Virus record (IMG/VR): IMGVR_UViG_3300044837_000008 | Location: 1 to 34,388 of that record | Strand: one strand, 5' to 3' | From: a virus | Length of the DNA stretch: 34,388 nt | Shown here: positions 1-34,388 of the stretch, piece by piece | Layout: every line of letters starts with the position of its first letter | Position numbering within the stretch: the first letter of the stretch is position 1 | Made by a program: the position numbers and the translations under genes | Notes under the pieces: generated by a model | Told to the model about the DNA's origin: nothing | The model's database searches: none | Seen by the model: only the letters and a program-made list of their open reading frames with translations

Positions 1-323
1 CGCTTCCGATCCAACTGGAATTCGAAGCTGAACGTATCTTGAAGACGGAACGTCGTGTCGGTACCAACAACAACGATATCAACGCACTCCGTGAAACGGG
101 TCGTTTCCCCAAGGGCATCATCCTCAACCACTACTTCACCAACCCGCTCTCGTGGTTCATCCGCACGGACGTGAAGAATGGTCTGAAGATGTTTGAACGT
201 CGTGGTGACGAATTCGAAATGGACAATGATTTCGATACCGAAAATGCTCGCTTCAAGGCAACTTCGCGTTACTCGTTTGGTTGGACTGATCCGCGTGCTA
301 TCTACGGTTCGGCTGGTGTTTAA
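1..323 (+). CDS. Probable major capsid protein, C-terminal fragment
   Basis: This reading frame is open from the left edge of the window (first full codon at position 3) and ends at TAA 321-323, so only about the last 106 residues of the protein are present. The visible part contains a segment about asparagine-rich ends and native host strands (LNHYFTNPLSWFIRTDV) and a C-terminus of the type RYSFGWTDPRAIYG, which I recognise from HK97-fold-type phage major capsid proteins. Its position at the start of the virion gene run, followed at once by a strong terminator and small virion genes, suits a highly expressed capsid gene. An ATG-like start inside the fragment (TTG at 39) is not a true start because the frame continues upstream. 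The family call rests on the C-terminal motif and gene order only. Confidence 0.6.
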   Translation, partial: LPIQLEFEAERILKTERRVGTNNNDINALRETGRFPKGIILNHYFTNPLSWFIRTDVKNGLKMFERRGDEFEMDNDFDTENARFKATSRYSFGWTDPRAIYGSAGV

Positions 324-329
324 TGTGGG

Positions 330-350
330 AGCCCCTACGGGGGCTTTCTT
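330..350 (+). terminator. Intrinsic terminator after capsid gene
   Basis: A 6-bp stem AGCCCC/GGGGCT closes a TACG loop (cUACGg, a member of the unusually stable UNCG tetraloop class) and is followed by TTTCTT. It sits between the capsid stop codon and the ribosome binding site of the next gene, so it probably reduces read-through from capsid into the following genes. Confidence 0.8.
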
Positions 351-363
351 AAAGGAGATTTAA

Positions 364-822
364 ATGGGTATTAAACAAGTAGCGGATCTGGTTCCGCTTA
401 ATCCGACCCAGATTAGTCCTATCGGCCCTGCTCGTAAAGCGTATCATCTGGTTCCGTTTCAAGTAGATCGTACAGAAACCGTTGCTACCAAGGAAGCTGT
501 TCTTCCTGCTGATGCTACGATTCTGGGTATTCGTTGGTATGTTCAAACTCCCTCGAATGCTGGTACGACTGCCACTGTGACCCTTACCGGTCAAGGTGTA
601 GGTCCTGGTGGGGCAACGTTCAACTTTGGTTCACAATCAGTGTTGGCGACGGGTTATGGTTTCATGGGTACCGTTAATACGGTGACTGGTGTCTTCAATC
701 TGGAACGCCCTCCGGCAGTTCAGACGTCTGGTGACATTATCATCTATGCAACGTATGCAGAAACAGGTACGGCTTCTACCGCTGGTGGTCCGTTCTATTT
801 CGTTATTGAGTATGTTCGATAA
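364..822 (+). CDS. Hypothetical virion-associated protein (152 aa)
   Basis: The gene starts at ATG 364, five bases after a strong AAAGGAGAT ribosome binding site, and is bracketed by two UNCG-loop terminators, so it is nearly its own transcription unit. The protein is rich in Thr, Gly and Val and alternates polar and hydrophobic residues, as expected for a beta-sandwich fold. I see no enzyme motif, signal peptide or membrane segment. Placement directly behind the capsid gene suggests a capsid-associated decoration or head protein, but this is inference from position; no specific family was recognised. Confidence 0.75.
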   Translation: MGIKQVADLVPLNPTQISPIGPARKAYHLVPFQVDRTETVATKEAVLPADATILGIRWYVQTPSNAGTTATVTLTGQGVGPGGATFNFGSQSVLATGYGFMGTVNTVTGVFNLERPPAVQTSGDIIIYATYAETGTASTAGGPFYFVIEYVR

Positions 823-829
823 TATAGAC

Positions 830-852
830 AGCCCCTTCGGGGGCTTTCTTTT
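830..852 (+). terminator. Intrinsic terminator with UUCG loop
   Basis: A 6-bp stem AGCCCC/GGGGCT closes TTCG (cUUCGg tetraloop) and is followed by TTCTTTTCT. The stem is identical to that of the terminator at 330-350; only the loop and tail differ, so the two look like duplicated or convergently selected elements flanking one gene. Confidence 0.8.
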
Positions 853-866
853 CTAAGGATTCTGTT

Positions 867-1181
867 ATGCGTCGAATTACTGAAACCGTCACTGGCGTTG
901 GTGCAACACCTACCCTTCCGATGGATTCCCGTGCACAAAACTTTAACGTAGGTTTTGGCTGTGAAGTTACCGGTACGGTCACGTATTCGGTGCAACATAC
1001 GTTTGATGATATTTATAATACCGCGATTACGCCTGTGTGGTTTAACCATGCATTTGTAGTTGCACAAACAGCTAATATGGATGGTAACTATGCCTTCCCT
1101 ATTGCAGCTATGCGTCTCGTTGTATCCTCGGGTACAGGCTCCGTTACGATTAATATCCTTAGTACTTCAGGTCAGGGTTAA
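867..1181 (+). CDS. Hypothetical small virion protein (104 aa)
   Basis: ATG 867 follows a TAAGGAT ribosome binding site. The 104-residue product is predicted to be all-beta, with no membrane segment or catalytic motif. It contains the stretch HTFDDIYN and alternating Val/Thr strands near the end (SVTINILS). Small proteins of this kind commonly lie between capsid and tail genes in short-tailed phages. The role is probably structural; the exact function is unknown. Confidence 0.7.
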   Translation: MRRITETVTGVGATPTLPMDSRAQNFNVGFGCEVTGTVTYSVQHTFDDIYNTAITPVWFNHAFVVAQTANMDGNYAFPIAAMRLVVSSGTGSVTINILSTSGQG

Positions 1182-1186
1182 TCACA

Positions 1187-1873
1187 ATGACAACTGCCGT
1201 TACTCTAGTCCAAGGCGTGACTGGTGCTGGTCTTAGCGGCACACAAACCCCGGTTTCTAATGCTTCAAATGCAGCAGCAAGTCAAGCATTTGTAAATCAA
1301 CAAATTCTATATGACACTGCTACGGTTCCTATGGCCGTAACTGGCGGAACGATTAGCCAGTATTCGGCTGGTAGTGGAGCTACTTTTGTTATCTTTGCCT
1401 CAGCTGGAGTTGTTTCCAGTATCGTATCAGTTATCACTGGTGGAACTGGATATGCTGTAGGTGACTCCTTCCTGATCAATGGTGGTAACTTCGATGCACG
1501 TATTCGTGTTACCAGTGTAGTTGGTGGTGTTGTCCAGTCCGGTGGCCTTTCTGTCCTATTTGGTGGAAGTGGTTATACTACCGGGGCTACAACCTCCTCG
1601 ACAGTGATTCCCATTGGTCAAAGATTTATTATGCTGAATGGTGTTCTGGCCAGCAATCTTCTATATATTCTAAATTCAGGTACTCGTAATACTGCCTCTC
1701 GTAGACCGGTGTTTGCTAACAACACTACTGGAGCATTTACAGTCACAATCAAGTTGAGTGATGGTGCTGGCGGTTCAATAGGTACTGGTGTGGTTCTAGC
1801 TCAGGGTACAAACAACTCTACAGCCCAATTACTGGTTACAGATGGTGTTACTGATGTTTGGACGGTAGCATAA
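1187..1873 (+). CDS. Hypothetical virion protein with Gly-rich beta repeats (228 aa)
   Basis: The gene begins six bases after the previous stop, and its own TAA overlaps the next ATG (TAATG). The central part (residues about 85-145) contains two related Gly-rich motifs, GGTGYAVGDSF and GGSGYTTGA, typical of beta-structured phage tail fibre or baseplate proteins. The N-terminal SNASNAAASQAFVNQQ resembles the segment TQIASAAFVQAQL of the fibre protein at 2056, so the two may share an N-terminal attachment element. No enzymatic motif is visible. The most likely role is a tail appendage or fibre component. Confidence 0.7.
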   Translation: MTTAVTLVQGVTGAGLSGTQTPVSNASNAAASQAFVNQQILYDTATVPMAVTGGTISQYSAGSGATFVIFASAGVVSSIVSVITGGTGYAVGDSFLINGGNFDARIRVTSVVGGVVQSGGLSVLFGGSGYTTGATTSSTVIPIGQRFIMLNGVLASNLLYILNSGTRNTASRRPVFANNTTGAFTVTIKLSDGAGGSIGTGVVLAQGTNNSTAQLLVTDGVTDVWTVA

Positions 1874-2046
1874 TGAGTGGAGTAACTATCTATCCTGAAG
1901 TTGAAGAAGGACCAGGAGTTACTCAATTTCCCAGTGTAACCGAATATCCAGGAGCTACTTCAGGTACGGCATCCCAATCAGATTTACTTCTAATGTCTAC
2001 TGGTGTTCTTCTACTAATGACTAGTGGTAGTCTTCTTCTACTTTAA
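1873..2046 (+). CDS. Small virion-like protein with Leu-Met-Gly repeat tail (57 aa)
   Basis: I place the start at ATG 1873, which overlaps the preceding stop (TAATG), rather than at an in-frame GTG-type codon further upstream. The first half is acidic and rich in Tyr/Pro (IYPEVEEGPG). The last 20 residues are a run of Leu-Leu-Leu-Met units separated by Ser/Thr-Gly. The 3019-3456 protein ends in a similar repeat. Such tails occur on phage virion proteins; here they may be a stacking or attachment strand. The function is otherwise unknown. Confidence 0.65.
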   Translation: MSGVTIYPEVEEGPGVTQFPSVTEYPGATSGTASQSDLLLMSTGVLLLMTSGSLLLL

Positions 2047-2055
2047 AGGTTTGCA

Positions 2056-3018
2056 ATGGCAGCTAATCAAAATGTAACACAACTGACACAGCAATCAGGC
2101 ACTGCCAGTCCAACTTCGTTGTTCTATGCTGTAACTAATGGAACTACAGATACTGGCCTACCTCTTTCGGTGTTTGTTAATAGTTTAGGACTGACGGGGG
2201 TGCCAACGGCTCCGACAGCATCAACTGGAACTAATACTACACAGATTGCCTCTGCGGCATTTGTGCAGGCTCAGTTGACCGCTACGTTGGCCTCTTATGC
2301 TCCTCTGGCTAGTCCGACGTTCACAGGTACAGTGGTCATCCCAACGGTAACAATCAGTGCTGGTACGATTAATGGTACCTCAGTTGGAGCCACTACTCCT
2401 AGTACTGGTTCCTTTACCACGATTGCTTCGTCCGGTCTGGCTACTCTATCTAGTGTATCTACCGCAGCTGCTACGATTACTGGTGGTACAATCAATGGAA
2501 CTTCAATTGGTTTGTCAACCCCTTCAGCAGTATCTGCAACTACGATTAATGCAACAGGGGTTATTACTCCCTCGCAAACTGCCGGTATCGTTGGTACAAC
2601 CACAAATAATAATACGAATGCTGGTAGTGTTGGTGAGTTTATTTCTAGTACGGTGCTTGTGGGATCTGCTGTTCCCTTGACTACCTTTACCGTGGCAAAT
2701 GTCACATCGATTTCTCTGACAGCCGGTGATTGGGATGTTTGGGGAGATGTAGTATTTGTAGGTACGGGATCAACAGTAGTAACAAATATTCAAGGTTCTA
2801 TCAGTACTACTACTGCGGCATTCCCAACAACCCCAGGTAATGGAGCATACTTCCAGTTAGCAGCAGCCTTCACTAATGGTGCAACTTTGGGACTTCCTGT
2901 TGGTACAACGAGACTCTCTCTAGCATCTACGACGACTGTATTTTTGGTTTGTGCTGCTGGATTCTCAGCATCAACTTACACAGCTTATGGATTTATTGGA
3001 GCACGCCGGAGACGTTAA
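2056..3018 (+). CDS. Tail fibre-like protein (320 aa)
   Basis: The protein carries the motif APLASPTFTGT (near residue 80), which is characteristic of phage tail fibre shafts, and two copies of a repeat GTINGTS(V/I)G about 41 codons apart. The last ~130 residues form a separate domain with TAGDWDVWGDV and a terminal TAYGFIGARRRR, a C-terminal arrangement I associate with receptor-binding or fibre proteins of many phages. Composition is Thr/Ser/Ala/Gly-rich with almost no Cys. The gene abuts the next one (TAA immediately followed by ATG). The likely role is host recognition or a virion appendage. No chaperone or peptidase motif is visible. Confidence 0.8.
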   Translation: MAANQNVTQLTQQSGTASPTSLFYAVTNGTTDTGLPLSVFVNSLGLTGVPTAPTASTGTNTTQIASAAFVQAQLTATLASYAPLASPTFTGTVVIPTVTISAGTINGTSVGATTPSTGSFTTIASSGLATLSSVSTAAATITGGTINGTSIGLSTPSAVSATTINATGVITPSQTAGIVGTTTNNNTNAGSVGEFISSTVLVGSAVPLTTFTVANVTSISLTAGDWDVWGDVVFVGTGSTVVTNIQGSISTTTAAFPTTPGNGAYFQLAAAFTNGATLGLPVGTTRLSLASTTTVFLVCAAGFSASTYTAYGFIGARRRR

Positions 3019-3456
3019 ATGCCTAATAACTATTTCAAATCAGGTGAATGGAACGTCTATTGCATGGTTTGTAATAGAAAGATTAAATCTGGGGAAATGC
3101 TGAAGCGTTGGGATGGACTTCTTGTCTGTCCCGAGGATTATGAAAATCGGCATCCTATGGATTTCCTTCGGGCTCGTCAAGAAAGAATCTCGGTACCTTT
3201 CACTAGTGATACCTCTTTTGATCTCTTTGATGGTCCGAGTTACCCTCCATATGCAATCTGCACACAGGAAGGTTCTAGTGGTGTTCCTAGTTGGGCAGTG
3301 GCCGGATGTGCCCGCCCTCATCTAGGATTTCCAGGGAGCTTCCTACCCACTATCCCAACAGACGGGGATGAACCAACATCGGTTCAAATACTGTTGATGG
3401 ATGGGGGTGAGTTCTTGCTTATGACAGGTGGACAACTTAATACCGTAACATTATAA
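3019..3456 (+). CDS. Zinc-ribbon phage virion protein (145 aa)
   Basis: The N-terminal part has a Cys pair CMVC (residues 15-18), then RWDGLLVCPEDYENRHPMDFLR. This resembles a widespread phage protein family in which a treble-clef or zinc-ribbon-like module is followed by W-x-G-L-x-V-C and RHPxDF. The C-terminus has the Leu-Met-Gly repeat (LLMDGGEFLLMTGGQ), also seen in the protein at 1873. ATG 3019 directly follows the fibre stop codon. Because the repeats are shared by proteins of this fibre cluster, a minor tail or fibre-associated role is the best inference; direct function is unknown. Confidence 0.75.
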   Translation: MPNNYFKSGEWNVYCMVCNRKIKSGEMLKRWDGLLVCPEDYENRHPMDFLRARQERISVPFTSDTSFDLFDGPSYPPYAICTQEGSSGVPSWAVAGCARPHLGFPGSFLPTIPTDGDEPTSVQILLMDGGEFLLMTGGQLNTVTL

Positions 3457-3462
3457 ATTAAT

Positions 3463-3666
3463 ATGACCATCGAACTTCACGAAAGACTCGCTGCCCTGGA
3501 AGAGCGAGTAGAAATCCAAGAAACTGTCAACGACAAGATTCTTAAACATGTGGAGTCGATTGATTCCCATCTGAATCGTTATAAGGGCTTTATCGGAGCA
3601 ATCTGGTTTGCTCTTTCTTGTGTTGGGGTATTCTTCAGTGCAATCAAATATTTTCATAAAGGTTAA
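3463..3666 (+). CDS. Small coiled-coil/one-TM membrane protein, possible holin or antiholin
   Basis: The 67-residue product has an N-terminal heptad-rich helix (about residues 4-40, with ALEERVEIQE) followed by a single hydrophobic segment FIGAIWFALSCVGVFFSAI and a short basic tail. This architecture matches XhlA-like or short coiled-coil membrane proteins found in phage lysis modules. It directly precedes a recognised 3-TM holin, which supports a lysis role such as antiholin or accessory holin. Alternatively it may be an inner-membrane virion ejection factor. No signal peptidase site is seen. Confidence 0.7.
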   Translation: MTIELHERLAALEERVEIQETVNDKILKHVESIDSHLNRYKGFIGAIWFALSCVGVFFSAIKYFHKG

Positions 3667-3671
3667 TCAAA

Positions 3672-4094
3672 ATGGCTCTACTTGATCTCATTGTTGGCCC
3701 TGTTCTGGATATAGTCAACAAACTTATTCCTGATCCAGTAGCCAAAGCTCAAGCCCAACTACAACTCCTTCAACTACAACAAAACGATCAGTTCAAAGAG
3801 ATCGATGCACAACTACAGGCATCAGCTCAACAGACAGACACTAATAAAGTTGAAGCAGCAAATACTAATATCTTTGTCTCCGGTTGGAGGCCCTTTGTTG
3901 GATGGGTATGTGGTGGGGGCCTAGCCTACCAGTATCTGGCTGATCCCTTGTTTAGCTGGTTTGCTGCTATTATGCACTGGCCACTTCCTCCTAGTCTTGA
4001 CATGCAGACTCTGATTACAATGTTGGGTGGCATGTTAGGTTTCGGTGCTATGCGCACTGTTGAAAAAGTAAAGGGGATTAACAGTGGCCATTAA
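3672..4094 (+). CDS. Holin of the 3-TM family (140 aa)
   Basis: After an amphipathic Gln-rich helix (residues 20-62) the protein contains SGWRPFVGWVCG, then hydrophobic stretches near residues 70-90, 92-108 and 112-128, and a basic end. This matches the 3-TM holin family first named for gene-transfer-agent release (GTA_holin_3TM). It would form inner-membrane lesions that let the cytoplasmic GH24 endolysin at 16168 reach peptidoglycan. The lysis genes are split here: the endolysin lies 12 kb downstream. The next gene overlaps this one by 11 bases. Confidence 0.85.
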   Translation: MALLDLIVGPVLDIVNKLIPDPVAKAQAQLQLLQLQQNDQFKEIDAQLQASAQQTDTNKVEAANTNIFVSGWRPFVGWVCGGGLAYQYLADPLFSWFAAIMHWPLPPSLDMQTLITMLGGMLGFGAMRTVEKVKGINSGH

Positions 4095-5340
4095 TATGAC
4101 ATTTGTTGACTATGTTACTCCGATCCCTGCGGATTGGCTTAACAATGTCAATACAGTAGTGAATGGTGGTGGTGGCCCAGTCAACATCCCTCCGAACAGT
4201 ATTACCAATGCAATGATGCAGGCTAACTCCATCTCTGCCAGTAACATACAGACTGGTGTAGTTAGTACTAAGCTTAATACTGAAGCAATCAATCAACTAA
4301 CCACGACCCACTTCTTTCAGGATCAAGGCGCACGAATTCAACGAATGAATGATCGTCAGTTCCTGGGAACAGCCACTCTCAATGATGGCTTGAATACCCA
4401 AGTAGCTGGTGACTGGACGTTCTCTCAGTATGCTGTAGGTGGTGTGGGTGCCTTTGCCTACCTGGAACACTGGGGTACTTTGAATGTCGGAACTCCCAAT
4501 GGACAACCGGCCATCGTAGCAACAGTTCGTACATCAGATTCAGGCTCAGCTGGTAATGCAGGTATTGGTGTTTCTTCGGTTGTAGTGAATGATAATACCT
4601 TTGGTCCGGGTGCAAATGGATGGAACTATTATGCAACAGCCGTGCGCGGCGTTGGTTCCACTGGCGCTAGTACCATTGGTATGGAAACGGATGTTACTAA
4701 TCTGGGTAGCTTTGCTCCCATCTTCCCCAGCAATATGTTCCCGAATGGTTTAACTGCCAATCTGTGGGTTGCTGCTGGCGGAGAACTGCCCTTCCAAGGT
4801 GGATCATACACCTACAACAATGTGTCCTGTGCGATTGGTATCTTTGCTAATCAACCGGGTACCGCAACAAACTGCGTATATGACAAGGGCATTGTATTTG
4901 GTGTTAATGCACTGAACAGTAATAACTGTGCGATTGCCTTCGCTACAGGTCACGCTATGGTCTGGTTTGGTAGCACCAATGCATCAACAAACTTTATCCA
5001 ATCAAATACTACTGCTGTTGGTGCAGCCTTTAATCATGGTATTTTGTTTAATAACTTTGGTACTGGTGTTGTAGATGGTTCGGGGAATACCCTGTTCTTG
5101 GTACAAGGTGGAACGTCAAACCCCACATCTCGCATTACTGTTCAAGCTGGTACTGTAGGACAAGGTGCCTTCATTGAAGCAGTCTCTGGTTCTGAAACTA
5201 ACGTTAACTTAAATCTTCGTACACAAGGAACGGGTGTTGTAACCTTCGGTACCTTCACTGGTACTAGTGGTATTACTCAAACTGGGTATATCACAATCCT
5301 TGATGCAGCTGGTACAACTCGACGACTTCTAGTAGGATAA
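4084..5340 (+). CDS. Tail spike/fibre-like virion protein (418 aa)
   Basis: I prefer GTG 4084 as the start because AAGGGGA (4071-4077) lies six bases upstream; the in-frame ATG 4096 would leave a 18-base gap. The N-terminus has FVDYVTPIPADWLNNVN, a segment common at the start of phage appendage proteins. The remainder is Asn/Gly/Thr-rich beta structure with a C-terminal region containing NVNLNLRTQGTGVVTFG, a repeat typical of fibre shafts. No pectate-lyase, glycosidase or peptidase signature is visible. It overlaps the holin gene by 11 bases, so translation is probably coupled. The likely function is a tail appendage; receptor or enzyme activity is unproven. Confidence 0.75.
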   Translation: MAINMTFVDYVTPIPADWLNNVNTVVNGGGGPVNIPPNSITNAMMQANSISASNIQTGVVSTKLNTEAINQLTTTHFFQDQGARIQRMNDRQFLGTATLNDGLNTQVAGDWTFSQYAVGGVGAFAYLEHWGTLNVGTPNGQPAIVATVRTSDSGSAGNAGIGVSSVVVNDNTFGPGANGWNYYATAVRGVGSTGASTIGMETDVTNLGSFAPIFPSNMFPNGLTANLWVAAGGELPFQGGSYTYNNVSCAIGIFANQPGTATNCVYDKGIVFGVNALNSNNCAIAFATGHAMVWFGSTNASTNFIQSNTTAVGAAFNHGILFNNFGTGVVDGSGNTLFLVQGGTSNPTSRITVQAGTVGQGAFIEAVSGSETNVNLNLRTQGTGVVTFGTFTGTSGITQTGYITILDAAGTTRRLLVG

Positions 5341-5342
5341 AC

Positions 5343-5513
5343 ATGGACTATACTCTCAAACTCACTCAACAAGATGTACAAACTGTCATCAACGCTCTTG
5401 GTGAACTTCCTTTGAAAATGTCTGCCAATGTATTTGGTATCATCCATAAGCAGGTACAGGAGCAAGACGAAGCGAATGCAATTCCACTACAAGATGTGAA
5501 ACTGGGCGAATAA
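5343..5513 (+). CDS. Small hypothetical protein (56 aa)
   Basis: An ATG at 5343, three bases after the previous stop, opens a 56-residue frame ending in TAA 5511-5513, one base before the next ATG. The start is MDYTLKLTQQDVQTVINALG and the following text includes ELPLKMSANVFG. Small phage proteins of this pattern (Y-T-L-x-L-x-x-Q ... ALGELP ... V/I xxx I xxQ) are common in tail/virion modules of many phages. The gene fits exactly between two larger ones without overlap. Function unknown. Confidence 0.75.
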   Translation: MDYTLKLTQQDVQTVINALGELPLKMSANVFGIIHKQVQEQDEANAIPLQDVKLGE

Positions 5514-5514
5514 T

Positions 5515-6267
5515 ATGGCAACTTCCGGCAGTGCAAATTGGAACTATACGCAACAGCAAATTATCAATGCGGCCTTTCGTAAACTTAACGTTATGGACAA
5601 GTCTGTCCAGCCGGATACGTATGACCAACAAGCTGCTGTTGAAGCGTTGAACAATATTGTCTTTTCTCTGTATTCACAGGGAATGCCTGTATGGGCAATG
5701 ACAACTACGTTCTTTACCCCTGTGTTGAATCAGACTGCATACCCTGTAGGTCTCACCACAGGTGTAGATACTAACCTTATTATTAATGCACCACTTAAGG
5801 TTGTTCAAGCCTGGAGTCGGGATAATATCAGCAACACCGATATCCCGATGAATATCTATACGCAGTATAATTATAACCTGCTTAGTACCAAGATCAACAC
5901 AGGATATCCCGTTCATATCTGGTATCAGCCGTTGAATCAGGCTGGTATATTTACTATCTGGCCTGCGCCGGATCAGTACACGGCAACTAATCGTTCTATC
6001 TACTTTGTGTATCAACGTCCTTTTGATCAATTCAATTCGACTACCGATACTCCGGACTTTCCGCAGAACTGGATTGAACCTCTTATTTATATGTTGGCTC
6101 ACCGCCTCTCAGCTGAATATGGTACACCCTTGAGTGAGCAGGACAAGTTGAACGAGACAGCAACCAAGATGGTTTCAGATGCCCTATCCTTTGGTACGGA
6201 AGAGGGATCTCTCTTTCTACAACCTGATTGGGTTGTCATGGGAATGGGAAGTAACAATGGCTACTAA
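5515..6267 (+). CDS. P22 gp4-like tail accessory / head-tail adaptor protein (250 aa)
   Basis: The N-terminal helix contains ATSGSANWNYTQQQIINAAF and then LNNIVFSLYSQGMPVWA. The C-terminal third has YFVYQRPFDQF, DTPDFPQNWIEPLIYMLAHRLSAEYG and an acidic helix. I recognise this as the pattern of gp4-type adaptors that dock below the portal in short-tailed phages such as P22. The gene precedes a gp10-type stabilisation protein and overlaps it by 11 bases, which is the gene order expected for that tail machine. It would form a ring linking portal to tail and help retain packaged DNA. P22 gp4 also has a peptidoglycan hydrolase activity, which I cannot verify here. Confidence 0.75.
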   Translation: MATSGSANWNYTQQQIINAAFRKLNVMDKSVQPDTYDQQAAVEALNNIVFSLYSQGMPVWAMTTTFFTPVLNQTAYPVGLTTGVDTNLIINAPLKVVQAWSRDNISNTDIPMNIYTQYNYNLLSTKINTGYPVHIWYQPLNQAGIFTIWPAPDQYTATNRSIYFVYQRPFDQFNSTTDTPDFPQNWIEPLIYMLAHRLSAEYGTPLSEQDKLNETATKMVSDALSFGTEEGSLFLQPDWVVMGMGSNNGY

Positions 6268-7732
6268 TCCTTATTTTACACAGCTACATACACAGCGCTT
6301 CTCCTTTGTAGGTAATCCCCAACAACGAGATGGTGCTGTAACAAATTTTGACCAGCGTTTCCTGAACGTTTATCCTGAACTCATCCCTTCTCCCATATCC
6401 GAGGGTAAGAAGTATTACCTGAAGAAACGACCAGGCTTACAGGCCTTCTTGCAGCAAGGTCCCCCAACGGTGGGGACTGGTGGCCGGGGGGTCTACTTCT
6501 GGAACAACACGTTGTATTCCGTAGTTGGTAATCAGCTCTTTGCGAATACTGGGGCTATCTACACCTTCGGAACAACGACAGGGGATTGTGGATTTACTCT
6601 CTATCAGTTTACTAATGGTACTGTGAATCTGATTGTGACTGATGGTAACACAATGGTACAGGTTGATATTGCCAATGGCGTAACAATCTTGTTTGGTTAT
6701 CCCATTCCACATGTACCGATGCCGGTCTACATGGATGGATACTTATTCGTAGCTCAGTTGAATGGTCCGGGGATCTATAATTCTAATCTGGATGATCCGG
6801 GAACCTGGCCTACCGATGGCTTTATTGATGTGGAAATGTTTGCATATCCCATCCAAGCTTTGGTTCGTAACATGAATTATGTGGTGGCTGTGACGCTAGG
6901 ATCGATAGAATTCTTCTACGATAATGCTAATGCTACTGGTTCTCCTTTACAACGTAATGCTCCGGCGGTCTCCCAGTTGGGAACACCGGCACCATATACT
7001 GTAAATCAAACAGAGACAGAGATTATTCTGGTAGGGCAGACAGGTAATGGTGGCCGTACTGTATGGCTCATTACAGGTTTCCAACCTAAAGAAATTGCCA
7101 TTGAACCTATCCGGGAAGCTTTGGATACAGAGGGTGGATTGATTAGCTTGGCCCATGCTTTTACTATTCAAGTAGCGGGTCATAAATTCTATGTGCTAAA
7201 TCTATTCAGTCTCCAGCGAACCTTTGTTTATGATTTTGATGAGCAGATGTGGCATGAGTGGTCTAGTGGACCCGGCAAGACAGCTTTCAAATGTAATTGG
7301 GCAACAGACTCCGGTAACAACCTAGCTATTGGTGCTTCTGGATTCCCAATCCTACAGGACACTGCAACGGGTATTCTCTATCAATTCTCTCCATATGAAT
7401 ATACAGATAGTGGAGACCCGATTAATTGTCAGATCCAAACGATCAAGCTTGACTTTGATACAGTGAAACGTAAGCGCTTTGTTCGTCTATCGATTGTCGG
7501 CGATGCCCCATTCTTTGATTCCAATGTATCTATGTCAGTGCAATGGTCTGATGATGACTACACTACGTTTGGCCCTAATCCCGGACGTAATATGTTATTG
7601 AATGGTGATTACTGTACCATTACAAACTTGGGGATGGGGCGAAGACGGGCATTCCTATTCGTGTATCAGCAACCCCACCCTCTACGACTAGAAGCATTTG
7701 AAGTAGATATTACCCAAGAAGTGAGGAGATAG
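6257..7732 (+). CDS. P22 gp10-like packaged DNA stabilisation protein (491 aa)
   Basis: I place the start at ATG 6257, overlapping the gp4-like gene by 11 bases. A further 26 codons are open upstream but lie wholly within that gene. The N-terminus has NPQQRDGAVTNFDQRFLNVYPE and then YYLKKRPGLQAF, the conserved opening of phage stabilisation proteins related to P22 gp10 (Phage_stabilise). The rest shows repeated aromatic/Gly motifs (TVWLITGF, FYVLNLFSLQRTFVYDF, MWHEWSSG) that suggest a beta-propeller-like fold. It would add to the tail below the gp4 ring and seal the DNA channel. No transmembrane or enzymatic motifs are seen. Confidence 0.8.
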   Translation: MATNPYFTQLHTQRFSFVGNPQQRDGAVTNFDQRFLNVYPELIPSPISEGKKYYLKKRPGLQAFLQQGPPTVGTGGRGVYFWNNTLYSVVGNQLFANTGAIYTFGTTTGDCGFTLYQFTNGTVNLIVTDGNTMVQVDIANGVTILFGYPIPHVPMPVYMDGYLFVAQLNGPGIYNSNLDDPGTWPTDGFIDVEMFAYPIQALVRNMNYVVAVTLGSIEFFYDNANATGSPLQRNAPAVSQLGTPAPYTVNQTETEIILVGQTGNGGRTVWLITGFQPKEIAIEPIREALDTEGGLISLAHAFTIQVAGHKFYVLNLFSLQRTFVYDFDEQMWHEWSSGPGKTAFKCNWATDSGNNLAIGASGFPILQDTATGILYQFSPYEYTDSGDPINCQIQTIKLDFDTVKRKRFVRLSIVGDAPFFDSNVSMSVQWSDDDYTTFGPNPGRNMLLNGDYCTITNLGMGRRRAFLFVYQQPHPLRLEAFEVDITQEVRR

Positions 7733-7733
7733 T

Positions 7734-8237
7734 ATGGCAGCAGGAGTTCCACCGCCACCCCTCGACTCTCCCAGTGGTAGTTACTACTGGCTAGAGTGGT
7801 ACACCCAACTCACCAATGCTATTAATCAGGTGGGATATCCGTGGGTTAATCTGAGTTTTACTAATTCAGATATCGCTGATATTATCACCAGAAACCATAA
7901 CACCTTACAGAATATTCAGGGGGGTACTGCTTCTGGTACCCGTACCCCTACAGGCAATGCCTGGCATATGACAGGTAAGGGATTTGTGGATGCAGCTGGT
8001 ACAATGACGGGTGCTCCTGCTACCTGGACTTGTTCAAATACTAGTGCTGGTGTATATACCATTACACACAATCTGGGAAAGGCAGTTCCTGATATAGCGG
8101 CTACTGCCACATCAAACACTACTGGATTAGTTGTTCAATGGATTGATATGGTAGGTCTTAATACGATTATAGTCCACACAACTACCCCAGCAGGCGCAGC
8201 TACCAATAGTTCGTTTTCTTTTACGGTGATGACCTAA
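7734..8237 (+). CDS. Hypothetical tail-associated virion protein (167 aa)
   Basis: ATG 7734 follows GAGGAGATAGT, giving a strong ribosome binding site. The N-terminal half contains YYWLEWYTQLTNAINQVG, then TRNHNTLQNIQGG, a motif found at the N-terminus of virion proteins that follow gp10-like genes in short-tailed phages. The C-terminal half is beta-rich (YTITHNLGKAVPDIAATA, TTIIVHTT) and could form a jelly-roll-like knob. P22 encodes its tail needle at the equivalent place, but I see no long trimeric coiled coil, so I do not call it a needle. Its stop codon overlaps the acetyltransferase start (TAATG). Confidence 0.7.
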   Translation: MAAGVPPPPLDSPSGSYYWLEWYTQLTNAINQVGYPWVNLSFTNSDIADIITRNHNTLQNIQGGTASGTRTPTGNAWHMTGKGFVDAAGTMTGAPATWTCSNTSAGVYTITHNLGKAVPDIAATATSNTTGLVVQWIDMVGLNTIIVHTTTPAGAATNSSFSFTVMT

Positions 8238-8683
8238 TGATTAAAACAGTCCTGGATAAAGAAGCAGCACAAAAGGTAGTAGACATGGGAAGAGTCTTTC
8301 ATGCGGAGTCACACTTCCGTGATCAACCTTATGATGGTGATCGTATCTGGGCACTGCTGGAAGCTACGATTAAATTCCCCGAGAAATACTTCATTGCTTT
8401 TGATGAGAATCTGCATGGGTTCATTATCATGAATATCCAGCAGCATTACTTCTCAGGGCACAAGTGGGCATCTGATTTTTGTTTATATGTTTTACCCGAG
8501 CATCGCAATGGATTGTTAGCTCCTAAGCTCATCAAAGCTGCCGAGGTTTGGTCCAAAGAAAATGGTGCCAGAGAAATGACTATCTTTCATAACACTGGTA
8601 TCAATACTGGAAAAGCAACATCTTTCTTTAATAAATTTGGTTACGAGACCAAAGGTTATATTTTCACCAAGGAGCTTAAATAA
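8237..8683 (+). CDS. GNAT-family N-acetyltransferase (148 aa)
   Basis: The protein has the order of a GNAT fold: a helical N-terminus, strand EKYFIAFDENLHGFIIMN (beta 2-3), strand DFCLYVLPEHRNG with the acetyl-CoA loop HRNGLLA (motif A), the helix LAPKLIKAAEVWSKENG, and a final TSFFNKFGYE typical of motif B. It would move an acetyl group from acetyl-CoA to an unknown amine. It is linked to both neighbours by TAATG overlaps and lies between tail and ejection genes; small acetyltransferases are often found there in podoviruses. The substrate is not known; a virion or host protein is possible. Confidence 0.85.
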   Translation: MIKTVLDKEAAQKVVDMGRVFHAESHFRDQPYDGDRIWALLEATIKFPEKYFIAFDENLHGFIIMNIQQHYFSGHKWASDFCLYVLPEHRNGLLAPKLIKAAEVWSKENGAREMTIFHNTGINTGKATSFFNKFGYETKGYIFTKELK

Positions 8684-10137
8684 TGTGTGGTCTTGTTGAT
8701 GACGCATTCAATTTTGTAAAAGATTCGGCTGGAGAAATCTTCAGTCATCCGGGGCAAGCGGCAGGGGCTCTCTTTGGTATCCCCGGCTATGATCCTGCCA
8801 TTGGTGGTCTGTTTAACAACGGATCTAATGGAGCTATTATCAGCCCTACAGGTAACTTCACCTCGGGCGCATGGAATGACATGTATAATGCCAATCCCAA
8901 TGACTCAGGTGCTCTGAATCTGTTCGGTAGTGTCAACTCTGTAGCAGATAAGATTGCCCCCGCAGCCGCTGGTTACTTCGCTGCTCCGGCCCTTGCTGGT
9001 TCCCTAGGTGGTTCTGCTGCTGATGGTGCCGATCTAGGTGCTGGTACATTCTCTGCTGGCCTTGGTGCCAGTGCAGCCCCTGAAACCCTTGGTGGTCTTG
9101 AATCCGGCATGGGTGGTGCAGGCATGTTTGGTATAGATGCGGGTACCGGTACAGCCATTGGCAGTGGTGTTGCCCAAGGTATGGGTGCCGGTGGTCTAGG
9201 CATTGCTGGTGGTGGTTCTCTAGGAGGCCTCGGCTCTACTGGAGGTACCTATCTAAGTGGTCTTGGTGGTTCTACTACTTCGGGCACTGGTCTGGGTAGC
9301 ATGAGTAATACAGCCGCTTCCATGCCAAGCAGCCCTGTAGATATGGGTGGTGGTGGAACGTCTATGGAAGGGGCACAAGCCTCTATGCCTGCCGGTGCAA
9401 GTAATCCTATGGCCGCTGGTGCAGTGGGTCCCTCGGCGGGTTCTCAAGCTCCTATGGGTGGTGATCTGTCTTCGCTGTTTGGTCCTACGTCTACCTCGGC
9501 ATACAGCCCAATGGGTTCCGCAGTTGGTGATTCAACTGGTGGTATCACTAATGGTGTTACACCTTTTGGTGCCTCACTGGGTCAAGGGGGTGTTGGTTCA
9601 GGTTTGGCTACGGATGTTCCGGGACAATCCATCGGGGATAATTATAGCTCCGCAGCTACCTCATCTGATCAAGGTGGCGGTGGGGGCTTCATGAATGGTT
9701 TGAAGAGCTTCCTTAATGCCGCAGGCGGTAATACTGGCACTACAGGTGGTATTCAGGATCTGTTTAAACTTGGCCAGCAAGGCTTGAGTGCTTATCAGCA
9801 ATACCAGAAAGGTCAGGCAGCTAGTAACTACGCAAAATCGATTCGAGATATCTATAGCCCTACTGGTGCTTATGCCCAGCAAATGAAAGATACCATTGGT
9901 CGTCAGTATGCCGCTCAAGGGCGTCGTGGTGAGACTAGCCCGCAAGCAGTCCAGTTGGCAGCCCAGCTTGCTAGCTCCCAAGCACAAGCAATGGGTGGTA
10001 GTAACTATGCTAATGCTGCACAGAATACCTCTGGTGCCAATATCCTTAATGGTCTGTTTGGCATGGCTGGTACACAGGCTGGTAAGAATCTCATTGGTGC
10101 TGGCTACCAAGGTTTGTCTAATCTGTTCGGAGCTTAA
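8683..10137 (+). CDS. Gly/Ala-rich internal virion (DNA ejection) protein (484 aa)
   Basis: The sequence has a short N-terminal amphipathic segment (MCGLVDDAFNFVKDSAGE), a long Gly/Ala/Ser-rich low-complexity middle (residues about 90-350), and a C-terminal helical domain from about 355 with LFKLGQQGLSAYQQYQKGQAA and QMKDTIGRQYAAQGRRGE. This arrangement and gene position match ejection proteins of short-tailed phages such as P22 gp7 or T7 gp14, which enter the host envelope during DNA delivery. No protease or lytic motif is visible. It is followed two bases later by the next ejection protein gene. Homology cannot be proved by eye because low-complexity sequence dominates. Confidence 0.65.
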   Translation: MCGLVDDAFNFVKDSAGEIFSHPGQAAGALFGIPGYDPAIGGLFNNGSNGAIISPTGNFTSGAWNDMYNANPNDSGALNLFGSVNSVADKIAPAAAGYFAAPALAGSLGGSAADGADLGAGTFSAGLGASAAPETLGGLESGMGGAGMFGIDAGTGTAIGSGVAQGMGAGGLGIAGGGSLGGLGSTGGTYLSGLGGSTTSGTGLGSMSNTAASMPSSPVDMGGGGTSMEGAQASMPAGASNPMAAGAVGPSAGSQAPMGGDLSSLFGPTSTSAYSPMGSAVGDSTGGITNGVTPFGASLGQGGVGSGLATDVPGQSIGDNYSSAATSSDQGGGGGFMNGLKSFLNAAGGNTGTTGGIQDLFKLGQQGLSAYQQYQKGQAASNYAKSIRDIYSPTGAYAQQMKDTIGRQYAAQGRRGETSPQAVQLAAQLASSQAQAMGGSNYANAAQNTSGANILNGLFGMAGTQAGKNLIGAGYQGLSNLFGA

Positions 10138-10139
10138 CT

Positions 10140-11147
10140 ATGCCTTATCAAAATGATATGTCCACTCTTGCGGATATTGTAGGGCCAGCCACTGCGGCTG
10201 GTCAAGCAATGACCCAGGATGATCTGGAGAATCAAGCTAACCAGATGAAGAACCAAGTAGCCCAAGGTACGATGGCTGCTGATATTGCAAAACCGGGTCT
10301 TCAGAATATGTTTACCCAAGCACAGACTGGTGCTGAACAGGGTATTGCTCAGCAACAACAAGCTAAGGGTGCTCAGGATCAAGCCCTCCTACCATCAAGT
10401 ATTGGGGCGGGTGTTGCCAAGAATCAAACAGAGATTAGTGGACAAAAGCTTCAACAGTTTCAACAGATGGGAACGATTGCCGGACAGGCAGCTGGTCTGA
10501 TGGATAACATTCCAGAAGCTGCACGACCTGCGGCGATGCAACAACTTGCGCAGAAGTATGGTGTGGATGTACAGTCCCTAGGTCCCCTTGCAAATGGTGA
10601 CCCAGATCAGCTTAGAAACTTTCAGCAGAAGATGGTTCAGAGTTCAGCAGATTACCAGACCAAGATGGCTGTTGGTGAACAAACTAATCAGTCTCGTGAG
10701 CAGGTTGCAAATATCCAGTCTGAAGGTCGTGTTACTGCTTCGGAGAATGCTGCACAAGCTCGTGTGGCTGCGTCCCAGATTCAATCTAAGACTAAAGAGT
10801 TGACTGCAAATATGAACCAACAGTTCTCGCAGATCGTTGCACGTATTGGAACTCCTCAAGAACAACCGGGTGATCGGGATCGAGCACAGACTCTCAAGGA
10901 TACGATGCAGGCTGTATCTCAACTGGGTGCTCAGACGACTCAACAACTGGTTGGTCAGCAACAACTTCCAATCAACTTTGGTAATCTCGGCGGTGGTGGT
11001 GGTGGTAATACCCCCCAAGCACCTGGTCCGGCAGTTGCAACCCCAGCGTCTATGCAAGCTGCCAAAGCTATCTGGCCGAATGATGATCCCAGCAAGTACA
11101 ACTATCGTACTGGCCCTGATGGAAACCTTCAACGGAAATTGAAATAA
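10140..11147 (+). CDS. Gln-rich internal virion (DNA ejection) protein (335 aa)
   Basis: The protein is predicted almost fully alpha-helical, rich in Gln and Ala, with several long helices (for example residues 20-110 and 160-260). It ends in a Pro/Gly-rich linker and AKAIWPNDDPSKYNYRTGPDG, a C-terminal motif seen in ejection proteins. Position between the Gly-rich and the giant ejection proteins suggests a role like P22 gp20 or T7 gp15 in the trans-envelope channel. There is no signal peptide or hydrophobic membrane segment. The next gene starts two bases after its stop. Confidence 0.65.
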   Translation: MPYQNDMSTLADIVGPATAAGQAMTQDDLENQANQMKNQVAQGTMAADIAKPGLQNMFTQAQTGAEQGIAQQQQAKGAQDQALLPSSIGAGVAKNQTEISGQKLQQFQQMGTIAGQAAGLMDNIPEAARPAAMQQLAQKYGVDVQSLGPLANGDPDQLRNFQQKMVQSSADYQTKMAVGEQTNQSREQVANIQSEGRVTASENAAQARVAASQIQSKTKELTANMNQQFSQIVARIGTPQEQPGDRDRAQTLKDTMQAVSQLGAQTTQQLVGQQQLPINFGNLGGGGGGNTPQAPGPAVATPASMQAAKAIWPNDDPSKYNYRTGPDGNLQRKLK

Positions 11148-11149
11148 TT

Positions 11150-14100
11150 ATGAGTGACTCCAACGACGGTTGGGAGGCAGCCCCGCAAGGGGCTGTTTCT
11201 TTGCCTACTAAGATGTTGATGAATGATGCAGCACTTCAAGCTAACCATCCTAACTGGCCGACGGGAGGCACCTCTGCGCAAATCGGAATCGAATCAAATT
11301 ATAATCCCAATGCGGTAGGTCCTGAGACTAAGGCAGGAACTGCTAAGGGCATGGTCCAAGCAACCGACTCGACCAAAGCCGCAGTGGAACAACAGATTGG
11401 TCGTAAGCTTGACTTCGCCAATGTCAATGATCAACTCCTGTTCCATCGTTACCTGATGAATCAGAATCTGGATCGTACCAATGGTGATCCGAACGCAGCA
11501 CTGTCTCTGTATAACAGTGGTCGTTCTACTCCGGACAATCCTGAGACAAAGAATTATGTCTCCAAGTTTGACCAGCGCACGGCAGATGGAAAAGTTGATA
11601 GTCCCGCCGCAGACGATAGTGGCTGGGAATCTGCTCCCGCTAAAGCTGCTGCACCTAGCGCGGATGGTTGGGAGTCTGCACCGTCCAAGCAACCTGATGC
11701 TGCGGCTCAACGAGGCAACGCAGCGATTGCTGCAATGGCTCCAGATACTAATGCCATTGGGAACGCTGTAACGGGTCTTGGTGAGACTGCTGCTCAAATG
11801 GGTAGTGGGATGTTTGGTCAAGCTGCTGGTGCCCTGCACGGGGCTGCTGATCTCCTTACAGGGTCGTCTTATGATCAAGCCCATGCTGATCTGGCGAAGG
11901 AACGGGATGCTGTTACCTATAATCCCCGCACCCAAGCTGGTCAAGATATCTCCAAGAATGTTGGGGAGATGTTTGACAAGTACCTTACCAATCCTCTGGA
12001 ACAAGGTGGACAGTTTGTTGGTGAAGCCGCCGGCCTATCTCCTGAAACTGCAAAGCAGGGTGCTGAGATCGGTACTAGTCTGTTTGAGAACTTAGGTCTG
12101 CCTATGCTGGGTGGTGCTTTTCATGGGGTCGCTCGTGGGGCAGGCGATCTTCGAGCAACTCCGGAAGTTACTGGCCAACTGGATGCTTTGAACGCAGCTA
12201 ATGCCCCGGCTGCTGCCGGTCCTGTGGGCGAACCTCCGCTATCTCCTGGAATGGTTCGTATGTATCATGGGGGACTAGATCTTCCTGGAGTAACGAGTCG
12301 CTGGGTTACTCCGGATAGGACTTATGCTGAAGGTTATGCAGGAAAGTCCGGGGATAATGGACGTGTCTTTTATAAAGACCTTCCTGAAGATGACCCAAGA
12401 CTTCAGAAATCATTTGATGATTCAGGTACTTCAATGAAAGCACCCTATATGCCTTTTGAACTTAGGGATATGGATGCTGCATCGATGGATGTTTTGAATC
12501 CCAATAAGGATATGAGTCCGAATGCTGGTCCTCAACGTGGGGCTTTTGCTGTAGACTCTGCTGGTAATGTGGACACAGGTGTTGCTCCGTCTATGGATCA
12601 ACAATACCAGGCAGCTACACTAGCTAAGCAACGTGCCTTGGATGAAGAGAACCCCAATAGTGGTCCTCAGATTCCGGGAGACATGCGTCCTAATGAAGGA
12701 CCTCAGATTGAACCGGATCTTCTAGCAAATCGTATTGAACAGATGCATGCTATGATGCCGGAACAACTTGATATCTTCGGTACCGATATGGATTACGAAG
12801 GTGGAGAGGGCCGTGTAGGAGATTACTCCACTAAGGCTGAGGGCAATCAAGTCGTTAATGATCTGCCCCGCAGTTTGTCATCGGATGAATTTACATCCGT
12901 GATGCAAGACCTTAATGAAAAGGATGGTACCCGTTTCCGTACCCCTGACCCTGCGGACCCAGCATATGGCCAATATATGGATGCATCTTATTCTAAGTAC
13001 CTTGATATGGTACGTGATGACCAAGGTGGTCTATTTGATCGTCCGTCCATCGCCGAGAACTTCGCTAAGGCTGCCAGTGATGAAGCTCTTAGTCGGCGTG
13101 TTAATGATCATCCTACCGTAAAGGCTAACCAAGCCAAGGTAGATCAACTGATGGCACAAGATCAATCTGTGCCGGGTGTAGCTCGTGCTACCGCCGCTGC
13201 TCAAGATGTATTGCAGAAGTCTCAGGACAACATCAGCAAGTTCTATCAGAAGACTGCCGATGCTGCTACCCCGTTCTATGCCAAGGATGGTACGGTTCAC
13301 ATGTACACCTTTGGCTACCTGCCGGAGATGATGAAGTCTCTTGGTGCTTTGCTTAAGGGTATTCACGGGGTTGTGTTCAAGACATTGGATCGTATGATCC
13401 CTTCGTTCAAGAACCTTGACTCTTTTGGTAAGATTGCTGGACAGGGTATCAAAGACTTTGTGAATACTCAGGCCAACAAGGAATGGGCACAGAAGGTTAA
13501 TGAGCAACCCCGTAAGGTACTGAATGGTGTTGACGCTCTGCGGGCCGGTCTAAAAGACTACCTGCCGGATGCTCCTGATCTTCCTCCGGAACAGTTGAAG
13601 GCTCAGATGCAATCTGTACCTGATATCTCTGGTGGTAAGATTCGTGAAGCTATGCGGAATAATACCCTCACGGGACAACAGCTTCAGGCATTCACTCATC
13701 ATCCTTTGATTAAGTATGCAGTGAATACTGTGGACTCCGCTATGCGGTCAGCCCAAGCCTTTGTTCGTCAACAACTGACTGGTAAGGATGGTTTGCGAGC
13801 CAAGGTACAGGCTATGACTCCGGATGAGATGACAGGCATCTGGGCTCACATGCAGATGAACGAAGGTATTCGTGAGTTCTCCGCTGCTGAACTTAAGCAT
13901 GCAGGTTTCTCGGACAAGCAGATTGACTTCTATCAGAAGCGTCTGGAGTTGAATAAGGAGAAGTTGAATGCCCTTAATGAAGGTCGTGCTCAAGCAGGAC
14001 TCAAGCCTGTTGATGCTCGTATTGCTCACATCGCTGGTCACTTCCTTGGTGACTTCAAGCGGGTTATCCGTGATGGTGAAGGTGCTGTCAAGGCAGTGAT

Positions 14101-16171
14101 TGCACACAATAGCCGTGCTGCTGTGAACATCATTACCAAGCGTGTGATGGAACAACTCGGTGAAGGTCACGAAGCTGGTCCGATTGAAATGCGTAAGCTT
14201 ACGGAAGATAATGCTACTGATCGGTACACCGGTTACATGAATGTCCTTAATGACATGGCTGATCATAATCAAGCCGTGAGTGCTGTTGTTCAAGCATACA
14301 AGGATTACATGTCCAACGATGCTCAAACAGCTATGCGTTACCGCGCTGCGTTCAAGAGCAAGGATGGAGTCATCGGTGCAGAAGGTCGGAAGAGTTGGGA
14401 AAGCGCTAAGACTAACGCCAAGGAAGGTGTTAAGAATGAGTTGAAGGCACTGGAATCCATGAACACTTGGAGCGAGATGCAGAAGGCTCTGGCGAAGATC
14501 AAGGAGTTCCAGGCTGATCCAGAGATCAATGCACCGAATGCTAAGAGTGCTGTACAAGCTTACCTAGATAACGTCCAACGACGGAACCAAGGTATGGCTG
14601 CTTCCTTTGCTAATTCATTCGTTAATGGTGTCGCTGAAATTACTGGGGTGGGTCCAACGGCTTTGCGTCATATGTCTGCCACTACCAAGACTGGGTTGCT
14701 TACCATGTTCATTGGTCTTGGGAAACTGAGCCACTCGTTTGTGACACTAATACAGCCCCTGCAAGGTATTCCCGTAGTGAACTCTCTAATGAAGGCAGAA
14801 GGGACAAAACTTGGTCTAACTCAAGTAACAGCGGCATTAAAGTCGATGGGGAGCCAGGCGAAGCTTCTTGCAGCACTAGGGAAAGGTGGTGATGTAGCCG
14901 ATCCATTTGTGCGTAAAGCTCTGGATTTTGCGAAGGATAATGATACACTTAATACCTCTCAGTTTCAATTTGGTAAGCTGACGGACATTAACCGCAGTCG
15001 CGCTATGAGTAACATCCATAAAGCTGCTGAGTTTAATGTTACTGGTATGGAAACAGCTACCCGTTCATTCACGTATATGTACTATTCACACATGCTTAAA
15101 GACTTGGGTCTACCGGAAAAGGAAATCTTCCCGGCAGCACACAATGCAATGAAGGATGTGATGGTAGATTACAATTCGTGGGAACGTCCCGGTGTATTTG
15201 GTAAGCTGGGTTTCCTTGGTGATCTAACAGCTATGTTAACTCGATACAAGTTTAATCAGATTGATCAGTTTGCTCGTGCTAGTAAGTACGCAGCTTCAGG
15301 TCAACTTGGCCCAATGACTTCCATCATGGCTACCTCAATTGCTGCTGCTGGTGTTCGAGGCATTATGGCTTACACTCTAGCCAATAAGCTAGTTCAGGCC
15401 ACAACGACTTGGGCGGCTCAGAACAACTTGATGGATAAGCCAACTTCCATTGACGAACTGCTTCTGCATGCATTACACGGGAAAAATGAAAACCTAAGCA
15501 ATGCCCTGAAATTTGGCTTGCCGTCTGGTCTAGGTCTGAATATGACAGGTTCTTTGAGCCATGCGGATGACATTCCGAATGATCCATTGGGTGCTCTAGT
15601 TCCACAGAGTGGTCCTCTTGGTGAGATGGGTAAGTCGCTATATGACTTTGCTCGTGATCCGAACAAGGCTACAGGTAAGACGGCTTTGTATGATATGGCA
15701 CCAAACTCCGCCAAAGGCATGTTGGAGAATAAGATGTTCACTGATGCTAATGGTAAGTATTCTAATCCACATAACTATGAACTTCAACAGAAGCGTAGTC
15801 CGGCGGATCAGACAAAGCGTACCTTTGGTTTCCGTCCATTGAATGAAGCCAATGATGCTTTGACTACCCATGTGAATCAGGATCAACGTAATGCTGAAGG
15901 TCAAGTCAAACAAGATATCGTTCAACGAGTCTTGCGTGATGTGGACTCTAGCAATATGAAGGTTACTCCACAACTTCAACAAGATCTTCAGAAGAAGTAT
16001 ATTCCGAAGTATGTTGCTAATGAAGGAGATCCCCGAGATATTGCTAAAGCAATTCAGGATCACGTGGGTATGGGACAAGCTCTTACTACAGCACAACGTG
16101 CTCAAGGCATTCCGAGAGGCAACACCTTACAAGCAATCTTTAACTATGATAGGTATGGTAATTTGAAATGA
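11150..16171 (+). CDS. Giant ejection protein with lytic transglycosylase domain (1673 aa)
   Basis: Residues about 25-140 form a soluble lytic transglycosylase-like domain: Glu48 in IGIESNYNP, KGMVQ at 66-70 and ALSLYN at 117-122 match the catalytic Glu, GxxQ and AxxxYN motifs. Three GWExAP motifs (residues 7-12, 158-163, 173-178) flank it. Residues 368-450 begin with MVRMYHGG and contain RWVTPDRTYAEGYAGK, resembling the ADP-ribosyltransferase-like domains in phage polyvalent proteins. The remaining ~1200 residues are mostly helical, with hydrophobic stretches near 1400-1440. The size, order and domain at the front match T7 gp16-type internal core proteins, which locally cut peptidoglycan and form the channel. 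The gene overlaps the endolysin gene by 4 bases (ATGA). Confidence 0.8.
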   Translation: MSDSNDGWEAAPQGAVSLPTKMLMNDAALQANHPNWPTGGTSAQIGIESNYNPNAVGPETKAGTAKGMVQATDSTKAAVEQQIGRKLDFANVNDQLLFHRYLMNQNLDRTNGDPNAALSLYNSGRSTPDNPETKNYVSKFDQRTADGKVDSPAADDSGWESAPAKAAAPSADGWESAPSKQPDAAAQRGNAAIAAMAPDTNAIGNAVTGLGETAAQMGSGMFGQAAGALHGAADLLTGSSYDQAHADLAKERDAVTYNPRTQAGQDISKNVGEMFDKYLTNPLEQGGQFVGEAAGLSPETAKQGAEIGTSLFENLGLPMLGGAFHGVARGAGDLRATPEVTGQLDALNAANAPAAAGPVGEPPLSPGMVRMYHGGLDLPGVTSRWVTPDRTYAEGYAGKSGDNGRVFYKDLPEDDPRLQKSFDDSGTSMKAPYMPFELRDMDAASMDVLNPNKDMSPNAGPQRGAFAVDSAGNVDTGVAPSMDQQYQAATLAKQRALDEENPNSGPQIPGDMRPNEGPQIEPDLLANRIEQMHAMMPEQLDIFGTDMDYEGGEGRVGDYSTKAEGNQVVNDLPRSLSSDEFTSVMQDLNEKDGTRFRTPDPADPAYGQYMDASYSKYLDMVRDDQGGLFDRPSIAENFAKAASDEALSRRVNDHPTVKANQAKVDQLMAQDQSVPGVARATAAAQDVLQKSQDNISKFYQKTADAATPFYAKDGTVHMYTFGYLPEMMKSLGALLKGIHGVVFKTLDRMIPSFKNLDSFGKIAGQGIKDFVNTQANKEWAQKVNEQPRKVLNGVDALRAGLKDYLPDAPDLPPEQLKAQMQSVPDISGGKIREAMRNNTLTGQQLQAFTHHPLIKYAVNTVDSAMRSAQAFVRQQLTGKDGLRAKVQAMTPDEMTGIWAHMQMNEGIREFSAAELKHAGFSDKQIDFYQKRLELNKEKLNALNEGRAQAGLKPVDARIAHIAGHFLGDFKRVIRDGEGAVKAVIAHNSRAAVNIITKRVMEQLGEGHEAGPIEMRKLTEDNATDRYTGYMNVLNDMADHNQAVSAVVQAYKDYMSNDAQTAMRYRAAFKSKDGVIGAEGRKSWESAKTNAKEGVKNELKALESMNTWSEMQKALAKIKEFQADPEINAPNAKSAVQAYLDNVQRRNQGMAASFANSFVNGVAEITGVGPTALRHMSATTKTGLLTMFIGLGKLSHSFVTLIQPLQGIPVVNSLMKAEGTKLGLTQVTAALKSMGSQAKLLAALGKGGDVADPFVRKALDFAKDNDTLNTSQFQFGKLTDINRSRAMSNIHKAAEFNVTGMETATRSFTYMYYSHMLKDLGLPEKEIFPAAHNAMKDVMVDYNSWERPGVFGKLGFLGDLTAMLTRYKFNQIDQFARASKYAASGQLGPMTSIMATSIAAAGVRGIMAYTLANKLVQATTTWAAQNNLMDKPTSIDELLLHALHGKNENLSNALKFGLPSGLGLNMTGSLSHADDIPNDPLGALVPQSGPLGEMGKSLYDFARDPNKATGKTALYDMAPNSAKGMLENKMFTDANGKYSNPHNYELQQKRSPADQTKRTFGFRPLNEANDALTTHVNQDQRNAEGQVKQDIVQRVLRDVDSSNMKVTPQLQQDLQKKYIPKYVANEGDPRDIAKAIQDHVGMGQALTTAQRAQGIPRGNTLQAIFNYDRYGNLK
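11178..11202 (+). terminator. Terminator-like hairpin inside the giant ejection gene
   Basis: Only 28 bases after the ATG, CAGCCCC (11178-11184) pairs with GGGGCTG (11189-11195) around a GCAA loop (GNRA type), followed by TTTCTTT. The stem core AGCCCC/GGGGCT is identical to that of the terminators at 330 and 830. It is translated in frame as residues 10-18. It may cause partial termination when translation initiation is slow, thus tuning expression of this gene and the endolysin. Confidence 0.55.
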
Positions 16172-16602
16172 ACACAATGAAATACTCTGATAAAGGTATG
16201 GCCCTCACTGAATCTTTTGAGGGTTTACAACTTGAAGCCTATCCTGATATAGCAGGGGTCTGGACTAACGGGTATGGTAATACCCATGGTGTAGTACCCG
16301 GCACTACCATCACAATGGAAAAGGCTGTAGCGGATTTGGCGTCTAACATTGAAGGAGCGGAGTTTGTCGTCAATAAGGTTGTGACCGCACCACTCACCCA
16401 AGGTCAGTTTGATGCTTGTGTAGATTTCGTCTTCAATCTGGGCTCTGGTAATTTCCAATCCAGTACCCTTCTTCGAAAACTTAACCTTAAGGACTATGCT
16501 GGTGCTGCCCAAGAATTTCCTAAGTGGAATCATGCTGGTGGTATCGAAGTAGCCGGTTTGACCCGACGTAGGTTAGCAGAACAACAACTTTTCAACAGCT
16601 AA
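16168..16602 (+). CDS. GH24 endolysin (T4/P22-type lysozyme, 144 aa)
   Basis: The catalytic triad pattern is exact: Glu18 in SFEGLQL, Asp27 in YPDIAG and Thr33 in WTNGYGN, with the same 9- and 6-residue spacing as T4 lysozyme Glu11-Asp20-Thr26. The C-terminal part has GQFDACVDFVFNLG and RRRLAEQQLF, typical for the family. It hydrolyses the bond between N-acetylmuramic acid and N-acetylglucosamine. There is no signal peptide or signal-anchor segment, so release needs a holin; candidates are at 3463 and 3672. Its start overlaps the upstream stop (ATGA), and a strong terminator follows. Confidence 0.92.
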   Translation: MNTMKYSDKGMALTESFEGLQLEAYPDIAGVWTNGYGNTHGVVPGTTITMEKAVADLASNIEGAEFVVNKVVTAPLTQGQFDACVDFVFNLGSGNFQSSTLLRKLNLKDYAGAAQEFPKWNHAGGIEVAGLTRRRLAEQQLFNS

Positions 16603-16609
16603 AAAGAAA

Positions 16610-16640
16610 GCCCCTCAGAACATCGAGGGGCCTTTTTTTA
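16610..16640. terminator. Bidirectional terminator between the two convergent blocks
   Basis: A 7-bp stem GCCCCTC/GAGGGGC with an 8-base loop is followed on the plus strand by TTTTTTT (16633-16639). On the minus strand the same stem is followed by TTTCTTTTT. It lies between the endolysin stop and the stop of the small leftward gene, so it can end transcription from both directions. Confidence 0.88.
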
Positions 16641-16778
16641 TTCATTATCGTATTCCATATCTTTATACCATACCATTCTAATCAATCCAAGATCAAGGCA
16701 TAGAATAAAGCCAAGTTCTTCGTCTTCAGTGTATTCCAATCCGAAACATAATCCCTGGATCCAGCCGAAAGTTAGCAT
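16638..16778 (-). CDS. Small hypothetical protein (46 aa), coupled to ribonucleotide reductase
   Basis: ATG 16778 overlaps the reductase stop codon (TAATG on the minus strand), and the frame runs 46 codons to TAA at 16640-16638, touching the shared terminator. The sequence begins MLTFGWIQGLCFGLEYTEDE and ends acidic (MEYDNE). It has alternating hydrophobic and aromatic residues but no clear transmembrane helix. Short Gly/aromatic proteins of this kind are common in phage early operons. Translational coupling and correct fit up to the terminator argue that it is real. Function unknown. Confidence 0.65.
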   Translation of the reverse strand: MLTFGWIQGLCFGLEYTEDEELGFILCLDLGLIRMVWYKDMEYDNE

Positions 16779-18670
16779 TACAAGATTTCACAAGAGTTTC
16801 CGCTACACGCGAATTCCTGCGCTCCGTTAGTTGTATCTTCATCTGTCTCATACTTGTCGAAGTCTACCCACGGTACGGCTGGGAAGGCATCTCGAAGTTT
16901 ATTGTATTCTGATTCAGATAGATCCTGGTACGGCGCTTGCTGATAAACATGCTCGCTATGCGGAAGGAAAGATACTCCACCAATATCATCAAGATGTTTG
17001 TATACCCATGCACCAACTTCCAACCATTCGTGTTCCTTTACGTAGACTGTGATAGAAGGATTATGCTCACACCAATGGCGCTTGAAAGTAAGATAATGAT
17101 CCAACTGATCCAACGCGCCGCGATCTGATCTATGTACGGAGCCTTTGGGAGCAGCCACGGGGAAAGAAAACACCAAATTACTATTGTTGGTAACATCCAC
17201 TTCATATGGAACTCCTTTCTCCTGCATGAATACTGCGAGAGGATCTTTTACGTCAGCCCGAACAGTACGTATATAAAAGGGATTATGACGCGGGTGAATG
17301 CCACTTGCAGAATCCACAAGCTGACTAACGGTCCCGCTAGGCTTAACAGTAGTAATAGCAGCAGAAGGATTAATGCCCAACCTCCCTGCCCATTCTTCGT
17401 TTGCCAGAATGCTTTCATTCTTGAGAGCATCTAAAAGTTCACCCAGATTAGAATCCCCCAAGTTAGAGTCCCCACTACCATTAAGAAGAGGGCTATCCAT
17501 GATACCAGTAAGAGACACTCCAAGTAGTCGCTCTTCTTCAGCATTTACCCTCCACTGTTTTCGGATGTATCGGAAGTCCGTGAGGGTGCTCTGGAATGTA
17601 CCAAGTACACTAGCAATTCTAACCTTTCGGAGTAGTGTTTCTCTATCGTCCGTAGCTCGAACAACAACTTCTGTAAGGTTGCAAAATCCGAAGGGTCGAA
17701 GGATGATTTCGCCGCAGGGATTGGTGCCAAATTCGTGATCGATATCCCGGCGTCCCGAAGATTCCGCTTGCTTCTTTGCAGACACGCGATTAAAGACGCC
17801 GCGTTCTCCCGACTTACTTTCGTAGAGGGCATGCCATTCCTTCATGAAGATGCCAATATCTGGCTTTTCTGTATAAGCCACGCTGTTATTTGCAAGAGCC
17901 CGTTGTCCACTCTGCTCCCACCAAGCCCCATTCTTTGCGTTACGCATGCGCTCATCCGTAAGGTTACTGAGGCTAATGAGAGCACTGCGCCGGACACCAC
18001 CAACAACGACAACCTGAGCAATCTTGCAGACAAGATCATGACATTCCAGTGAGTTTAGTTTCCTACCTGCGGCCTGTTTAAAGAGTCCGGTGGTAAATCG
18101 GAAAAGGTCGGCCAGAGGATCAGGTCCCGAAGCGCGTCCACCAAACGTTCGGAGTCGTGCACCGGCAGGACGAATTCGAGATAGATCCCATCGTGGCGTC
18201 TTACCGCTATATAGTAAGGCGATGAGCTCTCGAAGGGCGCTTGCCCATCCCTGCTTACTGTCAGAGACAACAATTGTACTTTCGCTGTCATAGAATTTCT
18301 CTGGGACCTCCGGTAGTTTATTAATGTATTGTCGTTCAACCGAGAACCCAACACCTGTGCCGTTCATCAGCACATACATTACCTCATCGAAACACTTCTG
18401 ATCCTGAATGGGAATGTAACTACAGTTGTATCCAGCAATGTTATCCCGAGCCAACGCCTCACCGGCGGTCATTAGGGCTCGCATGGACGGCATCACTTCC
18501 ATCTTGTGGATAGCTTCGTACACATCTTTGTATGGGAACAGATCACCATACTTGTCCCGCCAGAAATTACAATAACGTTCTACTGTTTCACTCCAATGTT
18601 CCCGACGCTTCTTCGCGGGAATCCATCGTGCGTACCGCGACTTATAAACATAATGCTGCAAATCATCCAT
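16778..18670 (-). CDS. nrdJ: Class II (adenosylcobalamin-dependent) ribonucleotide reductase (630 aa)
   Basis: The protein converts ribonucleotides to deoxyribonucleotides for phage DNA synthesis. Visible hallmarks are NCSYIPI with Cys83 (redox-active pair), GTNPCGEI with Cys319 as the thiyl radical site and Glu321 nearby, FCNLTEV with Cys330 as the partner of Cys83, and a C-terminal swinging-arm pair Cys622/Cys627 (CSGNSCEI). The organisation and length resemble monomeric B12-dependent triphosphate reductases such as the Lactobacillus enzyme. No R2-type small subunit or activase is encoded nearby, which fits class II. It needs adenosylcobalamin from the host, but not oxygen. Ribosome binding site GGAG lies about 9 bases upstream of ATG 18670. 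It is the penultimate gene of the leftward operon. Confidence 0.92.
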   Translation of the reverse strand: MDDLQHYVYKSRYARWIPAKKRREHWSETVERYCNFWRDKYGDLFPYKDVYEAIHKMEVMPSMRALMTAGEALARDNIAGYNCSYIPIQDQKCFDEVMYVLMNGTGVGFSVERQYINKLPEVPEKFYDSESTIVVSDSKQGWASALRELIALLYSGKTPRWDLSRIRPAGARLRTFGGRASGPDPLADLFRFTTGLFKQAAGRKLNSLECHDLVCKIAQVVVVGGVRRSALISLSNLTDERMRNAKNGAWWEQSGQRALANNSVAYTEKPDIGIFMKEWHALYESKSGERGVFNRVSAKKQAESSGRRDIDHEFGTNPCGEIILRPFGFCNLTEVVVRATDDRETLLRKVRIASVLGTFQSTLTDFRYIRKQWRVNAEEERLLGVSLTGIMDSPLLNGSGDSNLGDSNLGELLDALKNESILANEEWAGRLGINPSAAITTVKPSGTVSQLVDSASGIHPRHNPFYIRTVRADVKDPLAVFMQEKGVPYEVDVTNNSNLVFSFPVAAPKGSVHRSDRGALDQLDHYLTFKRHWCEHNPSITVYVKEHEWLEVGAWVYKHLDDIGGVSFLPHSEHVYQQAPYQDLSESEYNKLRDAFPAVPWVDFDKYETDEDTTNGAQEFACSGNSCEIL

Positions 18671-18726
18671 TGTTTAGCATCTCCAACATATTTTTACAAA
18701 AGGTCAATAGTTGCTCCTTGTTGGCA

Positions 18727-18993
18727 TTATTCCCATGCAATATAGAAAATGTTCTTTGTCCAACTACGATAGCGGAACCGGGTAGTCAAGCGCCACAGGC
18801 GTATCTCAATCGACCACCAGTTTCCTAGAGAGACTACCCCAATCCATTTACCTTGATCATACCTGATGGGTTGTCCTTCTTGCTTAATGGTGGCGAGACC
18901 GAAGCCATCTCCATCACGATAAGCCACATCATAATGGAAGGTGGCATTGGTGTAGTCAAACTGCTCACCCCGGTTGAACTTAATTCCGCTCAC
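18727..18993 (-). CDS. Hypothetical protein (88 aa)
   Basis: The start is GTG 18993 with a near-ideal AAGGAGA six to seven bases upstream, located inside the end of the preceding gene (14-base overlap). The product is rich in Tyr, Trp, Arg and Asp with predicted beta strands (YDVAYRDGDGFGLATIK, WWSIEIRLWRL). It has no Cys motif or membrane segment. The 56 bases between its stop and the reductase start contain no further gene that I can support. Function unknown. Confidence 0.65.
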   Translation of the reverse strand: MSGIKFNRGEQFDYTNATFHYDVAYRDGDGFGLATIKQEGQPIRYDQGKWIGVVSLGNWWSIEIRLWRLTTRFRYRSWTKNIFYIAWE

Positions 18994-19162
18994 CCGTATT
19001 CTCCTTACCCTCGTAGTACTCTTCCATAATCTCCCGAGACTTCGCAGTAGCGAGGAACTGAGTCTTCATCCACTCGATTACTTCCGACTTATTGTCCGCC
19101 ATGCGGGCTTCTTCAACGGCCCGCTTCTTCGTCTTAATATCAGTCTTCTTGGTCAATTTCAT
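18980..19162 (-). CDS. Hypothetical small Lys/Glu-rich protein (60 aa)
   Basis: The frame is open from a TTG at 19177; I choose the ATG at 19162, but an ATG at 19102 preceded by GAAGAAG is also possible. The product is a charged alpha-helix-forming protein (RAVEEARMADNKSEVIEWMK, SREIMEEYYEGKEN). It overlaps both neighbours, in keeping with the compact operon. No family recognised; the start is the least certain in this block. Confidence 0.5.
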   Translation of the reverse strand: MKLTKKTDIKTKKRAVEEARMADNKSEVIEWMKTQFLATAKSREIMEEYYEGKENTGERN

Positions 19163-19322
19163 CACCGAAGTATTCAATCAGTTGGTCATACGTTTCTACC
19201 ACTTGGTCTGCCAAAAACTCAACTAGTTCTTCGCTGGTAATATCCAGTAGTTCAAGGATAGTTAGTTCATCAAGCTGCGCCAGCTTCTCCATCAAATCTT
19301 GCATAGTCATTTCATTAATCAT
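19140..19322 (-). CDS. Hypothetical small acidic protein (60 aa)
   Basis: The frame is open from TTG 19340, with ATG codons at 19322, 19310 and 19304. I use 19322, which overlaps the preceding stop by 8 bases. The protein is highly acidic and helical (ELLDITSEELVEFLADQVVETY, then FGDEIDQED) with pI clearly low. Such acidic small proteins are often host-takeover factors or DNA mimics in phages, but there is no direct evidence for that here. Confidence 0.55.
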   Translation of the reverse strand: MINEMTMQDLMEKLAQLDELTILELLDITSEELVEFLADQVVETYDQLIEYFGDEIDQED

Positions 19323-19611
19323 TGCTTTCTTCGTACTCAATATGTAGTTGTAGTTTTTGAGCTACCAGATGTTCAATCTTGGCACCATAAGAATCTTCCC
19401 ATCCCTTGAGCATCAACATGGCATCACACGTAGAAACCAATTGGATATCTTCAAGGATACAAGGAAGCCATGAGGCATTTGGATCAGGATTGTGTTCAGC
19501 TGGACTGATAACCTCATGACCACGATTACGGAGGTCTGTGGTAGCATACTTAAATGCAGGGAAGTTTAGATCATCATAGCCCGTCATGGGACCAGATACA
19601 TACCATTTCAT
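19315..19611 (-). CDS. DUF4406 protein, nucleoside deoxyribosyltransferase-like (98 aa)
   Basis: The N-terminus MKWYVSGPMTGYDDLNFPAF, followed by RNRGHEVISPAE, is the conserved signature of DUF4406, a Rossmann-like family related to nucleoside 2-deoxyribosyltransferases. The conserved mid-section LEDIQLVSTCDAMLML with a carboxylate-rich region and WEDSYGAKIEH matches the family's second half (equivalent to DxxxVxxxD and GxGxE). It may exchange or process bases in nucleosides or nucleotides; the catalytic activity is not proven for most phage members. Its start overlaps the upstream MazZ-like gene by 4 bases (ATGA), which supports a joint nucleotide-metabolism role. Confidence 0.85.
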   Translation of the reverse strand: MKWYVSGPMTGYDDLNFPAFKYATTDLRNRGHEVISPAEHNPDPNASWLPCILEDIQLVSTCDAMLMLKGWEDSYGAKIEHLVAQKLQLHIEYEESND

Positions 19612-19943
19612 TTCGGTGCCTTATATAGATCATCAAGATCAGGTCGAGTCTTCATCATGTTACTAAGAAACATCCAGCAACAGCCAACGTGATCGATATG
19701 AGGAAGACCAGACTCTGTGTCAACATACTCACCGCGAAGTATTGCGAAAGTATGCCGGAGAAGAGCGGCAGTAAGGCGGCTATAGCTAATGCCACCGCGC
19801 CAATTGTGGGATGCATATTTCTGTGCTCCAAATTGAAGTACCGCAGCTAAGCCCTCAAGGGCCACAGGATCAAGTAGATCAAGAGGCAACTTATCCTGAT
19901 CATCCTTACGTCCAGCAAGTAGTTCTTGTTCTTTAATTCCCAT
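19608..19943 (-). CDS. MazZ-like dATP/dGTP pyrophosphohydrolase (DUF5664 family, 111 aa)
   Basis: I set the start at ATG 19943 (11-base overlap with the upstream gene); a longer frame to 20003 exists but would overlap by 71 bases and add non-conserved residues. The core runs KLPLDLLDPVALEGLA, AQKYASHNWRGG, RHTFAILRGEYVDTESGLPHIDH. This is the pattern of the dATP/dGTP diphosphohydrolase family related to MazG/MazZ all-helical NTP pyrophosphatases; Glu and Asp residues in helices and the HIDH motif bind metal. It would hydrolyse purine dNTPs to monophosphate and pyrophosphate, shaping the dNTP pool. Neighbours are DUF4406, RNR and other DNA-metabolism genes. Confidence 0.8.
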   Translation of the reverse strand: MGIKEQELLAGRKDDQDKLPLDLLDPVALEGLAAVLQFGAQKYASHNWRGGISYSRLTAALLRHTFAILRGEYVDTESGLPHIDHVGCCWMFLSNMMKTRPDLDDLYKAPK

Positions 19944-20142
19944 ATACCGTCCCAGGGTCCACAGATTTATCGGTGGTAACTTCAAGTCGTGCCAGTCGAT
20001 CATGTAGGTCTACGATTGCTTCGGCCAGGATGTGAAACGTACTTGTGTTGGCATGCTGCCATTCATTCAGGGTACCAGACATGATTGCCTTCTCGGAACC
20101 CCGAATCAACATCCTCAATTCACTGTAATTAATTTCGTTCAT
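19933..20142 (-). CDS. Hypothetical small protein (69 aa)
   Basis: ATG 20142 overlaps the upstream stop TGA in ATGA form. The product is mostly helical (YSELRMLIRGSEKAIMSG, then AEAIVDLHDRLARLE) and resembles small helical phage proteins of unknown function, with a coiled-coil-like end. It overlaps the MazZ-like start by 11 bases. No catalytic motif is visible. Confidence 0.65.
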   Translation of the reverse strand: MNEINYSELRMLIRGSEKAIMSGTLNEWQHANTSTFHILAEAIVDLHDRLARLEVTTDKSVDPGTVYGN

Positions 20143-20309
20143 CCCCAGTTCCCCGTAATAAGATCGTTCTTAACAAACTCCAGTACACCAACCGTCTCCG
20201 CGACGGTCATGCCGTTGAACTTGTCATTACTCAGTACTTCCCAGATATCATCTGTCATCACATTGACAAGGGGATTACCTCGGCGCAGTGCCCAAATATT
20301 ATTTTCCAT
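20139..20309 (-). CDS. Small hypothetical protein (56 aa)
   Basis: ATG 20309 lies inside the end of the phosphoesterase gene (11-base overlap), and the frame ends with TGA 20141-20139, overlapping the next ATG (ATGA). The sequence begins MENNIWALRRGNPLVNVM and ends VLEFVKNDLITGNWG. It fills the otherwise empty 156 bases between two genes and is linked at both ends by overlaps, so I consider it a genuine gene. Function unknown. Confidence 0.7.
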   Translation of the reverse strand: MENNIWALRRGNPLVNVMTDDIWEVLSNDKFNGMTVAETVGVLEFVKNDLITGNWG

Positions 20310-21072
20310 ACTTGCGCTCCAAGTAATTCAACGAGACAAACATCTCATCAAACTCGCCATCATCAACTTCATTGAGGACCACCACTCCGCGCCAATGCTT
20401 GTTTCCCTGCGGACCCATGTAATCTTCATCGTGCTCATAACAACTGCCTGCAATAATAGAAGCGATACGACGACCATCAGCAGTATAACCATATGCTACC
20501 TGCCGTCCTTGTTGGTGCCCCGCTATGCAGGACATATGCTTCTTAGTAAGAGTGAGTTGAGCGGAGCTAATAGGACGCCCGGCAACACCGCTGACAAAAT
20601 AATGACTATAAGCGATGCCATCAATAACAGCAACGTCAAGAAACGGGTGTACTTTCCAGCCATAGCCCTCGTAATCCAAGTCATCGACACTAATAGTCCC
20701 ATCGAGTTTAGGATCACCACTAACCACGCGATCAATTCTATTCTCATGATTCCCCAATGTCAATACCATTTCAGGCTTGTACTGCTTCTTACCATTCCTA
20801 CGCTGTCGATCGTTGTATGCACTGATTGGTTTTAGTAACCGACCCATAGCCTCATGCGATGCTTCTACATCTGCTTTGTATCGGCGACCTTCGAAGCTTT
20901 TCTTCCCAATATCATACGAACTGAGGCTCGGCATATCCGCAAAGTCCCCGATATTAACAAGTACGTCAGGCTGGTGATCAACAATATAATTGCCAATGCG
21001 TTCAAGATAATCAAAGTTATGCCCAGGTTTAATCTGACAATCAGGTAGAATGAAGTGTCGCTTTGTTGTCAT
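20299..21072 (-). CDS. Calcineurin-like metallophosphoesterase (257 aa)
   Basis: The motifs of a two-metal phosphoesterase are in order: PDCQ with Asp11 and a His at 18, IGDFAD at 41-46 (GDxxD), GNHEN at 107-111 (GNHE), SHYF near His157, and AGHQQG at 184-189 in place of the usual GHxH. Such enzymes split phosphomono- or diesters; phage versions are often annotated as DNA-metabolism phosphatases, with unknown substrate. The first His is replaced by Gln (DxQ instead of DxH), so metal coordination may differ; this variant occurs in other phage members as far as I recall. TAATG couples it to the upstream gene. Confidence 0.85.
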   Translation of the reverse strand: MTTKRHFILPDCQIKPGHNFDYLERIGNYIVDHQPDVLVNIGDFADMPSLSSYDIGKKSFEGRRYKADVEASHEAMGRLLKPISAYNDRQRRNGKKQYKPEMVLTLGNHENRIDRVVSGDPKLDGTISVDDLDYEGYGWKVHPFLDVAVIDGIAYSHYFVSGVAGRPISSAQLTLTKKHMSCIAGHQQGRQVAYGYTADGRRIASIIAGSCYEHDEDYMGPQGNKHWRGVVVLNEVDDGEFDEMFVSLNYLERKYGK

Positions 21073-21263
21073 TATTGTTCCGTATCGGGAGTATCATGGA
21101 TTGATGCCCGGTTAAAGTTCTCCAGAGATACGAAGGGAACGTGACCTTGTTCAATGAGATAATCTAACCCGGTCTCAATAACGAACATAAGTTCCTTCCC
21201 TTCTAGTACCCCTTGGAATACCACACTACCATCAGGCTTTTCTACAATGTGTTTAATGATCAT
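21072..21263 (-). CDS. Hypothetical protein (63 aa)
   Basis: ATG 21263 overlaps the stop of the endonuclease gene (AATGA), and its TAA overlaps the phosphoesterase start (TAATG). The product has predicted beta-strands (IVEKPDGSVVFQGVLEG) then a helix (MFVIETGLDYLIEQG) and an acidic end. It has no known motif. Coupling at both ends supports that it is expressed. Function unknown. Confidence 0.7.
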   Translation of the reverse strand: MIIKHIVEKPDGSVVFQGVLEGKELMFVIETGLDYLIEQGHVPFVSLENFNRASIHDTPDTEQ

Positions 21264-21634
21264 TCGAACCAGGCCTCCGGCACAGTATCAATCGTGGCCC
21301 ATTCAATTCCGTGCTTGTCGCAGTAAGCTGCGTAGGTGGTTTTGGAGACTCGACTGAGTTTGTTATTAGGATTCTGGAATACTAGATACACCGTAATCTC
21401 TGGATGCTGTGCTCTCAGATATAAATGCTTGGCTCTATCTGCGGATTTCCACAGGCCTTTCGTTTCGATGTATGTATTCTCTTTTATCTTCCAGTCTGGA
21501 TGGTAGTTGTGGACTACCGTGTAGGGAATAATGTCAGCCTCATATTGTAGTTCTGGATAGAGTTCTGCGAAGTCCCTTTCAAACTTACTCTTGTATGGGG
21601 CGAGTTCTACTCGCGCTCGGGATCGTCTTGTAAT
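21260..21634 (-). CDS. T7 endonuclease I-like Holliday junction resolvase (124 aa), apparent ATT start
   Basis: Catalytic residues match T7 gp3 in order and spacing: Glu19 in YKSKFE, Glu32 in YEADI, Asp47 in YHPDWKI, Glu57 and Lys59 in YIETKGLW; Asp-to-Glu spacing is 10 and Glu-to-Lys is 2, as in T7. SKTTYAAYCDKHG also matches. The enzyme resolves branched DNA during replication and packaging. No ATG, GTG or TTG lies in the frame upstream of the catalytic part. However, AAGGGAG (21649-21643) is followed after eight bases by ATT (21634-21632), which would give a basic N-terminus MTRRSRARVELAPYKSK of the usual kind. I therefore propose ATT initiation. It overlaps the exonuclease gene by 28 bases. 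Confidence 0.85.
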   Translation of the reverse strand: MTRRSRARVELAPYKSKFERDFAELYPELQYEADIIPYTVVHNYHPDWKIKENTYIETKGLWKSADRAKHLYLRAQHPEITVYLVFQNPNNKLSRVSKTTYAAYCDKHGIEWATIDTVPEAWFE

Positions 21635-22320
21635 GCTGCTTGCTCCCTTAGTTTAATGAATTGTTCCTGCCAGTCGTCCTGCTCACGTCGGTGAATATAA
21701 AGGAGTCGACCATTTCTCAGTAGCCGCGCATCATCATTGTAAAGACTCTGCACAACCGAAAACATGTTAACTTCATCTTCGAGGTCATTGATAAGCCTCG
21801 CAGACTTGACAGGTCCCAATCCACGAACACCAGTAATATTGTCAGCAACATCACCGATGAGGAAGCTACGATAGAAGCTACGTAGACCGTCCAAAGGAGT
21901 GACGAAAGTGAATTCATTCTTTCTCCAATTGTAGTGATCCCCTGGAATCATCAAGAGGTCTTTGTCAATACTACAGATAATCGTTTTAGTGTGATGTGTA
22001 GATGCAGCAATTCCAAGGGCGTCATCTGCTTCAATCCCATCGGTAACGATAGCTCCATACTCGGTGACGAGATATGCATTAGCATCTTGACGATATCTGG
22101 GATCAGGCTTTCCTTTCCGGTTGGCTTTGTACTCGGGGTCAACGGTGTATCGAAAGTTGTTTGATCCGGTGATATACGCGGCATAATCAGTTGCTCCGGT
22201 TGTTTCAAGGATTCGCTTCATCATGTCATCAATGTCGCTACGAGCAGCGTCCCACCCGTAGTCTTCATTGTAGACGGCACAACTGAATGTAACAATGTCG
22301 CCGTCAATTAAAGCCTTCAT
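21607..22320 (-). CDS. 5'-3' exonuclease / flap endonuclease (237 aa)
   Basis: The protein has the metal-binding acidic cluster of the FEN/PolA 5'-nuclease superfamily: Asp6 and Asp8 in IDGDIV, EYKANR at 63-68, EADDALG at 97-103 (Glu97, Asp99, Asp100), SIDKDLLMIPG with Asp119/Asp121, and GDVADNITGVRGLGP at 156-170, which is the third acid pair plus helix-hairpin-helix DNA binding. It removes RNA primers and degrades host or flap DNA; T7 gp6 is the functional equivalent. DNA polymerase here lacks such a domain, which fits. ATG 22320 starts at the stop of the upstream gene. Confidence 0.9.
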   Translation of the reverse strand: MKALIDGDIVTFSCAVYNEDYGWDAARSDIDDMMKRILETTGATDYAAYITGSNNFRYTVDPEYKANRKGKPDPRYRQDANAYLVTEYGAIVTDGIEADDALGIAASTHHTKTIICSIDKDLLMIPGDHYNWRKNEFTFVTPLDGLRSFYRSFLIGDVADNITGVRGLGPVKSARLINDLEDEVNMFSVVQSLYNDDARLLRNGRLLYIHRREQDDWQEQFIKLREQAALQDDPERE

Positions 22321-22610
22321 TAGTCAGCCTTGGGTGCTTCCGTCGTCGTCACAGGTTCAGCAGTAACTGGCGGAGTTACGGGCGCGACTTCTGGGGTCGC
22401 AGCGGCTTGCGCCTTTGCGGTGAAGTCCGCCTTGATGTGAGCATAGATTGCCTTAACATCAGCTTCGAGTGCCGCTACGCGAGTCTTGATACTGGAGAAG
22501 AAGGAGAACATAGTTTCAAATACCTCAATGAGTTTGTAAATTACCACAAGTTTTTCGAACAGTTTAAAGACTGGTTCCCAATTGATATGGGGAAGGTGTG
22601 GAATACGCAT
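22320..22610 (-). CDS. Hypothetical protein with helical N-terminus and Pro/Thr/Ala tail (96 aa)
   Basis: The N-terminal half is helical with amphipathic or hydrophobic stretches (FEKLVVIYKLIEVFETMFSF and a heptad-like RVAALEADVKAIYAHI), suggesting oligomerisation or peripheral membrane contact. The C-terminal 30 residues are a low-complexity Ala/Pro/Thr/Val tail. It sits between the SSB-like and exonuclease genes, one base from the exonuclease start. No family recognised. Confidence 0.6.
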   Translation of the reverse strand: MRIPHLPHINWEPVFKLFEKLVVIYKLIEVFETMFSFFSSIKTRVAALEADVKAIYAHIKADFTAKAQAAATPEVAPVTPPVTAEPVTTTEAPKAD

Positions 22611-22614
22611 CTAG

Positions 22615-23175
22615 TTAAAAAGGTAGATCTTCTTCTAGAGTATCAATCGTACCCACGTCCCGTGATGCTACGTTAGCTTGACGATCTGCTTCGAAGACAA
22701 AGGCTTCCAACTCACGGGCATACTCAATCACCTCATTCGCTTTCGGGGGAGTCTTTACACCGACACTCAGTGCATTTACAGCTGCGCTGATCGACGACTG
22801 TCGGACGATGTAGATCTGCTTCTTTGCTCGTTCCTCCGGAGTCTCCCATCCACCCTTCTGGGTACTCCCCGCAGAAGAAGCAACAGCCGGTGTCGTCGAG
22901 CCAGTACTCACATTTGTGGCAGTACCCTTCGTTGCTTTCACCCAATCGTTATACCCCGCTGTGTTCTTAATAACATCCACTTCATAAACATCTGCACCCT
23001 TGGCTGTTGCCAGGATCTTAAACGTATCGGCTTGGGCACCGAAATCAAACAACTTCTTGGCTTCGACCTTGCCGTTGAACGACAGGTTCTTAAACGCCAC
23101 TTCCAGTTCTTGATAAGTCTTGTTCGACTTGTTCAGCTTCGATGTAACGGACGTACTCAAAATTTGAATTTGCAC
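22615..23175 (-). CDS. Single-stranded DNA-binding-like protein (186 aa)
   Basis: The start is GTG 23175, seven bases after AGAGGAT, and it is the first gene behind promoter P1. The N-terminal ~80 residues are beta-rich and could be an OB fold (IQILSTSV, YQELEVAFKNLSFNGKVE). A Ser/Thr/Gly linker follows. The C-terminal part has GGWETPEERAKKQIYIVRQS and a helical segment, then the acidic tip EEDLPF, which resembles the C-terminal hook (DDDIPF) by which SSB proteins recruit partners. It would coat ssDNA in phage replication. The OB fold itself is inferred, not visible by a fixed motif. Confidence 0.7.
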   Translation of the reverse strand: MQIQILSTSVTSKLNKSNKTYQELEVAFKNLSFNGKVEAKKLFDFGAQADTFKILATAKGADVYEVDVIKNTAGYNDWVKATKGTATNVSTGSTTPAVASSAGSTQKGGWETPEERAKKQIYIVRQSSISAAVNALSVGVKTPPKANEVIEYARELEAFVFEADRQANVASRDVGTIDTLEEDLPF

Positions 23176-23205
23176 TAGATTGATCCTCTAATTGTTTAAG
23201 CTACT

Positions 23206-23234
23206 ATTATACCATTATTTATCAGACCTGTCAA
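23206..23234 (-). promoter_or_regulatory. Sigma70 promoter P1 (SSB operon)
   Basis: On the minus strand TTGACA (23234-23229) is separated by exactly 17 bases from TATAAT (23211-23206), a perfect consensus promoter. Sequence ATGG directly precedes the -10 box. It lies between the polymerase stop codon and the SSB-like gene, with a predicted start near 23199. Confidence 0.93.
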
Positions 23235-23240
23235 CTAAAA

Positions 23241-23966
23241 TCAACGATCTGTTCGATCTACTTTTTTCATATTTAACATGTCCATACCGATCTTGACTTC
23301 ACATGCTAGGGGCACAACCCAGTTGATACCAAACGTCCTATTCAGGTTAGTCACCAGATCGTCGAAGACCTGGTAGAAAAGATTTGTGACAGGTTGTACA
23401 TACTGTGATTCGCAATCGACGACTATCGAATCGTGAACCGTGGATATCAGTAGTGCCGGAATACCCGAGGTCTTCAATCTCCGCGCGAAACTGATCCGAG
23501 CCACCATCATCACATCCGCACCAGTCCCCTGCACTGGGTAGTTCGTTAGAATTGTCCACGGTATTTTTATGTTCCCTCGTTGATCTCGTCCCATGGAAAT
23601 GTTCCATTGACGACCTGTCGGCCCAATGATTGGCTGACCGGAGACCACGAGATCTTTCCACTCATTGTGTTTGGCATTGAGTTGATGATACTTGGCGTAG
23701 AACTTTTCTCCAATGTCATCCCAGAACTGGGGAGAGGTAGAGACATGCATAAATTCCGGATCATTTGCAAAAGCATATCCACTTCCTCTAAAGATGGTTC
23801 GGAAAAGATAGATCTTTGCAATGAGTCGAGAAGGGAGGTTAAACGCGACTTGATTAAGGCTGTGCGTATCTGCTCCCCCAACGATCTCGTTGATGCCAAC
23901 AGTGTCTCCGGACAACTCAACGGCTGTTCTCCACTCAAGCTGACTTGCGTCGCAGACGACAAGCAA
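23241..23966 (-). CDS. DNA polymerase I C-terminal half (palm/fingers, 241 aa)
   Basis: The fragment contains all three polymerase motifs: motif A (VVCDASQLEWR, catalytic Asp6), motif B (Arg47 to Lys51 to Phe55, then RGSGYAFANDP), NYPVQGTGAD at 142-151, and motif C (TVHDSIVV, His178-Asp179). It begins only five residues before the motif A Asp, so it lacks exonuclease and thumb domains, which are on the 24407-25546 protein. The only usable start is TTG 23966, directly after the TAA of the preceding small gene in the same frame, with GGGGGT upstream. The two halves probably assemble into one DNA polymerase, like other split polymerases. An alternative is low-level readthrough from the small gene. 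Confidence 0.88.
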   Translation of the reverse strand: MLVVCDASQLEWRTAVELSGDTVGINEIVGGADTHSLNQVAFNLPSRLIAKIYLFRTIFRGSGYAFANDPEFMHVSTSPQFWDDIGEKFYAKYHQLNAKHNEWKDLVVSGQPIIGPTGRQWNISMGRDQRGNIKIPWTILTNYPVQGTGADVMMVARISFARRLKTSGIPALLISTVHDSIVVDCESQYVQPVTNLFYQVFDDLVTNLNRTFGINWVVPLACEVKIGMDMLNMKKVDRTDR

Positions 23967-24128
23967 TTAACCCCCATAGTAACGTTTGATTTCAGTGAAG
24001 AGTTGTAGACGAGTGTCCTCAGTCATACCATCCACAAACTCCTTGAAGTTATCAGAGTACTCCAGAAGGACAAACATATCATTCAACATCTTTTCTTCGC
24101 TTACGCGCTCGGGTTTGCGGCCAGCCAT
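23967..24128 (-). CDS. Small hypothetical protein (53 aa) between polymerase halves
   Basis: ATG 24128 opens inside the preceding small gene (28-base overlap) and the frame ends at TAA 23969-23967, exactly where the polymerase C-terminal TTG begins in the same frame. The protein is mostly helical and charged (EEKMLNDMFVLLEYSDNFKEF), ending RLQLFTEIKRYYGG. Its function is unknown; it may serve mainly to couple or position translation of the polymerase half. Confidence 0.7.
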   Translation of the reverse strand: MAGRKPERVSEEKMLNDMFVLLEYSDNFKEFVDGMTEDTRLQLFTEIKRYYGG

Positions 24129-24259
24129 GTAATGATCGCCTGTTGTTGCTGTTGCAGTTGGTTAAGCATCGGAAGCAGGTTGTTAATATCAGCCTGATAC
24201 GCAGCTATCTGACCACTGATCTGGTCCAGTTGACACGTTAGTACTTGTTGAATCGTCAT
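24101..24259 (-). CDS. Small coiled-coil protein (52 aa) between polymerase halves
   Basis: ATG 24259 overlaps the preceding stop (ATGA). The sequence is a Gln/Leu-rich helix (VLTCQLDQISGQIAAYQAD, LLPMLNQLQQQQQAII) with coiled-coil potential and a single Cys. It may be a small oligomeric accessory protein. It is not recognisable as part of the polymerase. Confidence 0.65.
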   Translation of the reverse strand: MTIQQVLTCQLDQISGQIAAYQADINNLLPMLNQLQQQQQAIITWLAANPSA

Positions 24260-24414
24260 TCTTCATCCCCATAAATATCCTCTTCGGATTCATCTCCAAT
24301 ACCATCCCAACCTTCCCAATTATCTACTCCATTGGCATAAAGACGTTCGAGAATTTTGGCATCTTCTAGCAACTGATTATATTCCTTACGAGTAATAGTA
24401 ACGGTATCAGTCAT
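24256..24414 (-). CDS. Small acidic protein (52 aa) between polymerase halves
   Basis: ATG 24414 starts inside the end of the polymerase N-half (8-base overlap). The sequence begins MTDTVTITRKEYNQLLEDAK and has GVDNWEGWDGIGDESEE, a Trp-Asn-rich, strongly acidic end. Proteins with the segment VDNWEGY/W occur as small genes in other phage genomes, so I think it is a genuine gene rather than residue of an intron. Function unknown. Confidence 0.7.
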   Translation of the reverse strand: MTDTVTITRKEYNQLLEDAKILERLYANGVDNWEGWDGIGDESEEDIYGDEE

Positions 24415-25546
24415 TATATCGACTCACAAAAAGATCGTTAGCGGCGGAATCCATATTCTGTCCATTAGGTTTGGAGGAACTGAGTCGTCCCGTGGTTACA
24501 GTTACCTGATTGTACTGAGGATGTAGTACCCCAGGTTCCCAGTTCTGTTCCCGTCGAGTTTTGATTAGTCCATCGTATGTCTTGGATAGCAACGTTTCCA
24601 GACGAGTCTGCTGCTGAATCAACGAAACGATGTGGCGAGTTGCCTTGTTCGCTTTCAGCTTTAGCAGAGTATCGGCATTGGTTGCATAGAAACCAGCCTT
24701 CTTTAGTTCACTTCCCCGAAGAGGTTCAACCAGTCTTGGTAATTCGTGTTGAACGATTACATTCTTATACTTAGGTTGACCTGCTCTCATCCCCGTCTTG
24801 AAGAACCCATCATGCTCTTTAGTTTGTTCTTCAATTGTCCCACCGTAAAGGAAGGCAGACAACTGATCGCCACTACCGAAATTAATAGGGACGTTAGGAT
24901 AAACCTTAGATAGTTCTTCGGTGATGCATTGTATTTTAATTTTAATTTCGCTACTACGTTCCTCACACAACTCCTCGTTGAACCTAAGTCCGTTCCACTC
25001 CATCTCCTCCAGAATCAGAAGGTCCGCACACATCAACCTCACCAGACGCTTCTGCGAGGCGGATAAGGAATCCATCTGCGCTTCGTACAACTTCAGCGTT
25101 AATTCGGCATCCTGTATCGCATACTCCGATAATTCTTCCCAAGGAATGTCCTCCGTCTGGATACCATTCTTCCAATACTTCTCTGCAATTATATTGATCT
25201 TTGAGCCAAGTCCGTAATTTTGACATGACTCGTTCAAGCTGGGATATTTCCATTGTTGGTTACTCAGAATGAATTCAGCTAACTGGCAGTCCCACCAGGT
25301 TTTGTGGGTGGTGTCGATTCCCTGTCTTCGGAGGACGTGAATGTCATATTTAGCATTAAAGCCAACGAGAACTCCAGCTCCCTCAATTGAGTCTCGAAGG
25401 CTCGCAATGCTACTCTCATTGTATGTACTTGCGCCACTGCTGCGTTGATCTGCCCAAGAGTAGCATACTGCTTTGAATCGTCCATCGAAAGGTGCCCCTG
25501 TATTCCATGTGTTGTTTTCTGTATCGAGCGCCAGAGGCTCACTCAT
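24407..25546 (-). CDS. DNA polymerase I N-terminal half (3'-5' exonuclease and thumb, 379 aa)
   Basis: The first ~190 residues are a DnaQ-like proofreading domain: LALDTEN with Asp8/Glu10 (Exo I), VGFNAKYDIHV (Exo II), and YAIQDAELTLKL (Exo III). The thumb and beginning of the polymerase domain follow, ending with TGRLSSSKPNGQNM and NDLFVSRYND, which in intact family A enzymes lie immediately before motif A. The protein stops at TGA 24409-24407, so the catalytic palm is missing and is encoded 440 bases downstream (23241-23966). This is a split rather than a decayed gene: both halves keep all motifs and reading frames. No 5' nuclease domain is present; that is a separate gene. Confidence 0.9.
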   Translation of the reverse strand: MSEPLALDTENNTWNTGAPFDGRFKAVCYSWADQRSSGASTYNESSIASLRDSIEGAGVLVGFNAKYDIHVLRRQGIDTTHKTWWDCQLAEFILSNQQWKYPSLNESCQNYGLGSKINIIAEKYWKNGIQTEDIPWEELSEYAIQDAELTLKLYEAQMDSLSASQKRLVRLMCADLLILEEMEWNGLRFNEELCEERSSEIKIKIQCITEELSKVYPNVPINFGSGDQLSAFLYGGTIEEQTKEHDGFFKTGMRAGQPKYKNVIVQHELPRLVEPLRGSELKKAGFYATNADTLLKLKANKATRHIVSLIQQQTRLETLLSKTYDGLIKTRREQNWEPGVLHPQYNQVTVTTGRLSSSKPNGQNMDSAANDLFVSRYND

Positions 25547-25724
25547 AGAGAATCGTTGTAGTCACGTAGAAGTTTAAACCAGTAATACCGTCGTCCTTCA
25601 TCTGGAGATTGTATCCTTCAGCATTACCTTCAGCTGTTTCCAGATCAGTAAACACAGCCACAGGATGCTTATCATCTGCCATCTCCCTCATTACCACATA
25701 CACCTGAGTTGCTTTAAAGGTCAT
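25539..25724 (-). CDS. Hypothetical small protein (61 aa)
   Basis: ATG 25724 lies 8 bases into the end of the preceding frame on its upstream side, and its stop overlaps the polymerase start by 8 bases. The product has beta-alpha-beta character (QVYVVMREMADDKHPVAVFT, DLETAEGNAEGYNLQM), like small phage proteins that report as ferredoxin-like folds. Its function is unknown. Confidence 0.65.
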   Translation of the reverse strand: MTFKATQVYVVMREMADDKHPVAVFTDLETAEGNAEGYNLQMKDDGITGLNFYVTTTILYE

Positions 25725-25872
25725 TTGATTTATCCATAGATTCCAAAACCTTTGTCATGGCATTTACCATTTCGACAGTTCCCCAACCAAACCCTGTGCG
25801 AGCATATTGTTCTCTCGCAATCTCAGTCAGATGGTGCCACAACTCTTTAGGTATTGTAACGGTTCCGCTCAT
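25714..25872 (-). CDS. Small hypothetical helical protein (52 aa)
   Basis: ATG 25872 overlaps the helicase stop (ATGA), and the frame ends in TAA 25716-25714 just inside the next gene (11-base overlap). The sequence begins MSGTVTIPKELWHHLTEIAR and continues GFGWGTVEMVNAMTKVLE, two helices that may be amphipathic. It links helicase to the following gene without a gap, so coupling supports it. Function unknown. Confidence 0.7.
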   Translation of the reverse strand: MSGTVTIPKELWHHLTEIAREQYARTGFGWGTVEMVNAMTKVLESMDKSNDL

Positions 25873-27095
25873 AGATCTCTAAACCTACCAATGGTGGGCT
25901 CAATCAGACATTCCCATCGATCGTGACGAAGATTAGGATCAGAATCTTCATCTCCCCATAATTTATTTTTTGACAAGTGTAAGTACCTTAAATTATCATA
26001 ACCAGCTTCGTTCAACTTTCCGAGACCAAGAATCCAATCTGCCTCAGCTTGTTTGCTTGTCTTTGCGTTAGCCACGTGAGCCATAGTAAGCCATCTTTGT
26101 CCTTCCGCTGTACCATCGGCTTGGCAAACACCAATGACGGGACAATATTCTTTAGCCAGTTCTCGTGCCCAAATGTAAATGCTTCCAAGTCGAAGGTCTT
26201 CCCGATCATTGTCGAAGCCTTTGATTTTGTCAATCTGATCGAACACAATAATAGAGGGTTGCTGTTTTGCACAGATTTTCTCAACTTGTTTCCAGTGAAT
26301 ACTGGCAGAGTCCTTTAGAAGAAAGTTACCTTTGGTAAGGTCATGAAACTTCTTCTGGTTTCCTTCAATATCCCTCTGTAGGTTTACCTGATCAAGTCCT
26401 AGACAACTCTGGTACATCCGAAGTACCACTTCTTCACCGACCTGCTCATTGTTGAACCAGAGGCCCGGAGCATCGGCTTGTTGAAGCATGTACGATATTT
26501 CACTGGCGAGGAATGTAGTCTTACCAGTTTCAGGTCGAGCGAATACAAAACCAAAGTTACCCTTGCGTAGACTACCTAGACGCTTGTTTAATGAATCCAG
26601 ACGCCAACGAAGCCCAGGAGTGCCACGAGTCCGCTGCATAAGCTCAGCCAGATTAGTAGTGACAAAATCGCTAAGATCGTCATCACCAGAACTTTCCTCA
26701 GGTTGTTTAAGTTCATCGAGCTTGGTGGTTAATTGTTGATAGTCCCCCCTCCCTTCCGAAACCTCATACGCCTGAATAGATACCTCACGGAGCAGGCGAG
26801 TTCGTCGGAGAGAATCAATGAGACTACGAGTGCTAAAATCACTAGCTTCAGTAGATCGTAGAGCATCAAATACTCCTTGATAGAAATCTACTTTACTACG
26901 GTTAGTACTGAAATACAGATTGGATAAAGAGTCTACAGAGAGATCTTCTGGATTATCTACAGAAGTGTAGTAAGCATCGACAGTTCTTATGATAGGTTGG
27001 ACTTCCTTGCTGAAGTCACTTATGTCGATACTATCTCTTACAGAGGTGTAGTTCTCTTTATTACAGAGATATTTAACTACACTAAGTTCTATCAA
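25869..27095 (-). CDS. Replicative DNA helicase, DnaB-like SF4 (408 aa)
   Basis: The RecA-like core begins after residue ~165 with GLRWRLDSLNKRLGSLRKGN, then Walker A ARPETGKTT at 186-194 (Lys192, Thr193) and Walker B IIVFDQIDKI at 282-291 (Asp286). A later QADGTAEGQRW and HVANAKTSKQAEADWILG look like DnaB motifs H3/H4 (sensor Gln and Arg-finger region). The N-terminal ~150 residues are a helical domain as in DnaB/T7 gp4 linkers. It unwinds DNA 5' to 3' at the fork. Unlike T7 gp4, it lacks a primase domain; primase is the separate 28986-29738 gene. TTG 27095 follows AAGGAT by five bases. It is the first gene after promoters P2/P3. Confidence 0.9.
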   Translation of the reverse strand: MIELSVVKYLCNKENYTSVRDSIDISDFSKEVQPIIRTVDAYYTSVDNPEDLSVDSLSNLYFSTNRSKVDFYQGVFDALRSTEASDFSTRSLIDSLRRTRLLREVSIQAYEVSEGRGDYQQLTTKLDELKQPEESSGDDDLSDFVTTNLAELMQRTRGTPGLRWRLDSLNKRLGSLRKGNFGFVFARPETGKTTFLASEISYMLQQADAPGLWFNNEQVGEEVVLRMYQSCLGLDQVNLQRDIEGNQKKFHDLTKGNFLLKDSASIHWKQVEKICAKQQPSIIVFDQIDKIKGFDNDREDLRLGSIYIWARELAKEYCPVIGVCQADGTAEGQRWLTMAHVANAKTSKQAEADWILGLGKLNEAGYDNLRYLHLSKNKLWGDEDSDPNLRHDRWECLIEPTIGRFRDL

Positions 27096-27131
27096 ATACT
27101 ATCCTTATGTTGTTAAAGTATAATAGCTATT

Positions 27132-27160
27132 ATTATACCATGTCGAAGAACCCCTGTCAA
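27132..27160 (-). promoter_or_regulatory. Sigma70 promoter P2 (helicase operon)
   Basis: Minus-strand TTGACA (27160-27155) and TATAAT (27137-27132) have a 17-base spacer, a perfect consensus pair, with ATGG before the -10 as in P1. Predicted start is near 27125, about 30 bases before the helicase TTG. An inverted repeat is centred on the -35 box. Confidence 0.93.
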
Positions 27161-27171
27161 GGGGTATCTTC
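27145..27171. promoter_or_regulatory. Inverted repeat over the P2 -35 box (operator or plus-strand terminator)
   Basis: GAAGAACCCC (27145-27154) and GGGGTATCTTC (27161-27171) form an almost perfect dyad around TGTCAA, with one bulged base. On the plus strand it is followed by TTTTTCTTT (27172-27180), so it could act as a terminator. On the minus strand it covers -35, so it could be an operator. Which role is real cannot be told by sequence alone. Confidence 0.5.
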
Positions 27172-27207
27172 TTTTTCTTTGTTACTTTCTTTTTCTTATA
27201 TTTATAT

Positions 27208-27239
27208 GTTCTTTGTACTTATAGTTCTTTCGACTTATG
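27208..27239. repeat. Two direct 15-base repeats, period 16, between P2 and P3
   Basis: On the plus strand GTTCTTT-NN-ACTTAT occurs at 27208-27222 and again at 27224-27238, with only the two N positions different. On the minus strand the unit is ATAAGT-NN-AAAGAAC. They lie just downstream of the P3 -10 box, at the predicted P3 start. Such spacing (about 1.5 helical turns) suits binding of a regulator or repeated leader RNA motifs. Confidence 0.7.
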
Positions 27240-27244
27240 TGTAT

Positions 27245-27273
27245 ATTGTACCATATTTTTCAGTACTTGTCAA
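27245..27273 (-). promoter_or_regulatory. Sigma70 promoter P3 (upstream of P2)
   Basis: Minus-strand TTGACA (27273-27268) and TACAAT (27250-27245) are 17 bases apart, again with ATGG directly before the -10. The -35 overlaps the final codons of the 62-residue gene at 27270. P3 lies 113 bases upstream of P2 and serves the same helicase operon. Confidence 0.88.
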
Positions 27274-27458
27274 GGATATCTTGTAATTTGTAAGATGTGT
27301 TTGGTATCGATCCACTTGGTAGCCTGATGAAAGCTATCAAACTCCCTAGCCAAACTTGACCAAACGTCGGTCTCACGCACATAATTCCAAAAGATCCAGT
27401 CCTTGTACTGAACCTTACAGTGACCATCACCAAACTCAATGATTCGATATTTACGCAT
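27270..27458 (-). CDS. Hypothetical protein (62 aa)
   Basis: ATG 27458 starts inside the end of the preceding gene (8-base overlap). The protein is basic and aromatic-rich (KYRIIEFGDGHCKVQYKDWIFWNYV, shortened here to its character: strand-rich, many Trp/Tyr). The 3' end contains promoter P3's -35 box. It has no known catalytic motif. It is the last gene of its operon before the regulatory island. Confidence 0.65.
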   Translation of the reverse strand: MRKYRIIEFGDGHCKVQYKDWIFWNYVRETDVWSSLAREFDSFHQATKWIDTKHILQITRYP

Positions 27459-27792
27459 CTGGATTCACCGCCCTTGCTCCTTTGTTTCGTTCGAGGGCTT
27501 TTGCACAGTGATTCTCCTGAAAGATTGCAAGGAACGAACACATACGACAACCCCAACCCCAGTATGGTTGGACCGGTTTACCCTGTTCATAGGCCATAGC
27601 CTTGCTAGAACGGCTTGAGATCGTCTCGTCAGGGTCCCCTAGGCATAGGGTATTAACCAAGCAGTCCAACGTCACCAGGACGTTTTTAACGTACCCGTCA
27701 TCCGGGGAGTATTTGTACAACCCGAGGGGTGCCTTGACCATCCGTGCAACTGCGATGGCGATATTACTGAAATATAGTTTTACACTATTCAA
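27451..27792 (-). CDS. Hypothetical phage protein of an ill-defined small family (113 aa)
   Basis: The start is TTG 27792, which overlaps the protease stop (TTGA). The sequence shows LVTLDCLVNTLCLGDPDETISSR and YWGWGCRMCSFLA followed by ENHCAKALERN. I recall similar phage proteins in which a motif with GGDxxETLSSR is followed by W and a terminal HC motif; they have no experimentally known role. The Cys residues could bind metal, but only in part. It resembles genes often seen in lysis or accessory regions of phages. Confidence 0.65.
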   Translation of the reverse strand: MNSVKLYFSNIAIAVARMVKAPLGLYKYSPDDGYVKNVLVTLDCLVNTLCLGDPDETISSRSSKAMAYEQGKPVQPYWGWGCRMCSFLAIFQENHCAKALERNKGARAVNPDA

Positions 27793-28496
27793 TTAAGTTT
27801 CTCCAGTTCAGTAATTGGGGTCAGGAATGCCAGATCAAATACTTGTCCATTTACTTCCTTTGCCATCAGCGTTTCAGCTACTCCCATGACGCACCCCGTG
27901 GCTGCATCGATAGCCGGACCACCGCTATTCCCAGGCATAAGGGCACCATCCAGTTGAATGAAGTGGCCGAAAGTGCTCCTAACAGCATCATCCAAATTCC
28001 GATCTGGATTAGAGACTTTACCGAAGCTAATCGTAGAAGTGAACGCAAGGGGACCACCAATCAGGTTAAGTGACTCACCATAATACGGTTTAAACGTACA
28101 TACAGACAGTCCAGTGGGCCACTTGATAGCTGCCTGTGTCTGGGTATCAGTTGTGAGTGTCATCAGGTCTGGGCCTTGTAGAAGCTCACTATCTCCCCGC
28201 TTCTGTACATGGAAGATTCGAACCGTTTCATCTCCTTCAAACAGAACAGCTACCGGTTGAACTACATCCTGTGCTTCCACACAGTGTGCTGCTGTTACAA
28301 TCGTATGGGTTCCTTTCAAAATCCAACCACTACAGTAATCCCCACCAAGGGTCTGAATAGCTACCACGTTACCCAGCTGTTGTTCTAGGGTGGGTGGAGT
28401 AACAACGTTAGGACTTTCTGCGTAGGCATGTACACCCAGTGCTGCAATGATTGCAAATGCCAGCGCCCCGAGCGCTGACCCGATCTTAGTAAACAT
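27789..28496 (-). CDS. Secreted trypsin-like serine protease (235 aa)
   Basis: The catalytic triad is complete: His71 in VTAAHCVE, Asp110 in QGPDLMTL and Ser191 in MPGNSGGPAI. The N-terminus has a basic start, a hydrophobic core (LGALAFAIIAALG) and HAYA-E, so a Sec signal peptide with cleavage after residue ~26 is likely. Three or four Cys residues (55, 72, 133, 202) could form disulfides typical of the periplasm. It would cleave peptide bonds in the periplasm or outside the cell. The family is unusual for a phage. It sits in the leftward (early) block between primase-linked small genes and the helicase, not among lysis genes. Function could be superinfection exclusion or host envelope protein cleavage; both are inference. 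Confidence 0.88.
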   Translation of the reverse strand: MFTKIGSALGALAFAIIAALGVHAYAESPNVVTPPTLEQQLGNVVAIQTLGGDYCSGWILKGTHTIVTAAHCVEAQDVVQPVAVLFEGDETVRIFHVQKRGDSELLQGPDLMTLTTDTQTQAAIKWPTGLSVCTFKPYYGESLNLIGGPLAFTSTISFGKVSNPDRNLDDAVRSTFGHFIQLDGALMPGNSGGPAIDAATGCVMGVAETLMAKEVNGQVFDLAFLTPITELEKLN

Positions 28497-28498
28497 GA

Positions 28499-28699
28499 TT
28501 ATCTATTCCTCGAAAGGATTTCCGTTAACTTTTCATCATCATATACTGTATCAATCAACATCTGCGCTTCCCGAACACAACCTGCAATTAATCCCTCCAC
28601 ATTATAAATATTACCCGGATTACTCAACTTTGCACCGAGAATTCCTGCGGCATAGCACAGGAGACGTTCCTTCTCATTATTAACTTTAAATGTGCTCAT
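28499..28699 (-). CDS. Hypothetical protein (66 aa)
   Basis: ATG 28699 overlaps the preceding stop (TAATG). The product is helical with an internal moderately hydrophobic segment (ERLLCYAAGILGAKLSNPG) and ends with acidic and basic residues (DDEKLTEILSRNR). Two Cys residues are not in a paired motif. It precedes the protease gene by 2 bases. Function unknown. Confidence 0.65.
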   Translation of the reverse strand: MSTFKVNNEKERLLCYAAGILGAKLSNPGNIYNVEGLIAGCVREAQMLIDTVYDDEKLTEILSRNR

Positions 28700-28989
28700 T
28701 ACTTGTCCCCATACTTTTCTTTGAGGCGTTTAAATTGACGGCGTTCCATTTCAGCGTTCCTAATGGCAAATTCTGCTTCTCGCTTTTCACGGGCTTCCTC
28801 TTCTTTATCGGTTTCGAGCCGTTCCTCTGCTAATTCTACAACGATAGAGTCATCATAACCCAGGGAAATATCAATACTTCGTTTAACTCCGGACTTCTGA
28901 AAAGATTGTAACTTGGTGATTACCTTGTCTAGATCTCCTTCAAGGTCATATCGAATGTTCATGACCAGTACTGAAATCATCTTTTTCAT
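28699..28989 (-). CDS. Hypothetical protein with charged coiled-coil C-terminus (96 aa)
   Basis: The first half is alpha/beta (MISVLVMNIRYDLEGDLDK then SIDISLGYDDSIVVEL) and the second half is a long highly charged helix (EERLETDKEEEAREKRE) suggesting a coiled coil. The start overlaps the primase stop by 4 bases (ATGA). No family recognised. Confidence 0.65.
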   Translation of the reverse strand: MKKMISVLVMNIRYDLEGDLDKVITKLQSFQKSGVKRSIDISLGYDDSIVVELAEERLETDKEEEAREKREAEFAIRNAEMERRQFKRLKEKYGDK

Positions 28990-29738
28990 GATAACTTAGC
29001 CTCAATATAATCCATCGGATATTCTTTTGGATCGTCTTTACTGTACAGCACACGAGTATGGACGCCCATCAGTCCTAGTTGACGGGCGATCTTTTGACCT
29101 TCAGTGAACTTATCTGAATCCAGCCAGATAAATATCTTTTTGTACATCTTCGCCAACCGAGCTAGCTTTTTTTCAGGCATCGCTGCACTAAAGCAAGGTA
29201 TTCCGTCTGACACTCCTGAGTTGGCAACAACGATTCCGCTGATGCAGTCTTCAACAAGGCATGCCGTGTCTGTGCTTTTGCGACTATAATACGTTGCAAT
29301 AACGTCCGTTGGTGAGCCTCCAGTAAAGAATCGCTTGTCGTGAGTTGTGCCTTCCCTGAAGTTACGGGCTTGCCACAAGACCACATCGTCACCTTCGCCA
29401 TAAAACTGGTATATGAGTTGTTCACGTTGTTTACTCCATCCTACATCACGAAAGATAAGGTCCTGTACAGACAATCCGTACTTCTGGACCCACTCTACCA
29501 CCCTGCTTGGGTATCCTCCAAGGTCAGTATCATCAGGAGGGGGTCGTACAGCATTGTCCGATACTGGCTTTCTTGTAACCATTGATCGTATGCTCTCTGA
29601 TACCCCTCCCGGTTCCCAGTAGGAGCAGCCGAAACAAAATCCCGAACCACCCTCGTACCTCGCGAGATTGTCTTTTGAGCCACAGCGCGGACAGGACTCA
29701 TGTCGTTGAAAACGTGCGGAGTTCTCCCATCCATACAT
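28986..29738 (-). CDS. DNA primase, T7 gp4-like primase half (250 aa)
   Basis: The N-terminal zinc-binding domain has CPRC (Cys16, Cys19) and CFGC (Cys35, Cys38), as in T7 gp4 primase. The TOPRIM domain has Glu163 in CLVEDCISG and Asp207/Asp209 in IFIWLDSDKF. It makes short RNA primers on the lagging strand. The helicase half is a separate gene (25869-27095), as opposed to the T7 fused primase-helicase. A short helicase-linker is missing, so recruitment to helicase must use other contacts. ATG 29738 overlaps the upstream stop (ATG/TAA); four bases couple it to the next gene. Confidence 0.88.
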   Translation of the reverse strand: MYGWENSARFQRHESCPRCGSKDNLARYEGGSGFCFGCSYWEPGGVSESIRSMVTRKPVSDNAVRPPPDDTDLGGYPSRVVEWVQKYGLSVQDLIFRDVGWSKQREQLIYQFYGEGDDVVLWQARNFREGTTHDKRFFTGGSPTDVIATYYSRKSTDTACLVEDCISGIVVANSGVSDGIPCFSAAMPEKKLARLAKMYKKIFIWLDSDKFTEGQKIARQLGLMGVHTRVLYSKDDPKEYPMDYIEAKLS

Positions 29739-30043
29739 TATTTCCTCCGCTTCTGGCCGCCACCATTCTTGGGAACGATGATATCAACTACCATTACATC
29801 AGGAATGTCAACCATATACTGGTTAACATCTTCACTGTAGCCTGTGGGAACTGTATTGCGCTTGATACTCTGCACATTGGTCGCCGCTGCGCGGCTGGCC
29901 TTGTTAATAACATCTTGTGTTGTTTGTCGCAACTTCTGTACCTCCGGACACTTGCAGTTAGGATTCTCACAGGACTTATTTGACATCCACGTCAGTCGAT
30001 CCATCGTGACGTGACATTCTTTACAGGTCAGTTTCACAGTCAT
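29738..30043 (-). CDS. Zinc-ribbon-like small protein (101 aa)
   Basis: I place the start at ATG 30043, 23 bases inside the preceding gene, because the longer open frame to 30217 would overlap an evident Zn-ribbon gene by almost 200 bases. The N-terminus MTVKLTCKECHVTMDRLTW plus CENPNCKCPE gives a Cys pattern C-x2-C ... C-x4-C-x-C, likely a zinc knuckle. A helical middle and a C-terminal half rich in Val/Asp (YMVDIPDVMVVDIIV) follow. Function unknown; it couples to primase by overlap and may bind DNA or RNA. Confidence 0.7.
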   Translation of the reverse strand: MTVKLTCKECHVTMDRLTWMSNKSCENPNCKCPEVQKLRQTTQDVINKASRAAATNVQSIKRNTVPTGYSEDVNQYMVDIPDVMVVDIIVPKNGGGQKRRK

Positions 30044-30248
30044 TGCAGTCCGTTCCGAGATATTGTTGATAGTCTTCTCCTTCATCCCCATCGAATTCGG
30101 AGGGAAAGTCTCCCTCTTCAATGTCTGGAATGTCGTCGGCGACGGTCTTAAAGCAACCATTACATAAATCAACAAAGCCACCGCTACTAGAATATTTACG
30201 GACGGACTCACGATCATTCAACCTTTTGTCACAAGCTAAGCAACGCAT
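30021..30248 (-). CDS. Zinc-ribbon small phage protein (75 aa)
   Basis: MRCLACDKRLNDRES is followed by GGFVDLCNGCFKT, giving C-x2-C ... C-x2-C, a classical rubredoxin/zinc-ribbon knuckle pair. I recognise this as a common small phage protein found in early operons (MRCxACNxxLxDRE ... DLCxxC). The C-terminal half is very acidic (DIPDIEEGDFPSEFDGDEG). It probably binds a host or phage protein or nucleic acid. The activity is unknown. Confidence 0.78.
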   Translation of the reverse strand: MRCLACDKRLNDRESVRKYSSSGGFVDLCNGCFKTVADDIPDIEEGDFPSEFDGDEGEDYQQYLGTDCNDCETDL

Positions 30249-30265
30249 GATATTCCTTTAGTTGT

Positions 30266-30778
30266 TTACCGAGCCCGCCGGCGGGCCGGAGCGGGGGGTA
30301 CAGCAGCAGCACGTTGCAGCGCAGCTTGATCACGTTCCCGCAAAATACGTTGAGCCATTTCTTGCATCTGCCGTTCCTGGAGAACCATTCGAGGTGGAGC
30401 TGGTTGCTCATCCAAGATAGCAAAGAAGTCAGAATCATAGGTGGACTTCTTAACTTCCGCTTTCTTCACGGAGGAAAGTTTGACTCCTTCGGGTAAGACT
30501 TCGAGAATACAATCATCCTCAACCAGCTTATCCGGGAAGTTTCTTGCGTGGTCATTGAAGTACAAGATACTACCAGACAACGGACTCTTAACCGGACGGA
30601 GCCCATCGTTTGTTTCGATCACCAGCAGAGGACCACCCTTCTTCACATTCCGGGTATCCGCTTGCATCACATGGAAGCATTCACCCATACGATCTTCAAT
30701 GAATCGCCGAGCGAAGCCAATCTTGACTCGACCATCTTCGGCCTTGTCAATCCACAGATCACCAATAAATTCTTTCAT
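30266..30778 (-). CDS. GcvH-like (lipoyl/biotinyl-type) domain protein lacking the attachment lysine (170 aa)
   Basis: Residues 6-100 align with glycine cleavage H protein: GDLWIDKAEDGRVKIGFARR (strand pair and IG), MGECFHVMQAD, VKKGGPLLVIET, KSPLSGSILYFND and PDKLVEDDCILEVLPEG correspond to its conserved order (G-x-x-L ... ES-x-K ... P-x-S-G ... N-x-x-L-x-x-x-P). At the lipoyl-lysine position (eight residues before Pro66) stands Asp58, so lipoylation at the canonical site is not expected. The C-terminal ~60 residues are a charged helix (QERQMQEMAQRILRERDQA) and a Pro/Ala/Arg tail. It follows the ATP-grasp/GATase/amidoligase cluster and could be a protein carrier, scaffold or substrate. It may also be a simple structural domain. 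Confidence 0.65.
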   Translation of the reverse strand: MKEFIGDLWIDKAEDGRVKIGFARRFIEDRMGECFHVMQADTRNVKKGGPLLVIETNDGLRPVKSPLSGSILYFNDHARNFPDKLVEDDCILEVLPEGVKLSSVKKAEVKKSTYDSDFFAILDEQPAPPRMVLQERQMQEMAQRILRERDQAALQRAAAVPPAPARRRAR

Positions 30779-30921
30779 TCTATTTCCTTTGCTTGATAAG
30801 CAAGCGTATATTCCATAGGAAAATATTCATAATCTTCCATATACTGTAAAGCATGTTCTTGTAATCGAAATACAGCCAGGACTTCTCTTGTCTCTGTATT
30901 AAGTACTAGCCATCGTCCCAT
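30775..30921 (-). CDS. Small hypothetical protein (48 aa)
   Basis: ATG 30921 lies inside the 3' end of the ATP-grasp gene (23-base overlap), and TGA 30777-30775 overlaps the next ATG by 4 bases. The sequence begins MGRWLVLNTETREVLAVF and ends YTLAYQAKEIE, with beta strands and a helix. It occupies the space between ATP-grasp and H-like genes and is coupled to the latter; it could be a small partner. Function unknown. Confidence 0.7.
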   Translation of the reverse strand: MGRWLVLNTETREVLAVFRLQEHALQYMEDYEYFPMEYTLAYQAKEIE

Positions 30922-31687
30922 TACCAAGCCCCTTTACAAAAGCCTCTGCGTATTTATCCACCGTCGATCCCTCAAGACCGGGGGCAGTGTTGACTTCCAA
31001 ACAATACACTTCGTTCCGTTTTGCATTATAAATGAGGTCAACCGCACCAAAGTCAAGCCCGAGTTCACCCACCACTCGTTGAGCCATTTGTCGCAACCCT
31101 TCAGGCTCGGTGATGTTCTCACGACAATAGACCCATCCGGTTTGATGATTACGTACCTGAAAGTTTGTTGCAAAATCTTCCGGTAATTCTTTGCGCTTTC
31201 TCTTTTCTTGTACATCGATCACTTCTCCAAACGCGACGTGGACTCGGAACTCTTGTTGCTTCTTCACATATTTAACATAAAGTGGGGCCACTGGCATAGT
31301 AGTCGTACCACTAACCAACTCGATCCCATCGCCACTATGGCCAGACAGCTTATGACGAACCACAACATCAACTCTCTCATCATTAAGCCACGTCTCCGCT
31401 CTCTCTCTATCGGTTGTAAACTCTGGAATTCGGATACCCTCTTTGCCCTCCAAGGCACGGAAAGTACTAAGCTTGTTACTAGCTGTTGCTACCGCAGCGA
31501 ACGAATTGCTAACGCTGCTAAAAGGACCAGTCCCCACAGGGGGACGTCCATTCCCCCAATTGATAAGTCGAGTCCAAGGACGGACCACAAACGTTGGATT
31601 AGGACGGTCATTGAAGAGTCGTCTTACCCGGTAGGACAATGACAGCCCGAGCTTCTCCGTTAACAACCGCGCTGACTGACTCCCCAT
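30899..31687 (-). CDS. ATP-grasp ligase, RimK-like (262 aa)
   Basis: I choose ATG 31687, which overlaps the GATase gene by 80 bases; the region around it (MGSQSARLLTEKLG ... INWG) has the pattern of phage ATP-grasp starts. Core motifs include INWGNGRPPV, ATP-binding VVVRHKLSGHSGDGIELV with a glycine-rich loop, YVKYVKKQQEFRVHVAFG, and the metal-binding end GAVDLIYN ... VYCLEVNTAPGLEGS, in which Asp, Glu and Asn ligate Mg-ATP. RimK-type enzymes join a carboxylate to an amine via acyl phosphate. Substrate unknown. In context with a glutamine-synthetase-fold ligase and an NTN-fold amidotransferase it suggests formation of amide bonds on a small molecule, peptide or protein. Confidence 0.87.
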   Translation of the reverse strand: MGSQSARLLTEKLGLSLSYRVRRLFNDRPNPTFVVRPWTRLINWGNGRPPVGTGPFSSVSNSFAAVATASNKLSTFRALEGKEGIRIPEFTTDRERAETWLNDERVDVVVRHKLSGHSGDGIELVSGTTTMPVAPLYVKYVKKQQEFRVHVAFGEVIDVQEKRKRKELPEDFATNFQVRNHQTGWVYCRENITEPEGLRQMAQRVVGELGLDFGAVDLIYNAKRNEVYCLEVNTAPGLEGSTVDKYAEAFVKGLGNGTMAST

Positions 31688-33236
31688 CTTGTACGGTAGC
31701 AAGACGACGGGACGCCGCAACGTGCCTCGCGTTTTCAATTGCGACTTTTGTGTTGCGGTGACGGGCTTTGAAGATTTCACGAACACTCTCCGTGGTGATT
31801 TTGGTTGCTACACATGAAGGGCAAAACAACTCAATACCATTCATGGGCTTTTCTTTCTTTGGATCTACAATACCTACGTGCTTCACGCCGCAGAAAGGCT
31901 TTTCCCATGCTTCCACAACACGATTACAGTCAGCACACTGGCAATGGTTCTTTGCAAAATCCCAATACATAACGGGGATTTCCTTACTGTGTACCTTGGT
32001 GTAGGTCGCAAGGCGGGTATCGCGTACATGGATGGTCCAACCCCCCATCGTCTTTGTGGTGTACTGGACCTTCGCGACACATACCTTATCGAGCCATTCG
32101 GCCATGTTCTGAGGCTGTACTTCCATTGGAAGAAAGCCTTGTACATCAAGACGTTCCAACTCGGGGGTAAAGATGAGTCCTTGATATCGAAATCGATTGT
32201 TCAACATCCGGGTAGTGGACATTACCTTGACCAATACCGTATCGTTACGATTGAAGTTCTCATTGTAACTCTGAATACCCGTAGCTCGTGCTTCTGCAAT
32301 CTCCTCGTCAGAAGGCGTCTTGGTGATGACGCCTGCGGCGGTTAGCGCACAACTGTTCAAATGCGCCGTCGAACTCGTCTCCTTTCTCTGAGCGGCCTTT
32401 GTGAGTGCGTCCTTTAGGGTGTCCGTCTGGGCCGATCCCCCGCCCTTCGGAAAAACTACACCATCCTCATCAACAGAGGTAGCCAGAACCCGCCTCGCGC
32501 GGGTCTTCCATGCTTCGTATTCCCAGTCGTCGTTTTTTTGGCTCGTGAGGTCCACCTTTTCCTTTGTAAAGGTACCTTCGGGAGTAAACACAAATACTTC
32601 ACCCGGTTCCACCACGATATTCTCTGTAACCTTGATGTTCTTACGAGCGGACAACATACCACCAATCCATGCTTCACTGGATAGGATATAGAAATCATCC
32701 GTTACCAGAATGTTCATCGGACGTTCTTCATTCCGTGAAACATACAGACGATCTGCCTCGGTGTCATACCACACCAGCGCAAATGCCCCATCAATCTTGG
32801 GCAATACTTCGGCATAGCTGGACTTAGCCAATGCGTGAGCGATTGCATGGCTATCCACATCCGTCTTTACATCCGACAACTTATCTTCATTGCGAATGGT
32901 GCCGTTGTGGACAAGAATGATCTTGTCTTCCACGAACGGATGGGCATTGTCGGTATTGACCGTGCCACGAGTTGCCGCACGATTGTGGCCAATCACGAAC
33001 TTACTACGTTGAATCATCTGATTACGGAAATCAGACCATTCCTTAGTACGGAACAGGTTCAGAGGGTGGGAACCATGTTTGATGATTCGTACATCACCAT
33101 TACGGAACCGAGTGAATACCCCTGTGGAATCTTTACCCCGCAGAGTATCCACAAGCAGCATGTCTTCGTAAAGATCAGCCGCTTGGAAGTTAAACCCAGC
33201 CGGGCGTCGAGCGATAAGGCCTACAATTCCGCACAT
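31608..33236 (-). CDS. Class II glutamine amidotransferase with C-terminal zinc ribbon (542 aa)
   Basis: After Met removal the catalytic Cys2 (MCGIVGL) is N-terminal. GHNRAATRG, HPFVEDKIILVHNGTI and DVDSHAIAHAL are the GlmS/PurF/asparagine-synthetase signatures (Arg, Asn, Gly oxyanion, Asp for Gln binding), spanning residues 1-210. It would release ammonia from glutamine. Residues ~230-420 are a long variable domain with no synthase motifs that I recognise. Residues 430-475 have a zinc ribbon: Cys434/Cys437 in QCADC and Cys472/Cys475 in FCPSC. The ending is GEARAVIVLPGKTTLQ. No sugar isomerase or PRTase domain follows, so ammonia or glutamyl groups must pass to a neighbour ligase. Start ATG 33236 lies one base after the upstream stop. 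Confidence 0.9.
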   Translation of the reverse strand: MCGIVGLIARRPAGFNFQAADLYEDMLLVDTLRGKDSTGVFTRFRNGDVRIIKHGSHPLNLFRTKEWSDFRNQMIQRSKFVIGHNRAATRGTVNTDNAHPFVEDKIILVHNGTIRNEDKLSDVKTDVDSHAIAHALAKSSYAEVLPKIDGAFALVWYDTEADRLYVSRNEERPMNILVTDDFYILSSEAWIGGMLSARKNIKVTENIVVEPGEVFVFTPEGTFTKEKVDLTSQKNDDWEYEAWKTRARRVLATSVDEDGVVFPKGGGSAQTDTLKDALTKAAQRKETSSTAHLNSCALTAAGVITKTPSDEEIAEARATGIQSYNENFNRNDTVLVKVMSTTRMLNNRFRYQGLIFTPELERLDVQGFLPMEVQPQNMAEWLDKVCVAKVQYTTKTMGGWTIHVRDTRLATYTKVHSKEIPVMYWDFAKNHCQCADCNRVVEAWEKPFCGVKHVGIVDPKKEKPMNGIELFCPSCVATKITTESVREIFKARHRNTKVAIENARHVAASRRLATVQDGESVSAVVNGEARAVIVLPGKTTLQ

Positions 33237-33237
33237 A

Positions 33238-34131
33238 TTATACTGCTCCCAAATAAAGAGACTTCTTAGAAACTTGCTTAAGCAGAGTTATGTTAGTTGC
33301 CGGGTTGAGGAATGCCTGCTTAACAACATTCACCGACCGTTCGAGATCACGATACGATTCATACTTCAACTGCATGGCATCATCCGAGCCAAAGATGGTG
33401 ATTAGCAATTGTTGATAGTCCGTCATCCCATGCAATTCCAGAAGAAGGCGACGAATATCAGTGGTCGAATTACGATTACAATAGTCAATCAACTTGGTCC
33501 ACAAACGAATCCAGATGGATACCTTACGATGATCGAACGTACCGTGCATATGCCGAGCTTCAATCGTACCCAACTCACGCAAGGGCAGGATGTTCAGACC
33601 TGTGTACTTGGACCATGTTTCCACAACACTACCAAAGGGGTTACTGCACATCCCAGTAATAAGGTTAGTATCCATCAACGGCACGCAGTAAATATTCTTG
33701 ATACGACCACGTCCAGTGAACTTATAGAACAATGGTTCGAACAAGGTGTACATCAATACAATATCCACCACCTTTGCTGCTTCCAGCTTCTGTACATTGA
33801 AGTGCACATGGATGGACGTACGTGGACTGAAGCAACATCCTTTGGAGATGCTATCCACCAACAGATCCTTCAATGCATGGGGAGCCCACCGCGCCTGAAT
33901 GGGATGAGTAATCCATTCCACTCCATTGTTACGCAGCGAACCATCGCCCTTCATTACCCACACAGGTTGGGCACGACGTTCTACTTCATGGTTCTCGACT
34001 TCAACTTCAATACCAACTTCGATATCACTGTCGACAGTTTCAACCAGACCAGTCATACCCTTATAGTACTGGCTTGCATCCACCGTATTGACTGGAGACA
34101 TGCCCCAGATTTCAATGATTGATTTAGCCAT
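33238..34131 (-). CDS. Glutamine-synthetase-fold amidoligase (297 aa)
   Basis: Residues ~36-110 contain DSDIEVGIEVEVEN (metal-binding Glu pair, as in the G-x-E-x-E motif of amidoligases), VMKGDGSLRNNGVEW (loop with Asp-Gly-Ser-Leu), TSIHVHFNVQ (His-x-His metal site), and LGTIEARHMHGT (Glu-x-Arg, substrate/ATP residues). This order matches the COOH-NH2 ligase (amidoligase enzyme) family, with a fold shared with glutamine synthetase. It forms an amide between a carboxylate and an amine using ATP. The gene is followed by GATase and ATP-grasp and preceded by a 57-residue gene with an 8-base overlap. Substrate unknown. Confidence 0.87.
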   Translation of the reverse strand: MAKSIIEIWGMSPVNTVDASQYYKGMTGLVETVDSDIEVGIEVEVENHEVERRAQPVWVMKGDGSLRNNGVEWITHPIQARWAPHALKDLLVDSISKGCCFSPRTSIHVHFNVQKLEAAKVVDIVLMYTLFEPLFYKFTGRGRIKNIYCVPLMDTNLITGMCSNPFGSVVETWSKYTGLNILPLRELGTIEARHMHGTFDHRKVSIWIRLWTKLIDYCNRNSTTDIRRLLLELHGMTDYQQLLITIFGSDDAMQLKYESYRDLERSVNVVKQAFLNPATNITLLKQVSKKSLYLGAV

Positions 34132-34297
34132 CGACCTCTCCGATATCTACATGAATCTTTCCGTCGGCGTAATAAACAGACAGCAGTTTTAGATTACTGT
34201 TACCGGCTGTATCAAACACCACATCCAACGGCAGGAGTGCTCCTCCAGGAAAATGATCCGGAGCAACTAATGCTCCAAGAAGCTCGGCAAGAGTCAT
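34124..34297 (-). CDS. Small hypothetical protein (57 aa)
   Basis: ATG 34297 overlaps the preceding stop (ATGA), and TAA 34126-34124 lies 8 bases inside the amidoligase gene. The sequence begins MTLAELLGALVAPDHFPGG and continues LPLDVVFDTAGNSNLKLL, then VYYADGKIHVDIGEVDG. The predicted fold is a short helix plus beta strands. It may be a small partner of the amidoligase, judged only from coupling. No family recognised. Confidence 0.7.
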   Translation of the reverse strand: MTLAELLGALVAPDHFPGGALLPLDVVFDTAGNSNLKLLSVYYADGKIHVDIGEVDG

Positions 34298-34388
34298 GAT
34301 GTGAATCCTTGTTGAGTAATGATGTTCTTGTAGCTGGCTTCAATCATCTGAGTTACCTGCCCTTTGGTGTTGATCCGTGCTACCGGAT
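34294..34388 (-). CDS. C-terminal fragment of an upstream gene (right edge)
   Basis: The frame is open from the right edge to TGA 34296-34294, giving about 30 residues (TKGQVTQMIEASYKNIITQQ and GFTS at the end). The stop overlaps the next ATG in ATGA form, which supports that it is a genuine gene. The product cannot be named from such a short end; amphipathic helix character only. Confidence 0.55.
   Translation of the reverse strand, partial: PVARINTKGQVTQMIEASYKNIITQQGFTS

Follow-up and report, generated by a model that had tools for sequence, protein, structure and literature searches.

Why should a phage keep a protein that resembles the H protein of the glycine cleavage system (GcvH), with an aspartate at the position of the lipoyl lysine, next to a set of amide-forming enzymes? 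In H proteins the lipoyl lysine is the attachment point of the cofactor. Amidoligase cassettes are widespread among phages, and a small, well-folding protein linked to the ATP-grasp ligase offers a handle on the product and the target of the cassette. We analyzed the gene within a DNA stretch of 34,388 nucleotides (IMG/VR record IMGVR_UViG_3300044837_000008, positions 1–34,388), referred to as the window. The genes of interest are the following:

30021–30248, minus strand: small CxxC...CxxC protein with an acidic tail, just downstream of the H-like gene and a conserved neighbor of it
30266–30778, minus strand: H-like protein, open for 170 codons over exactly this interval (170 residues; H-fold domain, residues 1–100)
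30899–31786, minus strand: ATP-grasp ligase, predicted to be RimK/LysX-like (phrog_2599, E = 1.9e-68)
31608–33236, minus strand: class-II glutamine amidotransferase with an N-terminal Met-Cys-Gly (Pfam GATase_6, E = 3.8e-17)
33238–34131, minus strand: amidoligase (PF12224, Pfam E = 1.6e-07)

The amidoligase, the class-II amidotransferase (GATase-II) and the ATP-grasp genes are all found together in the window. Complete loci are arranged as COOH-NH2 ligase, a conserved hypothetical protein of about 190 residues, amidoligase, class-II amidotransferase, ATP-grasp, H-like protein and, usually, the small CxxC protein. The window covers this row from the amidoligase onward, and its end at position 34388 precedes the expected position of the COOH-NH2 ligase; H-like loci that extend far enough upstream do have a gene for a type 2 COOH-NH2 ligase. 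The C-terminal extension of the amidotransferase bears two CxxC motifs. The start codon of the ATP-grasp gene is uncertain, as a start at the GTG of position 31786 makes it overlap with the gene upstream. Profile searches of the PDB with the amidoligase and the COOH-NH2 ligase yielded no usable match.

Several further genes were observed along the way. The conserved hypothetical of about 190 residues lies between the COOH-NH2 ligase and the amidoligase in most cassettes (L002:4399-5019, L020:2928-3545 and relatives) and has no match by Pfam or PDB profile. A trypsin-like protease with a hydrophobic N-terminus resembling a signal peptide is encoded among phage replication genes of the window (27789–28496, minus strand; Pfam Trypsin_2, E = 2.6e-14). 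An N-terminal domain of a dATP/dGTP diphosphohydrolase (19608–20003, minus strand; PF18909, E = 1.8e-28) adjoins a DUF4406 protein (19315–19611, minus strand), and signatures of a class-II (B12-type) ribonucleotide reductase are found at 16778–18670 on the minus strand.

The protein encoded at 30266–30778 is a homolog of GcvH. Residues 9–91 match the Pfam family GCV_H (PF01597) with E = 8.1e-05 and a score of 23.0 bits, just above the gathering threshold (22.2). The match spans profile positions 9–90 of 122; positions 91–122 are unmatched by the window protein, and the shorter members of the family have no residues left to fill them. A PDB search with the window sequence alone ranked GcvH first, weakly, with E = 0.046. 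As the single-sequence evidence is marginal in both searches, relatives were needed for the claim of homology. Each of the 12 members scanned matches GCV_H individually, several of them below the gathering cut-off (the protein of locus L064 reached 24.3 bits), so the match of the family is not due to chance. The GcvH model of NCBIfam was assigned to 13 out of 13 H-like proteins of a second set. A profile of the 12 members retrieved solved GcvH chains from the PDB with E = 5.4e-07, and this alignment places Asp58 under the lipoyl lysine and Lys64 under the tyrosine of ESVKAAADVYAP. The H-protein likeness and the order of conserved positions that a preliminary description had read from the sequence are thereby borne out.

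The barrel-sandwich fold anticipated in that description was also recovered by structure prediction. The AlphaFold2 model has block-mean pLDDT values of about 95–97 for residues 1–100, followed by a linker of low confidence and a predicted long helix (residues 129–159); such C-terminal extensions occur in the clade of the window protein only. A Foldseek search with the model matched H proteins with E = 4e-06, and all 22 matches at E ≤ 0.001 were H-protein entries. Superpositions with VIA-align resulted in Z-scores of 11.3–13.5 to H proteins, compared to 7.5 for the best biotinyl or lipoyl domain outside this family, a carboxylase biotin domain. No match to the H-like protein was observed in PHROG, in PADLOC or, at E ≤ 0.001, among the predicted viral structures of BFVD.

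A tblastn search over 50,697 phage records yielded one weak match (E = 9e-3) in Alcaligenes phage vB_Af_QDWS535, where the gene (L002:7989-8273) is unannotated in OK172329.1 and directly follows the ATP-grasp gene of the cassette. The only Pfam match of this protein is GCV_H, with E = 0.052 and a score under the cut-off. Neither the H-like nor the ATP-grasp protein of the window, each used singly, nor a two-sequence alignment of H-like proteins retrieved relatives from viral contigs; larger alignments found them. H-like genes turned up in ten more loci after a scan with a pair of ATP-grasp proteins and profile searches over every open frame of the loci, and queries built from the H-like proteins added further members. 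A genome-contig scan employing only two short patterns found none. The resulting family comprises 15 distinct sequences that cover site 58, namely the window protein, QDWS535 and IMG/VR contigs. Its members are 16–53% identical to the window protein, and the conserved motifs differ between clades. The gene is under purifying selection, with dN = 0.024, dS = 0.293 and dN/dS of about 0.08 for the pair L019/L023.

The consensus lipoylation motif is Ex2Kx10G, as quoted in PMC4518038. In the window protein this register is kept as Glu55-Thr-Asn-Asp58, ten residues and Gly69, with Asp58 replacing the lysine. Site 58 is occupied by Asp in 11 of the 15 sequences and by Glu, Arg, Tyr and Ser in one each; it is acidic in 12 and a lysine in none. 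The loss of the lipoyl lysine, first noted for the window protein, thus extends to the entire family. Glu55 is invariant (15/15), which may have a purely structural reason, and the complete Glu-Thr-Asn-Asp motif is invariant within the clade of the window. The suggestion that Lys64 might be an alternative attachment site was rejected. Within the clade of the window this column holds K/K/K/K/K/P/H, with Lys in 5 of 7 sequences, and in the other members T/T/V/D/T/K/N/N/R; ordered by conservation, it comes only 81st among 94 columns. A search of 25 phage records, including several fragments, for lipoate or biotin ligase domains (BPL/LplA/LipB, PF03099) gave no match.

The association with an amide-forming gene cluster, also part of the preliminary description, was seen in every locus where it could be observed. 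Scans with H-like proteins alone gave 17 loci; an ATP-grasp gene lies just upstream in all 16 that have upstream DNA, and the remaining one (L060) begins inside the gene. The distance between the two genes varies from an overlap of a few bases, seen in 8 of the 16 records compared, up to about 0.5 kb (L019), and in one locus (L025) another open frame separates them. Gene adjacency in phages is in part a matter of simple operon structure.

The reverse relationship is looser. Relatives of the ATP-grasp protein occur in 311 phage records and those of the amidoligase in 199, and an H-like gene is present in 10 of the 29 loci found by the ATP-grasp query. Most cassette phages lack the H-like gene, which is therefore dispensable for the core chemistry. 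In a maximum-likelihood tree of the ATP-grasp proteins the H-like gene is confined to one clade. Its presence requires 2 changes on this tree, some forks of which are weak, versus 12.9 for shuffled labels, a contrast that is inflated by near-copies. A single gain and a single loss would fit the pattern; the two main clades and QDWS535 are deeply diverged, and the gene was probably lost in loci L034 and L043. These two loci still carry the gene for the small CxxC protein. Since this protein also occurs without the H-like gene, it was set aside as an equivalent of LysW. A replacement of the H-like gene by a gamma-glutamylcyclotransferase was likewise considered: this domain is missing from 14 of the 15 records with an H-like gene, but QDWS535 has both. 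As some of these records are only fragments and the loci for comparison were chosen partly for carrying the domain, no rule of replacement follows.

For the ATP-grasp enzyme a RimK/LysX-like fold is predicted. Its profile matches RimK with E = 1e-9, and its AlphaFold2 model (mean pLDDT 93) superimposes with Z = 21.6 on ArgX with LysW and with 20.9 on RimK. The ArgX/LysX and RimK structures span 19.9–21.6, and D-Ala-D-Ala ligases score lower (about 18). Asp232, Glu246 and Asn248 (numbering of the trimmed protein) are invariant in 29 sequences; we take them to be residues of the nucleotide/metal site, the metal role being presumed by analogy to RimK. RimK and LysX/ArgX join amino acids to protein carboxylates, and among the nearest solved folds some ArgX/LysX entries contain LysW and one RimK entry contains its substrate RpsF. 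Because these closest folds act on protein acceptors, a protein partner for the phage enzyme is reasonable; a shared, predicted fold alone does not establish function.

Based on the family analysis and the predicted structures we propose, with about even confidence, that the H-like protein is a dedicated, non-lipoylated docking or targeting subunit of the adjacent RimK/LysX-like ATP-grasp enzyme. An H protein would have been acquired by a phage lineage with the amidoligase cassette, probably once, and would subsequently have lost its lipoyl lysine. The protein would have kept its H fold and the lipoyl-hairpin register, together with the invariant Glu55 and a usually acidic residue at the former lysine site. 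H proteins contact their enzymes through the hairpin face, and the phage protein may bind the ATP-grasp enzyme in the same way. It would thereby position or select the acceptor on which the cassette builds the amide bonds of its putative product, with ammonia presumably provided by the class-II amidotransferase and carboxylates activated by the ligases.

The same hairpin could itself be the acceptor. Here the ATP-grasp enzyme, the amidoligase or both would join an amine or amino acid to the carboxylate of Glu55 or Asp58, modeled on the ligation by ArgX/LysX onto the C-terminal glutamate of LysW, as a lysine-free analogue of a swinging arm. The ligation chemistry of LysX and LysW (PMC4490483) provides a precedent, and the proximity of the ATP-grasp model to ligases solved with LysW or RpsF, the invariant Glu55 and the prevalence of Asp or Glu at site 58 agree with it. 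Against this, the proteins with Arg, Tyr or Ser at site 58 still reside beside the ligase, the C-termini share no common glutamate, and the many cassettes without an H-like gene are evidence against an obligatory carrier; together with the three non-acidic members they weigh against an obligatory covalent one. We therefore regard a carrier or substrate role as possible but doubtful. The specific version, in which the RimK/LysX-like ligase amidates Glu55 or Asp58 and this cofactor-free arm serves the cassette for assembling or delivering a peptide-like group, appears somewhat less probable again.

The preserved fold and lipoylation hairpin without a lysine would also suit an unmodifiable mimic that ties up the lipoyl ligases or the glycine-cleavage enzymes of the infected host. 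This is unlikely, as such a decoy explains neither the strict linkage to the cassette nor the co-inheritance with its ATP-grasp gene, and the low identities and clade-specific motifs also speak against it. Least probable is a passenger or decaying relic with an unrelated phage function, linked to the ligase by operon position only: the patchy distribution, at least one probable loss (L034/L043) and the lack of matching known phage families fit it, but purifying selection, a core conserved over deep divergence and a constant neighbor do not.

The H-like protein would be a case of a cofactor carrier that lost its attachment residue and was retained for another job; probably, the old carrier now serves a pathway that makes peptide bonds, as its partner or its target. 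The cassette itself, comprising COOH-NH2 ligase, amidoligase, GATase-II and ATP-grasp, was reportedly described by Iyer et al. in 2009. The enzyme set of the H-like loci is the same as in phiEco32, LUZ24 and Zobellviridae phages, and only one ATP-grasp clade adds the H-like gene to it. Papers on cassette-bearing phages name the enzymes of the cassette (PMC3890496, PMC3517423, PMC6209634, PMC10580990), and one proposal, cited in PMC10580990, is that it modifies the cell wall to prevent superinfection. We found no H-protein-like gene tied to the cassette in the open-access literature searched, which does not amount to absence from the literature.

Compared to GcvH (PF01597), the phage protein shares the predicted fold of residues 1–100, the sequence profile and the hairpin register E-x2-X-x10-G followed by Pro82. 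In contrast to GcvH, the lipoyl lysine is replaced in every phage member, the profile match stops at position 90 of 122, and the gene resides in a ligase operon without a lipoate ligase. The top Foldseek match of the model is GcvH-L (PDB-entry 5a35) from the operon of LplA2, a macrodomain protein and SirTM (PMC4518038). In that paper, GcvH-L is an H-fold protein and a dedicated target of the enzymes of its own operon, and lipoylation, at Lys56, is required before ADP-ribosylation; none of the phage proteins has a lysine at this site. The second parallel is the pairing of LysW/ArgW with LysX/ArgX. The phage protein differs from LysW by its H fold and by variable C-termini without a shared glutamate, but in the phage, too, the gene of a small protein lies beside that of an ATP-grasp enzyme with a predicted RimK fold.

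Follow-up and report, generated by a model that had tools for sequence, protein, structure and literature searches.

A phage cluster of amidoligase, glutamine amidotransferase and ATP-grasp ligase genes belongs to a widespread cassette and has a GcvH-fold protein as a probable partner

The sources that others cite for a peptidoglycan modification cassette in phages are reportedly Hardies 2013 and Iyer 2009. A putative cassette of this name has been described in RIO-1, phiEco32, 7-11, PA11, tf, MR299-2, LUZ24, PaP3 and CW02 and hypothesised to act against superinfection (PMC5498523). The superinfection idea for phiEco32 is also cited in PMC10580990, and weakening of the wall before lysis has been proposed as a further role (PMC11945000). 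Expression of the cassette genes begins right after infection in the Pseudoalteromonas phage PSA-HP1 (PMC7082346). In the passages of the literature on the cassette that we consulted, we found no enzymatic test, demonstrated substrate or proof of product; the peptidoglycan target that others have published as a prediction is a conjecture.

Here, we analysed a stretch of viral DNA of 34,388 bases (hereafter the window), which is a whole linear IMG/VR entry. Since its nearest relatives are contigs of 50-56 kb, the window is a fragment, and the cluster under study is seen only in part because the window stops 257 nt upstream of the amidoligase gene. The first-pass annotation implied that this cluster was new. 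However, the same cassette has already been published in many podoviruses (PMC5498523, PMC11945000 and PMC10580990), and the window is a member of this known, widespread phage cassette with a putative function; it does not represent a new type. On the minus strand, the gene order (5' to 3') is 57-aa ORF, Amidoligase_2, class II glutamine amidotransferase (GATase), ATP-grasp ligase, 170-aa protein, zinc-ribbon-like protein and replication genes, the last comprising a primase, a helicase and a DNA polymerase that is split in two. The features are as follows.

34124-34297, minus strand: 57-aa ORF overlapping the amidoligase start (from the ORF list)
33238-34131, minus strand: Amidoligase_2, a GS/gamma-glutamyl-ligase-like carboxylate-amine ligase, 297 aa (PF12224, phrog_7469)
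31608-33236, minus strand: class II glutamine amidotransferase (Ntn hydrolase) with Cys2 as nucleophile, 542 aa (PF13522)
31608-31780, minus strand: GATase 3' end and probable ATP-grasp 5' end, overlapping by about 173 nt
30899-31780, minus strand: RimK-like ATP-grasp ligase, from its probable start (phrog_2599; ORF open from GTG 31786)
30266-30778, minus strand: GcvH-fold protein without the lipoyl lysine, 170 aa (PF01597)
30021-30248, minus strand: small CxxC-CxxC zinc-ribbon-like protein, 75 aa (tblastn and profile matches)
28986-29738, minus strand: primase (Toprim), downstream of the cassette (phrog_47, 1.4e-10)

The cassette is located in the replication region also in the compared loci L001, L003-L006, L007 and L009-L010. 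At the site of the 57-aa ORF, a U206 gene of about 200 aa meets the amidoligase gene in 70 of 73 loci; the 57-aa ORF (34124-34297) itself gave no U206 match in tblastn. At the other end, the zinc-ribbon-like protein (30021-30248) was found at 35-65% in 5 relatives by tblastn and by profile matches in 34 loci. It adjoins the cassette in many relatives, and its membership in the cassette is uncertain.

The first-pass annotation had placed a GS-fold amidoligase, a class II GATase and an ATP-grasp ligase in tandem, and all three ORFs were found there on the minus strand, each recognised by Pfam and PHROGs. The amidoligase matched the Amidoligase_2 profile PF12224 (E=1.6e-7, above the cut-off) and phrog_7469 (4e-35), and its residues E42, E44, E46, D63, R67, E72, H108, H110, R143, E191 and R193 are invariant among 19 phage homologues; the amidoligase profile gave no match to solved structures. 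The GATase was recognised by PF13522 GATase_6 (E=3.8e-17, above the cut-off), its profile retrieved GlmS (2.3e-12), and Foldseek matched it to the GlmS glutaminase (8.7e-13) and to EgtC (2.5e-10). It shares with the GlmS/PurF glutaminases and EgtC the Ntn fold, the Cys nucleophile and the Arg/Asn-Gly/Asp motifs, and C2, R86, N111, G112 and D128 are invariant in 6 sequences. The similarity to GlmS/PurF is confined to about residues 1-244, in agreement with the earlier description of an ammonia or glutamine donor without the usual synthase domain, for which we placed the end of the similarity near residue 240. In contrast to the GlmS/PurF type, the isomerase, phosphoribosyl or synthetase domain is absent, and in its place the protein has a C-terminal part in which C434, C437, C472 and C475, invariant in the 6 sequences, form a conserved four-cysteine (zinc-ribbon-like) unit; the structural model past the glutaminase domain is of low confidence. 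An asparagine or glucosamine synthase of the GlmS/PurF/AsnB type was thus rejected, the GATase having no fused synthase domain.

The ATP-grasp ligase matched phrog_2599, annotated as 'ribosomal protein S6 glutaminyl transferase', with E=1.9e-68, while the match to PF08443 RimK (E=5e-4) was just under the cut-off. With TIGR00768 (2.2e-9) it scored 37.1 bits versus a cut-off of 143.4, so that the score of the curated RimK S6-glutamate ligase family was not reached. A profile of 14 homologues retrieved solved RimK/S6-glutamate ligases at 2.8e-8, followed by RiPP and cyanophycin ATP-grasp ligases. The RimK family alpha-L-glutamate ligases are therefore its best solved relatives and resemble it in fold and catalytic residues, although it is under the family cut-off and differs in the N-terminal part. 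K83, R122, K154, D228, E242 and N244 (numbered from 31720) are invariant in the 14 homologues, and the catalytic residues, whose loss in relatives was to speak against the annotation, are thus retained in all three enzymes. Comparison with L005 gave dN of about 0.28-0.45 and dS of about 1.3-2.1, indicating purifying selection on the cassette genes. The three-gene cluster is real and intact.

The boundaries of the ATP-grasp gene were refined relative to the first-pass annotation. Judging from the sequence, translation probably starts at GTG 31780, with the Shine-Dalgarno motif GGAG 7 nt upstream, and with this start the gene would overlap that of the GATase by about 173 nt. The ATP-grasp core, which begins with an LPYK-type motif, starts 94 nt ahead of the GATase stop in L003-L006, L023, L043 and L046, in the same register. 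The overlap suggests that the two genes are translationally coupled.

We then compared the neighbourhoods of related genes. A scan with the ATP-grasp alignment yielded 80 viral loci and 17 loci from the genome collection, of which we used 74 that were non-redundant and had 4.5 kb or more of flanking sequence on either side; since they were picked by ATP-grasp similarity, the following fractions describe this family and not phages at large. Beside the ATP-grasp gene were an amidoligase in 71 loci, a GATase in 71, a PF14395 ligase in 59, a protein of about 200 aa in 54, a C26 peptidase in 38, a cyclotransferase in 26 and the GcvH-like gene in 11. The cassette is conserved in these phages and its matches lie on one strand in all 74 loci; the gene order varies, the GATase either preceding or following the ligases, and certain members are missing from some loci. 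Among 50,697 records, ATP-grasp matches were found in 309 and GATase matches in 344, so hundreds of sequenced phages carry the cassette, including coliphages amenable to laboratory work such as phiEco32. The cassette also occurs in LUZ24, phiEco32, GP100, RIO-1, Vp_R1, CW02, 7-11 and others, frequently together with the PF14395 ligase, the conserved protein of about 200 aa and the C26 peptidase, and with a gamma-glutamyl cyclotransferase in most of them. Single-sequence pattern searches for close relatives of the GATase and of the GcvH-like protein found none, and alignments did better.

The window's gene order recurs in Alcaligenes phage QDWS535 and in four IMG/VR contigs, where genes for a C26 peptidase, a PF14395 COOH-NH2 ligase and a protein of about 206 aa without known function come before it. 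In the nearest relatives, L003-L006, the PF14395 ligase and its partner of about 200 aa are present together with C26, and GGCT is present in L001. The PF14395 GS-like ligase, the partner of about 200 aa, C26 and GGCT are absent from the window, in which only 257 nt lie upstream of the amidoligase gene. The ATP-grasp matches listed by organism have Gram-negative hosts. A host range restricted to Gram-negative bacteria was dropped as support for an outer-surface target; a Bacillus subtilis phage with a similar gene set is reported in PMC11945000.

Directly after the ATP-grasp gene lies a gene (30266-30778) that the first-pass annotation did not mention and that is conserved with the cluster in the window's clade. 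Its 170-aa product matched the GcvH family PF01597 (8.1e-5, above the cut-off) over about 80 residues, and the best matches of its profile were GcvH structures (5e-4). The AlphaFold model has a pLDDT of about 90 or more for residues 1-100, and all 22 Foldseek matches with E<=0.001 were GcvH or LIAS-H-protein (best 4e-6). The protein thus has the fold of the glycine cleavage H protein, but the lipoyl lysine is replaced. In the window Asp58 occupies this site, and among 15 distinct members the column contains Asp in 13, Tyr or Ala in the others and Lys in none; in an alignment of 13 members Glu55 never varies and Asp58 is nearly invariant. Because the lipoyl-accepting lysine is replaced, the protein is not a lipoyl carrier, and this assignment was rejected.

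Wherever the GcvH-like gene was found, it immediately followed the ATP-grasp gene, except at one locus that starts inside the gene, and it is the next gene after ATP-grasp in all loci with the upstream side covered. In the ATP-grasp tree, 17 carriers (the window included) and 6 non-carriers form one group of 23, with support of 83/88, which is under the starred level; presence of the gene requires 2 changes on this tree versus 16.1 for shuffled labels. The 6 non-carriers also lack the PF14395 ligase, the protein of about 200 aa and C26. These genes and the GcvH-like gene may have been lost as a group, or the three-gene core may have moved on its own; on either reading the GcvH-like protein is linked to that portion of the cassette. 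Based on these observations, it is probably a clade-specific partner of the cassette, and it may act as partner or carrier. By analogy, one could imagine a dedicated carrier or scaffold, with a cassette ligase loading an amine or amino acid onto the acidic residues Glu55/Asp58 of the hairpin, which in true H proteins bears the lipoyl-lysine, during assembly of the product, which we consider very doubtful; the resemblance of such a role to that of LysW or an acyl-carrier protein in other pathways is equally speculative. If the carrier reading were true, the lipoyl fold would here work through carboxylates. A literature search with glycine cleavage, phage genome and amidoligase returned no paper combining all three, which hints that this partner has not been reported so far.

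What the cassette makes can be approached through its partners in relatives. The C26 peptidase (PF07722, 5.8e-16) and the cyclotransferase, which is of the gamma-glutamylamine type, together with the weak similarity of PF14395 members to YbdK/GCS2 and the fusion of a class II GATase to GGACT in one 352-aa ORF of L027 (PF13230 3.7e-6, PF06094 7.9e-18), point independently to gamma-glutamyl bonds, and we infer that the cassette performs gamma-glutamyl chemistry. By way of analogy, ergothioneine, putrescine and butirosin metabolism use gamma-glutamyl groups for protection or activation. In the proposed pathway, which we assume to be cytosolic and which would be expressed early, the GS-like amidoligase(s) and the RimK-like ATP-grasp ligase would join a carboxylate, probably of glutamate, to an amine at the expense of ATP. 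The GATase would hydrolyse glutamine as an ammonia donor or trim gamma-glutamyl groups, and the C26 peptidase and gamma-glutamyl cyclotransferase of relatives would remove such groups. The most plausible target, in line with what others have published, would be a cell-wall precursor peptide, whose alteration would impede superinfecting phages or pave the way for lysis. We lean slightly towards this reading of an early-expressed cytosolic glutamate-type amide pathway acting on a cell-wall precursor peptide. RimK-like enzymes are mostly protein or cofactor modifiers, which counts against a cell-wall target, and no peptidoglycan enzyme was fixed in the neighbourhoods examined.

The same enzymes might instead tag proteins, the RimK-like ligase and the amidoligases putting glutamate or an amine on a ribosomal, polymerase or virion protein of host or phage and the hydrolases editing the tag. 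The closest solved relatives of the ATP-grasp ligase, the ribosomal S6-glutamate ligases, would fit this, and phage ATP-grasp ligases of another clade have been predicted to be protein modifiers (Burroughs 2015, PMC4431377; jumbo-phage review PMC7824862). However, the RimK match, at 37 bits, is far under the 143 bits that NCBIfam requires, we saw no conserved substrate protein ending in a fixed Glu, and hydrolase partners directed at small gamma-glutamyl molecules (C26, GGCT) suit metabolites or peptides better, so we regard protein tagging as unlikely. Pup-like tags were also sought by eye, not systematically, among the small cassette proteins and rejected, as no conserved C-terminal Glu/Gln was noticed. 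The position beside primase, helicase and polymerase genes, together with the weak, under cut-off likeness of the C26 partner to gamma-glutamyl-CDP-amidate hydrolase, would rather agree with a soluble metabolite or a nucleotide or nucleic-acid modification, such as a gamma-glutamylated polyamine or nucleotide derivative that aids replication or counters defence. Yet none of the scanned window proteins was assigned to a DNA-hypermodification family, and the PADLOC defence models gave no match, on which ground a defence system was rejected as well; we think this explanation quite improbable.

The variable gene order and the members missing at some loci could also be taken to mean that these are independent metabolic genes, adjacent by chance. 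Against this, amidoligase and GATase each accompany the ATP-grasp gene in 71 of the 74 loci, always on the same strand, and there are overlapping genes and a fusion protein. The co-occurrence in the 74 loci led us to reject chance adjacency, which we consider exceedingly improbable, and these data, together with the GATase-GGACT fusion, lend good support to the proposal of the first-pass annotation that the genes serve one linked amide or peptide pathway. Testing of a long-standing prediction is made easier by the fusion, which points to gamma-glutamyl bonds, and by the GcvH-like partner of this clade; the latter is a small, taggable protein on which a covalent adduct could be traced by mass.

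The nearest named phage that we found is Alcaligenes phage vB_Af_QDWS535 (OK172329), which has the whole cassette in the same order, a GcvH-like ORF after ATP-grasp that is unannotated in its record, and split replication genes similar to those of the window. The proteins of the two share 28-50% identity, and Tyr, not Asp, stands at the lipoyl position of the QDWS535 GcvH-like protein. Compared with the published 'peptidoglycan modification cassette', the second GS-like ligase, the protein of about 200 aa, C26 and GGCT are not seen in the window, where the contig ends. Both have Amidoligase_2, a class II GATase and a RimK-like ATP-grasp ligase on the same strand, adjoining primase and helicase genes, whereas the window differs in the additional GcvH-fold gene that immediately follows the ATP-grasp gene and in its overlapping GATase and ATP-grasp genes.

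A family of about 200 aa is a third partner beside the COOH-NH2 ligase (PF14395) and the amidoligase in relatives bearing the cassette. Its members lie almost always between these two genes and occur in 76 loci, compared with 80 loci containing the COOH-NH2 ligase. The family, represented by L005:6954-7580 in one of the nearest relatives and by homologues elsewhere, gave no match in Pfam or NCBIfam.

Two ORFs match more than one family of the cassette. In L027, a contig binned as Desulfuromonadaceae, a class II GATase is joined to a GGACT gamma-glutamyl cyclotransferase in one ORF (9031-10089, +). In the MAG contig L037, one ORF (7194-9056, +) is hit by two profiles, that of the ATP-grasp and that of the COOH-NH2 ligase; PF14395 (4.5e-81) is its sole Pfam-confirmed part, and the ATP-grasp portion looks degraded. 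The phage-type cassette was also found in L026, L031, L036 and other MAG contigs of the genome collection that are assigned to archaea or to candidate phyla; these are probably misbinned phage contigs.

The window also carries the following genes:
11150-16171 (+), 1673-aa protein
16778-18670 (-), ribonucleotide reductase
19608-20003 (-), nucleotide pyrophosphohydrolase-like protein
20299-21072 (-), metallo-phosphoesterase
23241-23966 (-) and 24407-25546 (-), DNA polymerase of family A, split over two ORFs
25869-27095 (-), helicase, own ORF
27789-28496 (-), trypsin-like serine protease (Trypsin_2, 2.6e-14)
28986-29738 (-), primase, own ORF

The 1673-aa protein and the ORFs at 4084-5340, 8683-10137 and 10140-11147 had no match in PHROGs. 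The reductase, pyrophosphohydrolase-like and phosphoesterase genes are transcribed in the same direction as the cassette.

The protease gene lies between those of the primase and the helicase, and the N-terminus of its product resembles a signal peptide. When the relatives were compared, its counterpart was found in L004-L006, while L001 and L003 gave no match. As in Alcaligenes phage QDWS535, the polymerase, primase and helicase genes of the window are separate.
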